Source of the DNA: Pararhodobacter aggregans
GTDB lineage: Bacteria > Pseudomonadota > Alphaproteobacteria > Rhodobacterales > Rhodobacteraceae
Reading direction: 5' to 3'
NCBI RefSeq assembly: GCF_003075525.1
Contig: NZ_QDDR01000010.1
Location: forward strand, 62,001-126,000
Length of the DNA: 64,000 nucleotides
The position numbers and the translations under genes are program-made. The notes under the pieces are model-generated. The model worked only from the letters and a program-made list of their open reading frames with translations. It was not told the DNA's origin and made no database searches. Positions 1 through 64,000 of this stretch are shown here, piece after piece; the first letter of the stretch is position 1; every line of letters starts with the position of its first letter.

Positions 1-73
1 TCTGCGAGGCGACGGCGATGCCCGCCACGCCCAGCGCCAGCAGACCCGCACCAAGGGGGCGATCGGTGTTCAT
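1..73 (-). CDS. TctB-like small membrane subunit of a tripartite tricarboxylate transporter (5' end only)
   Basis: Only the first 24 codons lie in the window, because the gene runs off the left edge. The start ATG is at 73 and the visible residues (MNTDRPLGAGLLALGVAGIA...) are a short polar leader followed by a hydrophobic helix, as at the start of TctB small subunits. It follows the TctC gene at 132-1088 on the same strand with a 58-base gap, which is the usual TctC-TctB(-TctA) order, so the large permease TctA probably lies just beyond the window. The identification rests mainly on context. Confidence 0.6.
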   Translation of the reverse strand, partial: MNTDRPLGAGLLALGVAGIAVASQ

Positions 74-131
74 GTCTCTCTCCTGCCGGGGACGGGGCGC
101 GCGGGGTCTCCGCCCGCGCGCCCTGCCGGGT

Positions 132-1088
132 TCATTGCGCCGCAAGGCCGAGGTGGCGCGCCAGCTCGGCGATATGCTGGTCTTCCTGCTGGACGATGGC
201 ATTGGCCTCGGCAAGCGAATGCGCAACGAAGCTGCTGTCGGCCGCCGCCAGCGACTGGGCGACCTGCGGGTCATCCCCCATGGCCTGAATCGCGGCGTTG
301 ATGGTCTCGGCCACCGCCGGGTCGATCCCGGCCGGGCCCAGCACCAGAAGCGGCGCGATCCAGGACACGTTCACGCCCTGATCGAGGCAGGTCTGGAATT
401 CGGGATAATCGGGATCGGCCACCGGATCGACCATGCAGAGCACCCGCATGTCGCCCGATGTCACGTATTGCCGCGCCGAGCCCGCGCCGAGGTTGCCCAG
501 CGTGATATGCCCGCCCTGAATGCCCGCGACCTTGTCGACCTCGGCCGAGGCCTCGACCAGCCGCAGGTCGACGCCTTCGTTCATCATGATCGTGCCGGCG
601 ATGAAATGCGTGGCCTGCCCCAGCGAGACGCCGACCGTGTATTGCCCGGGATGGGCACGGGCATCGTCCACGAACTCGCGCATCGTCTGCCAGGGGGCGT
701 CGGGCGCCACCGCATAGACCTGCGGCGGATAGCTCTGGGCGATGCCCAGCACGCTGAATTCGTCCAGCCCGTGGCTGTAGCGGCCGGTCTGGATACCCAC
801 CAGCATCCCGGTATGCTGGAAGAGCAGCGTCTGGCCATCGGGCGCGGCGTTGCGCACCGTCTCCTGCGCCACGACGCCGCCGCCTTCGGGCTGGTTGATG
901 ACCGCCACCGCCGCGCCGGTGTGGCGTTGCAGGAAATCGGCAAAGATGCGGCCCATGACGTCGGTGCCGCCCCCGGGGCGCGAGGGGATAATCAGCTGGA
1001 CCGGGCCGTTCGGCCAGCTCTGGGCACCGGCGGCACCGGCGGTCAGCGCCAGCGCCAGGGCGGCGGCCAGGGACGTCTGCAGTTTCAT
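132..1088 (-). CDS. TctC-family periplasmic substrate-binding protein (tripartite tricarboxylate transporter)
   Basis: This 318-residue exported binding protein should capture a carboxylate-type ligand in the periplasm and deliver it to a TctAB permease. Residues 1-22 form a clear signal peptide ending AGAAGA, then QSWPNGPVQLIIPSRPGGGTD follows. The IIPSRPGGGTD stretch is the typical TctC (Bug family) anion-binding segment near the N terminus. Length is normal for the family. It is the last binding-protein gene before tctB, so it is the more likely partner of the adjacent permease. A second paralogue lies upstream in the same operon at 2957-3934. The ligand cannot be told from sequence. Confidence 0.9.
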   Translation of the reverse strand: MKLQTSLAAALALALTAGAAGAQSWPNGPVQLIIPSRPGGGTDVMGRIFADFLQRHTGAAVAVINQPEGGGVVAQETVRNAAPDGQTLLFQHTGMLVGIQTGRYSHGLDEFSVLGIAQSYPPQVYAVAPDAPWQTMREFVDDARAHPGQYTVGVSLGQATHFIAGTIMMNEGVDLRLVEASAEVDKVAGIQGGHITLGNLGAGSARQYVTSGDMRVLCMVDPVADPDYPEFQTCLDQGVNVSWIAPLLVLGPAGIDPAVAETINAAIQAMGDDPQVAQSLAAADSSFVAHSLAEANAIVQQEDQHIAELARHLGLAAQ

Positions 1089-1124
1089 GTCATGTCCTCC
1101 CGAATGATCTTGGCGTTGCTCGTG

Positions 1125-2042
1125 TCACTGCGCGTAAAGCGCGCGCAGCCAGTCGACGATCAGCCCCCGGGCCTCGCGAAAGCGCGAGTGGCAGGCGATC
1201 AGAAACCCGTGGTCGGCGTCGGCGTATTCCTTGACCACCACGTCATTGCCCGCCTCGACCAGCCGCGCGGCATAGGCGCGCGCCTCGAAGCGCAGCGGGT
1301 CCAGCCCGGCGGTGATAATCAGCGCGGGCGGCAGGCCCTTGATCGCCGCCTCCGGGGCCAGCACCGGCGACAGAAGCGGGTTGCGCAAATTCTCCTCGAC
1401 GCCCGCGTAGCAGACGGAGAAGGCGTGCAGCCGCGCGGCCGGGAAGATCGACTGCGGCTCCAGCTTGTCCTCGGGCGCGGTCACGGCATCGAGGAACGGA
1501 TAGGACAACAGCTGCCCCAGCACGCGGAAATCCCCCGTCTCCTGCGCCATGAGGCAGATCGCAGCGGTTAGGTTGCCGCCCGCCGAATGGCCGCCAAGGG
1601 CGATCCGCGCCGGATCGCCCCCCAGCGCGGCGGCATTGGCAAAGGCCCAGGCGGTGATGTCATAGCCTTCATGCAGCGCCGTCGGGAACGGATGTTCCGG
1701 CGCCAGCCGGTAGTCGAGGTCGATGACCACGGCATCCAGACGGCTGGCCAGATACGCGCAGAACACCGTGTCCCGCTCCTGATAGCCGCGCACGAAGCCG
1801 CCGCCATGGATGTTGACGAAGATCGGCCGCGGCCCGGCGGCGGGCGCCTTGGGCGTGACGATCACGATCCGGGTGTCGCCCGCGCGGGTCGGGATGAACC
1901 GCTCCTCGGCCGTGCAGAGGTCGAGGTCGGCCATCAGGTCCGGGGTCAATTGGGTGGCAACCAGATTGGTCGACCGCAATTGCCCGGCCAGGATCAGCCG
2001 CTCGGCCTGCGTCAGCGAGAAATCTGGAACCGGCCCGGTCAC
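1125..2042 (-). CDS. Alpha/beta-hydrolase, hormone-sensitive-lipase (HSL) type esterase
   Basis: A cytoplasmic esterase or lipase of 305 residues. The oxyanion-hole motif HGGG is at residues 79-82, followed by the nucleophile elbow GHSAG with Ser153. An Asp in the ITAGLDPLR segment and a His in DADHGF complete the catalytic triad near the C terminus. The YRLAPEHPFP segment is typical of HSL-group enzymes. There is no signal peptide. Translation starts at GTG 2042, which overlaps the TGA of the upstream metallo-hydrolase gene (GTGA), so the two are coupled. Position between two TctC genes suggests it acts on an imported ester or lactone; this is inference. Confidence 0.9.
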   Translation of the reverse strand: MTGPVPDFSLTQAERLILAGQLRSTNLVATQLTPDLMADLDLCTAEERFIPTRAGDTRIVIVTPKAPAAGPRPIFVNIHGGGFVRGYQERDTVFCAYLASRLDAVVIDLDYRLAPEHPFPTALHEGYDITAWAFANAAALGGDPARIALGGHSAGGNLTAAICLMAQETGDFRVLGQLLSYPFLDAVTAPEDKLEPQSIFPAARLHAFSVCYAGVEENLRNPLLSPVLAPEAAIKGLPPALIITAGLDPLRFEARAYAARLVEAGNDVVVKEYADADHGFLIACHSRFREARGLIVDWLRALYAQ

Positions 2043-2878
2043 GCGGCCTTCTCCAGGATCTTGCGGATCCCCTCGATCCGCTGATCCATGAGCCGGGGCC
2101 AGACCGCCCGGTCGACGAAGGGATTGTGCCCCTCGGCGATGGCGTCCACCCGGTCCATCATCGCCACCTGCGCCGGATGCGAGCCGAGGGTGATCGCCAC
2201 CGGCATGTCCCGCAGCCTGAGCAGCGAATCGAGGTAATCCTGTTGCAGGCTGAAGGGCAGGTTGTTGTCGCGCAGATACTCGTCGGTCACGGTAATCAGC
2301 CCGATCCCGCCATGCATGCCCACCAGCAGCGTCTCGCCCCCCTCCTCGACCTCGAAGAAGAAGCTGGTGGTGCCCGGCGTGTGGCCCGGGGTCAGCAGCG
2401 TGCGGATGCTGCGGTCGCCGAACACCACCGGCTGGTTGTCGGAATAGAAATCGTCAGGCTCGAACGGGCCCCAGGGATAGCCGTCGTTCAGCAATTGGTC
2501 GGGCCGCTCGTTGAGGAAGTGCCAATCCTCGCGGCTCATCATCACTTTGGCGCCCGAGGCCTCGACCAGCGGGCGCACGCCGCCCAGATGGTCGTAATGC
2601 ATGTGGCTGACCAGAATCAGCTTCAGATCGGCAATGTCGAAGCCCAGTTTGCGGATCGCCTCGAACACCAGATAGACCTGCGGCTGCATGGTCGTGTCGA
2701 TCAGGATCAGCCCCTCGGTCGATTGCAGCAGATAGGCGCCGACCCAGTTGTTGCCGACATACCAGGTGCGGGGCGCGACCGGGAAGGGATCCACAGCCAC
2801 CTCCCAGGGACGTTCGCAGCCCTGGATCAGGCAGTCTTGGGGGGCGAGGGGCAGCGGGGGCAGTTGGCGGCGGGCCAT
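2039..2878 (-). CDS. MBL-fold metallo-hydrolase (subclass B3-like)
   Basis: The metallo-beta-lactamase fold is shown by the metal-binding motif SHMHYDHLGG at about residues 91-100 (His92, His94, Asp96, His97). A later His in LTPGHTPGTTSF and a C-terminal GSHPAQ complete the dinuclear site. The chain is about 279 residues from ATG 2878. In-frame GTG codons at 2902 and 2914 could extend it by 8 or 12 residues, and no strong ribosome binding site decides between them. No clear signal peptide is visible, so a lactonase or related hydrolase is more likely than a secreted beta-lactamase. It is translationally coupled to the esterase downstream. Confidence 0.85.
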   Translation of the reverse strand: MARRQLPPLPLAPQDCLIQGCERPWEVAVDPFPVAPRTWYVGNNWVGAYLLQSTEGLILIDTTMQPQVYLVFEAIRKLGFDIADLKLILVSHMHYDHLGGVRPLVEASGAKVMMSREDWHFLNERPDQLLNDGYPWGPFEPDDFYSDNQPVVFGDRSIRTLLTPGHTPGTTSFFFEVEEGGETLLVGMHGGIGLITVTDEYLRDNNLPFSLQQDYLDSLLRLRDMPVAITLGSHPAQVAMMDRVDAIAEGHNPFVDRAVWPRLMDQRIEGIRKILEKAA

Positions 2879-2914
2879 CGGAAGCGTCCATTCAGCAGTC
2901 ACGGGGGGGGGCAC

Positions 2915-2932
2915 GGGGCGGCGAACCGCCCC
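2915..2932 (-). other. GC-rich hairpin with TTCG loop after the first TctC gene
   Basis: Read on the minus strand, GGGGCGG-TTCG-CCGCCCC forms a perfect 7-bp stem with a UUCG loop. It sits 24 bases after the stop of the TctC gene and directly before the MBL gene. There is no T-tract. I infer an mRNA-stabilising or attenuating hairpin that raises binding-protein expression over the downstream hydrolases. Confidence 0.5.
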
Positions 2933-2956
2933 GCGCCGTCTCGGGGGAGAAAAGGC

Positions 2957-3934
2957 TCAGTTCAGGCCCAGCAGCTCGGCGGTGGCGGCGACCCGGGCGT
3001 CGATCCCTTCGAGCCGCGCCTGCATCGCCTCCTGCGGCACCATGCTCAGCGCGAACCCCATGCCGGTGAGCTGGGCGTCGATCGCCTCGTTCGCGACCAC
3101 GGCGGCAAAGGCGTCATGGATCGACTGCACCACGGCCGGGTCGGTGCCGACCGGCGCCAAGATCAGGAAATCGAGACCGTAGAGGGCGTTGGGATAGCCC
3201 GCCTCGACCATCGAAGGCACGTCGGGCAGCACCGGATCACGCGCGGCATCGCTGCCGATCGTGGCCAGAACGCGCAGGTCGCCATTCTCGACATATTGCA
3301 GCGTTCCCGGGGTGTTGACCATCGCCGCGTCGATCTGGTGGCCCTGCAGCTGCACCATCTTGTCGGCGTCCGAGCCCGCATCGACGATGCGGAACCGCGC
3401 CCCGCTGTCCGAGGTCAGCAGCCCGGCCATGAAATGCGAGGACCCGCGGACCTGCACGCCCATCGACACGCTGTTGGGATTGTCGATCGAGGCCTGCACC
3501 AGATCCTGCAGCGTCTGGTAGGGCGAATCGGCGGCCACGGCCAGGGCATAGGTCCCGCCCACCGCCATCTCGGCGGCGACGGCGAAGGCGGTCATCGGAT
3601 CGGGCGCGTAGGAGCCGGTGTGATGCATGGCCAGGACGCCGGTGTGGAAAAACAGCAGCGTCTGACCGTCGGGGGTCGCGTTGCGCACTTCCTCGGCCGC
3701 GACCACACCGCCGCCGCCCGGGTTGTTGACCACCACGAAGGGCTGGCCGGTCTGTTCCTGCAACGCGCCCGCGATGATGCGCGAGACGGCATCGGTGCCG
3801 CCCCCCGCCCGGGCCGGAACCACCAGCTGCACCGAGCCCGAAGGCCAGCTCTGCGCCAGCGCCGCCTGCGGCAGCATCAGCGCGGCGCCAGCCAGCGCCA
3901 GCAGGCTGCGGCGCGCGATGGGAAATTGAGTCAT
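2957..3934 (-). CDS. TctC-family periplasmic substrate-binding protein, first gene of the operon
   Basis: This 325-residue protein is a second TctC-type solute receptor in the same operon. The N terminus MTQFPIARRSLLALAGAALM has paired arginines before a hydrophobic core and ends ALAQ, suggesting a Tat-like or Sec export signal. The mature protein begins SWPSGSVQLVVPARAGGGTD, matching the Bug-family ligand-binding segment of the paralogue at 132-1088. A good ribosome binding site (GGGAGGA) precedes the ATG at 3934. It is divergent from the LysR gene, which probably controls it. Two binding proteins with one permease may mean two ligands or one orphan receptor. Confidence 0.9.
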   Translation of the reverse strand: MTQFPIARRSLLALAGAALMLPQAALAQSWPSGSVQLVVPARAGGGTDAVSRIIAGALQEQTGQPFVVVNNPGGGGVVAAEEVRNATPDGQTLLFFHTGVLAMHHTGSYAPDPMTAFAVAAEMAVGGTYALAVAADSPYQTLQDLVQASIDNPNSVSMGVQVRGSSHFMAGLLTSDSGARFRIVDAGSDADKMVQLQGHQIDAAMVNTPGTLQYVENGDLRVLATIGSDAARDPVLPDVPSMVEAGYPNALYGLDFLILAPVGTDPAVVQSIHDAFAAVVANEAIDAQLTGMGFALSMVPQEAMQARLEGIDARVAATAELLGLN

Positions 3935-4034
3935 GATATGTCCTCCCAGACCTCTCCTCTGGCCTTCAGCCTATTGACATCGGGCGCGTTCAGGAAATTG
4001 GATATGAGGGCAAGGTATAAGGAATGCTTTTGGC
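3935..4034. promoter_or_regulatory. Divergent promoter region between the tct operon and its LysR-type regulator
   Basis: This 100-base spacer must hold both promoters. On the plus strand TTGACA at 3974-3979 is a good -35 element, but no strong -10 follows at standard spacing (TATGAG at 4003 is too far). An AT-rich stretch, ATATGAGGGCAAGGTATA at 4002-4019, has short TAT/ATA arms and could be a LysR binding site. The layout fits a LysR protein that autoregulates and activates the divergent operon. Confidence 0.4.
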
Positions 4035-4976
4035 ATGGCGCTCAATGCCCAGACCCTTCTTCTGCGGCTGACGACCCGCGCGCGGCTGCGGCACATGCAG
4101 GCGCTGGTGGTGCTGGATGACCTGCGGTCGATGACAAGGGCGGCGCAGGCCATGGGTATGACGCAGCCCGCCATGACCCAGCTGGTGGCCGAGATGGAGC
4201 AGCTGCTGGAGACCCGGCTCTTCCTGCGCCACTCGCGCGGGGTCGATCCCACGCCGGTGGCCGAGGACCTGCTACCGGTCGCCCGCCGGATCCTTGCGGC
4301 AATGGAGGAAGGGGCCGAGGCGATCGCCACCCGCATCCGCCGTGACAGCGGACCGATCCGCGTGGCGGTGACGGTGGCGGCGGTGGGTGCGCTGCTGGAC
4401 CGGCTGCTGCCGGACTTCAGCCAGCGGCATCCGACGCTGCAATTGATGGTCGAGACGGTGATGGGCTTGAGCCTGTCGGCCTCGTTCAACGGCGAGGATT
4501 ACGACCTCGTCCTCTGCCGTCGCCAGCGCGTCGTGCCCGAGGGCTGGACCTTTGCCCCCTGTTATGACGACGCGCCGGTCATCGTCGCGGGCAGGCGCCA
4601 TCCTCTGGCCGGCAAGGCCGTGGTGACGGCCGCCGATCTGGGGCAATGCATCTGGCTGCAGAACCATGTGGCGACGCTGGCGCGGCACGCATTCGACGCG
4701 CTGCGCGAGGAGTACGGCTGGGACAACCTTAAGGAAATCAACATGATTTCCCGCATTCCCGAGGTGATGTGGTCGATGCTGCGCCCGGGAACGGCGGTCT
4801 GCCTGTCCCCGCGCAGCGTGGCGCTGCCGCGCCTTGCCGACGGCTCGCTGGTCGAGCTTCCCTTCCCGGTCGAGGCCCCGCTGGAGCCGATGGGATTCTA
4901 CTGGAAACCCGCCGATGCGACCCCCTCGCTGAGGCTCGTCGCGCAAGGCCTGCTGGCCCTGCGCGACGCGCCGTGA
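4035..4976 (+). CDS. LysR-family transcriptional regulator
   Basis: A 313-residue DNA-binding regulator. A winged helix-turn-helix spans about residues 18-75, with the LysR recognition segment SMTRAAQAMGMTQPAMTQLVAEMEQ. The effector-binding type 2 periplasmic-binding fold occupies about residues 100-300. The helix begins near residue 20 rather than residue 5, as in the GbpR/CbbR-like group that carries a short N-terminal extension. It is divergent from the two-TctC operon, so it likely senses the imported carboxylate or a product of the MBL and esterase enzymes. The ATG at 4035 is preceded by a modest AAGGA. Confidence 0.9.
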   Translation: MALNAQTLLLRLTTRARLRHMQALVVLDDLRSMTRAAQAMGMTQPAMTQLVAEMEQLLETRLFLRHSRGVDPTPVAEDLLPVARRILAAMEEGAEAIATRIRRDSGPIRVAVTVAAVGALLDRLLPDFSQRHPTLQLMVETVMGLSLSASFNGEDYDLVLCRRQRVVPEGWTFAPCYDDAPVIVAGRRHPLAGKAVVTAADLGQCIWLQNHVATLARHAFDALREEYGWDNLKEINMISRIPEVMWSMLRPGTAVCLSPRSVALPRLADGSLVELPFPVEAPLEPMGFYWKPADATPSLRLVAQGLLALRDAP

Positions 4977-4980
4977 CGGC

Positions 4981-6495
4981 TCAGCCCAGCAGATCCGCGG
5001 GCAGCAGAGCCTCGGGCAGGTTCTGGTAGCAGACCGGCCTGAGGAAGCGGCGGATCGACAGAGTGCCGACCGAGGTGGCGCCGAAATTGGTGCTGGCCGG
5101 ATAGGGCCCGCCATGGACCATGGCGTCGCAGACCTCGACCCCGGTGGGGAAGCCGTTGGCCAGAAGCCGTCCGGCCTTGCGCTCCAGCACCGGCATCAGC
5201 TGACGGGCCAGCGCGGTGTCGCCCTCATCGAGATGCAGGGTGCAGGTCAGCTGCCCCTCCAGCGCACGGGCGATTTCCAGCATCTGATCGGCGTCGCGGG
5301 CGCGGACGATCATGCCGAGCGGGCCGAAGACTTCCTCGCCCAGTTCGTGGTTTGCCAGCCAGTCGTCGCCCGAGACTTCGTAGAGATACGGCGTCGCGTT
5401 GCGCAGGTCGCAGACCGAGGTCAGCACCTCGCGCACGCCCGCCGAACCGCGCACGCGGTCGCGGCCCTTGCGATAAGCATCGGCTATGCCGTCCGTCAGC
5501 ATGACCTGCGGTCCGACAGCCCCCAGCGCGGCGCTGGCGGTGGCGGAGAAGGCCTCGGCCTCGGGGCCGTCGATCACCACGGCAATGCCGGGATTGGTGC
5601 AGAACTGGCCCGCGCCCATGCTGAGGCTGCCGGCCCAACCCTGCGCAATCGCCTCGCCCCGCGCTGCCATGGCCGAGGGCAGCAGTAACATCGGGTTGAC
5701 CGAGCCTAGTTCGCCGAAGAACGGGATCGGATCGGGCCTGCGCGCGCAGAGGTCGAAGAGCGCGCGCCCCCCGGCCAGCGAACCGGTGAAGCCGACCGCC
5801 CGGATACGCGGGTCCTGCACCAGAGCCTCGCCCACGTCGCGCCGGCCGCCCTGCACCAGGCTGAAGATACCCGGGTCCATCCCCTGCCCCGCCACGGCCT
5901 CGGCGATGGCGTCGGCGACGATCTCGCCGGTGCCGGGATGGGCCGAATGGCCCTTCACCACGACCGGGCACCCCGCCGCCAGCGCCGCCGCCGTGTCCCC
6001 GCCCGCGACCGAGAAGGCCAGCGGGAAGTTCGACGCGCCGAACACCGCGACCGGGCCGATGGGCCGCTGCATCATCCGCAGCTCGGGGCGCGGGGGCTGG
6101 CGGTCGGGCAGCGCGGCGTCGAAGCGGCGGTCGAGGTAATCGCCCTTCAGGATATGCTCGGCGAACAGGCGAAGCTGGCCGGTGGTGCGCCCGCGCTCAC
6201 CCTCCAGCCGGGCCGCGGGCAGGCCGGATTCGCGCGTGCCGATATCGGTGATCTCGGCGCCCCGGGCCTCGATGGCGTCGGCGATCGCATGCAGCAGCGC
6301 CGCCCGTTCCGCGCGGGTGGCATGGCCGAAGGTCCAGAAGGCGCGTTCGGCCGCCGCGCAGGCCTGCGCGACCAACGCGGGCGTGCCGGTCGAGAAGGCA
6401 TGCGCCGGGCCCGAGGCCGGGGACGAATGCCAGGTCGCCTCGGTCCCGATCCGCTCACCGGCGATCAGGTGCTGGCCGTGGGGCTGATAGCTCAT
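4981..6495 (-). CDS. Aldehyde dehydrogenase, alpha-ketoglutarate semialdehyde dehydrogenase type
   Basis: A cytosolic NAD(P)-dependent aldehyde dehydrogenase of 504 residues that would oxidise 2-oxoglutarate semialdehyde to 2-oxoglutarate, the last step of Weimberg-type pentonate catabolism. The catalytic Cys is in GAGQFCTNPG and the general-base Glu in FFGELGSVNP. VFGASNFPLAFSVAGGDTAAALAAG is the nucleotide-binding region typical of the KGSADH branch. The start at ATG 6495 overlaps the TGA of the RraA-like gene (ATGA). The frame stays open upstream but that part is antisense to other coding. It is the last gene of the sugar-acid operon. Confidence 0.88.
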   Translation of the reverse strand: MSYQPHGQHLIAGERIGTEATWHSSPASGPAHAFSTGTPALVAQACAAAERAFWTFGHATRAERAALLHAIADAIEARGAEITDIGTRESGLPAARLEGERGRTTGQLRLFAEHILKGDYLDRRFDAALPDRQPPRPELRMMQRPIGPVAVFGASNFPLAFSVAGGDTAAALAAGCPVVVKGHSAHPGTGEIVADAIAEAVAGQGMDPGIFSLVQGGRRDVGEALVQDPRIRAVGFTGSLAGGRALFDLCARRPDPIPFFGELGSVNPMLLLPSAMAARGEAIAQGWAGSLSMGAGQFCTNPGIAVVIDGPEAEAFSATASAALGAVGPQVMLTDGIADAYRKGRDRVRGSAGVREVLTSVCDLRNATPYLYEVSGDDWLANHELGEEVFGPLGMIVRARDADQMLEIARALEGQLTCTLHLDEGDTALARQLMPVLERKAGRLLANGFPTGVEVCDAMVHGGPYPASTNFGATSVGTLSIRRFLRPVCYQNLPEALLPADLLG

Positions 6496-7217
6496 CGGCC
6501 GTTCCTTTCGCGCCAGGCCTGATATTTGGTGAGATTCTCGTCCTTCGTGGCCGGGTAAAGGCCGATCACGCCTGCCCCGCCAGTCACCTCCTCCAGCACG
6601 AAATCCTCGAAGGATTCCATACCGGTGCATTCCTCGGCGATCTCGTCGGCCAGATGCGCTGGGATCACCATCACCCCATCGTTGTCGCCGAGCAGCACGT
6701 CGCCCGGGAACACCGGCGCGTCGCCGCAGGCGATGGGGCCGCCGATTTCGATGGCCTCGTGCAGGGTCAGGTTGGTCGGCGCCGAGGGGCCGGCGCAATA
6801 GGCCGGCATGTCCAGCGCGCCGATGCCGGTCACGTCGCGCAGGCCGCCGTCGCTGACCAGCCCCGCCGCCCCCCGCAACGCCAGCCGGGTGACGAGGATC
6901 GACCCGGCGGTCGCGGCGCGGGCATCCTTGCGGGCGTCCATCACCAGCACCCAGCCGGGCGGGCAGGTCTCGATGGCGACGCGCTGCTTGTGCTCGGGGT
7001 CGCGGAAGATGGTGATCGGGTTGCGGTCCTCGCGCGCGGGGATGTAGCGCAGGGTGAAGGCCTGACCGACCATCGTACCCTTGCCGGGCTGCACGGGACG
7101 CACGCCCTGGATGAACTGCTGGCGCAGCCCACGCTTGTAAAGCGCCGTCGCGACCGAGGCGGTGGAGACCTTCCCCAGTTTCTCGCGCGTGGCGTCAGAC
7201 AGGATGTAATCGGTCAT
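6492..7217 (-). CDS. RraA-like / class II 4-hydroxy-4-methyl-2-oxoglutarate aldolase-fold protein
   Basis: A 241-residue member of the RraA/MenG fold. VSDGGLRDVTGI holds the Arg and Asp of the divalent-metal and pyruvate site seen in HMG aldolases, and GDNDGVMVIP is the family signature. Annotations often call such proteins ribonuclease activity regulator RraA, but this copy is longer than E. coli RraA (about 160 residues) and keeps aldolase-type residues, so an enzyme of 2-keto acid metabolism is more plausible. It overlaps both neighbours by four bases (ATGA), placing it firmly in the pentonate operon, where its step is unassigned. Confidence 0.85.
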   Translation of the reverse strand: MTDYILSDATREKLGKVSTASVATALYKRGLRQQFIQGVRPVQPGKGTMVGQAFTLRYIPAREDRNPITIFRDPEHKQRVAIETCPPGWVLVMDARKDARAATAGSILVTRLALRGAAGLVSDGGLRDVTGIGALDMPAYCAGPSAPTNLTLHEAIEIGGPIACGDAPVFPGDVLLGDNDGVMVIPAHLADEIAEECTGMESFEDFVLEEVTGGAGVIGLYPATKDENLTKYQAWRERNGR

Positions 7218-8125
7218 TTCGGGCCTCGGATCAGTCGGTTGTCGGTCAGGAAACGGGTCATGCGGGCGGTCTGGTCCGGCGTCAGCGGCCAGGCCGAGGG
7301 GGGGCGCGTCGGGCCGCAATCGAGGCCCTGGGCGATCAGCGCGGATTTCACGCCGGTCACGTTGGTGCCGCCCATCTCCTCGGCGCGGATGTCCTCGAAG
7401 ACGCGCATGTCGGCGATCAGCGCGTTGGCCGTGGTGTAATCCCCCGCCTCCAGCGCCGCATGGATCGCCAGCGAGCGTTCCGGCCAGACGTTGATGAGCC
7501 CCGAGGTGAAGCCCCGCGCGCCGACCGCGTAGAACGAAGGCGCCCAGACTTCGGCCAGGCCCCCGACCCAGACGATGCCGGGATCGCAGGCGGCCTTGGC
7601 CTCGGCCAGTTTCATCGGGTTGGGCGTCGCCCATTTCACGCCCTTGACGCCCGGCAGGGCGCAGAGCGCGGCGATGGCCCCGGTGCCGATCGTGTCGTTC
7701 CTGAGGTACAGCATCATCGGCAACCCGCCCGAGGCATCGCTGACCGCGTTCAGGTAATCGACGATCCCGCGCGGGCTGACGAAGGGATCGGGCGGCTGGT
7801 GGATCATCAGCGCCGCCGCCCCGGCCTCGGCCGAGGCCCGGGCCAGCCGTTGCGCATCCCTGAGGCCCCGGCCCACGCCCGCCAGCAGCGGCGCGCGTCC
7901 GGCGACCAGCGCGGCCACCTCCTGCACCATGGTCACGGCCTCGTCGGTGGTCAGCGCGTAGAACTCGCCGGTGTTGCCGTTGACCACCGGCATGTGCAGC
8001 CCCGCCGCCAGCGCCCGGTCGATAATCGGCGAAAGTCGCGCGGGGGCCACGTCGCCCCTGTCGTCGAAGGGGGTCACGAGGATGCCGGAAATGCCGGTCA
8101 GCGCCTGATCGAGGGTCACTGTCAT
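7214..8125 (-). CDS. Dihydrodipicolinate synthase / N-acetylneuraminate lyase family enzyme, probable 2-keto-3-deoxy-sugar-acid dehydratase
   Basis: A class I (Schiff-base) TIM-barrel enzyme of 303 residues. LVTPFDDRGDV opens the barrel, GNTGEFYALT is the family GxxGE motif, MLYLRND holds the active-site Tyr, and GVKGVKWATPN contains the Schiff-base Lys. Between a pentonate dehydratase and a ketoglutarate-semialdehyde dehydrogenase, the expected reaction is dehydration and deamination-free conversion of 2-keto-3-deoxypentonate to 2-oxoglutarate semialdehyde, as in L-2-keto-3-deoxyarabonate dehydratases. An aldolase reaction cannot be excluded. The ATG at 8125 overlaps the dehydratase stop (TGATG). 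Confidence 0.88.
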   Translation of the reverse strand: MTVTLDQALTGISGILVTPFDDRGDVAPARLSPIIDRALAAGLHMPVVNGNTGEFYALTTDEAVTMVQEVAALVAGRAPLLAGVGRGLRDAQRLARASAEAGAAALMIHQPPDPFVSPRGIVDYLNAVSDASGGLPMMLYLRNDTIGTGAIAALCALPGVKGVKWATPNPMKLAEAKAACDPGIVWVGGLAEVWAPSFYAVGARGFTSGLINVWPERSLAIHAALEAGDYTTANALIADMRVFEDIRAEEMGGTNVTGVKSALIAQGLDCGPTRPPSAWPLTPDQTARMTRFLTDNRLIRGPK

Positions 8126-9888
8126 CAGTAGATATCCGGTTCGCCAGCGGGTTTGCCGAAGCCGCGTTCCAGGAAGTCGAAGTCGCAGCCCTTGTCGGCC
8201 TGCGTCACGTGTTTGGAGAACATCCAGCCCCAGCCGCGTTCGAACCGCGGTTCCGGCGCGCGCCAGGCGGCGGCGCGGGCTTTCAGCTCATCCTCGGGCA
8301 CCAGCATGTCGAGCCGCCGGTTCGGCAGGTCCAGCCGCACGATGTCGCCCGTCTTCAACAGCGCCAGCGGCCCGCCGACATAGGCCTCGGGCGCGACATG
8401 CAGGACGCAGGCGCCATAGGACGTGCCGGACATCCGCGCGTCCGAGATCCTGAGCATGTCCCGGTGGCCCTGCCGGATCAGCGCCTTGGGGATCGGCAGC
8501 ATCCCCCATTCGGGGAATCCCGGCCCCCCCAGCGGCCCCGCGTTGCGCAGGACCATGACGTGATCGGGGCTGACTTCGGCCTTCTCGTCATCGACGAAGC
8601 TCTTCATCTCGGCATAGCTGTCGAAGACCAGCGCCGGGCCTTCGTGCACATGGTAGGCCGGATCGCAGGCCGCGGGCTTGATGACCGCGCCGTCGGGGCA
8701 GAGGTTGCCGCGCAGCACGGCCAGCGAGCCCTCCTTGTAGACCGGGTTCGACAGCGGGCGGATCACGTCGTCATTGAAGACCCTGGCGCCTTCGAGGTTC
8801 TCGCCCATCGTCCGGCCGGTCACGGTCATCGCCGTCAGGTCCAGCCGTTCGCTGATCTGCGCCATCAGGGCCCTGAGGCCCCCGGCATAGAAGAAATCCT
8901 CCATCAGGTAATCCTTGCCCGCGGGCCGGACATTGGCGATCAGCGGCGTCTCGCGCCCCAGGGCGTCCAGATCGTCCAGCGTCAGGTCCACGCCCGCGCG
9001 CCGCGCCATGGCGATCAGATGGACCACGGCGTTGGTGGAACAGCCGGTGGCCATGGCGACGATGGCGGCGTTCCTGACCGCGGCCCCGGTGACGATCCGG
9101 TCGGGGGTCAGATCCTCCCACACCATGTCGACGATCCGGCGCCCGCAATCGGCGGCCATGCGCTGGTGGCCCGAGTCCACCGCGGGGACCGACGAGGCCC
9201 CGGGCAGCGTCAGCCCCATGGCATCGGCAATCGCCGTCATGGTGCTGGCGGTGCCCATCGTCATGCAGACCCCGGCCGAGCGCGCGATACCGCCCTGCAG
9301 GCCCTGCCATTCAGCCTCGGAAATATTGCCGGCGCGGCGTTCGTCCCAGTATTTCCACGCATCCGACCCCGAGCCCAGTTTCTGGCCCGCATAATTGCCG
9401 CGCAGCATCGGGCCCGCGGGCAGGTAGATCATCGGCACATTGGCGGTGATCGCCCCCATCACCAGCCCCGGCGTGGTCTTGTCGCAACCGCCCATCAGCA
9501 CCACGCCGTCCAGGGGATGCGCGCGGATCTGCTCCTCGGTCTCCATCGCCAGCATGTTGCGGTAAAGCATCGAGGTGGGCTTGGTGAAACTCTCGTCCAC
9601 GCTGAGCGACGGCAGTTCCACCGGGAACCCCCCGGCGGCCAGAACGCCGCGCTTCACGTCCTGCGCCCGCTCGCGGAAATGCGCGTGGCACGAGTTCAGT
9701 TCCGACCAGGTGTTGAGGATGCCGATCAGCGGCTTCCCCATGAAATCGGCCTCGGAATAGCCCAGCTGCATCATCCGCGAGCGATGCCCGAAGCTGCGCA
9801 GATCATCCGGCGCGAACCAGCGCGCGGACCGCAGCGTGTCGGGGGATTTCCGGGTCGGAGACAAGGCAGGCACCTCATGTATTCGCAT
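8125..9888 (-). CDS. IlvD/Edd-family dehydratase, probable pentonate (L-arabonate-type) dehydratase
   Basis: A Fe-S dependent sugar-acid dehydratase of up to 587 residues, converting an aldonate to its 2-keto-3-deoxy acid. The iron-sulfur ligands are visible in WSELNSCHAHF, LMGGCDKTTPG and SAGVCMTMGTASTM. C-terminal DARMSGTSYGACVLH is the conserved active-site region, and WGWMFSKHVTQADKGCDFDFL is the tail typical of L-arabonate dehydratases. The start is uncertain. ATG 9888 lies only about three bases past the predicted transcription start and inside an operator. An in-frame TTG at 9864 has GAGGTG six bases upstream and would give a 579-residue protein starting just before SPTRKSPDTLRS. First gene of the operon. 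Confidence 0.9.
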   Translation of the reverse strand: MRIHEVPALSPTRKSPDTLRSARWFAPDDLRSFGHRSRMMQLGYSEADFMGKPLIGILNTWSELNSCHAHFRERAQDVKRGVLAAGGFPVELPSLSVDESFTKPTSMLYRNMLAMETEEQIRAHPLDGVVLMGGCDKTTPGLVMGAITANVPMIYLPAGPMLRGNYAGQKLGSGSDAWKYWDERRAGNISEAEWQGLQGGIARSAGVCMTMGTASTMTAIADAMGLTLPGASSVPAVDSGHQRMAADCGRRIVDMVWEDLTPDRIVTGAAVRNAAIVAMATGCSTNAVVHLIAMARRAGVDLTLDDLDALGRETPLIANVRPAGKDYLMEDFFYAGGLRALMAQISERLDLTAMTVTGRTMGENLEGARVFNDDVIRPLSNPVYKEGSLAVLRGNLCPDGAVIKPAACDPAYHVHEGPALVFDSYAEMKSFVDDEKAEVSPDHVMVLRNAGPLGGPGFPEWGMLPIPKALIRQGHRDMLRISDARMSGTSYGACVLHVAPEAYVGGPLALLKTGDIVRLDLPNRRLDMLVPEDELKARAAAWRAPEPRFERGWGWMFSKHVTQADKGCDFDFLERGFGKPAGEPDIY

Positions 9889-9892
9889 TCAT
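9877..9892. promoter_or_regulatory. Operator-like palindrome O1
   Basis: ATGTATTC-GCATTCAT has two half-sites that each match ATGTATGC at 7 of 8 positions, around a central CG as in LacI-family operators. It lies 21 bp (two helical turns) from O2 and covers the predicted transcription start and first codon of the dehydratase gene. Confidence 0.65.
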
Positions 9893-9897
9893 TGGCG

Positions 9898-9913
9898 ATG
9901 TATGCGCAAACAT
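9898..9913. promoter_or_regulatory. Operator-like palindrome O2
   Basis: ATGTATGC-GCAAACAT is the best of three related palindromes here (half-sites match at 7 of 8 positions, centre CG). It overlaps the -10 element and spacer of the minus-strand promoter, so a bound repressor would block RNA polymerase. Confidence 0.7.
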
Positions 9914-9926
9914 TGATCCCTGTCAA
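9898..9926 (-). promoter_or_regulatory. Sigma-70-type promoter of the sugar-acid operon
   Basis: On the minus strand a perfect -35 TTGACA (9926-9921) is followed after 17 bases by ATACAT (9903-9898). This is among the best housekeeping promoters in the window. Transcription should start near 9891, leaving almost no leader before ATG 9888. Confidence 0.7.
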
Positions 9927-9993
9927 CGCCCTTTGCGGTGGCCATGACCACGGCATATGCGTCGCAAAACCTTGGAACACGGCAATACCACCG

Positions 9994-10023
9994 TTGTTTC
10001 CCGGCCCTGTAAGCGCATACACT
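9994..10023 (+). promoter_or_regulatory. Predicted promoter of the LacI-family gene with operator O3
   Basis: TTGTTT (9994-9999) and TACACT (10018-10023) are 18 bases apart. The palindrome CTGTAAGC-GCATACAC at 10007-10022 fills the spacer and -10 and resembles O1 and O2 (right half-site matches ATGTATGC at 7 of 8). The arrangement predicts that the repressor controls its own gene as well as the divergent operon. Confidence 0.6.
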
Positions 10024-10101
10024 GCCCTGATCGGAAAGGCGCACTGACCACCGGCACCGCCCGACCTTGCGCCGGGCCGCCGATCCAAGGAATATGCCCG
10101 C

Positions 10102-11154
10102 ATGACGCGCAAGTCGCCCCTCCAGCCCCCCTCCCTGACCGAGGCCCGCAGCCCGGCCCGCCGTATCACCATGGAGACCGTGGGCCGCATGGCGGGCGTC
10201 AGCCAGGTGACGGTCTCGCGCGCGCTGTCGGACCCCTCCAAGGTCTCGCCCGAGACGCTGAGCCGCATCCAGGAGGCCATCGCCGCCACCGGCTTCGTGC
10301 CGAATGCGCTGGCGGGCGCGCTGGCGTCGAAGAAATCCATGCTGATTTCGGCGCTAGTCCCCTCGATCACCAACATCGTCTATTCCGGCATGCTCGCCAC
10401 CTTCAGCGCCGAATTGCGGGCGCGGGGCTATCAGATCCTGCTGTCCGAAACCGGCTTCGACCGCGAGGACGAGGCGGCGACGGTCGAGGCGCATCTCTCG
10501 CGCCGCCCCGATGCCATGCTGCTGACCGGCGTCCACCATGCCGACCGCACGCGCCGCATGCTGCTGGGTGCGGGCGTCCCGGTGGTCGAGGTCTGGGACA
10601 TCACCGACACGCCGATCGACCTCTGCGTCGGCTTCTCGCACCCCGAGGCCGGGCGGGCGATGGCCGATTACGCCCGCGCCCGGGGCTACCGGCGGGCGGC
10701 CTTCATCACCGCGGGCGACGAACGGGCGCTGCGGCGGGGCGCGGCCTTTGCCGGGCGCTTTGCCCAGGCGGGGGGCGAAGGGCCGGTGCCGATCCGGGGC
10801 GACGCCCCCGCCAGCCTCGCCGGTGGCCGGGCCCTGACCGCGGCGCTGCTGGACGAGGGCTTCGCCGCGAGCGACGGCGCGCTCATCGCCGCCAGCTCGG
10901 ACGTGCTGGCCCAGGGCGCGCTGATCGAACTGGCGGCGCGCGGGCTTGCGGTGCCGGGCCGGGTGGCAGTGATGGGCTTCGGCGATCAGGAGATGGCGGC
11001 CGCGCTCTCGCCGACGCTGACCACGGTGCGGGTCAACCGGGACGCGCTGGGCCGGGCCGCGGCGCAGGCGCTGCTGACGCGGATCGGTGGCACGGCGCCC
11101 GAGCGGCAGGTGATCGACGTGGGCTTCGCGCTGGTCGAACGGCAGTCCGCCTGA
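10102..11154 (+). CDS. LacI-family transcriptional repressor of the sugar-acid operon
   Basis: A 350-residue repressor of the LacI/GntR(gluconate) type. A 20-residue leader precedes the helix-turn-helix ITMETVGRMAGVSQVTVSRAL at about residues 22-42, then the hinge helix PNALAGALAS around 67-76, and a type 1 periplasmic-binding sensor domain to the end. The sensor domain should bind a sugar acid or its keto-deoxy derivative. It is divergent from the dehydratase operon, and three matching palindromes in the gap are its probable operators. The ATG at 10102 has a nearby AAGGA. A perfect palindrome just after its stop probably ends the transcript. Confidence 0.92.
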   Translation: MTRKSPLQPPSLTEARSPARRITMETVGRMAGVSQVTVSRALSDPSKVSPETLSRIQEAIAATGFVPNALAGALASKKSMLISALVPSITNIVYSGMLATFSAELRARGYQILLSETGFDREDEAATVEAHLSRRPDAMLLTGVHHADRTRRMLLGAGVPVVEVWDITDTPIDLCVGFSHPEAGRAMADYARARGYRRAAFITAGDERALRRGAAFAGRFAQAGGEGPVPIRGDAPASLAGGRALTAALLDEGFAASDGALIAASSDVLAQGALIELAARGLAVPGRVAVMGFGDQEMAAALSPTLTTVRVNRDALGRAAAQALLTRIGGTAPERQVIDVGFALVERQSA

Positions 11155-11166
11155 GGCGCGACCCCG

Positions 11167-11194
11167 GTAGGATGGGCAATATTGCCCATCCTAC
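11167..11194. repeat. Perfect 28-bp palindrome of the GTAGGRTG family
   Basis: The left arm GTAGGATGGGCAAT is followed at once by its exact reverse complement. It lies 12 bases after the LacI gene stop. Two other palindromes in the window (20916-20939, 22713-22736) share the GTAGGRTG head but differ inside. It can fold as a strong hairpin in either transcript, so terminator or REP-like element are both possible. Confidence 0.8.
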
Positions 11195-11260
11195 GCCAGC
11201 AGCGACTCGCGCAGGACGCGACGCCCCTGCCCCGCACACGCCCGCCCCGGACCGCCAGTA

Positions 11261-11344
11261 ATATTCTGATTTCAGGATATATTCCCGGAAACCATCGACC
11301 CCTCCGCCAAAATGATTGACGTCTATCAATTCCATCCCTAGCCT
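11261..11344 (+). promoter_or_regulatory. Promoter and operator-like repeats of the CUT2 sugar operon
   Basis: TTGACG (11316-11321) and TAGCCT (11339-11344) are 17 bases apart and precede a good ribosome binding site (GGAGGGAGGA) and ATG 11363. An inverted repeat ATTGA-CGTCTA-TCAAT (11315-11330) overlaps the -35. A second, ATATTCTG-ATTT-CAGGATAT (11261-11280), lies upstream. The first is the better candidate operator for the LacI-type protein encoded next. Confidence 0.5.
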
Positions 11345-11362
11345 GAGCGGAGGGAGGATTCC

Positions 11363-12472
11363 ATGAAAGCACCGACGCTGGCGGATGTCGCGCGGCGGGC
11401 TGGCGTGAGCTATGCCACCGCCGACCGCGTGGTGAACGCGCGGGGCGGCGTGGCCGATGCCCGCGCCGACCGCGTGCGCCAGGCGATTGCCGATCTGGGC
11501 TATGTCCGCAATGTCGCGGCCGCGAACCTGTCGCAGGGGCGCGTCTACCGCTTCGTCTTCGTCATCCCCACCGGCACCAACGCCTTCTTCCTGCATCTGC
11601 GCATGATCCTCGGCGCCGTCGCGCCCCGGCTGCGGCTGGAAAGGACCGAACTCAGGATCGAGGATGTGGCGGCCTTCGACGCGCCCTCGCTCGTCGCGGT
11701 GCTGCGCGCCCTCGCCCTGTCGCCGCCCGACGGCATCGCCCTGGTCGGCATCGACAGTCCCGAGGTGGCCGCCGCCGTCGCCGATCTGACCGCCGCCGGG
11801 GTCGCGGTGGTGACGCTGGTCTCGGACATGCCCGATTCCGCGCGCCACGCCTATGTCGGCATCGACAATTGCTCGGCCGGGCGCACCGCCGCGCGGCTGA
11901 TGGGGCTGGCCCATGCGCGGGGCCCCGGCCGCGTGCTGCCGGTCCTCGGCTCGCTCTCCGCCCGCGACCACCGCGAGCGTCTGGCGGGCTTCCGCGCCAT
12001 CCTGGCGCAGGATTTCCCGCAGATCGCGCTGCTGCCCGAATTCGAGGGCCGCGACCGCGCCGAGCTGGTGGAACAGGCGGTCGAGCGCCTCTTCGACCGG
12101 GGCGAGGCGATCTCGGGCATCTACAGCCTCGGCGCGGGGAACAGCGGTCTTGCCCGGGCGCTGGCCCGGTTCGAGGGCACCGACCGCCGCCCCGTGGTCA
12201 TCGTCCATGAACTCACCCCCCGCACGCGCGAGGCGCTGGGTTCGGGCAATTTCGACGTGGTGATCGACCAGCGCCCCGGGGCCGAGATCGCGCTTGCCCT
12301 CGCCACGATGCGGCAGATCTCGGACCGGCTGCCCGCAGCGCCGATCCGGCCGATCATCCCGGCCATCATCTTTCAGGACAACATGCCCGAACCCGAGGAC
12401 AGCGCCCTGCCGGAGGCGGCCGGGCTCGACCACACCACCGCGCCCCCCGGGCGCCAAGGAGGATTGACATGA
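11363..12472 (+). CDS. LacI-family transcriptional regulator, first gene of the sugar ABC operon
   Basis: A 369-residue regulator. The helix-turn-helix TLADVARRAGVSYATADRVV begins at residue 5, the normal LacI position, and is followed by a hinge region and a type 1 periplasmic-binding sensor domain. The sensor part resembles the sugar-binding proteins of CUT2 importers such as the one encoded downstream, so both may recognise the same sugar. A 20-residue Pro/Gly-rich tail ends the chain. Its TGA overlaps the ATG of the isomerase gene (ATGA), so the regulator is co-transcribed with the operon it presumably represses. Confidence 0.9.
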   Translation: MKAPTLADVARRAGVSYATADRVVNARGGVADARADRVRQAIADLGYVRNVAAANLSQGRVYRFVFVIPTGTNAFFLHLRMILGAVAPRLRLERTELRIEDVAAFDAPSLVAVLRALALSPPDGIALVGIDSPEVAAAVADLTAAGVAVVTLVSDMPDSARHAYVGIDNCSAGRTAARLMGLAHARGPGRVLPVLGSLSARDHRERLAGFRAILAQDFPQIALLPEFEGRDRAELVEQAVERLFDRGEAISGIYSLGAGNSGLARALARFEGTDRRPVVIVHELTPRTREALGSGNFDVVIDQRPGAEIALALATMRQISDRLPAAPIRPIIPAIIFQDNMPEPEDSALPEAAGLDHTTAPPGRQGGLT

Positions 12473-13521
12473 AGACCATCAAGGGACCGGCGCTGTTTCT
12501 GGCGCAATTCGCGGGCGATACCGCGCCCTTCGACACCTGGGACAACATCACAAAATGGGCGGGCAGCATCGGCTACAAGGGGGTGCAGGTGCCGTCCTGG
12601 GTCTCGGGCTTCATCGACCTGCGGAAGGCCGCCAGCAGCAAGGATTACTGCGACGAGCTGAAAGGCGTGGCCGAGGCGAACGGCGTCCAGATCACCGAGC
12701 TGTCGACTCATCTTCAGGGCCAGCTGGTCGCGGTCCATCCGGCCTATGACATCGGCTTCGACGGTTTCGCCGACCCCTCCGTGCGCGGCAATGCGCAGGC
12801 GCGGCAGGAATGGGCGGTGGAGCAGGTCTCGCTGGCGCTGTCGGCGTCGAAGAACCTCGGCCTCACCGCCATGGCGTCCTTCTCGGGCGCGCTGGCCTGG
12901 CCCTATCTCTACCCCTGGCCGCAGCGCCCGGCCGGTCTGGTCGAGATGGCCTTCGACGAACTGGCCCGCCGCTGGCGTCCGATCCTTGACCATGCCGAGG
13001 ATTGCGGGGTCGACATCTGCTACGAGATCCACCCCGGCGAGGATCTGCACGACGGCGTCACCTACGAGATGTTCCTCGAACGCGTCGGCAATCACGCGCG
13101 GGCGAACATGCTTTACGATCCGTCGCATTATGTCCTGCAATGCCTTGATTATCTGGACAATATCGACATCTACAAGGACCGGATCCGCATGTTCCACGTC
13201 AAGGATGCCGAGTTCAACCCGACCGGGCGGCAAGGCGTCTACGGCGGTTATCAGCCCTGGGTCAACCGCGCCGGGCGCTTCCGCTCGCTCGGCGACGGGC
13301 AGGTCGATTTCGGCGCGGTGTTCTCCAAGATGGCGGCCAATGATTTCGACGGCTGGGCAGTCGTGGAATGGGAATGCTGCCTGAAACACCCCGAGGACGG
13401 GGCGCGCGAGGGCGTGGAATTCGTGAAGAACCACATCATCCGCGTGACCGAGAAAGCCTTCGACGATTTCGCCGATGGCGGCACGGATGACGCTGCCAAC
13501 CGCCGCATGCTGGGTCTGTGA
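12469..13521 (+). CDS. Sugar phosphate isomerase/epimerase-like TIM-barrel protein (AP endonuclease family 2 fold)
   Basis: A 350-residue xylose-isomerase-like TIM barrel, cytosolic. The metal-binding acidic and His residues are visible in CYEIHPGEDLHDG, YDPSHYVLQ, MFHVKDAEFNP and WAVVEWECC, the usual Glu-Asp-His-Glu pattern. Such proteins isomerise or epimerise sugars, inosose or keto-sugars, or act with Gfo/Idh/MocA dehydrogenases in sugar oxidation. Here the next gene is such a dehydrogenase, so the pair likely processes the sugar imported by the ABC system. A strong AAGGAGG precedes the ATG. The substrate is unknown. Confidence 0.85.
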   Translation: MKTIKGPALFLAQFAGDTAPFDTWDNITKWAGSIGYKGVQVPSWVSGFIDLRKAASSKDYCDELKGVAEANGVQITELSTHLQGQLVAVHPAYDIGFDGFADPSVRGNAQARQEWAVEQVSLALSASKNLGLTAMASFSGALAWPYLYPWPQRPAGLVEMAFDELARRWRPILDHAEDCGVDICYEIHPGEDLHDGVTYEMFLERVGNHARANMLYDPSHYVLQCLDYLDNIDIYKDRIRMFHVKDAEFNPTGRQGVYGGYQPWVNRAGRFRSLGDGQVDFGAVFSKMAANDFDGWAVVEWECCLKHPEDGAREGVEFVKNHIIRVTEKAFDDFADGGTDDAANRRMLGL

Positions 13522-13531
13522 GGGGGCGATC

Positions 13532-14707
13532 ATGACCATCGAAGGACGCAAGGAAACCCTCTCGGGCCGGATCCCGCTGGGCATGGTGGGCGGCGGGGCC
13601 GATGCCTTCATCGGCGGGGTGCACCGCATCGCGGCCCGCATCGACGACCGCTTCTCGCTGGTGGCGGGGGCCCTGTCCTCGACACCCGAGAAAGCGCGCG
13701 CCTCGGGCGCCGCGCTGGGGCTCGACCCCGCCCGCACCTACGGCAGCTTCGCCGAAATGGCCGCGGCCGAGGCCGCCCGCCCCGACGGCATCCGCGCCGT
13801 GTCGATCGTGACGCCGAACCACATGCATTACCCCGCCGCCAAGGCGTTCCTTGAGCGCGGCATCCATGTCATCTGCGACAAGCCGCTGACCGCGACGATG
13901 GAGGATGCGGCGGCGCTGGAGGCCGCGGTCAGGGCCTCGGGCGCGCTCTTCATCCTGACGCATAATTACACCGGCTACCCGATGGTCCGGCAGGCCCGCG
14001 CCATGATCGCCGCCGGCCAGATCGGCAAGATCCGCGTGGTGCAGGTCGAATATCCGCAAGGCTGGATGACCGAGAGTGTCGAGGCCGACGGCACCAACAA
14101 GCAGGCCGTCTGGCGCACCGATCCGGCCCGCTCGGGCGCGGGCGGGGCCACGGGCGACATCGGCACGCATGCCTATAACCTCGCCTGTTTCGTGACCGGG
14201 CTTGCCGCGCAGGAACTGGCCGCCGATCTGCAATCCTTCGGCCCCGGGCGCCAGCTCGACGACAACGGCCATGTCATGCTGCGCTTTGCCGAAGGGGCGC
14301 GCGGGATGCTCTGGTGCTCGCAGGTGGCGCCCGGGCACGAGAACGGTCTCCGGCTGCGGGTCTATGGCGAGAAAGGCGGGCTTGAGTGGTCGCAGGAAGA
14401 GCCCAACGTCCTGTGGTTCACCCCCCAAGGCCAGCCCAAGCAGCAGATCCAGCGCGGCGGGGCGGGCATCTGGCCCGAGGCGGCCGCCGTCAGCCGCATC
14501 CCGTCCGGGCACCCGGAAGGGTATCTGGAGGCCTTCGCCACCCTCTACGCCAGCGCCGCCGACGCCATCCGCGCCGTCGAGGGCGGCAACGCGCGTGAGG
14601 ATGCAATGGGCCTGCTGCCCGGGATCGCCGACGGCATGGCGGGGATGAATTTCGTCCGCGCCTGCGTCGAGTCATCGCGCGGGAATGCCGCCTGGGTGAG
14701 GCTCTGA
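13532..14707 (+). CDS. Gfo/Idh/MocA-family NAD(P)-dependent oxidoreductase
   Basis: A 391-residue dehydrogenase for a sugar or cyclitol hydroxyl. An N-terminal Rossmann fold shows GMVGGGADAFIGGVH, and the family motif appears as CDKPLT (normally EKP). The C-terminal sheet domain contains GATGDIGTHAYNLACF, where Asp and His usually belong to the catalytic site. The start ATG 13532 lies just after the isomerase stop. An upstream in-frame ATG at 13475 would lie inside that gene and is not used here. The stop overlaps the next ATG (TGATG). Paired with the TIM-barrel enzyme, it suggests an oxidise-then-isomerise route; the sugar is not identifiable. Confidence 0.87.
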   Translation: MTIEGRKETLSGRIPLGMVGGGADAFIGGVHRIAARIDDRFSLVAGALSSTPEKARASGAALGLDPARTYGSFAEMAAAEAARPDGIRAVSIVTPNHMHYPAAKAFLERGIHVICDKPLTATMEDAAALEAAVRASGALFILTHNYTGYPMVRQARAMIAAGQIGKIRVVQVEYPQGWMTESVEADGTNKQAVWRTDPARSGAGGATGDIGTHAYNLACFVTGLAAQELAADLQSFGPGRQLDDNGHVMLRFAEGARGMLWCSQVAPGHENGLRLRVYGEKGGLEWSQEEPNVLWFTPQGQPKQQIQRGGAGIWPEAAAVSRIPSGHPEGYLEAFATLYASAADAIRAVEGGNAREDAMGLLPGIADGMAGMNFVRACVESSRGNAAWVRL

Positions 14708-16236
14708 TGGCGGACCCGATCCTCTCGCTCCGGGGGATACGCCGCAGCTTCGGCCCGGTCGAGGTGCTGCACGGCATCGACCTGGACCTGGCCCCGGGCA
14801 AGGTGCACGCGCTTCTGGGCGAGAATGGCGCGGGAAAATCCACGGCGATGAAGATCCTGGCGGGCTATCAGCCCGCCAGCGCCGGGCGCATCCTGCTGGA
14901 CGGGGCGGAGACGCAGTTCCACTCGCCCCATGACGGGGAAAGCGCCGGGATCATCATGATCCACCAGGAATTCGCCCTGGCCGAGCAATTGACGGTCGAG
15001 CAGAACATCTTCCTCGGCCGGGAACTCAGGAAGGGCCTCCTGCTGGACAAGGCCCGGATGCGGCAGCTCAGCCGCGAGTATCTGGCCCGGGTCAACAGCC
15101 AGGTCGATCCCGACACCCTCGTCTCGCGGCTGTCCAATTCCGAAAAGCAGATGGTCGAGATCGCCAAGGCCCTGTCGCGCAACGCCCGCGTGCTCATCAT
15201 GGACGAGCCGACCGCTGTCCTGACCTCGCGCGAGGTCGAGATCCTGTTCGCCCAGGTCGATGCCCTGCGCGCCGCCGGCACCGCCATCCTCTTCACCTCG
15301 CACAAGCTGGATGAAGTCGCGCGGCTCGCCGACCGGGTGACGATCATGCGCGACGGCGCGGTCGTCCATTCGGGCCCCGCCGACCAGATCACCGAGGACG
15401 GCATGGCCACCGCCATGGTCGGGCGCGAGATGTCGGACCTCTACCCCGCGAAACCCGGCATTCCGCCGGGCGCCCCCGTCGTGCTGAAGGTCCGCGACCT
15501 GAGCGTGGCGCGCTATGCGCAGGGCATCGGCTTCGACCTGCATCAGGGCGAGATCCTGGGTCTCGCCGGCCTCGTTGGCGCGGGACGGACCGAGGCGATG
15601 GAAGGCCTCTGCGGCATCCGGCCCAAGACCGGCGGCATTGTCGAGATCAAGGGCACCCCCGTCACCATCCGCAAACCCGCCGACGCGCTGGCCCATCGGC
15701 TGTGCTACCTGACCGAGGACCGCAAGCTGCGCGGGCTTCTGCTGGACATGCCGATGCGGCCCAACCTGACGCTTCAGGCCCTGGCCGATTTCGCGGGCCT
15801 CCTGATCGACCGCAAGGCCGAGGACAAGGCGCTGGATCAGGCGATCCAGGACTTTGACATCCGGGGCAGCCGGACCGTCAGGGTCGGCAACCTCTCGGGC
15901 GGGAACCAGCAGAAACTGTTGCTCGCCAAGATCATGCTGTCCGAGCCGCAGATCCTGGTGGTGGATGAGCCGACCCGCGGCATCGACATCGGCACCAAAC
16001 AGCAGATCTACGCCTTCCTGCGCCGCCTTGCCGCCGAAGGCCACGCGATCATCGTCATCTCGTCCGAGATGCAGGAACTCATCGGCCTCGCCGACCGCAT
16101 CCTGGTGATGCGGGCCGGGCGGCAGATGGGGATCCTGTCGGGCGCGGCGCTTTCCGAAGATTCCATCGTCCGCCTCGCGCTTGGCGTGAGCGACGCCAAG
16201 TCGGCCGCCGAGACGGCCCCAGAGGTCCCAGCATGA
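14707..16236 (+). CDS. Sugar ABC transporter ATP-binding protein (CUT2, RbsA-like, two ABC domains)
   Basis: A 509-residue energy-coupling subunit with two fused ABC domains. The first has Walker A LLGENGAGKST, signature LSNSEKQMVEIAKAL and Walker B LIMDEPTA. The second has the degenerate Walker A GLVGAGRTE usual for RbsA/XylG proteins, with LSGGNQQKLLLAKIM and VVDEPTRGID. Length and layout match CUT2 transporters for ribose, xylose, galactose or inositol. It acts at the inner face of the membrane with the permease encoded next, whose start overlaps its stop. Confidence 0.95.
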   Translation: MADPILSLRGIRRSFGPVEVLHGIDLDLAPGKVHALLGENGAGKSTAMKILAGYQPASAGRILLDGAETQFHSPHDGESAGIIMIHQEFALAEQLTVEQNIFLGRELRKGLLLDKARMRQLSREYLARVNSQVDPDTLVSRLSNSEKQMVEIAKALSRNARVLIMDEPTAVLTSREVEILFAQVDALRAAGTAILFTSHKLDEVARLADRVTIMRDGAVVHSGPADQITEDGMATAMVGREMSDLYPAKPGIPPGAPVVLKVRDLSVARYAQGIGFDLHQGEILGLAGLVGAGRTEAMEGLCGIRPKTGGIVEIKGTPVTIRKPADALAHRLCYLTEDRKLRGLLLDMPMRPNLTLQALADFAGLLIDRKAEDKALDQAIQDFDIRGSRTVRVGNLSGGNQQKLLLAKIMLSEPQILVVDEPTRGIDIGTKQQIYAFLRRLAAEGHAIIVISSEMQELIGLADRILVMRAGRQMGILSGAALSEDSIVRLALGVSDAKSAAETAPEVPA

Positions 16237-17231
16237 GCGACACCACCGCCCCGCCGCGCCGCGGCTTCACCCTGCCGCCGATGACCGTGATCGGCCCGGT
16301 CCTGGCGCTGGTCCTGCTGATCGTGCTGGGGGCCTCGCTGAACTCGAACTTCCTCAGCGCCGCCAATGTGACCAACGTGCTGGCGCGCTCGGCCTTCATC
16401 GGCATCATCGCCGTCGGCATGACCTTCGTCATCACCGCAGGCGGGCTCGACCTGTCGGTGGGCTCGATGGCGGCCTTCGTCGCCGGGCTGATGATCCTGG
16501 TGATGAACGCGGCCCTGCCGACGCTGGGGATCGGCCTGCCGCTTGTCCTGCTGGGCATGGGCGTGGCACTGCTGGCCGGTCTTTGCGCCGGGCTTCTGAA
16601 CGGGCTTCTCATCACCAAACTGGGGATCGAGGCCTTCATCGTCACGCTGGGCTCGATGGGCATCTACCGCAGCCTCGTCACCTGGCTGGCCGATGGCGGC
16701 ACGCTGTCCCTGAACTTCGAGCTCCGCCGCTTCATCCGGCCGATCTATTTTGACGGGCTCTTCGGCGTCACCTGGCCGATCATCGTCTTTGCCCTGGTGG
16801 TCATCATCGGCGAGATCGTCATGAGCCGCACCTCCTTTGGCCGCCACGCCGCCGCGGTCGGCAGCAACGAGCATGTCTCGCATTACTCCGGCATCAGCGT
16901 GGCCCGGGTGCGGCTTGTCACCTATGTCATGCTGGGCCTTCTGGTCGGCATCGCCACCATCCTCTACGTGCCCCGCCTCGGCTCGGCCTCGTCCTCGACC
17001 GGCGTGCTGTGGGAGCTGGAGGCGATCGCCGCCGTCATCATCGGCGGCACGGTGCTGAAAGGCGGTTTCGGCCGCGTCTGGGGCACGGTGATCGGCGTGC
17101 TGATCCTCAGCCTCATCGACAACATCCTGAATCTGACCTCGCTGGTCTCGCCCTATCTCAACGGCGCGATCCAGGGGGTCATCATCGTTCTCGCTGTGAT
17201 CTTGCAGCGCGGAAGAAAGGCGTCGAGCTGA
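16233..17231 (+). CDS. Sugar ABC transporter permease (CUT2, RbsC-like)
   Basis: A 332-residue integral membrane protein with eight to ten hydrophobic segments. GMTFVITAGGLDLSVGSMAAF near residue 70 is the characteristic RbsC-family motif, and IGGTVLKGGFGRVWGTVIGV is the conserved C-terminal region. It should form a homodimeric channel with the ATPase upstream. ATGA overlap with that gene keeps their ratio fixed. Confidence 0.95.
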   Translation: MSDTTAPPRRGFTLPPMTVIGPVLALVLLIVLGASLNSNFLSAANVTNVLARSAFIGIIAVGMTFVITAGGLDLSVGSMAAFVAGLMILVMNAALPTLGIGLPLVLLGMGVALLAGLCAGLLNGLLITKLGIEAFIVTLGSMGIYRSLVTWLADGGTLSLNFELRRFIRPIYFDGLFGVTWPIIVFALVVIIGEIVMSRTSFGRHAAAVGSNEHVSHYSGISVARVRLVTYVMLGLLVGIATILYVPRLGSASSSTGVLWELEAIAAVIIGGTVLKGGFGRVWGTVIGVLILSLIDNILNLTSLVSPYLNGAIQGVIIVLAVILQRGRKASS

Positions 17232-17256
17232 CGCCCCCTAGGGAGGAGAGAAAGAA

Positions 17257-18201
17257 ATGACCTTCATGAAAATGACCCTCAGCGCCACGGCGCTGGCCCT
17301 GATGACGGGTTCGGCCATGGCACAGACGCAGGTGATCGGCGTGTCGATCCCGGCGGCGACCCATGGCTGGGCGGGGGGGATGAACTTCTTCGCGCAGGAC
17401 GCCATCAACCGGCTGGAAGAGGTCTATCCCGACCTCGATTTCGTCCTCGCCACGGCGTCCGACCCGGCGCGGCAGGTCAATGACATCGAGGATATGGTCG
17501 CCACCCGCAACATCAGCGCGCTGGTCGTCCTGCCCTTCGAATCCGAGCCCCTGACCGCCCCGGTGCAGGCCGTGTCCGATGCCGGGATCTGGGTCACGGT
17601 GGTTGACCGCGGCCTCTCGGTCGAGGGGATCGAGGATCTCTATGTCGCGGGCGACAACCCCGGTTTCGGCCGCGTCTCGGGCGAATACATGGTCTCGGCC
17701 ATGCCCGAGGGCGGCGATATCGTGGTCTTCCGCGGCATCGCCTCGACCATCGACAACGAGCGGGTCGACAATTTCATGGCCGCCATCGAGGGCTCGAACA
17801 TCAACGTTCTGGCCGCCGAACACGGCAACTGGAACCGCGACACCAGCTTCGAGGTGATGCAGGACTTCCTGTCGCGCTTCCCCAACATCGACGCGGTCTG
17901 GGCCTCGGACGATGACATGGCGCTGGGCGTTCTGGCCGCCATCGAGGCCGCGGGCCGCACGGACATCCGCTTCGTTCTGGGCGGCGCCGGCATGAAAGAG
18001 ATGATCGCCCGCACCCGTGACGGCGACCCGATGATCCCGGCGAACGTCACCTACCCGCCGGCGATGATCGCCACCGCCATCGAGCTGACCGCGGTCGGCC
18101 TGACCTCGAACGCGCCGGTCGCGGGCGAGTTCATCATCGGCTCGGTGCTGGTCACCCCCGACAACGCGGCCGATTTCTACTTCCCCGACAGCCCGTTCTG
18201 A
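17257..18201 (+). CDS. Sugar ABC transporter periplasmic binding protein (RbsB-like)
   Basis: A 314-residue exported sugar receptor. A signal peptide of about 22 residues ends GSAMA, followed by QTQVIGVSIPAATHGWAGGMNFFAQD, the typical start of pentose/hexose-binding proteins. VWASDDDMALGVLAAIEAAG holds the conserved Asp-Asp ligand region. Its gene is last in the operon and has its own strong ribosome binding site (GGGAGGAGAG), which should allow high expression. A clear terminator follows at 18223. Confidence 0.93.
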   Translation: MTFMKMTLSATALALMTGSAMAQTQVIGVSIPAATHGWAGGMNFFAQDAINRLEEVYPDLDFVLATASDPARQVNDIEDMVATRNISALVVLPFESEPLTAPVQAVSDAGIWVTVVDRGLSVEGIEDLYVAGDNPGFGRVSGEYMVSAMPEGGDIVVFRGIASTIDNERVDNFMAAIEGSNINVLAAEHGNWNRDTSFEVMQDFLSRFPNIDAVWASDDDMALGVLAAIEAAGRTDIRFVLGGAGMKEMIARTRDGDPMIPANVTYPPAMIATAIELTAVGLTSNAPVAGEFIIGSVLVTPDNAADFYFPDSPF

Positions 18202-18222
18202 TCCGGGCGTCGCGAAGAGACC

Positions 18223-18252
18223 GGCCCGGCAGCGCAGGCTGCCGGGCCTTTT
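18223..18252 (+). terminator. Rho-independent terminator of the sugar ABC operon
   Basis: An 11-bp perfect stem GGCCCGGCAGC / GCTGCCGGGCC with a GCAG loop is followed by TTTT. It lies 21 bases after the binding-protein stop. Confidence 0.88.
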
Positions 18253-18387
18253 GCTGCCCGGCCCTCCGCCGACCCATTCCGCATCCCGGGCCTTGTCGCT
18301 TTCGCGCCGCCATCGGTCGGGTGCCTTTCATCGCGCCCCCGCATAACCTGCGAAACCAAGGCCAAATAGTCAGCGGAGCCCTGCGCC

Positions 18388-20889
18388 ATGAAAACCCATG
18401 TGAGAGCCCTTGTCGTCGGCGGCGGTGCGGTCGGCACCGGCATTGCCTATCACCTCGCCAAGGCCGGCTGGGACACGATGCTGGTCGAACGCGACGAGCT
18501 GACCTCGGGCTCGACCTGGCACGCGGCCGGTCTGCTGCCCCTCTTCAACATGAGCTACGCCACCACCCATATCCACAAGTATTCGGTGGATTTCTACAAG
18601 TCGCTCGAGGCCGAGACCGGGCTCAACGCCGGCTTCTCGGTCTGCGGCAACCTGCGCATGGCGCAGACCTCTGACCGCATGGACGAATACATGCTCTATT
18701 CGTCCGTGGCCGAAACCGCCGGGGTCTACCACGAATTCCTGACGCCCCAGCAGATCAAGGACCGCTGGCCGCTGGTGCGCACCGACGACCTGAAAGGCGC
18801 GCTTTTTCACCCGCAGGACGGCTACATCAACCCCGCCGACGTGACGCAGGCCATGGCCAAGGGCGCCCGCCAGCACGGCGCGCATATCGAGCGCAAGGTG
18901 CAGGTGGACAGCTATTTCTGGACCGGCGACGAATGGATCGTCTCCTGCACAAGGATGGTCGACAAGGGCGGGATGCTGATCCCGTCCGACGAGAAATTCG
19001 AGATCCGCGCCGAGCATGTGGTGACCGCCACCGGCAACCACGCCCAGCGCACCGCCCGCCTGCTGGGCATCAAGATCCCGGCGATTCCGGTCGAACACCA
19101 GTACATCGTCACCGAACCCGACCCCGCGCTGCAAAAGTGGCGCGCGGCCGGCAACCCCGAACACCCGGTCCTGCGCGACGCCGACGCCAAATGGTATGTG
19201 CGCGAGGAACGCGGCGGCTGGATCCTCGGCCCCTATGAGCGGAACGCCCCCGCCCGCTTCCTCTATGACGTGCCGGAAAGCTTCCGCGCCGACCTCTTCC
19301 AGCTCGATCTGGAGCGGATCGAGGAAGAATACATGTCCATGATCCACCGCCTTCCGACCTCGGAAACCGCCGGTCTGAAGGACGATTTCAACGGGCCCAT
19401 CTGCTACACGCCGGACGGCAACCCGCTGGTCGGCCCCGCGCCCGGCCTCAGGAACATGTGGCTGGCCGAGGGCTTCTCGTTCGGCATCACCGCCGCGGGT
19501 GGCACCGGCCATTACCTCGCCCAGCTGATGACCGAGGGCGAGGCCGAGATCGACATGGCCAGCCTCGATCCCAAGCGCTATGGCGCCTGGATGACCACCG
19601 AATACGCCGCCCGCAAGAACGAGGAATGCTACGAGCACGTCTTCATCCTGCACCACCCGGACGAGGAACGCGAAGCCTGCCGTCCCTTGCGTACCGCCCC
19701 CGCCTATGACCGCCAGATCGCCCTTGGCGCGCAGATGGGCCAGGTCAACGGCTGGGAACGCCCGAACTATTACGGCCCCGTCGATGCCCCCGCGGATTTC
19801 GACCACAATTCCCGCAGCTTCCGCCGCGGCGCCTGGTGGCAATACGCCGAGGCCGAGGCCCGCGCCGTGCGCGAGACCTGCGGCATCATCGACGCCTCGG
19901 CCTTCACCAAGCACCGCGTCTGGGGCCCGGGCGCGACCGCCTTCCTCGACCATTTCACTTGCAACAAGCTGCCCAAGGTCGGCCGAATCAACCTGACCTA
20001 CGCCCTGACCGACCACGGCACGACGCGCACCGAATACACCATCGTCCGCTTGGCCGAGCACGACTACTACCTGATCTCGGCCGGCGCCTGGACCGCCTAT
20101 GACGCCGATTTCCTGCATAAGGCCATCGAGGATTTCCACGCCGCCGGCGGCGCGCATGTCGAGGCGATGGACATCACCACCCAATGGGGCGTCTACGCGC
20201 TGGCCGGTCCCAACGCCCGCGCCATCCTCAACGAGATCGTCAAGGACGCGACCCCGGAAACCGCCCTGTCGAACAAGCGCTTCCCCTGGCTTTCCTACCG
20301 CGACATCGAACTCGGCATGTGCCCGGTCCGCGCGATCCGCGTGGCCTATACGGGCGAACTCGGCTGGGAACTGCATTATCCGATCGAATTCGGCCGCTAC
20401 CTCTGGGATCTGCTGATGAAGGCGGGGGCCAAGCACGGGTTGAAGCCGGTCGGCGCCCGCGCCCAGAACTGGCTGCGGCAGGAGAAGAGCTACCGCGCCT
20501 TCGGCACCGAACTCGGCCGCGACGCGACGCCCGCCGAGGCAGGGCTGGACCGCTTCATCGACCTGACCAAGGATTTCCGCGGCAAGCAGGCGATGATCGA
20601 CACCGGCATCCGCGCCAAATGCGTGACGCTCTTGATCGACGGCCCGGCTGATACCGACCCCTGGGGCAAGGAAGCGCTGCTGCTCGACGGCCGCAAAGTC
20701 GGCCGCCTGACATCGGGCGGCTACTCGGTCGCCTTCGGCAAGCAGATCGGCATGGGCTATGTCGAACCCGCCCTGGCCGAGCCCGGCACGAAGCTGAAGG
20801 TCAAGATCCAGTTGCAGGAATGGGACGCGGTGGTGACCGAGGACTCGCCCTACGACCCCTCGAACGCCGTGATCCGCAAGGACGGCTGA
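18388..20889 (+). CDS. Dimethylglycine/sarcosine dehydrogenase-like FAD oxidoreductase fused to a GcvT (aminomethyltransferase) domain
   Basis: An 833-residue cytosolic enzyme that would oxidatively demethylate an N-methylated glycine derivative and pass the methylene to tetrahydrofolate. The FAD-binding GGGAVGTG is at residues 11-18. SGSTWHAAG puts His45 where DMGDH and SARDH bind FAD covalently. The DAO domain runs to about residue 375, then a linker, then the GcvT folate domain (about 440-700, with AYTGELGWELHYP) and a C-terminal barrel. Length agrees with DMGDH-type proteins. It stands alone between terminators, with no folate or betaine genes beside it, so the substrate could be dimethylglycine, sarcosine or a relative. 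Confidence 0.9.
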   Translation: MKTHVRALVVGGGAVGTGIAYHLAKAGWDTMLVERDELTSGSTWHAAGLLPLFNMSYATTHIHKYSVDFYKSLEAETGLNAGFSVCGNLRMAQTSDRMDEYMLYSSVAETAGVYHEFLTPQQIKDRWPLVRTDDLKGALFHPQDGYINPADVTQAMAKGARQHGAHIERKVQVDSYFWTGDEWIVSCTRMVDKGGMLIPSDEKFEIRAEHVVTATGNHAQRTARLLGIKIPAIPVEHQYIVTEPDPALQKWRAAGNPEHPVLRDADAKWYVREERGGWILGPYERNAPARFLYDVPESFRADLFQLDLERIEEEYMSMIHRLPTSETAGLKDDFNGPICYTPDGNPLVGPAPGLRNMWLAEGFSFGITAAGGTGHYLAQLMTEGEAEIDMASLDPKRYGAWMTTEYAARKNEECYEHVFILHHPDEEREACRPLRTAPAYDRQIALGAQMGQVNGWERPNYYGPVDAPADFDHNSRSFRRGAWWQYAEAEARAVRETCGIIDASAFTKHRVWGPGATAFLDHFTCNKLPKVGRINLTYALTDHGTTRTEYTIVRLAEHDYYLISAGAWTAYDADFLHKAIEDFHAAGGAHVEAMDITTQWGVYALAGPNARAILNEIVKDATPETALSNKRFPWLSYRDIELGMCPVRAIRVAYTGELGWELHYPIEFGRYLWDLLMKAGAKHGLKPVGARAQNWLRQEKSYRAFGTELGRDATPAEAGLDRFIDLTKDFRGKQAMIDTGIRAKCVTLLIDGPADTDPWGKEALLLDGRKVGRLTSGGYSVAFGKQIGMGYVEPALAEPGTKLKVKIQLQEWDAVVTEDSPYDPSNAVIRKDG

Positions 20890-20915
20890 CCGGCGCCCGT
20901 CCCCCACGGACACCC

Positions 20916-20939
20916 GTAGGGTGCGTGCTCGCACGCACC
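20916..20939. repeat. Palindromic repeat of the GTAGGRTG family
   Basis: After the GTAGG head, GGTGCGTGC-TC-GCACGCACC forms a 9-bp perfect inverted repeat. It lies 26 bases after the demethylase stop and just before a separate terminator. Head and position match the palindromes at 11167 and 22713. Confidence 0.75.
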
Positions 20940-20950
20940 ATCCCGGAACA

Positions 20951-20980
20951 AAGAAAGGGCCGCCCGCGCGGCCCTTTCTT
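20951..20980. terminator. Strong bidirectional-type terminator hairpin
   Basis: AAGAAAGGGCCGC pairs perfectly over 13 bp with GCGGCCCTTTCTT around a CCGC loop. T-rich and A-rich flanks allow function on both strands between the demethylase (plus) and the DUF6434 gene (minus). Confidence 0.88.
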
Positions 20981-21032
20981 GCCCTCGACGCGCGGCGCCA
21001 AAGCGGCTGGCTGCTGGGGCGGCTTGAAGTGC

Positions 21033-21644
21033 CTACGAGCCGTCGCTTCGCAAACCCAGGTCCGCCCGGTCATAAACGTGCCGCCCGTCCGGGGACGGCA
21101 ACGTCGTCTTCAGCGCCCATATCCGGCGCACATCGGCCATTCCCAGATCAGGATTGTCGGCCAGAAAATCCCGCGTGTATTGATTGAACTGGTTGTGGCT
21201 CTTGATGTCGGTCTTGAAGCCCGGCGTGTTGGCCAGAGCCTGGATGCTGCGGTAGGCGTCGCAGGCATCGTCCAGGGTGCGGCCGACATTGCTGGTCATC
21301 CATTCCATGAAAGCAATGTTGAACCGGAAATCGGGCCCGATCCGCGCCTGAAAGAACCGGCGAACGTTCTGCGAATTCTTGTAATTGTCCGTGATCGTCG
21401 TCTCGGGGCTCAGCGGCTCGCGATGCCAGTCGAACCTCGACCTTGGCTTGGCCCCCTCGGCCACGGGCAACGTCCGTTCTCCCGTATCGAGGAAATGGGC
21501 GATGCGGTCGAGGATCGCGAATTTGCCGCCGCTCGCCGTCAGGCCAAGCGAGCGGGCATGGGCGGTCAGCTCATCCTTGCGCCAATACCACCGCCTGATT
21601 TCCGCCCCGGAGGTGAGGGTTCCGATGTCGGGTCGTGTTTCCAT
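21033..21644 (-). CDS. SAP-domain / DUF6434 hypothetical protein
   Basis: A 203-residue cytosolic protein of unknown role. Residues about 20-55 (RKDELTAHARSLGLTASGGKFAILDRIAHFLDT) look like a SAP-type helix-extended-loop-helix motif, a putative nucleic-acid-binding module. Residues about 70-130 (FDWHREPLSPETTITDNYKNSQNVRRFFQ) match what I recall of DUF6434. The C-terminal third is Asn/Asp-rich with LADNPDLGMADVRRIWALKTTLP. It is a monocistronic gene converging on the demethylase terminator. No enzymatic motif is visible. Confidence 0.75.
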   Translation of the reverse strand: METRPDIGTLTSGAEIRRWYWRKDELTAHARSLGLTASGGKFAILDRIAHFLDTGERTLPVAEGAKPRSRFDWHREPLSPETTITDNYKNSQNVRRFFQARIGPDFRFNIAFMEWMTSNVGRTLDDACDAYRSIQALANTPGFKTDIKSHNQFNQYTRDFLADNPDLGMADVRRIWALKTTLPSPDGRHVYDRADLGLRSDGS

Positions 21645-21797
21645 GGGATACTCTCTGGACAGGCGCCCGCCGCCATGGCGAGGCTAACCACGCCGCCTGG
21701 GCAAGTAAACCGCCGCGCGTTCGCTTCGGCACTCCCCCTTGGCCACCCGCCCCAATCCCGCATACACCGAAGGCGTCAGCGGTTGCCCGAGGTTCCC

Positions 21798-22649
21798 GTG
21801 TCCCCCTATGTCATCGCCCTGCCGATCCTTGCCATCGTCGCCGCGCTTCTCGGCGCCTTGCTCAACTCCCCCAGCAGAATCGGCGCGGCCGGCGAGCGGC
21901 TTGTCGCGCGGTGGTTGGCGAAGAACCTCCCGCCCGAGGAATACCGGATCGTCAACGATCTCATCCTGCCCCACCGCGACCGGACGACGCAGATCGACCA
22001 TGTGGTCCTCTCCCGCTTCGGCATCGCGGTGATCGAGACCAAGACGATGTCGGGCTGGATCTTCGGCGACGGGACCGAGGGACGATGGACGCAGGTGATC
22101 TACGGCCGCAAGTACCGGATGCAGAATCCGCTCCATCAGAACGCCCTGCACGTCCGGGCGCTGTGCAGGCTGCTCGGGATTCCCGCGGCCAATGTGGACA
22201 GCTTCGTGGTGTTCATGGGCTCTGCCCGGCCCAAGACTGCGATGCCCCCGGCGGTCGCCTGGGGCGCGCGGGCGCTCGGCCAGCGGATCCGCGCCCGACG
22301 CGAGCCGGTCTTCACCGACGCGCAGCTGGCGGCGTTCGAGGCCCGGCTGCGCGCCCCGGATCTGGCCAGCACGCGCGCCACGCAGCGGGCGCATGTGCTG
22401 GGCGTCAAGGCGACGCTCAAGGACCGGGCCGAGGCGGTCCAGCGTTGCCCCGAGTGCGGCGCGCCGCTCGTCCAGCGTATGCCGCGCAGTGGGGGCACGG
22501 GTTTTCTGGGCTGTTCGACCTTCCCGAAATGCCGTGGAACACGCCCCTTGGCTCCCCCGCCGGTTCGTCCGACGGTTCGTCCGGCGGCCGGTGCCGACAC
22601 GCCGCCAGCCGACGCCGACTCCCATGGGACAATCCTGCCAAATCCTTAG
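21798..22649 (+). CDS. NERD-domain (nuclease-related) membrane protein with C-terminal topoisomerase-type zinc finger
   Basis: About 283 residues from a GTG start chosen because it begins the N-terminal membrane helix (SPYVIALPILAIVAALLGALL). The NERD domain covers about residues 30-150. TTQIDHVVLSRFGIAVIETK contains the Asp and ExK expected of a restriction-endonuclease-like fold. The C terminus has a four-Cys finger (CPECG...GCSTFPKCRG) as in topoisomerase I tails, then a Pro-rich end. The domain set suggests membrane-tethered DNA binding or cleavage; the biological role is unknown. The start is uncertain because no strong ribosome binding site is seen. Confidence 0.8.
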   Translation: MSPYVIALPILAIVAALLGALLNSPSRIGAAGERLVARWLAKNLPPEEYRIVNDLILPHRDRTTQIDHVVLSRFGIAVIETKTMSGWIFGDGTEGRWTQVIYGRKYRMQNPLHQNALHVRALCRLLGIPAANVDSFVVFMGSARPKTAMPPAVAWGARALGQRIRARREPVFTDAQLAAFEARLRAPDLASTRATQRAHVLGVKATLKDRAEAVQRCPECGAPLVQRMPRSGGTGFLGCSTFPKCRGTRPLAPPPVRPTVRPAAGADTPPADADSHGTILPNP

Positions 22650-22712
22650 CGCGACCACCTAACCCTTTGGAATCGTAAAGCCGGGAAGCCTCTCCCACAT
22701 TTGGGACACCCC

Positions 22713-22736
22713 GTAGGGTGGGGTTTCACCCCACCG
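22713..22736. repeat. Palindromic repeat of the GTAGGRTG family between convergent genes
   Basis: The GTAGG head leads into GGTGGGGT-TTC-ACCCCACC, an 8-bp stem with a three-base loop. It lies between the convergent NERD gene and cpdB-like gene (22 bases from the latter's stop), where it could end both transcripts. Confidence 0.75.
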
Positions 22737-22757
22737 CCGCGCGCCTCCGGCGCCCCC

Positions 22758-24728
22758 TCACGCCCCGTCCGACAGATCCAGTTTCAGCCGCAGGAACCCC
22801 GCGCGCGTCAGGCCCCGCGCCTCGGGGTGGAAACCCGCGATCTCGTCGAGATGGGCACCGGCCCCCGGACCCGTCTCGAAAATCACCGTGGTTCCCGGCA
22901 TCGCCTTGAACCGGAACGAGCCCTGCCCGCCCCGCACCAGTGCCCCGTGCCGGGTCACGTATTGGCGCAGGATGTCGCGGGTCACGCGCTCGTCCGACAG
23001 CACCAGATTGCGGGCCTGCGCCCCGGCGAAGCGCCCGGCGCCGCCGGCCCGGTAGCTGTTGGTGCAGAGGATGTAGCGCCCCTCGGGATCCAGCGGGCGG
23101 CCCTCCAGCATCACCGAGACCACGCGATGCGCCCGGGGATCCGCGAGCCCTCCGGCATGGTCGTAGCGGGACGGCTGCGACAGGTCGTAGACCACGTCCA
23201 GCGGGTCGATCACCTCGAAATTATAGCCCGGAACCTCGGGGTTCCTGAGCGGCGTCCCCTGCGAGCCCGGGCGCACCCGGTTGAAGGCCGCGGCCGAGCG
23301 TTCCAGCCATTCCACCACCTCGGCCCCGGTCAGGCAGAGCGCGGCGATGGCGTTCGGAAAGGGATAGAGGTCGGCGATGTGGCGCAGGGCCACCGGCCCC
23401 TCGAGCACGTCGGTATAGCCCGCAGGCCCGCCCCTTCCGCCCGATTTGAAGGGCGCGACCGCGGAAAGGATCGGCAGCTCGGCCAGCTCGGGATCGGCCA
23501 GGCGCTGGCGGACGTAATCGCGCTGCGCCTCGGCCACCACCTGCAGCGAGCCGGTCACGCCCAGATGCGAGAAATAGGAATGCAGCGCCTCGCGGGACTG
23601 GCCGACCGGGCGGCGGATCGCGGCCAGCGTGTCGGCATGCAGCCCCGCCACGGCGTCGGCGATGCGGCGGTCGGATTTCAGCCCGTCGCTCGGCAGGGCC
23701 CGGACTTCGGAGCGGGTGCCCAGCACCTGCCATTCCCCGCCCTCGCGCATCAGCAGCATGTCGATCAGCCCGACATGCGCCCCCCAGCAGCCGCCCATCA
23801 CCGCCGGTTTGCCGCCGATCGTGCCGGTGGCGATGTCGACATCGGGCATCGAGGAGAACATCGGCGAGGGGAAGATCAGATGGGTATGCCCGGTGAGCAG
23901 CGCGTCGATGCCCGGGGTCCGGGCGAGCGGCACGGCGGCATTCTCCATCCCCTCGGCATAGCGGGCGCTGCCGATGCCGGTATGGGCCAGCGCCACGATC
24001 AGCTCTGCCCCCGCCTCGCGCATTTCGGGGACCCAGGCGCGGGCCGATTGCACGATGTCGCGGGCCTGAAGGCGGCCGTCGAGCGCGTGATTGTCCCAGT
24101 CGATCACCTGCGGCGGGGCGAAGCCGATCACGCCGATGCGGATCGGATGGGCGAAGCCCATCTCGTCGGTGACCATCCGGTCGAGGATCACATAGGGTTT
24201 GACCAGCGTCCGGTCCGCGCGCGGCCCGGCGCCGAGCCGCGTGCTCAGATTGGCCGAGACGACCGGGAAGGCGGCGCCCTCCAGCGTGGTCATCAGGAAG
24301 TCGAGCCCGTAGTTGAATTCATGGTTGCCCAGCGTGATCGCGTCATAATCGAGCGCGTTCATCGCCGCCATCACCGGATGCAGGTCGCCACGCCGCAGGC
24401 CCCGCTCATGGGCGACGTAATCGCCCATCGGCGTGCCCTGCAGGAAATCCCCGTTGTCGAACAGGAGCGTGTTGGGCGCCTCGGCCCGGGCCACGTCGAT
24501 CAGCCGCGCCGCCGAGGCCAGACCGATCCCGGCCGAGGGCCGGTCGGCGTAGTAATCGTAAGGCAGCAGATGCAGATGCAGATCCGTCGTTTCGATCAGG
24601 CGCAGATGCACGCCGCGCTGGCCGGTGGTCAGACCGCTGAAGGAAAGGGAGTTGAGCAACGCATTGCCTCGAACGATCACGGTTTTCGGTCCCGGTGCAG
24701 CCTTTGGTCGGAGGATACGCAGGCGCAT
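22758..24728 (-). CDS. cpdB: Bifunctional 2',3'-cyclic-nucleotide 2'-phosphodiesterase / 3'-nucleotidase
   Basis: A 656-residue metallophosphoesterase of the UshA/CpdB family. The dinuclear metal site is shown by TTDLHLHLLPYDYY, FDNGDFLQGTP, ITLGNHEFNYG and a later GHTHLIF. The C-terminal 5'-nucleotidase domain carries ICTNSYRAGGAGRFAG, where the stacking and nucleotide-binding residues lie. It would dephosphorylate 2',3'-cyclic and 3'-nucleotides for nucleoside salvage. Unlike E. coli CpdB no signal peptide is visible; the first 40 residues are basic and mixed. Either the enzyme is cytosolic or the start is elsewhere. It is a single gene. Confidence 0.88.
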   Translation of the reverse strand: MRLRILRPKAAPGPKTVIVRGNALLNSLSFSGLTTGQRGVHLRLIETTDLHLHLLPYDYYADRPSAGIGLASAARLIDVARAEAPNTLLFDNGDFLQGTPMGDYVAHERGLRRGDLHPVMAAMNALDYDAITLGNHEFNYGLDFLMTTLEGAAFPVVSANLSTRLGAGPRADRTLVKPYVILDRMVTDEMGFAHPIRIGVIGFAPPQVIDWDNHALDGRLQARDIVQSARAWVPEMREAGAELIVALAHTGIGSARYAEGMENAAVPLARTPGIDALLTGHTHLIFPSPMFSSMPDVDIATGTIGGKPAVMGGCWGAHVGLIDMLLMREGGEWQVLGTRSEVRALPSDGLKSDRRIADAVAGLHADTLAAIRRPVGQSREALHSYFSHLGVTGSLQVVAEAQRDYVRQRLADPELAELPILSAVAPFKSGGRGGPAGYTDVLEGPVALRHIADLYPFPNAIAALCLTGAEVVEWLERSAAAFNRVRPGSQGTPLRNPEVPGYNFEVIDPLDVVYDLSQPSRYDHAGGLADPRAHRVVSVMLEGRPLDPEGRYILCTNSYRAGGAGRFAGAQARNLVLSDERVTRDILRQYVTRHGALVRGGQGSFRFKAMPGTTVIFETGPGAGAHLDEIAGFHPEARGLTRAGFLRLKLDLSDGA

Positions 24729-24912
24729 CGGTCACGCCTTTGGTCTTGGGGATACTCGATGGCACAAGTTAGGCGAAACGCTGGCTCGCACAGGGCAAGT
24801 ATTCACAGCTTAGAGTTGCAATTCAACCGGGAAACGCGGACCCCTGTCGCGCTGCGGTGTTTCCTGTCGTCTGAAAATGCCATAAACAGCCGTCATTCCA
24901 AAGGGGGTAGCC

Positions 24913-25911
24913 GTGCCGCGCGAGATTGTCTTTGCTTCCGAATGGGATGACCGACTGGCCGAGCGCCGCGCCGATGCCGAGGCCATGGCGGCGATGCGGG
25001 CCGATTCGTCCAGCCGCGTGCTGCCTCTGTGGCGCGGTCGGCCGCTGATCGCGGGCGCGGATGCGGCGCAGGCCGTGTGGCTGGCGCCCGACCATCCGGT
25101 TCTGGCCGATGCGGGCCCCGACTGGATCTTCCTCGGCCAGCATGAGGGCGTCACCCGCTTTGCCGCCGATACCTCGTCCTGGGTTCCCGCCGGGATGGAC
25201 GAGGCGGCGATGTCGGGCTTTTTCGACGCGACCGAATACCACCACCCCGCCCTGCCCGAGGATCACCGCTATGCCGAGTTGCGCGGGCTGATGATGCGGC
25301 TGGGCGGGATCGAGGCCTCGATGGCCTCGACCGCGCGGGGGTTGATGAACTGGCATGCCTCGCACCGCTTCTGTTCGGCCTGCGGCCAGCCCAGCGTCGC
25401 GGCGCTGGCCGGGTGGCAGCGCGTCTGCCCCGCCTGCCGCGCCGTGCATTTCCCGCGCACCGACCCGGTGGTCATCATGATCGTCGAGCGGGGCGACCAC
25501 GTGCTGCTGGGCCGCTCGCCCGGCTGGCCCGAGGGGATGTATTCGACGCTGGCGGGTTTCGTCGAACCCGGCGAGTCGCTGGAGGCCGCGGTCCGGCGCG
25601 AGGTCTTCGAGGAGACGAGCGTGCGCGCGGGTCGGGTCGGCTACGTCGCCTCGCAGCCCTGGGCCTTTCCGAACTCGCTGATGCTGGGCTGCGTGGCCGA
25701 GGCGCTGAGCGAGGAGATCATCCTCGATCACGAACTGGAGGACGCCGTCTGGCTGAGCCGGGCGGAGCTGGCACAGATGCTGGCAGGGGAACATCCCCGC
25801 ATCCGCCGCCCGCGCCGTGGCGCCATCGCCCAGGAATTGATGGTGCGCTGGCTGGAGGGCAGTATCGGCTTTGCCCGCAGCGGGACGGATGCCGCGGCCC
25901 ATGCAGTTTAA
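24913..25911 (+). CDS. nudC: NAD(+) diphosphatase (NADH pyrophosphatase), Nudix family
   Basis: A 332-residue enzyme that splits NAD(H) to NMN(H) and AMP and, in characterised homologues, removes NAD caps from RNA. It has the expected order: an N-terminal domain, a zinc ribbon CSACGQ...CPACR around residues 155-178, and a Nudix box GFVEPGESLEAAVRREVFEE around residues 215-235. SQPWAFPNSLM (the SQPWPFPxS motif) follows and is diagnostic for NudC. Translation starts at GTG 24913 behind AAGGGGG. The end overlaps the next gene by 11 bases. Confidence 0.95.
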   Translation: MPREIVFASEWDDRLAERRADAEAMAAMRADSSSRVLPLWRGRPLIAGADAAQAVWLAPDHPVLADAGPDWIFLGQHEGVTRFAADTSSWVPAGMDEAAMSGFFDATEYHHPALPEDHRYAELRGLMMRLGGIEASMASTARGLMNWHASHRFCSACGQPSVAALAGWQRVCPACRAVHFPRTDPVVIMIVERGDHVLLGRSPGWPEGMYSTLAGFVEPGESLEAAVRREVFEETSVRAGRVGYVASQPWAFPNSLMLGCVAEALSEEIILDHELEDAVWLSRAELAQMLAGEHPRIRRPRRGAIAQELMVRWLEGSIGFARSGTDAAAHAV

Positions 25912-26329
25912 GGCGACCCGGGATTTTGTCCGGCAGCGGGCGCAGGTGCTGGAGAAATTCCGCAGCCCTGCCCGGTTCGAGGAGGTGATGGAGGGCATGA
26001 ACGTCGCCGCCCGCCGCACCGCCGAGGCGCCCGGCCCGGGCTGGGATTGCGCGATTCACTGGCACGAGGCCGAACGCCGCTTCACCGCCCGGATGCAGGA
26101 GCCCGCGCCGGGCGAGACCCTGCTGCTGTCCCTGGCTTCGGAGCTTGCCGATGCGGCGATCACCCTGGACTTCCAGGACCGGCCCGAGGGCGGCTGCCGC
26201 GTCACCGCGACCGCCGACATCAGCGCCCATACCGTGCTGGCGCGGCTGGCGCTGCAATCGCTGCGGCTGGTGCGCGGCAGGGGCGAGGACCGGCTGACCC
26301 GGCTGATCGCGGCGCTCGGCCGTCCCTGA
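25901..26329 (+). CDS. SRPBCC-superfamily (START/polyketide-cyclase fold) protein
   Basis: A 142-residue protein whose pattern (MQFKATRDFVRQRAQVLEKF at the start, beta-rich middle, C-terminal helix LARLALQSLRLVRGRGEDRLTRLIAAL) fits the SRPBCC hydrophobic-ligand-binding fold. The ATG at 25901 lies inside the end of nudC, 11 bases before its stop in another frame, so the two are translationally linked. The ligand is unknown. Confidence 0.75.
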   Translation: MQFKATRDFVRQRAQVLEKFRSPARFEEVMEGMNVAARRTAEAPGPGWDCAIHWHEAERRFTARMQEPAPGETLLLSLASELADAAITLDFQDRPEGGCRVTATADISAHTVLARLALQSLRLVRGRGEDRLTRLIAALGRP

Positions 26330-26336
26330 GCCTGGC

Positions 26337-27812
26337 TCAGCCCGCCGCGATGGCTGCCGCCACGGCGCGGCGCCAGGCGTCATAACGGGCCTCGCGCGCG
26401 GCATTGTTCATCTCGGGCTCGAAGCGGCGTTCCAGCGCCCAGCGCGCGGCGAAACCCTCGACCCCCGGCAGCAGCCCCGCCTTGTGGCCCGCCAGCCAGG
26501 CCGCGCCCAGCGCCGTCGTCTCCAGCACCGGCGGCCGGTCGACCGGCGCCCCCAGGATATCGGCCAGCGCCTGCATGGTGTAATCGCTGGCGCTCATGCC
26601 GCCATCGACCCTGAGCACGCCGACCTCGGCCTCGACGCCCGAGGCCGCCCAGTCGCCCCGCATCGCCTCGGCCAGATCGCGGGTCTGGAAGGCCACGCTC
26701 TCCAGCGCCGCGCGGGCGAATTCGGCGGGGCCCGAGTTGCGGGTCAGGCCGAAGACCGCGCCCCGCGCCTCGGGCCGCCAATAGGGCGCGCCGAGCCCGG
26801 TGAAGGCCGGAACGATGATTACCCGCTGTTCGGGATCGGCCTTTTCGGCCAGCGCCTGGGTCTGGTCGGCGCGCTCGATGATCCCCAGCCCGTCGCGCAG
26901 CCATTGCACCACCGCCCCGGCGATGAAGATCGAGCCCTCCAGCGCATAGGTCACCTGCCCGTCCAGCCGGTAGGCGATGGTCGTCAGCAAGCGGTTTTCC
27001 GAGGCCACCCGCGTCTCGCCCGTGTTCATCAGTGCGAAACAGCCGGTGCCATAGGTCGATTTCATCATCCCCGGCCTGAAACAGGCCTGGCCGATGGTCG
27101 CCGCCTGCTGGTCGCCCGCCACGCCCAGAATCGGGATCGGCGCACCGAAGAGCCGCGTCTCGCCGAACTCGGCGTTGCAGTCGCGGACCTCGGGCAGCAG
27201 CGCCATCGGCACCTCGAACAGACGGCAGAGCTCTTCGTCCCACGCGCCCGTGCCGATGTTGTAAAGCATGGTCCGCGCGGCATTGGTGGCGTCGGTCGCA
27301 TGCACCCGCCCCTCGGTCAGGCGCCAGATCAGGAAGCAATCGACCGTGCCCAGCGCCAGTTTCCCGGCCTCGGCCTTGTCGCGCGCGCCCGGCACCCGGT
27401 CCAGCAGCCATTTCGCCTTGGTCGCGCTGAAATAGGGATCAAGCAGCAGGCCGGTGCGCTCGGTCACCTCGGCCTCGTGCCCGCCCGCGCGCAGATCCTC
27501 GCACAGATCCGCCGTCCGCCGGTCCTGCCAGACGATGGCCCGGTGGATCGGCTCGCCCGTCTCGCGGTCCCAGATCACCAGCGTCTCGCGCTGGTTGGTG
27601 ATGCCGATCGCCTCGGCGCTGCCCTGTTCCAGAACCTCGCGGCAGGTGGCGAGGGTGGTCTGCCACAGGTCCCCGGCATCGTGCTCGACCCAGCCAGACG
27701 ACGGAAAATGCTGCGGAAATTCCTGCTGCGCCGTGGCCAGCACCTTGAGATCGGCGTCAAAGAGGATGGCCCGGCTCGAGGTCGTGCCCTGGTCGATGGC
27801 GAGGATCGGCAT
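26337..27812 (-). CDS. glpK: Glycerol kinase
   Basis: A 491-residue FGGY-family kinase producing sn-glycerol 3-phosphate from glycerol and ATP. The N-terminal phosphate-binding motif [17 protein letters not shown], glycerol-contacting GITNQRET and IVWQDRRT, and the FGGY C-terminal signature region ([19 protein letters not shown]) are all present. Length is standard. The start ATG 27812 is followed directly by the conserved motif. Open frame upstream is non-coding. No glpF or glpD is beside it; the gene converges on the SRPBCC gene with a 7-base gap. Confidence 0.96.
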
Positions 27813-27930
27813 GCAAGTCTCCCTTTGGCGCGAAAGGTGGCGCGCGGCGCGGGGGCCGTCAACACCTGCCGTGGAAAGGGATTCTTTACCCGGCGCCGCC
27901 ATGCTGACCAGGGTTATGGCGGAGAGACGG

Positions 27931-28911
27931 ATGCGGCAGCTCACTCGACGGATCGGAATGGCGCTGGCGGCGGCCCTGCTGGCGCTGGGGATGGTCACGG
28001 CCCAGGCACAGGATGGCGGCCCCGCCGATCCGCTGCCCGAATTGCGCGACATCGGCCAGACGCTCGACTGGCAGGCGATGGCCGAGGGGCCGCGCCCCGC
28101 CTCGGTGCCGCTGGGGCCGATAACGGCGCTGGGCGGGATCGCCGATTGGGTGCATCTGACGGGCGCGGGCAGCCGGACCTGGTACACCCGCCGCGGCACC
28201 CTGCGGCAGATGGAGGGGATCTATCGCCGCCAGCGCGAGCTGCTGGAAAGCGCCGGGTTCGAGATCCGCACCGCCGGTTTCACCGCCGACCGCGCCGGTC
28301 TGGGCGTCGGCAGCAATGCCTGGATCGGCCTCTATCTGGGCGCCAATCCCCTGCCGGCCGAAGCGCCCGTGCTGCAGGGCACGGACCAGCCCGCGCAGGG
28401 GGCCATCGTCGCCTCGCGTGAGGGGGCGGAGGGCATCCTCTGGGTGGTGATGCTGGTGACCCAGCCCGCCGCGCAGCAGATCGGCGTCCTCTTGGATCTG
28501 ACGCAGACCCAACGCAGCGGCCCGGCCCCGCCCCTCGGCCTGCAGGCGTTGGACCAGGGCATCGCCCGGCGCGGCCGCGTGGTCCTCGACGGGCTGCATT
28601 TCAACGAGGCGGGGGGGCTTGCGCCTGAATCGGAGCCGGTGCTCGCCGCGCTGGCCCATTACCTGCGGGCCAACCAGCGGCAGGAATTCCGCCTCGTCGG
28701 CCATACCGAGGAGCGGGGCAGCCTCGCCGACGCCGCCCGCCTGTCGCAGGTCCAGGCCGAAGCGGTGATCGCCGCCCTGATCGAGCGTCACGGCATCCCC
28801 CGCGATTCGCTGCGCGCCTTCGGGCTGGGGCCGCTGTCGCCGCTCTTTCCCAACGATTCCGAAGCCGGCCGCGCCCGCAACCGCCGGGTGGAACTGGTCG
28901 CGGGACCATAG
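27931..28911 (+). CDS. OmpA-family C-terminal-domain envelope protein
   Basis: A 326-residue exported protein. From ATG 27931 (GGAG six bases upstream) a signal peptide runs to about residue 27 (TAQA). Upstream in-frame ATGs at 27901 and 27916 would only lengthen the basic leader. Residues about 30-205 form an uncharacterised beta-rich domain with [21 protein letters not shown]. The C-terminal 110 residues match the peptidoglycan-binding OmpA fold ([60 protein letters not shown]), although the usual NxxLSxxRA is altered to ARLSQVQA. Probably anchors the envelope to peptidoglycan. It borders the repeat island. Confidence 0.87.
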
Positions 28912-29170
28912 GCTGCGGCGTAGGGCACCGGCCCTGAACCCGATGTCAGCGGGGGAAGGGCCGCGAGGCAAGGTGCGAAGGGGGCGTCGAAATCGGTACC
29001 GTTGCGGAGGACCGCCTCAGCTGGCGAGAGGACCGGCCGACGGCGGCGCGCGGAGCCGCCTCGGGCCACACCGGCCGCAACTACCTCCCTGTCCGGCCTC
29101 GGCGGGCGCACAGCGCGGCAGCGCAGCGCCATCATGCCCGCAATGAGGGACGACCGGTGCGGACATGATG

Positions 29171-29297
29171 GCACCGAGAGGCACCGAGAGGCACCGAGAG
29201 GCACCGAGAGGCACCGAGAGGCACCGAGAGGCACCGAGAGGCACCGAGAGGCACCGAGAGGCACCGAGAGGCACCGAGAGGCACCGAGAGGCACCGA
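29171..29297. repeat. Tandem array of a 10-bp unit, about 12.7 copies
   Basis: GCACCGAGAG is repeated twelve times without a mismatch, followed by a seventh-base partial copy. The perfect identity suggests recent slippage or active homogenisation. A 10-bp period cycles through all three frames every 30 bases, so it reads as a repeated decapeptide wherever it is open. Ten bp is also close to one DNA turn. Confidence 0.97.
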
Positions 29298-29668
29298 AGC
29301 CGTCGCCCCATCACTCTGTCAAGGGTGTATGCCCTCGCTTCTGCGACGGTCGCCCGGATCGCTCCCAACCGGAATGTCACGCGTCGCGCCGCCGCGAAGA
29401 CGGCCAAGCGCGCAGTCAGCCCCCCTCCCTTGCCACGCCAGGCGGCTGACCGGCGCCGAGGACGGACATGTCGATGATCTGCGCCGATGGCCCGGAACAC
29501 TCGGCCGGTTCCCCGGTTGCTCGCCGCAAGACGCCCATCGCGGCCGGGGCACAAGGCTGACAGGCCGCCGAGGCGCCGGTCCGGCGCGCGGACGATACCG
29601 TTTGGCTGCCGGTTACCCCCGGGGTTGGTCGGAGCCGGACCGGGGCAAGAGCGGGCCTACCTTCCTCC

Positions 29669-30100
29669 ATGCATCGTACTCGGATCAGCGCCCTGTCCAT
29701 CACCCCACACGGTTGCCGGGCGCCCTCGAACGAACCGAGGGGCCGGGGCGGAGGCGGCGGCCAAGGGCAGTACCTGTCCCGGGCCCGGGGGGAGCGGGGC
29801 AACATACCCCCCCAATGCATCGTGCCCGGATCAGCGCCCTGTCCATCACCCCACACGGGAGCCGGGGGCAATCGAGCGAACCAAAGGGGCCGGGGCGGAG
29901 TTGGCAGCCAAGGGCTGTGCCTGTCCCGGGCCCGGGGAGATTGGGGCGAAATACCCCCATGCATCGTACTCGGAGCAGCGCCCTTTCCATCACCCCACAC
30001 GGGAGCCGGGCGCAATCGAGCGAACCGAAGGGGCCAGGGCGGAGATGGCGGCCAAGGGCTGTGCTTGTCCCGGGCCTGGGGAGAGCGGGGCGACGAAGGG
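29669..30100. repeat. Three imperfect direct repeats of about 145 bp
   Basis: Copies start at 29669, 29815 and 29959, each with ATGCATCGT. They share CAGCGCCCT-TCCATCACCCCACACGG and a G-rich second half with GGGCC-GGGCGGAG, CCAAGGGC and TGTCCCGGGCC. Lengths are about 146, 144 and 142 bp with scattered substitutions, so copies 2 and 3 are closer to each other than to copy 1. The changing length breaks any shared reading frame. A degenerate fourth copy may precede 29669. Confidence 0.9.
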
Positions 30101-30166
30101 TTGTTCCAAATTGCCCGCCTTCGCGCGCGCCCCGTCCTGCCTTGCCATGCCGCGACGCGACGGAAC

Positions 30167-30280
<114 letters not shown>

Positions 30281-30357
30281 AACGATGCGGGCCGAGCGGA
30301 GGCAACGGGAAACGAGGCGAAGCGCCACAACGTCGCGAAGACCCCGGGATCTGGCCC

Positions 30358-31860
30358 CTACCGCTTCCAGCGGATGGCGCGGCGCATGGCGCCGAGGCCC
30401 TTCCGCGCGCGGGTCAGGTTGCCGCGCAGCCCCTCGCCGGCCGCGGCCTCCAGCCGCAGCCGGTTGCGGCGGGTCATGCGGGCCTCGGGCAGCACCCGGT
30501 CGATGGCCTCGCGCAGCGCGTCGATGTTCCAGTCGGGCGCCTCGGCCCGGATCGGCAGCACCTCGGCCACGCCCATCGCCCGGGCGATCGCCCCCGTCGC
30601 CGCCTCCAGCCGCTGGCGATCCTCGGGCGTCAGCGCGTTTTCAGGCCGGGGCCAGCCCGGCAGCAACAGGTCCGCGGCATTCGCCACATGGATCACCGGC
30701 GGCTGGCGGCGGGCCGGGTCGCGGGCCATGGCCTCGGCAAAGGCGCGGGCCAGTGCGGTATCGGCCGCCCTGCCCGGCCGGTTCGCCCGATGCAGCCAGA
30801 GCACCAGATCCGCCGTCACCATCTGCGCCGCCACCGCCCGGGCCATGCGTTCCGACCCGTCGAGTCCCGGCGTGTCGATGATCCGCAGATCCTCGTCCAG
30901 CGCATGCCCCGCCGCGCGGTCGGTGGTCGGCGCGGCGTCGGTCTCGGCCGCCTCGCGCCCCAAAAGCGCGTTGACCAGCGTCGATTTCCCCGCCGCGGTC
31001 TGGCCGACGATGACGATCTCGACCGCGCCTTCGGCCGGGGCGTCGGGCACCGTGACCCGGGCGCCGCGGCGGCTGAGGTCGGCTTCCGACACTTTCAGCC
31101 GGCCGGAATAGAGGTCGATCGCCGCCTGCGCCGCCTCCTCCAGCAGGATCGCCTGCGCGTCGCGGCGGAATTTCTCGGTCAGGCGGTCCTGCAGGCCGGT
31201 GGCCAGCACCCTCTCGGCCTCGCGCAGCAGGCCCACCGCCGGGTTCAGCACCAGCCGCACCCCGCGCCAGGCCAGGAAACCCGTCTCCCAGGCGGTCAAC
31301 GCGGTATCCTGCTGGCGCCAGAGCCAATGCATCGTCCGGACCGAGAGCCGGTCGGAATAGGGCACGTTCTCCAGCAGGAAGGCGCGATAGCGCAGCGCCA
31401 CCTGGTCGATCAGCAAGAGCGCCTCGGGCAGGGTGAAATCCAGCGCCGAACGTTTGCCGGTCGAGAGGTCCGCCGCCACTTCCTCGACCACGGCCAGCGC
31501 CTCTTCGGGCAGCTTGTCCCAGGGCAGCGGCTCGCGCAGGCGGCGGTCGATGCGGGCGCGGGCGCGGGCGAAGGCGGCTTTCTCGGTGTCCGACCATTCG
31601 GGGTCGGGCTTCGGCCCCTCCAGGGTGCGCGGCTCGCGCTCGCCCGCCACGCGGGTGCGCCAGCGGGCCAGCAGCACGGCGCCCCGGAACACGGCGTAGA
31701 ACACCGCCGAGCCCAGCGCGAACCACAGCAGATAGCCGTGTTCGTTCAGCCACAGGAAACCCAGCAGCGTCGAGACGGTCAGCGGCAGCGCCAGCACCGC
31801 CGCCAGCCCCAGCCGGTCCCAGCGCAGCAGCGTATGCCTGAGCCGGTCAGCCAGACGCAT
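30358..31860 (-). CDS. Membrane-associated dynamin-like/TrmE-Era-type GTPase (YcjX/DUF-type), second of a pair
   Basis: A 500-residue GTP-binding protein. Two membrane helices lie at about residues 17-37 and 43-66. A helical segment follows, then a G domain with G1 GQTAAGKS (286-293), G3 DTPGLDG (329-335) and a VANAAD segment as a possible G4. The tail is strongly basic. Such tandem membrane GTPases occur in many proteobacteria near envelope-stress genes, but their task is not settled. It overlaps the GTPase gene upstream by 14 bases, so the two are expressed together. It lies beside the repeat island. Confidence 0.8.
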   Translation of the reverse strand: MRLADRLRHTLLRWDRLGLAAVLALPLTVSTLLGFLWLNEHGYLLWFALGSAVFYAVFRGAVLLARWRTRVAGEREPRTLEGPKPDPEWSDTEKAAFARARARIDRRLREPLPWDKLPEEALAVVEEVAADLSTGKRSALDFTLPEALLLIDQVALRYRAFLLENVPYSDRLSVRTMHWLWRQQDTALTAWETGFLAWRGVRLVLNPAVGLLREAERVLATGLQDRLTEKFRRDAQAILLEEAAQAAIDLYSGRLKVSEADLSRRGARVTVPDAPAEGAVEIVIVGQTAAGKSTLVNALLGREAAETDAAPTTDRAAGHALDEDLRIIDTPGLDGSERMARAVAAQMVTADLVLWLHRANRPGRAADTALARAFAEAMARDPARRQPPVIHVANAADLLLPGWPRPENALTPEDRQRLEAATGAIARAMGVAEVLPIRAEAPDWNIDALREAIDRVLPEARMTRRNRLRLEAAAGEGLRGNLTRARKGLGAMRRAIRWKR

Positions 31861-32842
31861 GCCGCGCGCCCTTCAGCGCCTGATCGTAGAGCGCACGCAG
31901 CGTCGCCCCGTCCGGCGCCTTGCCCTGCGCCGTGCCATGGAGCCAGGCCGAGGCCGCGCGGCCCAGCGCATAGGTCGTGGCAAACGAGGTCCCCGCCGCC
32001 GCCGCCGCGCCCAGCGTCTGGCCCGCCACCGGCACCAGCTTGACCCCCTGCCGGACCAGAAGCCCGGTGCCCATGCGGACCAGCGAGCCGATCCCCATGG
32101 CCGAGGCCAGTAGCCCCAGCCGGGCGGGCGTCAGGTCGACCTTGTGCTTGCGCGCGAGCGCATGCAGCATCGCGCCCTGTGCGGCGGGAACCGTCGCAAG
32201 CCCCGCCAGCGGCACGATGTCCGTCGCCCCCGCCATCGCGGCGTACCGCAGGACCAGACCCCGCACGGCCAGAAAGGCACGGGCCTCGTCGGCGCGGCGC
32301 AGCGCGGCGGCAGCGCGGGGCAGGAAACTGTCCAGCGCGTCGAGCAGCGCCTCGAGCCCCGTCACCAGCCCCTCATGCGGCATCGACAGCGTGACCGAGG
32401 GCAGGTCGCGGCCGATCAGCTCGGTCATATGCGCCTTGGCGCGGATCTGCGCCCCGGGATCCGGCACGAGGTCGGCGCCGGTATGGACCAGCAGCACCGG
32501 CAATTTCGTCTTGCGCAGGATTTCGGCCACCGGGGCCTGCACCGGATCGTCAAGCCGCATCACCGCCAGGATCGCCTGGGCGCTGACCTGGGCCGCGGCG
32601 ATATCCGCCGAGGGGTCGTAACCATCCTCGCCCAGCCCCCGCGTATCGAGAAAACGCACCGCGGGCGCGTTGGCCGGGAAATCATGGGTCGCGGCCCCGC
32701 GCGTGCCGGGGGCAAAGCCGTTGCCGATCTCGCCCTCGCCGGTCAGGGCGCGGACGAGCGAGGTCTTGCCCGCCCCCGTCTTGCCCAGGAGCCAGATCAC
32801 CGGCACCGCCGGTTCCACCTGTTGCTTGCGCTCGTCCGTCAC
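31847..32842 (-). CDS. GTPase with C-terminal membrane domain (YcjF/DUF697-like), first of a pair
   Basis: A 331-residue protein with an N-terminal G domain: G1 GKTGAGKT at residues 20-27, G3 DTRGLG near 73, and HTGAD as a probable G4. The C-terminal half is rich in Ala and Gly helices (GATDIVPLAGLATVPAAQGAMLHALARKHKVDLT...) resembling DUF697. It overlaps the following GTPase gene by 14 bases. Two different GTPases in one operon suggests a heteromeric membrane-remodelling or stress complex; that is inference. Confidence 0.8.
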   Translation of the reverse strand: MTDERKQQVEPAVPVIWLLGKTGAGKTSLVRALTGEGEIGNGFAPGTRGAATHDFPANAPAVRFLDTRGLGEDGYDPSADIAAAQVSAQAILAVMRLDDPVQAPVAEILRKTKLPVLLVHTGADLVPDPGAQIRAKAHMTELIGRDLPSVTLSMPHEGLVTGLEALLDALDSFLPRAAAALRRADEARAFLAVRGLVLRYAAMAGATDIVPLAGLATVPAAQGAMLHALARKHKVDLTPARLGLLASAMGIGSLVRMGTGLLVRQGVKLVPVAGQTLGAAAAAGTSFATTYALGRAASAWLHGTAQGKAPDGATLRALYDQALKGARHASG

Positions 32843-32905
32843 ACCGTCAGCCCTTTGCCGTTCCTCTCCCGAAAGATGGGAACGATGGGGCGCGGATGCA
32901 ATCGC

Positions 32906-33841
32906 TCAGCGATTGACCACCACGTCCACCAGCTCGCTGGGTCCCGTCTGCAGGTCGTCATCCGAGACCATCAGCAGGCGGATCCGGCCGTTCCAGTCGC
33001 GGAACACGCTGATCCCCTCGAGATTGCCGAATTGCCCGTAGTCCGAGCGCATCACCCATTGCCCGGCGCTGATCCCCTCGCCGTTGACGGTGAAGCGGCG
33101 GACCTGGCTGCGGAAGCCGCGCGGACCGTGTTCACGCTCAAGGACATAGAGCAGGCCGTCCGGCCCGAACGAGGCGCCGACCGGCAGGAATTGCAGGTCC
33201 ATCGGCAGGCGGAAACCGTCCCCCCAGCCGCCGCGCGGGTTCCAGACATAGCTGGGAAAGCCATAGGTGGCGCGGGCCGGGCGTTCGGGGATGGCATAGA
33301 CCCGGCCGTCGGGGGCGGCGGCGACCGCCTCCAGCCCGCGCCCGGCGCGCAGCCGGGCGAAATCGACATGCGCGCCCAGATCCTCGCCCCGCCCGCCCAG
33401 CTGGCGGTAGCGCATGACGCGGTTGTGCTGCTCGAACGAGACATAGAGCGCGCCGTCGCGGCCGATCGTCACCCCCTCGGCGTCACGCATCGAGCCGGTC
33501 AGCGGATGGCCGTTCTCGTCGTTGAGAAGCGCGACCTGCCGGATCTCCACCCCGTCGATCCGCTGGCCATAGCCGCGTTGCAGGCGGGCACTGACGATGA
33601 AACCGTGGTCCGAGACCATGTAGACCGTGTTGCCATCCGAGGTGGCGATACCGGAAAAGTCGTTGATGCCCCCCGACATCAGCGGCAGCCGGTAGCGCGC
33701 CACGACCTGGGTGGCGGGAATGGAGGCGGGCTCGTGCTGGACGACCCCGGCGTAATAGGTGGCGGGCTGGGCCTGAAGCGCCGCGGGCAGAAGCGCGGTC
33801 AATCCCAGCAGGGCGGAAGCAATGACGCGGGCAGCTTTCAT
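32906..33841 (-). CDS. Exported esterase-like activity of phytase family protein
   Basis: A 311-residue periplasmic protein. From ATG 33841 a signal peptide runs MKAARVIASALLGLTALLPAALQAQ. The mature part has beta-propeller-like repeats (FSGIATSDGNTVYMVSDHGF, DAEGVTIGRDGALYVSFEQ, LEAVAAAPDGRVYAIPE, FGPDGLLYVLERE) as in phytase-like esterase proteins. An upstream in-frame ATG at 33865 lies inside mepA and is unlikely. The start overlaps the mepA stop (ATGA), so it belongs to the MFS-mepA operon. Substrate unknown. Confidence 0.85.
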   Translation of the reverse strand: MKAARVIASALLGLTALLPAALQAQPATYYAGVVQHEPASIPATQVVARYRLPLMSGGINDFSGIATSDGNTVYMVSDHGFIVSARLQRGYGQRIDGVEIRQVALLNDENGHPLTGSMRDAEGVTIGRDGALYVSFEQHNRVMRYRQLGGRGEDLGAHVDFARLRAGRGLEAVAAAPDGRVYAIPERPARATYGFPSYVWNPRGGWGDGFRLPMDLQFLPVGASFGPDGLLYVLEREHGPRGFRSQVRRFTVNGEGISAGQWVMRSDYGQFGNLEGISVFRDWNGRIRLLMVSDDDLQTGPSELVDVVVNR

Positions 33842-34761
33842 TCTCTTTCCAATACCTGGGCACATTGGCGGGGTAGATCGGCCATGATCATCTCACGGGC
33901 CGACCGGCGGCGGGGTTGTGGCGGCTCGGGCGAGGGTTCGACCGGCGTGGTCCGGCGCGGCGGGTTCAGATAATCCGTCACCCACCAGGTCAGCGTATCA
34001 TCACAACCGTTACCCCCGTTGGAAAGTTCCGCCACGGTGGGCGATTGTGTCTCGCAATGGCGCGATCCGGCGGGGCAGCGCAACCGGACGTGGAAGTGAT
34101 AGTTGTGCCCCGCAATCGGGCGGATGCGCTGCAGCCAGGCGGTATCGGCGGGCGTGGCGGTGCGGCACATCTCGATCTTGACGGCGGCCGCCACGAACAC
34201 CCGGTCGACCCGCGGATCGCTGGCCGCGGCGCGCAGAAGCGCCGCGTGCTGCGCGGTCCAGTTCGAGGTGACGCCGCGCTGATCCTCGGTCCGCACGCTG
34301 ATCGACGAGATATTCTCGCGCTCGGTCCGGCTGAGGGTCAGGCTGCCCGGCGGCAGCATCCAGATATCGGCGTCGAGGCCCAGCTGGTGGCTGGCGTGCC
34401 CCGATGTCATCGGCCCGCCGCGCGGCTGGCTGATGTCGCCGACATAGAGACCGTTCCAGCCGATCGCCACCGCCTGACGGCTCAGGTCCTGCAGGAACGA
34501 GATCGTCTCGGGATGGCCCCAGTTGCGGTTGCGGCTGAGGCGCATCGCCTGCCAGGTCGGTCCCGTCTCGGGCAGTTCCACCAGCCCGTCGGCGCAGCCC
34601 CGCGCATAGCTGCCATAGGCCTCGGCCGGGGCGCTGGTCCCGCGCGTCGCCGCCCCGAACAGCTGGTTGGCCAGTTGCTGGGCGGTGGCGGAATTGGTCC
34701 CCGCCCCGCTGCCACAGGCCGCCAGGATCAGGGTGCCGAGGACGAGACCGAGTTTTTTCAT
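33838..34761 (-). CDS. mepA: Penicillin-insensitive murein endopeptidase, lipoprotein form
   Basis: A 307-residue LAS-type zinc peptidase that cleaves peptidoglycan cross-links in the periplasm. The signal ends LILAACGSG, a lipobox with Cys16, so it is membrane anchored, unlike soluble E. coli MepA. Zinc ligands appear in SGHASHQLGLDADIW (HxxxxxxD) and NYHFHVRL (HxH). The tail is Pro/Arg-rich. Both ends overlap neighbours by ATGA, coupling it to the MFS carrier and the esterase-like protein. Confidence 0.93.
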   Translation of the reverse strand: MKKLGLVLGTLILAACGSGAGTNSATAQQLANQLFGAATRGTSAPAEAYGSYARGCADGLVELPETGPTWQAMRLSRNRNWGHPETISFLQDLSRQAVAIGWNGLYVGDISQPRGGPMTSGHASHQLGLDADIWMLPPGSLTLSRTERENISSISVRTEDQRGVTSNWTAQHAALLRAAASDPRVDRVFVAAAVKIEMCRTATPADTAWLQRIRPIAGHNYHFHVRLRCPAGSRHCETQSPTVAELSNGGNGCDDTLTWWVTDYLNPPRRTTPVEPSPEPPQPRRRSAREMIMADLPRQCAQVLERE

Positions 34762-36152
34762 GAAGCAAGCGCCTTTGGTTGCGAGCCTTCGGGATGGACG
34801 AAGGCCAGAAGGATGAGGCCCAGGATGAACAGCACCACCACCGGCAGGATGCCGATCTGCTGGCTGTCCGACAGGTCGGTGACGATGCCGATGGAGAGGG
34901 GCGCGAGGAAGGCCGTGGCCTTGCCGGACAGGGCATAAAGCCCGAAGCCCTCGGTCATCTTGTCCTGGTCGCCCTGCCGCACCATCATCGTGCGACTGGC
35001 CGATTGCATGGCGCCGCCCGCCGCGCCGACGATGGCGCCGAGGATGTAGAACAGGATGTCGGGCAGGCCCGAGTCCGCCGCCACCGGCATGCCGAACACC
35101 GAATTGCGCGAGACAAAGACGATGGCCAGCGCGGTCAGCGCCAGCGCCACCACGTTGAAGACGATCACGGGCTTGGGGCCGAAGCGGCTGTCCGCCTTGC
35201 CGCCCAGCCAGGCAAAGATCGCGCCGGTAAAGGCGGCGAGGATGCCGAAGATGCCGACCTGCACCACGCTCCAGCCCAGCACCCCCGCGGCATAGATGCC
35301 GCCGAAAGTGTAAACGCCGTTCAGCGCGTCGCGGTAGAACATCGAGGATCCGAGGAAGGCGAAAAGGCTGCGGTTGCGGGGCAAACCCCTCAGCGTCTCT
35401 TTCAGTTCCGGCCAGGCGCCGGAAATCGCCGCGCCGATGCTGACCGCGCCGGGTTTGCGGGGCTCTTTCACCCAGATGAAGAAGGGGATCATAAAGACCA
35501 CATACCAGATCGCCGTCAGCGGCCCGACCGAGCGCGTGCCCTCGCGAGTGGCGGGGTCGAGGCCGAAGATCGGGTCGATGCCGATCAGCGTCTTGCCGGT
35601 CGAGCCCTCGGCCAAAAGCGTCAGCATCAGGATCAGCGCCACCAGCCCGCCGACATAGCCCCAGGCCCAGCCCGAGCCCGAGCCCGAGACCTTGCCCAGT
35701 TCCTCGCGCGGGGCGAGGTCGGGCAGCATGGCATTGGTGAAGATCGTGGCGAATTCCATCCCCACGAGGCCGATGCAGAACATCAGCATCACGAACCAGA
35801 TGTTGAAATCCTCGGGCGCCGAATACCACACCCCCCAGGCGCCGATCACATAGAGCGCCGAGAAGAACCAGATGAAGCCCATGCGCTTGCCGCTCTTGTC
35901 GGCGACCGCGCCGAGGAGGGGCGCGCAGATCGCCAGCAGGATCCCGGCAAAGCCGATGCCGTAGCCCCAGATCGCCTGCGCGCGCGAGCCGTCGCCCACC
36001 ACGCCCACCACATAGGGGCCGAAGATGAAGGTGATCAGCAAGGTGTTGTAGGGCTGGCTGGCCCAGTCGAACCACCACCAGCCCCAGATGCGTTTGCGAG
36101 CCGCGGCAAGCGTCGCGGGATCGACCGCGGCTGCGGTCGTGAAATCGGTCAT
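34758..36152 (-). CDS. MFS transporter, UMF1 (Atg22-like) family
   Basis: A 464-residue carrier with about twelve membrane helices. The N-terminal WWWFDWASQPYNTLLITFIFGPY is characteristic of the UMF1/vacuole-effluxer group, and PLLGAVADKSGKRM is the MFS loop 2-3 motif. Substrates of bacterial members are largely unknown; amino-acid or peptide export has been proposed. As first gene of an operon with a murein endopeptidase, it might move wall-derived products, which is speculation. Confidence 0.87.
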   Translation of the reverse strand: MTDFTTAAAVDPATLAAARKRIWGWWWFDWASQPYNTLLITFIFGPYVVGVVGDGSRAQAIWGYGIGFAGILLAICAPLLGAVADKSGKRMGFIWFFSALYVIGAWGVWYSAPEDFNIWFVMLMFCIGLVGMEFATIFTNAMLPDLAPREELGKVSGSGSGWAWGYVGGLVALILMLTLLAEGSTGKTLIGIDPIFGLDPATREGTRSVGPLTAIWYVVFMIPFFIWVKEPRKPGAVSIGAAISGAWPELKETLRGLPRNRSLFAFLGSSMFYRDALNGVYTFGGIYAAGVLGWSVVQVGIFGILAAFTGAIFAWLGGKADSRFGPKPVIVFNVVALALTALAIVFVSRNSVFGMPVAADSGLPDILFYILGAIVGAAGGAMQSASRTMMVRQGDQDKMTEGFGLYALSGKATAFLAPLSIGIVTDLSDSQQIGILPVVVLFILGLILLAFVHPEGSQPKALAS

Positions 36153-36255
36153 ATCTTGCCCCCCCAGGCTATCGACCGATCAAGACCTGATGCCGCAGAT
36201 TCGGGCAAGTCACGAATCTACAAGGGTTTTCACCTGTGGCGGATTCGCCGATGGC

Positions 36256-38583
<2,328 letters not shown>

Positions 38584-38650
38584 GGGTCAGGCCTCTCGGG
38601 TCGGTGGGGAGGGCGACACTAGCCCCCCCACCGCCCGGTTCCAACCCCCC

Positions 38651-39583
38651 TCAGGGCCGGTTGCGCGGGCTCTTGTAGTCGGGCCCGGTCACGGTGAGCG
38701 GCGCGCTGCCGACGGCGATGTATTCGGTGCCCCGCGTCACGACATAGCGCAGCTCCCATTCCCCGGCGGTGGCGGGGGCGTTGATCTGCGCCGACCCCTC
38801 GGCGGGAACCACGACATAGCCGCCGCTGTAATCGCCCGGCCCCGCGCCCGGCCGCGCGATATAGAGGTAATCGCCCTGCGCCCGGGGGGCGTCCGGCCCC
38901 AGCGCCACGCTCAGCGCCGCCCCTTCGGGCGCGGTCATGGCGGGCAGGACCACGCTGGGCAGGGTGCCGGGCGCGACGGTCAGCGGGATCGAGAGCAGGA
39001 TCTGCCCGCCCCCGGTCACGTAGCGCAATTCATAGCTGCCGCCGTCGATGGGCAAGCCGATCTGCACCGGATTGGCGGCGCTGGTATAGGCGTAGGAAGA
39101 GCCGACCCAGCTGCTGGCCGCGCCCCCGACCGGCGCCAGGCCGATCCAGTCGCCCTGCCCGTTCGGGCCGTTCCAGCCGACGCTCAGCACCGCGCCGCCC
39201 AGCAGCGCGCCGACCGGCTGCAGGGCTGCCTCGCCCGGCGCCACCCCGCCCGCCCCCTGGGGCGCGGCGAGGGTCACGGCCTGCGCCGCCAGAACCTCGT
39301 TGCCGCCGCTGACATAGCGCAGCTCGTAGGCACCGGCGCTCAGGGGCAGCGTCAGGGTGAGCGGGTTGCCGGCATTGGTATAGGCCCAGGCGCCGCTGAC
39401 CCAGCTGCTGCCCGCGGCGCCCGGCTCGGCGAAACCCACCCAGTCGTTCTGGCCATCGGGGCCGGTCCAGGCCACGCTGACATGGCCGCCCGCCACCAGA
39501 TCGCCGGTCACGCTGACCCCGGCCACCTGCGCCTGCAGGGCGCCCGCCCAGCACAGGCCCATCAGGAAAACAAAGAGCTTCAT
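38651..39583 (-). CDS. Secreted protein of three tandem Ig-like repeats, unknown function
   Basis: A 310-residue exported protein with signal MKLFVFLMGLCWAGALQA. The mature part is three repeats of about 90 residues. Repeats 1 and 2 share WxGPxGQxDWxG, SSWVxxxxAYTxAxNP and YELRYVxGGxxxL. Repeat 3 keeps QGDYLYIARPG and WELRYVV. The pattern looks beta-sandwich, with a DW(V/I)G strand and an ELRY strand in each repeat. No catalytic motif is evident. GGAG precedes the ATG. It is single and convergent with tex only in promoter context. I do not recognise a named family. Confidence 0.75.
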   Translation of the reverse strand: MKLFVFLMGLCWAGALQAQVAGVSVTGDLVAGGHVSVAWTGPDGQNDWVGFAEPGAAGSSWVSGAWAYTNAGNPLTLTLPLSAGAYELRYVSGGNEVLAAQAVTLAAPQGAGGVAPGEAALQPVGALLGGAVLSVGWNGPNGQGDWIGLAPVGGAASSWVGSSYAYTSAANPVQIGLPIDGGSYELRYVTGGGQILLSIPLTVAPGTLPSVVLPAMTAPEGAALSVALGPDAPRAQGDYLYIARPGAGPGDYSGGYVVVPAEGSAQINAPATAGEWELRYVVTRGTEYIAVGSAPLTVTGPDYKSPRNRP

Positions 39584-39694
39584 GGAACTCCTCCGTCGAA
39601 AAACAGCGCGGCCCAAGGCCTTGCAGACCCTGCCAGAGGCCCCCTTCCCCGTCCAGCGCTTCCATGGCGCCGCCGGGCGCGCTATCACCGCGCC

Positions 39695-40198
39695 ATGATA
39701 ACCCGCACCCATACCAAGGGCGACGCGCCCTCGACCGCCGTCTATTCACCCTGCGAGGCCTACCGCTACACGCTGACCCGCACCTGGGATCCGGCGGGGC
39801 GCAAGGTGCTGTTCGTCATGCTCAACCCCTCGACCGCGACCGAGGTGCAGAACGACCCCACCGTCGAGCGCTGCGAGCGTCGGGCGCGGGCCTTGGGCTT
39901 CGGCGCCTTCCGGGTGTGCAATATCTTCGCCTATCGCGCCACCGATCCCAAGGTGATGCGGGCGCAGGCCGATCCGGTCGGGCCGGGCAATGACGCGGCG
40001 ATTGCCGACAGCGCGCTTTGGGCCGATGCCGTGGTCTGCGCCTGGGGCACGCATGGCGCGCATCTGAACCGGGGCGCCGCGGTCGAGGCCGTCTTGCGCG
40101 CCACCGGCAAGCCGCTCAGCCACCTCGGCCTCAGCAAGGACGGGCACCCCAAGCACCCGCTCTATATCGGCTACGCCCACCAGCCCGAAGCGTGGTGA
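39695..40198 (+). CDS. DUF1643 domain protein
   Basis: A 167-residue cytosolic protein. RTWDPAGRKVLFVMLNPSTATEVQNDPTVERCERRARALGF and VCNIFAYRATDPKVMRAQADPVGPGND are the conserved DUF1643 blocks, and WGTHGAHLNRGAAV with LGLSKDGHPKHPLYI follow. The fold resembles nucleoside-phosphate or glycosylase-like proteins, but no activity is established. The gene is divergent from the repeat-domain protein. Confidence 0.88.
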   Translation: MITRTHTKGDAPSTAVYSPCEAYRYTLTRTWDPAGRKVLFVMLNPSTATEVQNDPTVERCERRARALGFGAFRVCNIFAYRATDPKVMRAQADPVGPGNDAAIADSALWADAVVCAWGTHGAHLNRGAAVEAVLRATGKPLSHLGLSKDGHPKHPLYIGYAHQPEAW

Positions 40199-40201
40199 GG
40201 C

Positions 40202-41017
40202 TTAGCGATAGGTCTGTCCCTCGCCCGGGAAGGCGCGGGATTTGACCTCATCGGCGTAGTCCTTGACCGCCTGTTCGATCATCCCGCCCAGCGCGCCGTA
40301 AACCTTGACGAATTTCGGCGGCTTGGGGTTCAGGCCCAGCATGTCCTCCAGCACGAGGATCTGCCCGTCGCAATCGGCGCTGGCGCCGATGCCGATGGTC
40401 GGGATGTCCACGGCCCGGGTGATCTCGCGCGCCAGCGGCTCCACGACCCCCTCGACCACCACGGCAAAGGCGCCCGCCTCGGCCACGGCGATGGCGTCGG
40501 CGATGTGGTGCTTCCAGGTGGCCTCGTCCCGCCCCTGGGTCTTGAAGCCGCCCATGACGTTGGTGGATTGCGGCGTCAGGCCGATATGCGCCATTACGGG
40601 CACGCCGCGATCCACCAGAAAGCGGATCGTCTCGGCCATGCGGGCGCCGCCTTCCAGCTTCACCGCCTGACACTGGGTGTCCTGCATGACCTTCGCGGCA
40701 TTGCGGAAGGCCACGCCGGGCGATTCCTCGTAGCTGCCGAAGGGCATGTCCACCACGACCAGCGCCCGCTTGGTGCCCCGCACCACGGCCTTGCCGTGCG
40801 CGATCATCATGTCGAGCGTCACGCCCACGGTCGAGTCCATCCCGTGCATGACCATGCCCAGGCTGTCGCCCACCAGAATGAAATCGGCGTAGCGGTCCAC
40901 GATGGCCGCGGTATGCGCGTGGTACGAGGTCAGCGAGACGATCGGCTCGCCACCCTTCTTGGCGCGGATCTGCGGCGCGGTGATGCGGCGGATGGGGGCC
41001 TGCGGTTCGGTGGACAT
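40202..41017 (-). CDS. panB: 3-methyl-2-oxobutanoate hydroxymethyltransferase
   Basis: A 271-residue TIM-barrel enzyme adding a hydroxymethyl group from methylenetetrahydrofolate to ketoisovalerate, the first committed step to pantothenate. Visible hallmarks are [47 protein letters not shown] and [21 protein letters not shown]. It follows panC by 15 bases with AAGGAA before the ATG. Confidence 0.97.
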
Positions 41018-41032
41018 GGGGTGTTCCTTTCC

Positions 41033-41878
41033 TCAGGGGGTGACGACGCGCTGGTCGATCAGCAGGACCTTGCCGAAGCGCACCGCCAGCAGGATCACGG
41101 CGGGGCGTTGCAGGGGGCCCGAGATACTGGCCAGCGTCGCCGCGTCGCGAATGTCGGCCGATTGCAGATCGGCGCGCGGGTTGGCCTGAATATTCGCCGC
41201 GACCCAGGCCCTGAGGCGCGAGGCGGTGATGCCGGTCTTCGCCATCTCCTCGGCCGCGAACAGCGACTGGCTGAGAATGACCGCCGCCGCCCGATCCTCG
41301 GGCGTCAGGCGGACGTTGCGGCTGGAGAGCGCGAGGCCGTCCGCTTCGCGCACCGTGGGGACCCCCTCGATCCGCAGCGGCATGTCGAGGTCGCGCACCA
41401 TCTGCCGGATGATGCAGAGCTGCTGGTAATCCTTCTCGCCGAAAACGGCGACATCGGGCTGCACGATGTTGAAAAGCTTGGTGACAACCGTTGTCACGCC
41501 CCGGAAATGCCCCGGGCGCAGCTTGCCGATCAGCATCCGCGCAAGGTCGGTCGTCTCGACAATGGTCTGGGCGCCGGGCGGATAGACCTCCTCGACCGAG
41601 GGCAGGAAAACCCCGTCCACCCCGGCGTCCCGCAGCATCGCCAGATCGCGGTCGGCATCGCGCGGATAGGTCGCCAGATCCTCGCCCGGGCCGAATTGCA
41701 GGGGGTTGACGAAGATCGAGGTGACCACGCGGTCGGCCTGCGCCTTGGCCCGTTCGACCAGCGCCATATGGCCCCGGTGCAGATAGCCCATGGTCGGCAC
41801 CAGCGCCACGCTCTGCCCCGCGGCGCGCCAGTCGCGAACGCTGTCGCGCACCGCCGCCTTGGTGGTGAAAACCTGCAT
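41033..41878 (-). CDS. panC: Pantothenate synthetase
   Basis: A 281-residue ATP-dependent ligase joining pantoate and beta-alanine. Motifs are VPTMGYLHRGHMALV (HIGH-like), IFVNPLQFGPGEDLATYPR, FGEKDYQQL and LALSSRNVRLTPEDR. The start ATG 41878 (MQVFTTKAAVR) is preferred over the upstream ATG 41959, which would add a Pro-rich leader not seen in the family. First gene of panCB; no panD here. Confidence 0.96.
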   Translation of the reverse strand: MQVFTTKAAVRDSVRDWRAAGQSVALVPTMGYLHRGHMALVERAKAQADRVVTSIFVNPLQFGPGEDLATYPRDADRDLAMLRDAGVDGVFLPSVEEVYPPGAQTIVETTDLARMLIGKLRPGHFRGVTTVVTKLFNIVQPDVAVFGEKDYQQLCIIRQMVRDLDMPLRIEGVPTVREADGLALSSRNVRLTPEDRAAAVILSQSLFAAEEMAKTGITASRLRAWVAANIQANPRADLQSADIRDAATLASISGPLQRPAVILLAVRFGKVLLIDQRVVTP

Positions 41879-41987
41879 CGCGCCCCTCCGCTGCCCGCCA
41901 TCCGGCGGCGCAAGACATAGCGGGTGACGCAGGGGCGGGCAAGCCGCCGGACATTTCATTGCGCTGCGTCGCAGAAAGTTCAGCCGC

Positions 41988-42677
41988 TCAACCGGTCCTG
42001 CCCAGAGGCGCCGCCGGCGCCATGCTCAGCATCTCCGCCGTCAGGCGGTAATGCTCGTCCAGCAGGCAGGTCGCCAGCGCCTCGTCCCGGGCCAGCGCCG
42101 CATCGGCGATCGCCCCGTGCTCGGCCATCAGGTCGCGCGCCGGGGTGGATTGCCGGTTGCTGAGGCTCGGCATCCGGTAGCGCACCGAGCCGACATAAAG
42201 GCTGTCGATGATCTGCTCCAGCCGCCGCGAGCCCGAGGCCGAGACCAGCGCGAAATGAAAATCGCGGTGCCGTTCCTCGAGCGCCGCCAGGCTCTCGGGC
42301 TGGTCGGGGCCCGAGCGCTCGAACTGGCGGCCCAGCGCGTGCAGGCTGGACACGATCCGCGCCTCCCAATCGTCATCGCCCCGCCGGATCGAGCGGCGCA
42401 AAGCCTCGGTTTCGACGAAGGCGCGGGTTTCCATCGTGTCGCGCAGATCCTCCTGCGACAGGGGCGCGACGCGGAACCCCCGCATCGGCTCCGAGGTCAC
42501 CAGCCCCTCGGCGGTGAGACGGGTCAGCGCCTCGCGCAGGGGCGAGAAGCCGACGCCGAACCGCTCCTGCAACTGGGCCAGCCGCAAGGGCTGCTCGGGC
42601 GCGAAAGCGCCGCTGATGATCTGGTGCCTGAGCATCGCATGGGCCTGTTCGCCCATCGACTTCGCGGTCTTGCTCAT
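41988..42677 (-). CDS. GntR-family regulator with FCD domain
   Basis: A 229-residue regulator divergent from the gentisate-type operon. The winged helix (residues about 8-72) includes LRLAQLQERFGVGFSPLREALTRLTAEGLV. The FCD effector domain (about 80-215) has EALRRSIRRGDDDWEARI, ERHRDFHFALVSAS and LMAEHGAIADAALARD, with His and Asp residues that usually bind a metal and a carboxylate ligand. It probably represses the ring-cleavage genes until an aromatic acid or product is present. Confidence 0.9.
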   Translation of the reverse strand: MSKTAKSMGEQAHAMLRHQIISGAFAPEQPLRLAQLQERFGVGFSPLREALTRLTAEGLVTSEPMRGFRVAPLSQEDLRDTMETRAFVETEALRRSIRRGDDDWEARIVSSLHALGRQFERSGPDQPESLAALEERHRDFHFALVSASGSRRLEQIIDSLYVGSVRYRMPSLSNRQSTPARDLMAEHGAIADAALARDEALATCLLDEHYRLTAEMLSMAPAAPLGRTG

Positions 42678-42751
42678 CCTCGCAGCCCCCTCGCCCGGCC
42701 CGCCGGGCGGTCGATCCCGTCCCCTCCCCTTCTCGCCCGCCGCCAGAAAAA

Positions 42752-42787
42752 AATCAAGAATGCAAGATTTGCGAAAATCTGTTGATT
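42752..42787. promoter_or_regulatory. Nested inverted repeats in the divergent promoter region (candidate GntR operator)
   Basis: AATCAA (42752-42757) and TTGATT (42782-42787) are exact reverse complements flanking an inner repeat AGATTT-GCGA-AAATCT (42765-42780). This AT-rich block stands out in GC-rich DNA and lies midway between the two divergent genes. TTGATT may also be the -35 of the plus-strand promoter. Confidence 0.5.
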
Positions 42788-42836
42788 CCATAAAATCTCG
42801 CCGTAGGATCGGGCCAGACAGCCAGGAGGGATTCCG

Positions 42837-43961
42837 ATGACCAAAGCGCGGGACCAGTATCGCGAGGACGTGGCCGGGCGGGCCAATGTCGAGGACACGC
42901 CGGAATTGCTGGCCTATTACGACGAGCTGGAGCGTTTCGACGCCGGCGCCCTCTGGACCGTGGCCAACAAGATCGAACCCTGGGAGCCGGTCAGCAGCTC
43001 GCACCCCGTCCTCTGGCGCTATCAGGACCTGCGCGCGCATGTGCTGCGCTCGGTCGATCTGGTGACGCCGGAAAAGGCCGGGCGGCGGGTGATCTACCTC
43101 AACAACCCCGGCCGCAGCGACGTGGCGGCGGCGGTGGGCTGGATCTATGCCGGGCTGCAGGTGATGCACCCGGGCGAACAGGCCAGCGCCCACCGCCATT
43201 CGGCCAGCGCCATCCGCTTCATCATGGAGGGCACGGGCGCCTATACCGTGGTTGACGGCCACAAGATGACGCTGGGCCACAACGATTTCGTCCTGACCCC
43301 GAACGGCACCTGGCACGAGCATGCGGTCGCCTCGGACGGAACGCCCTGCATCTGGCAGGACGGGCTGGACATCCCCTTCGTCAACGCGATGGAGGCGAAT
43401 TTCTACGAGGTTCACCCGGATCTGACCCAGGCCGTGGCCTATCCGGTCGACGACATGACCAAGACCTGGGGCAATCCCGGGCTGACCCCGCGGGACGGCA
43501 ACTGGTCCAAGGGCTACAGCCCGATGTTCAAATACGAATGGGCCCCGACCTATGAGGCGCTGTCGAAGCTGGCCGGTTGCTCGGACGGATCGCCCTTCGA
43601 CGGAATCCTGATGGATTACGTGAACCCGGTGACCAACGGGCCGGTGATGAAGACGTTGGGCGCCAGCATGCAGATGCTGCGCCCGGGCGAACGGACCCAA
43701 GCCCACCGCCACACCGGCAGCTACCTTTACCACGTCGCCAAGGGCCGCGGCCATTCGGTGATTAACGGCAAGCGCTTCGACTGGGCGGAACACGACATCT
43801 TCTGCGTGCCCTCCTGGGCCTGGCACGAACATGCCAATGCCTCGGCCAGCGAGGACGCCGTGCTTTTCTGCCTGAGCGACCTGCCGGTGATGCGGGCGAT
43901 GGGGCTTTATCGCGAACAGGCCTTCGGGGAGAATGGCGGTCATCAACCAGTGATGCCGTAA
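42837..43961 (+). CDS. Gentisate 1,2-dioxygenase-type bicupin ring-cleavage enzyme
   Basis: A 374-residue Fe(II) dioxygenase opening gentisate between C1 and C2 to maleylpyruvate. The N-terminal cupin has HPGEQASAHRHSASAIRFIMEG with His119 and His121 as iron ligands and His160 in NGTWHEH as the third. A second cupin has LRPGERTQAHRHTGSYLYHVAKG and SWAWHEHANAS. Length and the AIRFI and GTWHDH-like motifs agree with gentisate dioxygenases; 1-hydroxy-2-naphthoate dioxygenase is a close alternative. First gene of the operon, behind AGGAGG. Confidence 0.9.
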   Translation: MTKARDQYREDVAGRANVEDTPELLAYYDELERFDAGALWTVANKIEPWEPVSSSHPVLWRYQDLRAHVLRSVDLVTPEKAGRRVIYLNNPGRSDVAAAVGWIYAGLQVMHPGEQASAHRHSASAIRFIMEGTGAYTVVDGHKMTLGHNDFVLTPNGTWHEHAVASDGTPCIWQDGLDIPFVNAMEANFYEVHPDLTQAVAYPVDDMTKTWGNPGLTPRDGNWSKGYSPMFKYEWAPTYEALSKLAGCSDGSPFDGILMDYVNPVTNGPVMKTLGASMQMLRPGERTQAHRHTGSYLYHVAKGRGHSVINGKRFDWAEHDIFCVPSWAWHEHANASASEDAVLFCLSDLPVMRAMGLYREQAFGENGGHQPVMP

Positions 43962-43979
43962 CCCGAAGGACCCTTCCCC

Positions 43980-44543
43980 ATGCCCTTTTCCCTGACCAGC
44001 GCCGAGATGGCGGATATCGCGCTGCTGGCTGTTCCGGTGGTGATCGCCGCCCTTCTGGTGATCCTCTGGCGCCGCTCCCGGGCGCGGTCCCGGCTCACAT
44101 GGGTGGTGCTGGACGGCTCCAACGTCATGCATTGGAAGGACAATACGCCCGACCTCGGCCCGGTCCGCGACGTGCTGCGCCAGCTCGACGCCCGGGGCTA
44201 TGCCGCCTGCGTCATCTTCGATGCCAACGCGGGCTATCTGCTGTTCAACCGCTACGGCCGCGAGAGCGATTTCAGCGCCCTGCTCAAGATCCCGCAGAAG
44301 CGGGTGATGGTGGTGCCCAAGGGCACGCCGGCCGATCCCTATATCCTCACCGCCGCCCGCGATCTGGGGGCGCTGATCGTGACCAATGACCGCTACCGCG
44401 ACTGGGCCGACAGCTTCCCCGAATTGCGGGGCGACAGCCCCCTGATCCGCGGCGGCTATCGGGGCCGGTCGCTCTGGCTGGACCTGCCGGAACCGGGGCA
44501 AGCCCCCGGCCGCCAAGACAAGACCTCAAGGAGAGCTTCATGA
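43980..44543 (+). CDS. Membrane-anchored NYN-domain (PIN-like) putative ribonuclease
   Basis: A 187-residue protein. A single helix at about residues 11-30 (ADIALLAVPVVIAALLVILW) followed by RRSRARSR predicts an N-in/out anchor with the soluble part probably cytoplasmic. The NYN/Zc3h12a-like fold starts VVLDGSNVMHWKD (Asp45, Asn48), continues ACVIFDANAGY (Asp81) and ends IVTNDRYRDW (Asp137, Asp141), giving the acidic cluster expected of a metal-dependent RNase. Its ATG comes 18 bases after the dioxygenase stop, and its TGA overlaps the FAH-family start (ATGA), so it is truly in the catabolic operon. The reason is unknown. Confidence 0.85.
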   Translation: MPFSLTSAEMADIALLAVPVVIAALLVILWRRSRARSRLTWVVLDGSNVMHWKDNTPDLGPVRDVLRQLDARGYAACVIFDANAGYLLFNRYGRESDFSALLKIPQKRVMVVPKGTPADPYILTAARDLGALIVTNDRYRDWADSFPELRGDSPLIRGGYRGRSLWLDLPEPGQAPGRQDKTSRRAS

Positions 44544-45466
44544 AACTTGTGACCTACCGCGCCTCGGTCGAGGGCGAGGCCCGGCTGGGCGTGATCGCAG
44601 GCGACCTCTGCGTCGATGTGGCCGCACTCGGCGCCGCCTTCGAGGTGGATCTGCCCGACAGCATGCTGGGCCTGATCGACGCCGGACGCCCGGGGCTGGA
44701 GACGCTGGCCGACTGTCTTGAGGAATGCGACGGCCGCTTCCCCCTCGGCACCGCCACCGCGCTCGCCAATGTCCGCCTGCTGGCGCCGATCCCGCGGCCG
44801 CGCAAGAACATCTTCGGCATCGGCCTGAACTACACCGAACACGTCGCCGAAAGCGCCGCGACGCTGGACACCAACCCCGACCTGCCACGCGAGCCGGTGG
44901 TCTTCTCGAAGCCGCCGACCGCCGTCATCGGCCCGAACGAGCCGATCCTGCACGACCGCAGCATGACCAAGCAGCTGGATTGGGAGGTCGAGCTGGCCGC
45001 GATCATCGGCACCCGCGCCCATCGCGTGAGCCGGGACGCAGCGTTGGCGCATGTCTTCGGCTATTCGGTGATGATCGACGTCTCGGCCCGCGACAACCGC
45101 CGCGCCGGGCAATGGATCTTTTCCAAGGGGATGGACAGCTACGCCCCCTTCGGCCCCTGCATCGTCACCGCCGACGAGATCCCCGACCCGCAGGGGCTGG
45201 ACCTGTGGCTCACTGTCAACGGCGTGGAGAAGCAGCGCTCGAACACCTCGAAAATGCTGTTCAAGGTCAATGAGCTGATCGCCGACATCAGCCGCGGGAT
45301 CACGCTGGAACCGGGCGACATCATCGCCACCGGCACGCCCGAGGGCGTGGGCGCCGGCCGCGTGCCGCAGGAATGGCTCTGGCCGGGCGATGTGGTCGTG
45401 GCCTCGGTCGAGGGGATCGGCACGATCCGCCATCCGGTGGTGGACAACAGCCCGGCGGAGGCCTGA
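44540..45466 (+). CDS. Fumarylacetoacetate hydrolase-family protein, probable fumaryl/maleylpyruvate hydrolase
   Basis: A 308-residue enzyme expected to hydrolyse the gentisate ring-cleavage product to pyruvate and fumarate or maleate. PRKNIFGIGLNYTEHV, WEVELAAIIG and YSVMIDVSARD contain the Glu-Glu-Asp metal site region, and TGTPEGVGAGRVPQEWLWPGD is the family C-terminal motif. No maleylpyruvate isomerase gene is in the window, so either direct hydrolysis or an isomerase elsewhere is needed. Coupled to the NYN gene by ATGA. Confidence 0.92.
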   Translation: MKLVTYRASVEGEARLGVIAGDLCVDVAALGAAFEVDLPDSMLGLIDAGRPGLETLADCLEECDGRFPLGTATALANVRLLAPIPRPRKNIFGIGLNYTEHVAESAATLDTNPDLPREPVVFSKPPTAVIGPNEPILHDRSMTKQLDWEVELAAIIGTRAHRVSRDAALAHVFGYSVMIDVSARDNRRAGQWIFSKGMDSYAPFGPCIVTADEIPDPQGLDLWLTVNGVEKQRSNTSKMLFKVNELIADISRGITLEPGDIIATGTPEGVGAGRVPQEWLWPGDVVVASVEGIGTIRHPVVDNSPAEA

Positions 45467-45501
45467 AGGATGACGGGCCGGGAACCGGCACAGGGGATGT
45501 C

Positions 45502-46125
45502 ATGCGCTACGACATGACCCCCGAGAACCGCGCGCTGGGCTACAAGCTGCTCACCGCGACGGTGACGCCCCGGCCCATCGCCTGGGTCACCAGCCTCTCG
45601 CCCGGGGGGCTGGTCAATGCCGCGCCCTACAGCTTTTTCAACGTGATGGGGAATGACCCGCCGGTGGTGGCACTGGGGATCATGGCGAAACCCGACGGCA
45701 CGCTGAAGGACACCGCGCGCAACATCCTCGCCACCCGCGCCTTCGTGGTCAACCTGGTCAGCCGCGCGCAGGCCGAGGCGATGAACCACACCTGCATCGA
45801 CGCCCCGCCCGAGGTCAGCGAGATCGACCTCGCCGGGCTGGAAACGCTGCCCAGCGCCCAGATCGCCCCGCCCCGGATCGCGGGCGCGCCGGTCGCGCTG
45901 GAATGCCAGCTGCTGCAGGGGGTCGAGACGGGGCCCGCGCAGATGCTGATGATCGGCGAGGTCAAGGCGATCCATATCGAGGATGCCTGCCTGCTGGACG
46001 CCGGGCGCGGCTATGTCGATACACCCGCGCTGGACCTGATCGCCCGGATGCACGGGGCGGGCTGGTATGCGCACCGGCCCGCGCTGTTCGAACTGGAACG
46101 GCCGCGCTACGCGCCGAAGGGCTGA
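45502..46125 (+). CDS. Flavin reductase-like (FMN-binding split-barrel) protein
   Basis: A 207-residue protein with LTATVTPRPIAWVTSLSPGGLVNAAPYSFFNVMGNDPPVVALGIM, the conserved flavin-binding start of the DIM6/NTAB group. ARNILATRAFVVNLVS follows, as usual. It could supply reduced flavin to a monooxygenase that makes gentisate, but no such monooxygenase is nearby. The gap from the hydrolase is 35 bases, so it is probably the last gene of the operon. Confidence 0.85.
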   Translation: MRYDMTPENRALGYKLLTATVTPRPIAWVTSLSPGGLVNAAPYSFFNVMGNDPPVVALGIMAKPDGTLKDTARNILATRAFVVNLVSRAQAEAMNHTCIDAPPEVSEIDLAGLETLPSAQIAPPRIAGAPVALECQLLQGVETGPAQMLMIGEVKAIHIEDACLLDAGRGYVDTPALDLIARMHGAGWYAHRPALFELERPRYAPKG

Positions 46126-46130
46126 GCCCT

Positions 46131-46694
46131 TCAGCGCAGGATCGTCTCCTGCCCGTCTGCGAGCCGGATCACCACGCCCTGCGGCGCCTCAAGCCGGTGC
46201 AGCGCGCCACGGTCGAGGCCGCGCAGCAGGCCCCGCATGACGATCAGCACCACCTTGTGGGCGACGACCACAGCGGGGCCGTCGAGGCCGTTCAGGAAAT
46301 CCCGGACCCGGGCCTCGACCCCGGCCAGCCCCTCGCCCCCCGGCGCCTTGTCATAGAGCGCGAGGTCGCTGTCGCAGTCGGCGGCAAGCGCGGGCCAGCC
46401 CGCCGCGCGCTCGGCGGGCGTCAGCCCCTCCCAGGCGCCGCAGGCGATCTCGGTCAGGCGCGGGTCGAGGGTCTGGGCATGGTCCGGCAGCGCGATCCCG
46501 GCGGTCAGCCGCGCGCGCAGCAACGGGCTGACGAAGAGCGGCAGGTCCCGGGTCTCCAGCCGCGCCAGGATCGCCCGCTGTTCCCTCGCCTGTTCAAGGC
46601 CGCGCGGGGTCAGGGGCGAATCCAGACTGCCCTGGATGCGGCCCGCGTGGTTCCATTCGGTCTCGCCATGGCGAAGCAGCAGCAGCGGCGGCAT
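46131..46694 (-). CDS. Histidine phosphatase (phosphoglycerate-mutase-like) family protein
   Basis: A 187-residue protein with the RHGETEWN catalytic motif (His9) at residues 8-15, SLDSPLTPRGLEQA, and a later Glu-rich EIACGAWEG. VVVAHKVVLIVMRGLL has Lys where the second catalytic His-Gly (xHGG) is usual, so activity may be altered. It ends 5 bases from the flavin reductase stop (convergent) and starts 5 bases after the ABC ATPase stop, so it may be the last gene of the importer operon. Confidence 0.88.
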   Translation of the reverse strand: MPPLLLLRHGETEWNHAGRIQGSLDSPLTPRGLEQAREQRAILARLETRDLPLFVSPLLRARLTAGIALPDHAQTLDPRLTEIACGAWEGLTPAERAAGWPALAADCDSDLALYDKAPGGEGLAGVEARVRDFLNGLDGPAVVVAHKVVLIVMRGLLRGLDRGALHRLEAPQGVVIRLADGQETILR

Positions 46695-46698
46695 TCCC

Positions 46699-47769
46699 TC
46701 AGCCTTCCTGTGCGATCAGCACCGCGTCGCGGGTATTGGCCGCCAGATGCACCCGCGCGCCCGGGTCGAGCCAGATCTCGCCCGCGCGGTGGCTCTGGTC
46801 CACCACGATCTCCGTCCCCGCCGCGCGCACCAGATAGCGTACCTGCGAGCCGAGGAATTCGCGGTGCAGCACCTCGCCCGGCAGGGTTCCGGCGCCCGCC
46901 TGCTCCTCGATGCGGATGTTCTGCGGGCGCAGCACGATGGAGGTGGGGCCCGCCCGCCCCTCAACCGGCAGGCTCAGCACGTCGCCGGTGGCGGTGCGGA
47001 ACCGCGCGGCGCCTGCCTCGACCTCGACCCGGCCCTCCAGGATATTGGCGGTGCCCAGGAAGCGGGCGACGAACAGGTTGACCGGCCGGTCATACAACTC
47101 CTGCGGGGTGCCGATCTGCTGGATCACGCCGCCATCCAGCACCGCCATCCGGTCCGAGGTGGTGTTCGCCTCTTCCTGATCGTGCGTCACGAAGATCGTG
47201 GTCAGGCCGAGCTTGCGCTGCAACGCCAGCAATTCCCGCCGCATCTGCACCCTGAGCGAGGCATCGAGGTTCGACAGCGGCTCATCAAGCAACAGCACCT
47301 TCGGCTCGATCACCACGGTCCGGGCCAGCGCGATCCGCTGCTGCTGGCCGCCCGACAGCTGGTTCGGCATCCGGTCGGCCAGATGCGAGAGGCCCACGAG
47401 CGCCAGCGCCTCATCGACCCGCGTGCGGATCTCGGCCCGCGGGACTTTGCGTTCCTCAAGGCCGAAGGCCACGTTGTCGCGCACCGACATATGCGGCCAG
47501 AGGGCATAGGACTGGAACACCATCCCCACGTCGCGCTTCCAGGGCGGCAGCGTGGCGATGTCGCGCCCGCCGATCAGGATCTCGCCCCTGGGCTGCGGGC
47601 CGAACCCGGCGATAGCGCGCAGAAGCGTCGACTTGCCCGAACCCGAGGGGCCGAGAAAGGCGAAGAACTCGCCCGGTTTGATCGACAGGTTGATGCCGGT
47701 CAGCACCCGGGTCTCGCCGAAGGACAGGTGCAGGTCGCGGATCTCGATGCCGGCCATTTCGGTTTTCAT
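46699..47769 (-). CDS. ABC transporter ATP-binding protein (FbpC/PotA/PhnT type)
   Basis: A 356-residue MalK-like ATPase. Walker A FLGPSGSGKST, Q-loop VFQSYALWPHM, signature LSGGQQQRIALART, Walker B VLLLDEPLSNLDA and H-loop FVTHDQEEA are present. A C-terminal TOBE-like regulatory domain (about 245-356) follows. The ATG 47769 begins MKTEMAGIEIRDLHLSFGETRVL. It powers the fused permease upstream. Iron(III), polyamine, phosphonate and phosphoglycerate importers share this architecture. Confidence 0.93.
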   Translation of the reverse strand: MKTEMAGIEIRDLHLSFGETRVLTGINLSIKPGEFFAFLGPSGSGKSTLLRAIAGFGPQPRGEILIGGRDIATLPPWKRDVGMVFQSYALWPHMSVRDNVAFGLEERKVPRAEIRTRVDEALALVGLSHLADRMPNQLSGGQQQRIALARTVVIEPKVLLLDEPLSNLDASLRVQMRRELLALQRKLGLTTIFVTHDQEEANTTSDRMAVLDGGVIQQIGTPQELYDRPVNLFVARFLGTANILEGRVEVEAGAARFRTATGDVLSLPVEGRAGPTSIVLRPQNIRIEEQAGAGTLPGEVLHREFLGSQVRYLVRAAGTEIVVDQSHRAGEIWLDPGARVHLAANTRDAVLIAQEG

Positions 47770-47791
47770 GATGTCTCTCCTGATCTTTCGG

Positions 47792-49540
47792 TCACGCGCG
47801 GCCCGCGGTGCGCAATTTCTTGTCCCGTTCGATGATGATCTGCGACAGCACCGTCCCCAGCGCGACGATGACCACCGCCAGCACGCCCAGCGCCGCCCCC
47901 GCCCCGCGCCCCGAGGGCGTCTGCATGAACAGGTAGATGCCATAGGCCAGCGGGCTGTCGCGGTCGTTCGAGACCAGCATGATCGTCGCCGACAGCTCGA
48001 CCGCGGCGGTGGCGAAGCTGGTGACGAAGCCCGCCAGGATCCCCCCCGCCATCAGCGGCACGACGATCCGGCGGATGGTGCGGAACTTGCCCGCGCCGAG
48101 GCTCTCGGCCGCTTCCTCCAGCGCCAGGCTCACCTGTTGCAGCGCCGCCATGCAGGCGCGGAGCGCATAGGGCAGACGGCGGATCATCAGGGCGATGGCG
48201 ATGATGACCCACCAGCTGGCAAGGGGTTTGCCGACCAGCGGCACATCGACGTTCTGGAAGGTCCTGAGATAACCGATGCCCAGCACCACGCCCGGCACCG
48301 CCAGCGCCGCGGTGGCCATGTAATCGAGCCATTTCCGCCCGGCGATGCCGGTCCTGAGCACGATATAGGCGATGGCCGTGCCGATGATGACGTCAAGCGT
48401 CGCGGCGATCCCGGCATAGAGCAGCGTGTTCATCACGTATTGCTGCGAGCCCTCCCACATGCGGACATAATTGGCCAGCGTGTAGCCATCGGGCAGCGGG
48501 GCGAAGGACCAGATCGTACCGAAGGACAGCAGCAGCAGGCCGATATGCGGCGACAGCACGATCAGCAGGATGAAGAGGACGACGCCATAGGCGAGGATCT
48601 TCTCGCGCAGCGCGAGGTCGCGCTTGGCAAGACCCCCGCCGCCCTTCTGCACCGTCGCGTAATCCTTGCCCCGCATCACCAGGAACGAGGCCCAGAGCGA
48701 CAGGATCGAGAAGGCCACGAGAATGACCGAGATCACATAGCCCATCGGGTCGTTCAGCCCGACCGAAGTGATCCTGAGATAAGCCTGCGGCGCCAGCATG
48801 TTGTTGACGTTCAGCAGCAGCGGCGTGCCGAGGTCGTCGAAGACCTTGATGAAGACCAGTGCCGCGCCCGCGACATAGCCCGGTGTCGCCAGCGGAAAGA
48901 CGATGCGGCGGAACAGCCTCAGCCCATGCGCGCCGAGGTTCTGCGCGGCTTCCTCCATCGAGCGGTCGATGTTCCTGAGGCTGGCCGAGAGGTTAATCAG
49001 GATGAAGGGGAAATAATGGATCGACTGCACCAGGATCACCCCGTTCAGCCCCTCCATGAAGGGAATGGTGATCCCGAAATGGTCGCGCAGCAGCAGGTTG
49101 ATCGTGCCATTGCGGCCGAAGATCAGCTGCATGGCCACGGCGCCGACGAAGGGCGGCATGATGAGCGGGATGAAGCCCAGCGACTGGATCAGGATCGAGC
49201 CCGAGAAGTTGAAGCGCGTGGTGATATAGGCCAGCGGCAGCGCGATCACCGTCGCCACGATCACCGACAGCGCCGAGACGTAGAACGAGTTGAAAAAGCT
49301 CTGCCGGAACAGCGACGAATTGAAGAAATCGCCGAAATTCTCCAGCGTCAGGGCCCCGGTCACCGGGTTCTGGAAGGCCACGGCGATGACCTGCAGCACC
49401 GGATAGATCAGGAAGCCCACCAGAATGAGGGCGATGAACAGGCCCACCAGCGCGATCGGGCTCAGCCGGGGGAAGAGGAAGGCAGGAAGCCGGTCGGCAA
49501 GCGACATCGGCCTGCCGGAGGGCTGGGGACCTTGGGTCAT
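47792..49540 (-). CDS. ABC transporter permease, two fused BPD domains (FbpB/PhnU-V type)
   Basis: A 582-residue membrane protein with about twelve helices and two binding-protein-dependent permease domains (roughly residues 60-290 and 340-570). The coupling EAA-like loops are EAAQNLGAHGLRLFRRIVFPLATPG in the first half and EAAESLGAGKFRTIRRIVVPLMAGG in the second. A single fused chain replaces a permease pair. It lies between the binding protein and ATPase genes. Confidence 0.93.
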   Translation of the reverse strand: MTQGPQPSGRPMSLADRLPAFLFPRLSPIALVGLFIALILVGFLIYPVLQVIAVAFQNPVTGALTLENFGDFFNSSLFRQSFFNSFYVSALSVIVATVIALPLAYITTRFNFSGSILIQSLGFIPLIMPPFVGAVAMQLIFGRNGTINLLLRDHFGITIPFMEGLNGVILVQSIHYFPFILINLSASLRNIDRSMEEAAQNLGAHGLRLFRRIVFPLATPGYVAGAALVFIKVFDDLGTPLLLNVNNMLAPQAYLRITSVGLNDPMGYVISVILVAFSILSLWASFLVMRGKDYATVQKGGGGLAKRDLALREKILAYGVVLFILLIVLSPHIGLLLLSFGTIWSFAPLPDGYTLANYVRMWEGSQQYVMNTLLYAGIAATLDVIIGTAIAYIVLRTGIAGRKWLDYMATAALAVPGVVLGIGYLRTFQNVDVPLVGKPLASWWVIIAIALMIRRLPYALRACMAALQQVSLALEEAAESLGAGKFRTIRRIVVPLMAGGILAGFVTSFATAAVELSATIMLVSNDRDSPLAYGIYLFMQTPSGRGAGAALGVLAVVIVALGTVLSQIIIERDKKLRTAGRA

Positions 49541-49619
49541 GAACGTCTCCGCTGGGATCTGGGCGGCGGACAGGGCCGGCCGCGGGGGCGCCCTGTCTGA
49601 AAGGTCGGGATAGGCTCAA

Positions 49620-49641
49620 GGGGGCGGGCAGGCCCGCCCCC
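49620..49641 (-). other. Strong hairpin 3' of the binding-protein gene
   Basis: On the minus strand GGGGGCGGGC and GCCCGCCCCC form a perfect 10-bp stem with a two-base CT core, about ten bases after the binding-protein stop. No T-tract follows. It likely protects the upstream mRNA end or partly terminates, giving more binding protein than permease. Confidence 0.6.
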
Positions 49642-49650
49642 CCCTTCGCC

Positions 49651-50979
49651 TCACATCGCGGCGGCGCGGTCGGCCAGTTCGCGGGCGCGGGCGTAGTTCT
49701 GGGTCGCGAAGGCGTCCCATTGCTGCTCAAGCTCGGCCTGGCGCTGTTCCACCTGGTCCGAGGCGGCGCGGCGGGTGGCGGTGAAGGCCCCGCTGAAGGC
49801 CGGATCGAGGCTTTGCTCCTCGGTGATCGGCATGGCGTCGATCAGCGCCCGGGCCTCGGCGATCAGCGCCATGGCCTCGGCGTTCGAGCCATCGGCGTGA
49901 CGCTCCTCGGCCAGCTGCACGGCGCGGACCGCGGCGCGCAGATCGTCGAGCCGATAGGTAATCAGCACATCGAAAAGCGAGCTGACCACGTAGTAACGCG
50001 CGCCCGAGGTATCGACGTCGAACAGCACCTCGGCACCGAGCGAGGTATCCTCGAACGGGTTCGGCAGCCCTTCGGGCGCGGCGTCATAGGCGGCCGGGTT
50101 GACCGGCAGACGCATGATCGCCGGATCGAAGAGGGTCTGCTGGCCCGCGGGCGACAGCAGGAACTCGACGAAGGCCCGCGCCCCCTCGGGGTTCGGCGCA
50201 TTCTCGATCACGCCCACGTTGGCCGGGACCAGCGCGGTGACGGTCGGATAGGCGAACTCGACCGGGAAGCCCGAGGCCTGCGAGGAAAAGCCGAAGAAGT
50301 CGATGACGATCCCCAGCCCGAAATTCCCGGTGTTCACCCCGTCCGGAACCCCGAACGAGCGTTCGGTCACACTGGCGAAATTGCCCGCGATCCATTTCCA
50401 TTCGGACCAGCCCGCCTCCCAGCCTTCGCCCTGAAGCACCGTCTCGACGGTCAGATGGGTGGTGCCCGAGCGCGAGGGCGAGGACATGCCGACATGGCCG
50501 TAATATTCGGGCCGCGCCAGATCCGACCATTCCCGCGCCGGTTCCAGCCCGTTGGCGGACAGGTAGCGGGTGTTCCACATGATCCCGTAACCCGAGGCGG
50601 CGAAGCCGTAGTAATAGCCGTCCGGGTCGTTGATCGGATAGGCGCCGATCATGTCCGGGATGCCCTCGGTCGCGATCCCGGCCTGGGCCAGCAGATGGTT
50701 CGACTTCAGCACCTCGAAGGCGTCGGGCGCCGAGGCCCAGAAGATGTCGGCGGTGTTGTTGGCGGCGATCTCCTGCACGTAGCGCACGCCCGACGAGGTG
50801 CTGCGGTTCAGGATCTCCAAGTCGTATTCCGGATGCGCCGCCTCGAACGCGGCCTCGATGACCGAGGTCATGTCATCGGGGAAGGACGTCACGACGACGA
50901 CGCTCCCCTCGGCCCAAGCCATGGATGCGGTGCTGGTCAGAACGAGCGCCGCCGCCGTTCCCTTCAGGATCTTGCGCAT
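49651..50979 (-). CDS. ABC transporter periplasmic binding protein (PgtC/FbpA-like, with C-terminal extension)
   Basis: A 442-residue exported receptor. The signal peptide ends ASMAWA, followed by EGSVVVVTSFPDDMTSVIEAAFEAAHP. SSPSRSGTTHLTVETVLQGEGWEAGW and SFGVPDGVNTGNFGLGIVIDFFGF form the ligand pocket. An extra helical region of about 110 residues follows the usual end, beginning YYVVSSLFDVLITYRLDDLRAAV. The same blocks and extension occur in the sensor protein at 54332-55618. Iron-tyrosine ligands are not obvious; a phosphorylated small molecule is plausible. Confidence 0.92.
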   Translation of the reverse strand: MRKILKGTAAALVLTSTASMAWAEGSVVVVTSFPDDMTSVIEAAFEAAHPEYDLEILNRSTSSGVRYVQEIAANNTADIFWASAPDAFEVLKSNHLLAQAGIATEGIPDMIGAYPINDPDGYYYGFAASGYGIMWNTRYLSANGLEPAREWSDLARPEYYGHVGMSSPSRSGTTHLTVETVLQGEGWEAGWSEWKWIAGNFASVTERSFGVPDGVNTGNFGLGIVIDFFGFSSQASGFPVEFAYPTVTALVPANVGVIENAPNPEGARAFVEFLLSPAGQQTLFDPAIMRLPVNPAAYDAAPEGLPNPFEDTSLGAEVLFDVDTSGARYYVVSSLFDVLITYRLDDLRAAVRAVQLAEERHADGSNAEAMALIAEARALIDAMPITEEQSLDPAFSGAFTATRRAASDQVEQRQAELEQQWDAFATQNYARARELADRAAAM

Positions 50980-50998
50980 GATTTCCCTCCCTATGCGT

Positions 50999-51060
50999 CT
51001 GACGAATGGTCAGCATCGGTAGGCCATGACGAAAATTTGCGCAAACTATTAAAAACGCAA
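50999..51060. promoter_or_regulatory. AT-rich control region upstream of the ABC importer
   Basis: Between the response-regulator stop and the binding-protein start are a perfect palindrome TTTGC-GCAAA (51036-51045), an outer pair TTGCG/CGCAA (51037-51041, 51056-51060), and CTGAC-GAATG-GTCAG (50999-51013). On the minus strand TTGCGC and TACCGA at 17-base spacing give a weak promoter. This is the natural target of the response regulator encoded next door. Confidence 0.45.
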
Positions 51061-51118
51061 GGAAAAATATGGGCTATTGGGTCAGGATCGACACGCCGGA
51101 CGGGTCAGTTCCGACCCG

Positions 51119-52366
51119 TCACGACAGGCCGCAGGCCCGCATCCTGAGGTAAAGCCGCTTGCGCGGGATGCCCAGCGACTCGGCCGCTTCCGCCTTGCGC
51201 CCGCCCGCGCGCCTGAGCGCCGCCAGCAAGAGGTCGGTCTCGAAAAGCCGCATGGCGCTGTCATAATCCTGCGCCTCGTCCGGCGGCTGGGGCCGGTCCT
51301 TGAGCGAGACGCTGAGCCCGATCACCAGCCGTTCGACCACGCTTTTCAGCTCGCGCAGATTGCCGGGCCAGCCATGCGCCCGGAGCTGGCGCAACTCGGC
51401 CGCGGGCACCACCGGGAAGGGGCGGTTGTGGCGCGCCACGGCGTCGCGGACGAAATGCTCGAAGAGGAAATAGAAATCGTCGCCCCGTTCGCGCAGGGGC
51501 GGCACGGCGATCTCGGCCAGGTTCAGCCGCAGGACGATCTCGCGCAGCTGGTCGGCGGCCTCGTCCGGCGTGGCCGAGGCGATGATGCGGCAGCGCCCCT
51601 CGGTCGGCCGGGTGGTCAGGAGCGTCAGCAGGCGCGACAGCATCGGCTCGCCGATCGCCGCCAGCCGGTCGATGAAGAGCGTGCCATTCGCTGCCAGCGC
51701 CATGACCCCGGCCCGGTCGCCACCGCCGCGCATCGTGTCGTCGAAATTGGCCTCGGTCAGGGCCGGGCCGCTGATGGTCACGAAATCGCCCCTGGTCCCG
51801 GCCACGTCGTGGATCACCCGGGCGATGCTCTCGCGTTCGGTCCCGGCCTCGCCGACCAGCAGAACGTCGATGGCGGTATCGGCCACCGCCACCACCTCGC
51901 GCCGCAAGGCCTTTACCGGCTCGGACCGGCCGAGGATCCGGGCGCGGATATCGGTGCCCCGCGCGATCCGGGCCCGCAGGCGCCGGTTCTCCAGCACCAG
52001 CGCCCGCGCGTCGAGCGCGCGCTTGACCGTGGCCCTGAGCAATTCGGGCGGGGCCGGTTTTTCGAGGAAATCGAAGGCCCCGCCACGGGTCGCGGCAACG
52101 GCGGCGGGAATGTCGCCATGGCCGGTAATCAGGACCACCGGCACGTCGGGGGCGGATTTGCGCAGCTCGGCCAGCAGGTCGAGGCCGCTCATCCCCGGCA
52201 TCAGCAGGTCCGAGACGACGACGCCCTCGAATTCGGGATCGAGGCCCCTGAGCAGCGCCTTGCCCGTGTCGAAGCCGCGCGCCTCGAACCCGGCCTTGAC
52301 CAGCATCTCCAGCATCGCGGCCAGGAAATCGGCGTCGTCATCGACCACGAAGACCTGTCTAGCCAT
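51119..52366 (-). CDS. NtrC/DctD-like response regulator with degenerate AAA+ domain (PgtA-like)
   Basis: A 415-residue regulator. The receiver domain (1-118) has the acidic pair DDD (9-11), phospho-acceptor Asp53 in VSDLLMPG and Lys103. The central AAA+ region (about 145-345) is decayed: Walker A reads GEAGTERE (172-179) instead of GETGTGKE, Walker B reads LFIDR (D233, then R where E is needed), and the GAFTGA sigma-54 loop is missing. The C terminus is a Fis-type helix-turn-helix ([22 protein letters not shown]). It must therefore act without sigma-54 ATPase activity, probably on sigma-70 promoters. Overlaps the kinase gene by 8 bases. Confidence 0.92.
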
Positions 52367-54335
52367 GGGTGTCGTCCTCCGCTGCCCGGGGCAGCCGCAG
52401 CGTGGCCACGGCGCCCGGCCCGTCCGCACGCGCGGCGAGGGTCAGATCGCCGCCCATGTCGCGGGCGATGTTGTAGGAAATGGACAGGCCCAGCCCCATG
52501 CCGCGGCCCGCCTGCTTGGTCGAGACGAAGGGCATCATCGCCGCCTCCGGCTCCAGATCGCCCAGCCCGATCCCGGTGTCGCAGACGGCAAGGCGCCAGG
52601 CCTCGGGCTCGGGTTCGGCCGCCACCCGGATGCGGCGGCGCGTGGCGGGGGCCTCGGGGCCCAGATCGACCACCGCGTCGACGGCATTGGTCAGGATGTT
52701 CAGCACCACCTGTTCGGTCAGGATCGGATCGCCCATCACCCGCGCGCCCTTGAGCGAGGGGTCGAGGTCCAGCGCGATCCCCGCCTCGCGCAGCCGTGGC
52801 TCCAGCAGACGCGCCGGGTTGCCGACAAGGTCGTCCAGCGCCAGCGCCGTCGGCTCGAACCGGCCGCGCCGGGCAAAGCGGCGCAGGTGCTGGACGATGC
52901 GCTGGATGCGCTCGGACAGCGCCGTCACCAGCTCGGCCTGCCGCGTCACCTCGGGCAGATCGCCCGCCCCGGCCGCGTCGCTGAGCAGGCTCATGCGGTA
53001 GCTGATGGCGCCGAGGGGCTGGTTGATCTCGTGGCTGATGCCCGCCGACAGCGCACCCAGCGCCGCCATCTTGCCCGCCTGCACCAGCTCGTCCTGGGTG
53101 CGGCGCAGGGTCTCGATGGCCGCATCGCGGGCGGCGATGGCGCGCTGGAATTCGCCCACCGCAAAGGACAGCCGCTCCAGATCGTCGCCGCCCCGGGGCC
53201 CGGCCTCGGCCTCGGCGGTGGCCATCAGCCGCTCGGTCAGCGACCTGAGCGGCACCACGATCCGGGTGCGGATCAGCCGGTCGATGCCCAGCGCGCCCAG
53301 CCCCACGACCAGCGCCGTGCCCCCCACCAGCCAGAAGGTCATGGTCCTGATCTGCTCGGCCGAGGCCTCGATCCGGGCCAGCACCGCCTCGCGCTCGGTG
53401 TTGGACAGATCGCCCAGCCGGGTCTGGATCGCGTCGATCTCGGCCAGCGTGGCGGTGATCGCCTGATAGGCGCGGTCGCGGGCCTCGATCCAGCGGCGGC
53501 GGTGGTCGATGACCGAACCCTCGCCGGCAAAGAGCGCGAAGAGCCGGTCGATGGACTGGCGCAAGGTCACCAGTTCCGGCGCCTCGGGCAGGGCCGAGAG
53601 GCGCTCGTTCAGCCGGGCGCGGAAATCGTGCAGCAGCGTCTCCAGCTGGGTGACCCGCTCGGCATCCTCGGCCACCGCGCCCTGCACGACCAGCGTCATC
53701 GCCACCGCCGCATCCGAGCCGATCTCGGCGAAGATGTCGCGTTCCTCGCGCTCGGCGCCGATGCTGGCGGCGAGCGCGGCCCGGGCGGCCGGGTCCCCGG
53801 CCTGCCAGAGTTCCAGCATCCGCGCGGCGATGTTGTAGTCGAAATCGCGCAGGACCGGCTCCACCTCATCCTGGATATCGACGTTGAGCCAGCGCAGGGC
53901 CTCGACCTGCGCGTCAAGGCGGGCGCCGAGGTCGCGCTGCGCCTCGGCCGCCAGCAACACCTCGGCGAGCGTCGCACCCAGCCCGCCCTGGCCGATGGGA
54001 TTGACCGCCTCGGCCCCCGATCCGGCGGCGGCGAGGCTGGCGCGGATCGCGTCGCCGATGCTGCGCGTCTCGGCGACGAAAGCGTCCTCGCCGGTCTGGC
54101 CGGACAGAACCGAGGTGGCAAGCCCCGCCAGATCCGCCGAATGGCGCGAGAGTTCGCCGACCAGCAGCAGCCGCGGCACCTCGGTATCGACCAGCGCCCG
54201 GTAATTCTGCTGCGCCCCCCAGAGGAGATAGATCGCCGCCGCCAGATTGGCCCAGAGGATGAAGACGATCAGCCCGACCAGCAGCAGAAGCCGCCGCCAG
54301 ACGCTGCGGCCGGATCGGGACGCGCGGCGGCTCAT
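52359..54335 (-). CDS. Membrane sensor histidine kinase (PgtB/TorS-like)
   Basis: A 658-residue kinase. Helices at about 15-38 and 332-352 bracket a large, helical periplasmic domain of about 290 residues. A HAMP-like linker follows, then HisKA with the phospho-acceptor His435 in [15 protein letters not shown]. The ATPase domain has [10 protein letters not shown] (N box), CDTGIGLGD (G1) and [11 protein letters not shown] (G2). The all-helical periplasmic part resembles sensors that contact a periplasmic binding protein, which fits the gene upstream. It overlaps that gene by four bases and the regulator by eight. Confidence 0.92.
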
Positions 54336-55618
54336 GGCGCCCGCCCTTCCAGCGCGCTCAGCGCGCCGTCGACCGCGGCCAGCTGCCCGGCGATGCGGTC
54401 GTCCCAGTTGCGGATCAGGGCCCGTTGGGCGGCGGGCAGGTCGGTCAGCTCCATCACCCGGCTCACCGCCGGGCCGCGGTCGAGGTTCAGCACCTCGCTT
54501 TCGCTGACCGGCAGGCGCGAGAGCTGCCGGGCCAGCAGGTCCAGCGCATGCGCATCGCCCCGCCCGCGCAGGGCCTCGAGCCGTGACCAGAGCAGACGGC
54601 GGGTCTCCAGCCGGTCGGTGATCGCCAGATCGAAGAGCACGTTCACCGCCCAGAACCGGTCCGAGGCGAGGCCCGCGTTGTAATCGAGCCAGCGCGAGCG
54701 CAGCGCGGTGGTGATCTCGGGCGGGATCAGCGCGCCCGCCGCCTCGCGCACCGGGGCCGAGGCGGGGATTCGGCCGATGCCGGGGGTCAGCATCAGCCGC
54801 TGTCCCTCGTCCCCCGTCACCAGCGTCAGGAAATCGCAGCCCATGCCCGGGTCCCCCGCCCCGGCCAGAACGCCGATCTGCGCCGGGAACAGCACGGCGG
54901 GCGTGCCGTAGTGGAACATCAGTTCGGGTTGCGAGGACCCGGCGAGGAAGTCGATGGTCAGCCCGATGTCGAACCGCCCGCTGCGCACCCCGTCGGTCAC
55001 CGCGAAGCTGCGCGAGGTGACGGTGGCGAGGTTGCGCGCCAGCCGCAGCAGGAAACCCCAGCCGTCGTTCCAGCCCCGCACCTGCAGGAACCGCTCGACC
55101 AGCATATGCGAGGTGCCCGAGCGCGAGGGCGGGGCCATGCCGATCTGCCCCTCGTAGCGCCGGTCAAGCAGCTCTTCCCAGGTCCGCGGCACCCGCTGGC
55201 CGCCGTCGCGGCGCAGGGTCCAGCCGATCGAGGAGATGGCGAAGGGCGCATAGCCCGCCTGCCCCGCCGCCGCGCAGGTGCCGCCCCCCGCGAAACGGCC
55301 GTCGCGGGACAGGATCTCGAACGCCTCGGGCGAGGAGGCGAAAAACACGTCGAAGGCCCGGGCATTGCCGCGCAAAAGCTCCTCGACCGCGGCGACGGTG
55401 TTCTTGTTGAGGACCAGCACCTCGGTCCCGGGGTGATGGGCGCGGAAGGCCTCGACCAGCGGCGCGGTGGTGGCGGGGGGCAGCGAGGTGAGGATGCGCA
55501 GCACCTCGGCCCCGGCGGGCGGGGCGGCGAGGGCCAGAAGCGCGGCGCCCAGTCCCGCAAGGCGCAGCCGGAACCGGGGCCACGCCCGGCGCGGCTGCAC
55601 TCTGTTGATGCGGGCCAT
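54332..55618 (-). CDS. Periplasmic binding protein acting as sensor partner (PgtC-like)
   Basis: A 428-residue exported protein. A basic leader and hydrophobic core end APPAGA, then [81 protein letters not shown] and the extension [20 protein letters not shown] align block by block with the transporter receptor at 49651-50979. Lying in one operon with kinase and regulator, and without permease genes, it most likely binds ligand and triggers the kinase, as proposed for PgtC in phosphoglycerate uptake. Start chosen at ATG 55618; the frame is open to 55747 but lacks a better start. Confidence 0.9.
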
Positions 55619-55789
55619 CCTCCCTGCCCTCCTGCCTGCTGCGCCCCAACCGGCGCGGTCCCGTCCGGGACGCGGCAGGGGCCTCCTCTGCCCCCGTCGC
55701 ACCGCCACGGGATCTTGTCCTTTCCCGACCCGGCGTGGATAGCGCAAAGGCCCGCGGGGAGGCCAAGGAAAGCAGCGCGGCGGGGAAAC

Positions 55790-55805
55790 GTGTCAGTTTT
55801 GACAC
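55790..55805. promoter_or_regulatory. Perfect inverted repeat upstream of the three-component operon
   Basis: GTGTCA-GTTT-TGACAC is an exact 6-bp inverted repeat with a four-base gap, about 170 bases upstream of the sensor-protein start and 18 bases past the M24 peptidase stop. It could be a regulator site or a small hairpin; its position favours a site in the operon promoter. Confidence 0.5.
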
Positions 55806-55823
55806 GCACCCCGCCGCCCCGGG

Positions 55824-56915
55824 TCAGAGGTCCAGCATCCGCGGCAGGCCGCTCAGCACCTCCGCCCCGTCCTTGCGCAGCACCACGATATCCTCCAGCC
55901 GGACGCCGAACTCGCCGGTCAGATAGATCCCGGGCTCGATGGAGAAGACATTGCCCTCCTCCAGCACGCTGTCCGAGGTGGCGGTGATATAGGGCGTCTC
56001 GTGCACATCCATGCCCAGCCCGTGGCCGGTGCGGTGGACGAAACGCGGCCCGTAGCCCGCGGCCTCGATCACGCCGCGCGCGGCGCGGTCGACCTCACGC
56101 GCGATGGCGCCCGGCTTGGCCGCCGCCAGCGCCGCCTGCACCGCGGCCTCGACCGTCTCGCGGACCTTCTTGTACTCGGCCGGCTCCTCGCCGAACCAGA
56201 AACTGCGCGTCATGTCCGAGGGATAGCCGCCGATCCGGCAGCCGGTGTCGATCAGCACCGCCATGTTGTCCTGCAGCACCGTGTCGCCGGTGTGGTGGTG
56301 CGGGAAGGCGCCGTTGGCACCGAAGCCGATGATGGTGAATTCGGCCGCCGCGCCATGGGCCTTGTAATAGTCGCGGATGATCGCCTGCAGCTCCAGCTCG
56401 GTCATGCCCGCGCGCAGCCGGGTCATGGCATGGCGCACCGCGTCGTCGTTGAGCCGGGCGCAGGCGATCAGCGCCTCGGTCTCGGCCGCGTCCTTGCGGG
56501 CGCGCAGCCGGCCGATGGTGTCGGCGGTATAACGGCGTTTCGGCGCCTCCAGCGCATCCAGCACCATCAGCGCGAAATCGGCGCGCATCGTCTCGTCCAG
56601 CACGATGGACAGACCCGGGCGCCCGGCGTCGCATTTGTCCAACAGAGCGGCCAGCGCGGCGGCGGGCCCTTCGGCATCGGCCCATTCATGGAACGGCAGA
56701 CCGGTATGCTGGCGGGCCATGTCGGCGTTGAGCGCGGGCATCAGGAAGCCTGCGTAATCCTTGGCGACGATGACCAGCACCGGGCGCTCGTCGCCATGCG
56801 GATCGACGCCGGTCAGATAGACCATGCTGGTCGAGGGGCCGAGGACCACGAGGTCGGTGGCGGTTTCGGCCATCACCGCGCGCAGGGCGGCAAGGCGGGT
56901 TTCGTGGATCCCCAT
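55824..56915 (-). CDS. M24-family metallopeptidase (Xaa-Pro dipeptidase/aminopeptidase P-like)
   Basis: A 363-residue pita-bread-fold enzyme, cytosolic. The N-terminal creatinase-like domain runs to about residue 130. Metal ligands in the C-terminal domain are seen in DTGCRIGGYPSDMTRSF (two Asp), HRTGHGLGMDVHE (His), FSIEPGIY (Glu) and VRLEDIVVL (Glu). It is the last gene of the operon with an XRE-cupin regulator and a peptide-binding protein, so a dipeptidase for imported peptides fits best. Ectoine hydrolase and DddP are related M24 proteins and remain alternatives. Start ATG 56915 has GGAGG five bases upstream. Confidence 0.9.
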   Translation of the reverse strand: MGIHETRLAALRAVMAETATDLVVLGPSTSMVYLTGVDPHGDERPVLVIVAKDYAGFLMPALNADMARQHTGLPFHEWADAEGPAAALAALLDKCDAGRPGLSIVLDETMRADFALMVLDALEAPKRRYTADTIGRLRARKDAAETEALIACARLNDDAVRHAMTRLRAGMTELELQAIIRDYYKAHGAAAEFTIIGFGANGAFPHHHTGDTVLQDNMAVLIDTGCRIGGYPSDMTRSFWFGEEPAEYKKVRETVEAAVQAALAAAKPGAIAREVDRAARGVIEAAGYGPRFVHRTGHGLGMDVHETPYITATSDSVLEEGNVFSIEPGIYLTGEFGVRLEDIVVLRKDGAEVLSGLPRMLDL

Positions 56916-56937
56916 CGGGACCTCCGTCCTAAGTGTG

Positions 56938-56968
56938 AAAAGGGCCGCCCGCATCTGGCGGACGGCCC
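56938..56968 (-). terminator. Terminator-like hairpin between the peptide-binding protein and M24 genes
   Basis: On the minus strand GGGCCGTCCGC and GCGGGCGGCCC pair over 11 bp (one G-T) with a five-base loop, followed by TTTT. It sits 25 bases past the binding-protein stop and just upstream of the M24 ribosome binding site, so it probably attenuates rather than fully ends transcription. Confidence 0.7.
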
Positions 56969-56993
56969 GTTCTTGGTCAGGCCTGAACCTGGA

Positions 56994-58589
56994 TCACTCG
57001 GCCTTCTCGACTAGACGGTAATAGACGAAATCCGAGGTCGCGCCGTTCACATAGCCCGAGACCCGGTTCGACATCGCCACCTGATAGGACGCCTGGAACA
57101 TGATGACGATGGGGCTTTCGGCCTGCACCTGACGCTGCAGGTCCAGATACATCTCCTCGCGCCGCGCCGGGTCGGCCTCGGTCAGGGCGGCCATCGTCTC
57201 GGCGTTCATCTCGGCCGGAACCGCCCAGGAATTGCGCCAGGTCGTGGTGGCGGCATAGGCATCCTGCGCGTTGTTCGAGTTATAGGCGAAGGCCTTGGCG
57301 TTGGAATGCGGGTCCATGAAGTCCGGGCCCCAATAGAGCAGCATCGCCTGATGGCTGCGCTCGCGGTAGCGGGTGATGACCTGGCTGCCGGTGCCGGGCA
57401 GGATCTCGAAATTGATCCCGGCAGGCGCGAAGGACGCCTGCAGCGATTGCGCCATATCGGTGAAGGGGGCTGCGTTGATGACGTCGAGCGTCACGGTGAT
57501 CGGCAGTTCCACGCCCGCATCGGCCAGGATCTGCTCGGCCCGGGCCGGGTCATAGGTGAAGGGCGTGTCGTTCAGCGCGCCCGGGAAGCCGTTCGGCCAG
57601 AAGGCCTGATGGACTTCCATCTGACCGGCGAGGAAGCTGTCCACCATGCCTTGATAATTCACGAGGTAACGCGCGGCTTCCCAGACGGCGGGGTTGGTCA
57701 GTTGCGCGTCGGCCTGGTTGAAGGACAGGAAGTGGACGGCGGCCTGCGGGAAGGTCTCGACGCTGAGGGCGTCGGTATCCAGCCCGGCGATCTGGTCGGC
57801 GGTCAGGTTGCGCGCCAGATCGACGTCGCCCTGTTCCAGCAGCAGCTGCTGGGTGGCCGATTCCGCGACATGGCGGATGATGACGCCATCAATCGCCGGG
57901 GCGCCGTTGAAGTAGTTTTCGTTGGCCTCAAGCCGGATCATCTCGGCCGGGCGGAACATCCGCAGCGAGAAGGGGCCCGAGCCCGCCGAATTGGCGTTCA
58001 GCCAGGCGTTGCCCATGTCGCCGTCGACCTCATTGGCCATGACGGTTTCCGCGTCGACGATCGAGGCCGGGCGCGCGGCCAGCACGTTCATCACGAAGGC
58101 GGGCGAGAAATCGCCGGCGTAGCGGATGGTGACACTGTTGCCCTCGCCCGCCGTGACCATCTGGTCCACGTTCTCGGGCGTCCAGCCGAGCTGGGTCAGG
58201 ATGAAGGCGGGCGTGAGGTTCAGCTTGACCACCCGGGACAGCGAGAAGACCACATCCTCGGGCCGCACCGGGTTGCCGGAATGGAAGGTCGCGCCATCCC
58301 GCAGGGTGAAGGTGATGGTCTTGCCCTCGGCGTCGATCTCCCAGCTTTCGGCCAGGCCCGGCGCCAGCACACTGGTGTCGGCGGCGTCGTATTGCACGAG
58401 GCGGTCGTAGACATTGGTGACCAGCTCGCCCGAGGTGAATTCATAGGCCTGGGCCGGGTCGATGGCGACGATGTCGTCGATGTTCTGGGCCACGACCAGC
58501 ACGTCGGCGGGCGTGTCGGCAAGCACGGGCAGCGTGCTCAGCGGCATCGCCAGCACGGCGGCCAGGATGGCAGGGCGAAGGATGGACAT
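56994..58589 (-). CDS. Peptide/nickel-type ABC transporter substrate-binding protein (SBP family 5, DppA-like)
   Basis: A 531-residue exported receptor. The signal peptide ends LPVLA, then DTPADVLVVAQNIDDIVAIDPAQAYEFTSGE. AESWEIDAEGKTITFTLRDGATFHSGNPVRPEDVVFSL is the hallmark of family 5 proteins. WGPDFMDPHSNAKAFAYNS near the C terminus is the usual ligand-loop region. Its permease and ATPase partners are the divergent genes 59404-62979. It lies 24 bases downstream of the XRE-cupin gene. Confidence 0.93.
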   Translation of the reverse strand: MSILRPAILAAVLAMPLSTLPVLADTPADVLVVAQNIDDIVAIDPAQAYEFTSGELVTNVYDRLVQYDAADTSVLAPGLAESWEIDAEGKTITFTLRDGATFHSGNPVRPEDVVFSLSRVVKLNLTPAFILTQLGWTPENVDQMVTAGEGNSVTIRYAGDFSPAFVMNVLAARPASIVDAETVMANEVDGDMGNAWLNANSAGSGPFSLRMFRPAEMIRLEANENYFNGAPAIDGVIIRHVAESATQQLLLEQGDVDLARNLTADQIAGLDTDALSVETFPQAAVHFLSFNQADAQLTNPAVWEAARYLVNYQGMVDSFLAGQMEVHQAFWPNGFPGALNDTPFTYDPARAEQILADAGVELPITVTLDVINAAPFTDMAQSLQASFAPAGINFEILPGTGSQVITRYRERSHQAMLLYWGPDFMDPHSNAKAFAYNSNNAQDAYAATTTWRNSWAVPAEMNAETMAALTEADPARREEMYLDLQRQVQAESPIVIMFQASYQVAMSNRVSGYVNGATSDFVYYRLVEKAE

Positions 58590-58613
58590 GGCAGTCTTTC
58601 TCCGTGTTGGGGG

Positions 58614-59243
58614 TCAGGTTTCGAGATTGGCCGGCAGCATCTCGGGGATGATGTCCGGCAGGTGGGTCTTGGGCCGGCTGCCCAGGACCGAAAGCGTCCC
58701 GGTCCACAACAGCCGCGCGGGCCGTCCCGTCCGGTTGGCCCAGGCATGCGGCGTCGAGCCGCTGTAATGCAGGCTGTCGCCCTCGCGCAGGATGAAGGTC
58801 TCGTCGCCCAGCGTCTGGACGACCTCGCCCTCCAGCACGAAGAGGATCTCCTCGCCCTCATGCGCCACGGTTTCCGAGACGAAGCCGGGCGGCACATGCA
58901 GCAGGTAGGACGAGAGTTCCGAACCCGGGAAGGGCGTGGCCAGCGCCTCGTAGCCCATGGTCGAGCCATCGACCGAGAATTGCGCCCGCTGCCCGGCCCG
59001 GGTCAGCGCATCCGAAGGGCGCGAGCCGCCGACGAAATGCTCGAGCCCCAGGTCCAGCCCGTCGGCGATCTGCGCCATGGTGCCCAGGGACGGCGAGGCA
59101 AGGCCGCGCTCCACCTGGCTCAGGAACCCCGGCGAGAGCCCGGCGCGGTCGCAGAGCTGCTGCAAGGTCAGGCCCAATTGCTTGCGCCGCCGCCGGATGC
59201 GGGTGCCGAGATTGGGGTCGGTCTGGGGCTTCGGTCTGGCCAT
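58614..59243 (-). CDS. XRE-family regulator with C-terminal cupin domain
   Basis: A 209-residue regulator. The helix-turn-helix lies at about residues 14-68 (LTLQQLCDRAGLSPGFLSQVERGLASPSL). The cupin_2 domain lies at about residues 110-185 (LHVPPGFVSETVAHEGEEILFVLEGEV, GDSLHYSGSTPHAWAN) with His and Glu residues that may bind metal or ligand. Such PuuR-like proteins repress amine, amino-acid or peptide uptake genes. The palindrome in the divergent promoter region is its likely operator. Confidence 0.92.
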   Translation of the reverse strand: MARPKPQTDPNLGTRIRRRRKQLGLTLQQLCDRAGLSPGFLSQVERGLASPSLGTMAQIADGLDLGLEHFVGGSRPSDALTRAGQRAQFSVDGSTMGYEALATPFPGSELSSYLLHVPPGFVSETVAHEGEEILFVLEGEVVQTLGDETFILREGDSLHYSGSTPHAWANRTGRPARLLWTGTLSVLGSRPKTHLPDIIPEMLPANLET

Positions 59244-59271
59244 CTCTGCGGGGGCGCCGCGCTCCGGTTTG

Positions 59272-59314
59272 TCAAAATTTTTTTGATCTAACCAAACTTT
59301 TTTGTTACAGCCAA
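59272..59314. promoter_or_regulatory. Overlapping divergent promoters with palindromic operator
   Basis: Minus strand: TTGGCT (59314-59309) and TTAGAT (59291-59286), 17-base spacing, toward the XRE gene. Plus strand: TTGATC (59283-59288) and TACAGC (59306-59311), 17-base spacing, toward the permease genes. The palindrome TCAAAA-TTT-TTTTGA (59272-59286) covers the minus-strand start site and plus-strand -35, so one bound repressor could silence both directions. Confidence 0.6.
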
Positions 59315-59403
59315 GAAAATTGTTGCCGTGATCGGCAGCAGAACGCCGCTTTTCCCTGCCGCCCGGGCGCCTGTCCGGCGGGCGCTTTCCTTGCAGGAGT
59401 CCC

Positions 59404-60486
59404 ATGAGCACAGACGTCGAATCCGGCGCGATTTCCGGCCCTCCGGCGCCCGTCCGGCGCGGAGGGCGCCGCTTCGCGGGCCTGCGCAGGCTGGCCGAAT
59501 TCCTGGTGATTCTCGCCTTCACCTTCCTCGGGCTTCTGGCCATCACCTTTTTCATCGGCCGGGTGATCCCCATCGACCCGGTGCTCTCGGTCGTGGGCGA
59601 CCGCGCCACTACCGCGCAATACGAGGCCGCGCGGATCGCCATGGGCCTAGACCAGCCGCTGCCGGTGCAATTCGTGCATTATGTCGGCGACGTGTTCTCG
59701 GGCGATCTGGGCCGTTCGGTTTCCACCAACCGGCCGGTGGCCGATGACCTCGCCCGAGTCTTCCCGGCCACGCTGGAGATGGCGACGATCGGCATCGTCA
59801 TCGGCGTCCTGCTGGGCGTGCCGCTGGGCGTGCTGTCGGCGGTGAAACGGGGCAGGCTCATCGACCAGCTGATCCGCATCTTCGCGCTGCTGGGCTATTC
59901 GGTGCCCGCCTTCTGGCTGGGCCTCGTTGGGCTCGCGCTCTTCTACGCCGGGCTGGGCTGGGTCGGCGGGCCGGGGCGGGTCGATATCTTCTATGACGGG
60001 CTGGTCGATCCGGTGACGGGCCTTCTGCTGGTCGACAGCCTGATCGCGGGCGATCTGGACGTCTTCTTCTCGGCGCTCGATCACATCATCCTGCCCGCCA
60101 CGATCCTCGGCTTCTTCTCGCTGGCCTATATCGCCCGGATGACGCGCTCCTTCATGCTGGACCAGCTGGGGCAGGAATATGTGACGACCGCCCGGGTCAA
60201 GGGCGTGCCGGAATGGAAGGTGATCTGGGTCCATGCTTTCGGCACCATCCGCGTGCCGCTGATTACCGTGATCGGGCTTTCCTACGCCGCCCTGCTGGAA
60301 GGCTCGGTGATGATCGAGACGGTGTTCAGCTGGCCCGGCATCGGCAATTACCTGACCACCGCGCTGTTCAACGCCGACATGAACGCGGTGTTGGGCGCGA
60401 CGCTGGTCATCGGGACGGTCTTCATCCTGATAAACAAGCTGTCCGACGTCCTTTACCGCATCCTCGATCCCCGGAGCCGTACATGA
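59404..60486 (+). CDS. Peptide-type ABC transporter permease (DppB-like)
   Basis: A 360-residue membrane protein with about six helices. A hydrophilic 40-residue N terminus precedes the first helix (LVILAFTFLGLLAITFFIGRVIP). The EAA-like coupling loop is VTTARVKGVPEWKVIWVHAFGTIRVPLITVIG, and GSVMIETVFSWPGIG is the family motif. GCAGGAGT precedes ATG 59404. First of five tightly overlapping genes. Confidence 0.94.
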   Translation: MSTDVESGAISGPPAPVRRGGRRFAGLRRLAEFLVILAFTFLGLLAITFFIGRVIPIDPVLSVVGDRATTAQYEAARIAMGLDQPLPVQFVHYVGDVFSGDLGRSVSTNRPVADDLARVFPATLEMATIGIVIGVLLGVPLGVLSAVKRGRLIDQLIRIFALLGYSVPAFWLGLVGLALFYAGLGWVGGPGRVDIFYDGLVDPVTGLLLVDSLIAGDLDVFFSALDHIILPATILGFFSLAYIARMTRSFMLDQLGQEYVTTARVKGVPEWKVIWVHAFGTIRVPLITVIGLSYAALLEGSVMIETVFSWPGIGNYLTTALFNADMNAVLGATLVIGTVFILINKLSDVLYRILDPRSRT

Positions 60487-61400
60487 GCCCCAAAACCACG
60501 GGTCTGTCTGCCTGGCTGACCGACGACGCCCCCGCCTCGCGCGCGCAGGCCAATCTGGGCCGCGCCTATGACATCTTCCGCCGCCTGTGCCGCAACCCGC
60601 TGGCGGCGCTGGGGATGGCGATCCTGCTGGTGCTGGTGATCTGCGCCGCCTTCGCCCCCTGGATCGCGCCCTATTCGCCGATCGGTCAGGACCTGCCGAA
60701 CCGGCTGCTACCGCCGTCCGCCGCGCATTGGATGGGCACCGACGAACTGGGCCGCGACATCTTTTCCCGCGTGGTGCATGGGGCGCGGCTGACGCTGCTG
60801 ATCGTCGGGCTGGTCGCGGTGATCTCGGCCCCCGTGGGTCTGATCCTCGGCGCGGTGTCGGGGTATTTCGGCGGCTGGGTGGACCGGATCCTGATGGGGA
60901 TCACCGATATCTTCCTGTCGCTGCCCAAACTGATCCTCGCGCTGGCCTTCGTCGCCGCGCTGGGTCCGGGGATCGAGAACGCGATCATCGCCATCGCCAT
61001 CACCGCCTGGCCGCCCTATGCCCGCCTTGCCCGGGCCGAGACGCTGACCTTCCGCGCCGCCGAATTCGTGCAGGCGGCGCGGCTGGCGGGGGGCAGCCAT
61101 GCGCGGGTCATCGGGCTGCATATCCTGCCCTTGTGCACCTCCTCCACCATCATCCGGGTGACGCTCGACATGGCCGGGATCATCCTGACCGCCGCGGGGC
61201 TCGGCTTCCTCGGCCTCGGCGCGCAGCCGCCCCTGCCGGAATGGGGCGCGATGATCTCGCGCGGGCGGGCCTTCATCCTCGATCAATGGTGGGTCGCGAC
61301 CATGCCGGGCTTTGCCATCATCGTCGTCTCGCTGGGCTTTTGCTTCCTCGGCGACGGGCTGCGCGACGTGCTGGATCCGAAGAGCGGGGACAAGGCATGA
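60483..61400 (+). CDS. Peptide-type ABC transporter permease (DppC-like)
   Basis: A 305-residue membrane protein. It has the DppC-type N-terminal helix (NPLAALGMAILLVLVICAAFAPWIAPYSP), MGTDELGRDIFSRVVHGAR and EAA-loop VQAARLAGGSHARVIGLHILP. GLGFLGLGAQPPLPEWGAMI is the standard C-terminal motif. The start overlaps the dppB-like stop (ATGA). Confidence 0.94.
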   Translation: MSPKTTGLSAWLTDDAPASRAQANLGRAYDIFRRLCRNPLAALGMAILLVLVICAAFAPWIAPYSPIGQDLPNRLLPPSAAHWMGTDELGRDIFSRVVHGARLTLLIVGLVAVISAPVGLILGAVSGYFGGWVDRILMGITDIFLSLPKLILALAFVAALGPGIENAIIAIAITAWPPYARLARAETLTFRAAEFVQAARLAGGSHARVIGLHILPLCTSSTIIRVTLDMAGIILTAAGLGFLGLGAQPPLPEWGAMISRGRAFILDQWWVATMPGFAIIVVSLGFCFLGDGLRDVLDPKSGDKA

Positions 61401-62227
61401 GCCTGCTGGACATCCAAAACCTCACCGTCACCTTCCCGACGCCCCGGGGCCCGGTCAACGTGGTCGATGGCGTCTCGCTGACGCTGGGCCAGGAACGGCT
61501 GGGCATCGTCGGCGAATCGGGCTCGGGCAAGTCGATGACCGGGCGCGCGATCCTGGGGCTGGTGCGCCCGCCGGGCGTGGTGAAAGCCGACCGCATGGCG
61601 TTCGAGGGGCAGGAATTGCAGGGCCTCTCGGACCGCGCCATGCGCAAGATCCGGGGTGCCCGGATCTCGATGGTCATGCAGGATCCGAAGTTCAGCCTCA
61701 ACCCGGTGATGACCGTGGGCCGCCAGATCGAGGAGGCGCTGCGCACCCACGAAAGCCTGCCCCGCCGGGCGCTGAAGGCCCGCGTGGCCGAGATGCTGGA
61801 GGCCGTGCGCATCCATGACCCCGAGCGGGTGATGGACCTTTACCCGCACGAGGTCTCGGGCGGGATGGGCCAGCGCATCATGATCGCCATGATGCTGATC
61901 CCCCGCCCCCGGATCCTGATCGCCGACGAGCCGACCTCGGCCCTGGATGTCAGCGTGCAGGGGCAGGTGCTGGACCTGATCGACGAGCTGGTGCGCGAGA
62001 ACGGGATGGGCCTGATGCTGGTCAGTCACGACCTGCATCTGGTCGGCCGCTATTGCGACCGGGTGATGGTGATGAACGCGGGCCGCGTGGTCGAGGTGCT
62101 GGACGCGAAGAACCTGCACGCGGCCCAGCACCCCTATACGAAGGGCCTGCTGGCCGCCGTCCCCCGGATGAACGAAACGCGCGCCGAGCTGCCCACGCTC
62201 GACCGCTCGCAATGGGCTTCGACATGA
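61397..62227 (+). CDS. Peptide-type ABC transporter ATP-binding protein (DppD-like)
   Basis: A 276-residue ATPase. Walker A GESGSGKS, Q-loop MVMQDPKFSLNP, signature VSGGMGQRIMIAMML, Walker B ILIADEPTSALD and H-loop LMLVSHDL are intact. The signature has GMGQR where GMRQR is usual. The C-terminal iron-sulfur/oligopeptide extension is shortened compared with typical DppD (about 330 residues). Overlaps by ATGA on both sides. Confidence 0.93.
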   Translation: MSLLDIQNLTVTFPTPRGPVNVVDGVSLTLGQERLGIVGESGSGKSMTGRAILGLVRPPGVVKADRMAFEGQELQGLSDRAMRKIRGARISMVMQDPKFSLNPVMTVGRQIEEALRTHESLPRRALKARVAEMLEAVRIHDPERVMDLYPHEVSGGMGQRIMIAMMLIPRPRILIADEPTSALDVSVQGQVLDLIDELVRENGMGLMLVSHDLHLVGRYCDRVMVMNAGRVVEVLDAKNLHAAQHPYTKGLLAAVPRMNETRAELPTLDRSQWAST

Positions 62228-62979
62228 GCGCCATCCATCTGAAAGACCTCAACATCTTCTACGGTGACACGCAGGTTGTGCATGACGTCACCCTCGACGT
62301 GGCAGCCGGGGAAAGCTTCGCGCTGGTCGGCGAATCGGGCTCGGGGAAATCGACGATCCTCAAGGCGATCATGGGCCTCGCGCCAGACTGGACCGGGGCC
62401 ATCGAGGTCGACGGCAAGCCCCGCAGCCACGGGCCGGACCGGGCTTTTTCGCGCCAGTGCCAGATGGTGTTTCAGGACCCCTATGGCTCGCTCCATCCGC
62501 GCAAGACCATCGACGCCACCTTGGCCGAGCCCTTGCTTATCCACGGGCTGAAGAACCGCGACGCACGGGTGGTGGAGCTGCTGGGCGAAGTCGGCCTCGA
62601 CGCGCGCTTCCGCTTCCGCTTCCCGCATCAGCTGTCCGGCGGGCAGCGCCAGCGGGTCGCCATCGCTCGGGCGCTGGCGCTGGAGCCGCGGTTCCTGCTG
62701 CTGGACGAACCCACCTCGGCGCTGGATGTCTCGATCCAGGCGGAAATCCTGAACCTCTTGAAACGGCTCAGGAAAGAACGCGGGCTGACCTATCTCATGG
62801 TCACCCACAACCTGCCCGTCGTCGCCTTCATGTGCGACCGGCTGGCGGTGATGCGGCACGGCCGGATCGAGGAAATCGCCAGTGCCGAGGCGCTGAAGAC
62901 CGGCGCCCTGGCCACCCCCTATGCGCGCGAGCTTTACCGGCTCAGCAATCCCGAAGAAACGGCCGAGGAACAGCCATGA
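62224..62979 (+). CDS. Peptide-type ABC transporter ATP-binding protein (DppF-like)
   Basis: A 251-residue ATPase with Walker A GESGSGKST, Q-loop MVFQDPYGSLHPR, signature LSGGQRQRVAIARAL, Walker B LLLDEPTSALD and H-loop MVTHNL. It is shorter than usual DppF (about 320 residues), lacking most of the C-terminal oligopeptide domain. It pairs with the DppD-like ATPase. The stop overlaps the start of the GAF-like gene. Confidence 0.93.
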   Translation: MSAIHLKDLNIFYGDTQVVHDVTLDVAAGESFALVGESGSGKSTILKAIMGLAPDWTGAIEVDGKPRSHGPDRAFSRQCQMVFQDPYGSLHPRKTIDATLAEPLLIHGLKNRDARVVELLGEVGLDARFRFRFPHQLSGGQRQRVAIARALALEPRFLLLDEPTSALDVSIQAEILNLLKRLRKERGLTYLMVTHNLPVVAFMCDRLAVMRHGRIEEIASAEALKTGALATPYARELYRLSNPEETAEEQP

Positions 62980-63455
62980 CCACCCCGCTTGCCACCTTCA
63001 CCACCGCCCTCGAAACCGCCCGCACCCGGGCCGAGGCCTTCGACGCGCTAGGCGCCTATGTCGCGGCCGAGATCGGCGTGAAGCTCTTCACCGTCTCGAC
63101 CATGAAGCTCGAGGAAAAGATCGCCCGCCGCGCCTGGACCAACATGCCGGACGCCTATCCCGTCTCGGGTGACAAGGCGGTCGAGCGGGACGCCTTCTAC
63201 GAGGAGGTCATCGACCAGGGCCGCTGCTTCATCCGCAACACGATCGAGGAGATCGCGCTGGTCTTCGGCGACCATGAACTCATCAAATCGCTGGGCTGCG
63301 GCTCGGTCCTGAATATCCCGGTGCGGATCAAGGGCCAGTTCACCGGCACGCTCAACCTGTTGGACGCAGACCATTATTTCGACCCGGCGACGGTCGCGCG
63401 CTGCGTCGCGCTCCTGCACGTGCCGGGCATCGCCTGCTTCCTCTTGCCGGAATGA
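62976..63455 (+). CDS. Small GAF-like domain protein at the end of the peptide transporter operon
   Basis: A 159-residue soluble protein. ARTRAEAFDALGAYVAAEIGVKLFTVSTM, FIRNTIEEIALVFGDHELIKSLGCGSVLNIPVRIKGQFTGTLNLLDADHYFDPATVARCVAL follow the GAF sheet-helix pattern. The Cys in LGCGSVLNIPV and the acidic loop could bind a ligand. With ATGA coupling to the transporter, it may sense or bind an imported compound. No output domain is attached. Confidence 0.8.
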   Translation: MTTPLATFTTALETARTRAEAFDALGAYVAAEIGVKLFTVSTMKLEEKIARRAWTNMPDAYPVSGDKAVERDAFYEEVIDQGRCFIRNTIEEIALVFGDHELIKSLGCGSVLNIPVRIKGQFTGTLNLLDADHYFDPATVARCVALLHVPGIACFLLPE

Positions 63456-63514
63456 CCCGCGCCGGGGCGGGTCCCTTCCGCCCCCCGCACGCACGCACTG
63501 GTTGAAGCGCTCTG

Positions 63515-63544
63515 TTGACGCCCCCCCGACCCTTGGTCTATGAC
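63515..63544 (+). promoter_or_regulatory. Probable promoter of the thiC leader
   Basis: TTGACG (63515-63520) and TATGAC (63539-63544) are 18 bases apart and lie just upstream of the TPP riboswitch, so the transcript would start near its first stem. Confidence 0.55.
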
Positions 63545-63555
63545 AGCCGGACTGT

Positions 63556-64000
<445 letters not shown>

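Follow-up and report, generated by a model that had tools for sequence, protein, structure and literature searches.

The PgtCBA-PgtP system of Salmonella and E. coli is described in passages of PMC11077982 and PMC10715179 as serving phosphoglycerate and PEP. Like the locus described here, it features an SBP, a kinase and an NtrC-type regulator encoded as one operon next to a transporter, and the parts are homologous. There the target is an MFS antiporter and there is no importer receptor, whereas here the proposed target is an ABC importer that has its own receptor, related to that of the sensor, as well as a neighboring phosphatase gene. The combination of a sensor SBP with an ABC importer is a known design, as in CuaDSR/CuaABC. 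The CuaDSR/CuaABC proteins belong to families other than those of this locus. XylFII-LytS is a xylose system that uses other SBP and kinase classes and is linked to XylFGH and YesN. Its sensor SBP presents the ligand to a kinase beside an ABC importer, as is proposed here, and the complex is mentioned in passages of PMC9769921. According to passages of PMC10384115, CuaDSR and CuaABC-CbpA of Ruminiclostridium cellulolyticum serve cellobiose, and an SBP-kinase-regulator operon controls an SBP-permeases-enzyme operon, which is the two-operon plan proposed here; however, these passages describe cuaDSR as constitutive, whereas here a predicted operator is also located before the sensor receptor gene. 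HptASR-UhpT of Staphylococcus aureus features a secreted SBP that binds G6P and signals to the kinase (passages of PMC8774646), which resembles the phosphate-ester signalling proposed here, but its target is an antiporter and those passages mention no ABC importer partner. AfuABC shares the fold family, the receptor-permease-ATPase layout and the predicted phosphate ester cargo with the importer of this locus (passages of PMC4546632), whereas the AfuA chain has 321 aa, lacks the C-terminal extension and has other pocket residues.

The window, a stretch of 64,000 nucleotides from Pararhodobacter aggregans, very probably encodes a three-component sensor of the PgtCBA type whose target is an ABC importer rather than PgtP. 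A literature search of titles and abstract openings found no Pgt-type trio driving an ABC importer. The arrangement would join the enteric phosphoglycerate sensor with an ABC importer that is found across Alpha- and Gammaproteobacteria. A sequence-only reading of the window had called PgtCBA the nearest parallel, with a different kind of transporter; the transporter difference holds, but "parallel" is too weak since the sensor genes are homologous.

Gene layout and the relation to PgtB and PgtA

All genes of the block are on the minus strand, in the order SBP2, histidine kinase, regulator, directly followed by SBP1, a fused permease and an ATPase. Both receptor ORFs were confirmed at the positions first proposed for them. 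SBP2 (54332..55618) is a PgtC-type periplasmic sensor receptor with a signal peptide recognized by eye, the PgtB-type histidine kinase (52359..54335) features HisKA (His435) and HATPase domains, and the PgtA-type, NtrC-type response regulator (51119..52366) consists of a receiver, a degenerate AAA+ domain and a Fis-type HTH. The importer receptor SBP1 (49651..50979) groups apart from SBP2 and PgtC and has the same C-terminal extension as SBP2. The fused double permease (47792..49540) features two BPD_transp_1 stretches and the ABC ATPase (46699..47769, start codon inferred at ~47769) a TOBE_2 domain. The ORFs and domains thus bear out the assignment of one receptor to a permease and ATPase and of the other to a histidine kinase and regulator. 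A histidine-phosphatase family protein (46131..46694) is often the seventh gene of the block, a count that leaves out L006, L046 and L093 (L numbers denote loci), where the sequence ends too early. HAD-type motifs 3' of the ATPase were not enriched with the trio (2/14) compared with loci without it (2/19).

Matches to SBP2 at E <= 1e-10 were found in 29 of the 295 genomes sampled in the same family. Seven genomes have strong matches (E <= 4.3e-81), and the genome survey suggested by the sequence-only reading located a second copy 4.5-4.8 kb away in all seven; L004 and L005 are contigs of two of the surveyed genomes (L041 and L042). The neighborhood and the order of the genes are thus conserved. 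The remaining 22 genomes have only weak matches to shorter receptors (best E 3.5e-16). Paracoccus denitrificans PD1222 carries the block as well (PDEN_RS23175-23205). L007 has a weak match and the block is absent. The importer without a nearby trio is the commoner state in the class sample (12/15 positive genomes), and no kinase match is present in the examined stretch of 19 importer-only loci. The whole-genome searches scored few candidates per genome, and the start codons of some of L117-L130 are approximate. The upstream genes for a peptidase M24 and an SBP_bac_5 protein (55824-58589) flank the block in L003 as well but have no match in L041 or L042, and were dropped as members of the system.

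The best curated NCBI models are PgtB for the kinase (149 bits, below the cut-off of 1000) and PgtA for the regulator (242 bits, below the cut-off of 650). Judged by eye, two helices anchor the kinase in the membrane and its periplasmic domain is long; its overall identity to E. coli PgtB is 21%. Comparison of the periplasmic domain with that of PgtB by hhalign, using profiles of 8, 3 and 3 sequences, gave a probability of 87% (E 3.7e-6; reversed control 0.12%), and the link via the profile of clade B gave 98.9% and 97%. Absent from these profiles are L044 (in-frame stop), L045 (split frame) and the clade B loci L077, L078, L094 and L117. By these profile comparisons the periplasmic domain is homologous to that of PgtB, and on sequence evidence the whole trio is homologous to its Pgt counterparts (kinase to PgtB, regulator to PgtA, SBP2 to PgtC), which goes beyond a mere parallel.

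Candidate operator sites and sigma-54 features

Two candidate operator sites precede SBP1, as determined by motif and matrix: site 1 (ACGGGTCGGAACTGACCCGT) is located at 51100..51119 and site 2, 23 bp from site 1, at 51077..51096, both on the minus strand. A further site before SBP2 (GCGTGTCAAAACTGACACGT, 55788..55807, minus strand), found in the same way, likely serves autoregulation. Across the 5.08 Mb genome no second instance of the tandem pattern was found, and the backwards control gave 0. As single sites, GKGTCN5TGACMC matches appear 6 more times in the genome (5 matches in the backwards control), so the regulon may not be closed.

The predicted operator is present before SBP1 in 17/17 trio-bearing loci read and in 0/19 importer-only loci, so that the conserved sites track the importer when the trio is present. 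By inspection and matrix the pair is found in 16 of these 17 loci, the exception being L117 with a single site. Aminobacter (L093) has its pair beside the importer, with the regulator gene 11 kb away. In clade A, which includes the window, a strict motif search retrieved both copies in 7/10 loci; L042 and L046 yielded one copy each and L043 yielded none, and in these three loci the copies that depart from the motif were chosen by position. Leave-one-out scans placed the second copy close to background in L044, L091 and L078. The site before SBP2 is found in the window and 6/9 near relatives and is absent in 3/10 clade A loci. Clade B has no matrix site before SBP2, and its sites have a period of 32-34 bp and a left half-site, GTTACC, that differs from that of clade A. 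The clade A tandem regex gave one match in the distant loci, in L084 and away from the importer promoter; it is too strict, since even the P. denitrificans pair was missed. E. coli strain C8 carries a matching palindrome between pgtC and pgtP (L095:4249-4268), and the best clade A matrix site of 16-20 kb falls in this gap in 3/3 gammaproteobacterial loci (L086 weak, 12.6). One predicted operator for both systems could be tested at once.

In the proposed circuit, SBP2 would act in the periplasm, binding a phosphorylated small acid for presentation to the kinase's periplasmic domain; the kinase would then phosphorylate the PgtA-like regulator. The regulator is predicted to bind the tandem GTC-N5-TGAC palindromes, which lie 98-140 bp ahead of the SBP1 start, as well as one palindrome upstream of SBP2. 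Both its own operon and that of the importer (SBP1, permease, ATPase and cytoplasmic phosphatase) would then be turned on, and SBP1 would hand the same ligand class to the importer. Activation of the pump by the sensor is suggested by the DNA sites that the two have in common. The proposal of a self-contained uptake circuit, with one receptor for the importer and a related one for the two-component system, is backed by the predicted operators; the origin by duplication of the receptor of this locus, which was part of it, is not.

The window regulator lacks GAFTGA and the Walker A Lys that define sigma-54 activators, and PgtA likewise lacks GAFTGA (the distant E. coli search gave a match of ~100 bp that served only to locate pgtA). 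In clade B, GAFTGA in the regulator and a -24/-12 element before SBP1 occur together in 7/7 loci, and clade A has neither in 10/10 loci, where a sigma-70-type promoter is probably used. The -24/-12 element was counted from 9 of 10; a score of 8 was reached by four importer-only loci (L079, L083, L123 and L124) and by L046 of clade A. The chances are about even that a single old sensor module became coupled to two unrelated kinds of transporter (ABC importer and MFS antiporter) with its operator retained, that sigma-54 activation was lost from its regulator at least two times (in the window clade and in PgtA), and that each loss was accompanied by that of the target promoter's -24/-12 element. 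The regulator tree has one outside row and is unrooted, and six of the seven other regulators of the same genome were left out. If this history is true, the published reading of PgtA acting via sigma-54 is wrong and the loci form a natural series from an enhancer-type to an ordinary activator. The paired loss of GAFTGA and sigma-54 promoter offers a direct test of how a regulator changes its partner RNA polymerase and keeps its site.

The two receptors and their origin

SBP1 and SBP2 are identical at 129/401 aa (32%, BLASTP E 1e-50) in an alignment that extends through the C-terminal part. The shared blocks and C-terminal extension pointed out from the sequence are all three present in both: the PSRSGT(T/S)H...GW..GW block, a second block with SFGVPDGVNTGNFGLGIVIDF in one of the receptors, and the third block. 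No third copy was found at E <= 1e-5 in the 5.08 Mb genome. The structure models are fair (mean pLDDT 71.1 for SBP1 and 64.2 for SBP2), and that of SBP2 shows an SBP fold with a C-terminal helical extension. The extension was rejected as a mark of a sensor because the receptors of importer-only loci also carry it. BctC serves BctE, and by analogy SBP1 might serve the kinase as well, so that the importer receptor would signal too. The extension and pocket motif of SBP2 are kept in SBP1, which speaks for this, but the kinase gene is overlapped by SBP2 (54332-54335) and not by SBP1, and the extension is kept in the 19 importer-only loci without a kinase match in the examined stretch and therefore does not need this kinase. 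Signalling by SBP1 is accordingly rated improbable, and SBP2 is favored as the receptor of the kinase.

The receptor tree groups SBP2 with PgtC (support 95/85) and SBP1 with other importer receptors and one other row (99/98); the SBP2 rows by themselves form no supported group (54/23). The PgtC rows are long branches. It had been proposed that the sensor input arose by duplication of the receptor found here, and a recent copying of the importer receptor in this lineage would fit the close neighborhood of the genes, their 32% identity and their common motifs and extension. However, placing both receptors in one clade confined to the Rhodobacterales lowers the lnL by 143.5 and is rejected (AU p 3.6e-51), and the SBP1 and SBP2 rows stay separate across alphaproteobacterial orders; under the model used the local duplication counts as refuted and is given almost no credence. 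Since a duplication inside the Rhodobacterales is rejected, the split between SBP1 and SBP2 is, by tree comparison, old. The tree thus separates the two receptors into different groups, but a placement of PgtC outside both is not rejected: the topology with an SBP1+SBP2 clade (with L085) without PgtC is 1.57 lnL lower (AU p 0.316). This leaves some room for one old duplication that first produced importer and sensor receptors, with PgtC branching earlier, the importer pairing original and PgtP a swap. The greater frequency of trio-less importers speaks for this history and the best tree, with its union of SBP2 and PgtC, against it, and it is considered doubtful.

Cargo of the importer

Alignment and gene neighbors point to a phosphorylated carboxylate as the probable cargo, and importers with an iron or phosphonate annotation may in some cases carry phosphorylated acids. 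A hexose-phosphate, 2-aminoethylphosphonate or iron is a possible, less probable, alternative. The nearest solved folds to the SBP1 model are AfuA and VcA0625, which bind glucose-6-phosphate, with iron-binding proteins close behind, and the best NCBIfam models are PhnS2 for SBP1 and PhnT2 for the ATPase, with PhnU2 second for the permease. However, PhnS2 (TIGR03261) scores 95.2 bits for SBP1 and 41.7 for SBP2, below its curated cut-off of 392.75, and membership in the aminoethylphosphonate receptors was rejected. The essential residues of AfuA are His205, Asp206 and Glu229 (passages of PMC4546632). In the alignment, which places the first two of these, Ile226-Asp227 occupies the His/Asp place, if the His-Asp pair of the chain is residues 205/206 of that paper; with Ile226 at the pocket His place, membership in the AfuA hexose-phosphate receptors was also rejected. 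The pocket motif is instead that of PgtC, with Arg170 in 39/41 and Arg207-Ser208 in 41/41 receptors and both in 0/16 outgroup receptors.

Locus layout and origin of the two receptors

The locus is read from the minus strand and consists, in order, of a PgtC-type sensor receptor, SBP2 (54332-55618), a histidine kinase (52359-54335) and a response regulator (51119-52366), which form the sensor trio, followed by an importer made of its receptor, SBP1 (49651-50979), a fused permease (47792-49540) and an ATPase (46699 to about 47769), and then by a histidine-phosphatase family gene (46131-46694). SBP1 and SBP2 are 32% identical across 401 amino acids (E 1e-50), and no third receptor copy was found in the window's genome at E ≤ 1e-5. 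The sequence-only reading was right in observing two related receptors, one in an importer and one in a sensor operon, and every shared motif that it listed is present in both. A peptide-transport-like cluster adjoins the block (55824-62000; SBP_bac_5 and peptidase M24 genes, with divergent permeases and an ATPase assigned by eye). SBP_bac_5 and peptidase M24 genes also flank the block in locus L003 and had no match in L041 or L042.

The proposal that a receptor was duplicated at this locus is to be replaced by an older event. In a tree of 60 receptors, 16 of them shorter, the receptors with a C-terminal extension beyond the SBP fold form a single group (100/100) apart from the shorter ones. 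The SBP1 rows group with the receptor of L085 (99/98), and SBP2 groups with PgtC (95/85), the PgtC rows being from E. coli (L095) and two gammaproteobacteria (L086, L087). Neither SBP1 alone (38/9) nor SBP2 alone (54/23) is supported as a group, and an open fork leads to SBP2 of clade A, the window's group of trio-bearing loci (100/100), SBP2 of a second group, clade B (84/80), and PgtC (100/99). The AU test rejects a duplication confined to the Rhodobacterales clade (p 3.6e-51), and the receptor sequences place the SBP1/SBP2 split as an old one inside the PgtC-type family. A group of SBP1, L085 and SBP2 that excludes PgtC is not rejected (AU p 0.316); the placement of PgtC is unsure because its rows are long branches. 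The L085 receptor (L085:7866-9293) is extended and flanked by a hybrid histidine kinase and an adenylate-cyclase-type gene, both assigned by eye.

Residues 322-441 of the modelled SBP1 are mainly helical and partly among the best predicted, with weak stretches at 312-326 and 396-408. The extension was considered as a mark of the sensor and ruled out. SBP1 proteins of six importer-only loci, with no kinase match in the stretch examined (L079-L084), are 438-447 residues long with the extension included, and matches in importer-only genomes of the class and gammaproteobacterial samples extend to positions 403-416 of a 421-position profile; the extension is therefore a family trait. Extended PgtC-like receptors also lie near TonB-receptor-like and haem-cytochrome-like genes, assigned by eye (L088:9068-10327, L089:10211-11530). 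The stretches examined around them gave no match to an ABC importer or to the trio, and these receptors are perhaps a third use of the family.

Predicted operators and promoter class

The gap between the regulator and SBP1 in the window holds GGGTCGGAACTGACCC and, 23 bp further, GTGTCGATCCTGACCC, and GTGTCAAAACTGACAC lies upstream of SBP2. The pattern GNGTCNNAACTGACNC has exactly two matches in the 5.08 Mb genome, the SBP1 and SBP2 promoters, with 13 more at one mismatch. The tandem with its 23-bp spacing is found at a single place; allowing one mismatch added no further match, and a backwards control gave none. By inspection, the pair is upstream of SBP1 in all ten clade A loci (window, L003, L006, L041-L046, L090); a strict regular expression found both copies in seven, one copy in two and none in one. 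The SBP2 site is present in 7/10. The six clade B loci (L077, L078, L091-L094; Hyphomicrobiales, Azospirillum and kin) have GTT(A/C)CC followed by a TGACCC-like copy with a period of 32-34 bp.

A matrix built from seven clade A loci, leaving out the window, L003 and L041, ranked the window's three sites as the top three in 64 kb (25.7, 23.7, 20.9; next place 13.2). When the seven remaining clade A loci and six of clade B were scanned leave-one-out, one of these operators came out on top every time, the second copy being near background in L044, L091 and L078. L117, obtained after the matrices were built, has one clade A-type site without a pair, the top of its 20 kb (19.1; next 14.7). None of 19 importer-only loci (L079-L084, L118-L130) reached the lowest training score within 400 bp upstream (maxima 11.8 vs 17.5 for matrix A and 6.3 vs 18.0 for matrix B). 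In Aminobacter (L093), where 11 kb with an ectoine cluster separates trio from importer, the pair sits at the importer (30.0, 24.7; next 13.4 in 37 kb). The earlier idea of an uptake circuit, in which the trio would be coupled to the importer, is well supported on this sequence evidence, and the predicted operators upstream of SBP1 add a regulatory link.

The clade A matrix also scored 20.7 in the E. coli pgtC-pgtP gap at L095:4249-4268 (next separate place 12.6) and 19.3 in that of L087 (next 11.4). In L086, with the PgtP start set at 10813, the gap reached just 12.6 and 12.0 at two places (next outside 9.5). The E. coli site, a predicted PgtA operator (ATGTGTCACAATTGACACAA), is the top site of 16 kb with this matrix built from alphaproteobacterial loci.

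GAFTGA is present in all seven clade B regulators (the six loci and L117). Roughly 59-75 bp upstream of the SBP1 start, each of the seven promoters carries a -24/-12 element that matches at 9 or 10 of 10 positions, GG and GC included. Of 2000 segments of 200 bp drawn at random from the window, 10 reached a score of 9 and none a score of 10. GAFTGA is in 0/10 clade A regulators, and a score of 9 was reached by 0/10 clade A promoters (L046 scores 8) and 0/19 importer-only promoters. Three PgtA proteins lack GAFTGA and their pgtP promoters lack the element, which speaks against sigma-54 there, where published work has PgtA acting through it. The regulator tree keeps clade A apart from PgtA (100/100 each). 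As GAFTGA is general across the NtrC family, two losses of it are the simplest reading of these sequences; the tree is unrooted, and the single other own-genome regulator included (L136) also lacks the exact string. In the window's nearest relatives the regulator has lost its Walker A lysine (GEAGTERES), which more distant clade A members retain, a sequence pattern that reads as step-wise decay of the AAA+ domain within the clade.

Kinship with PgtCBA and distribution

The top NCBIfam models of the kinase and the regulator are PgtB and PgtA, both scoring far under the curated cut-offs. Profile alignment of the kinase periplasmic domains gave a probability of 87% (E 3.7e-6) for eight clade A kinases against three PgtB proteins, 98.9% for the eight against three clade B kinases, and 97% for the clade B kinases against PgtB, versus 0.12% for a reversed control. 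In L086 and L087 the trio faces a PgtP-like MFS gene (MFS assigned by eye). A design of this type is already known from CuaDSR/CuaABC, as described in PMC10384115. To our knowledge, neither the combination of a Pgt-type trio with an ABC importer nor the switch of promoter class has been described; searches of open-licence papers listed no account of them.

A strong SBP2 match was found in 7 of 295 sampled family genomes, with SBP1 4.5-4.8 kb away in all seven; the gene order is identical in the six mapped genomes other than the window's (the L046 ATPase is truncated by a contig end). Another 22 genomes had weak matches only, to shorter receptors. A related-locus search returned five loci, of which two added the block (L003, and L006, cut in SBP1), two were contigs of surveyed genomes and one lacked it. 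Overlapping samples of 398 phylum and 385 class genomes gave three more genomes with both receptors (G485, G383, G946), so SBP1 is present in 10/10 surveyed alphaproteobacterial genomes in which SBP2 was found; the search scores few candidates per genome and may miss either receptor. The 15 positive class-sample genomes comprise two with both receptors, twelve with an importer and one receptor, with no kinase match in the stretch examined around it, and one with a lone receptor. In gammaproteobacteria 9/274 were positive (three importer-only, one PgtC type, five lone receptors). Five gammaproteobacterial loci (L131-L135) carry an extended receptor, and the stretch examined around it gave no match to an importer, a kinase or PgtP.

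SBP2-like matches also occur on plasmid records, among them Paracoccus, Maritalea, Chelatococcus, Azospirillum, Ensifer, Shinella and Aminobacter, and stretches of five such records were examined. The kinase gene has an in-frame stop in L044 and is split between frames in L045, from either decay or sequence errors. L005 (JAFKDC010000026.1) is labelled Enemella evansiae, an actinobacterium, yet the block on it is of the Rhodobacterales type. Since a contig with the same content sits in the window's family, the record name is probably wrong.

Candidate cargo

Pocket residues, in SBP1 numbering, are common to SBP1, SBP2 and PgtC: Arg170 in 39/41 (exceptions L046 SBP2 and L087 PgtC) and Arg207-Ser208 in 41/41, with 0/16 outgroup and 0/3 other extended receptors having them. 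Among solved folds, the glucose-6-phosphate binders AfuA and VcA0625 came nearest to the SBP1 model, closely followed by iron-binding proteins. The key His of AfuA is replaced in the window receptor. A histidine phosphatase lies 3' of the ATPase in 11/14 trio-bearing loci (ten by motif, L090 by annotation; absent in L044, L077 and L078) and in 0/19 importer-only loci, and a phosphoglycolate-phosphatase gene adjoins in Azospirillum (above the NCBI cut-off) and Chelatococcus (by annotation). HAD motifs are equally rare with the trio (2/14) and without it (2/19). PgtC is described as a sensor of 3-phosphoglycerate in a passage of PMC11077982, and part of PMC10715179 gives phosphoglycerates and PEP as taken up by PgtP. 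Phosphoglycerate, PEP or phosphoglycolate is therefore proposed as the cargo, at about an even chance.
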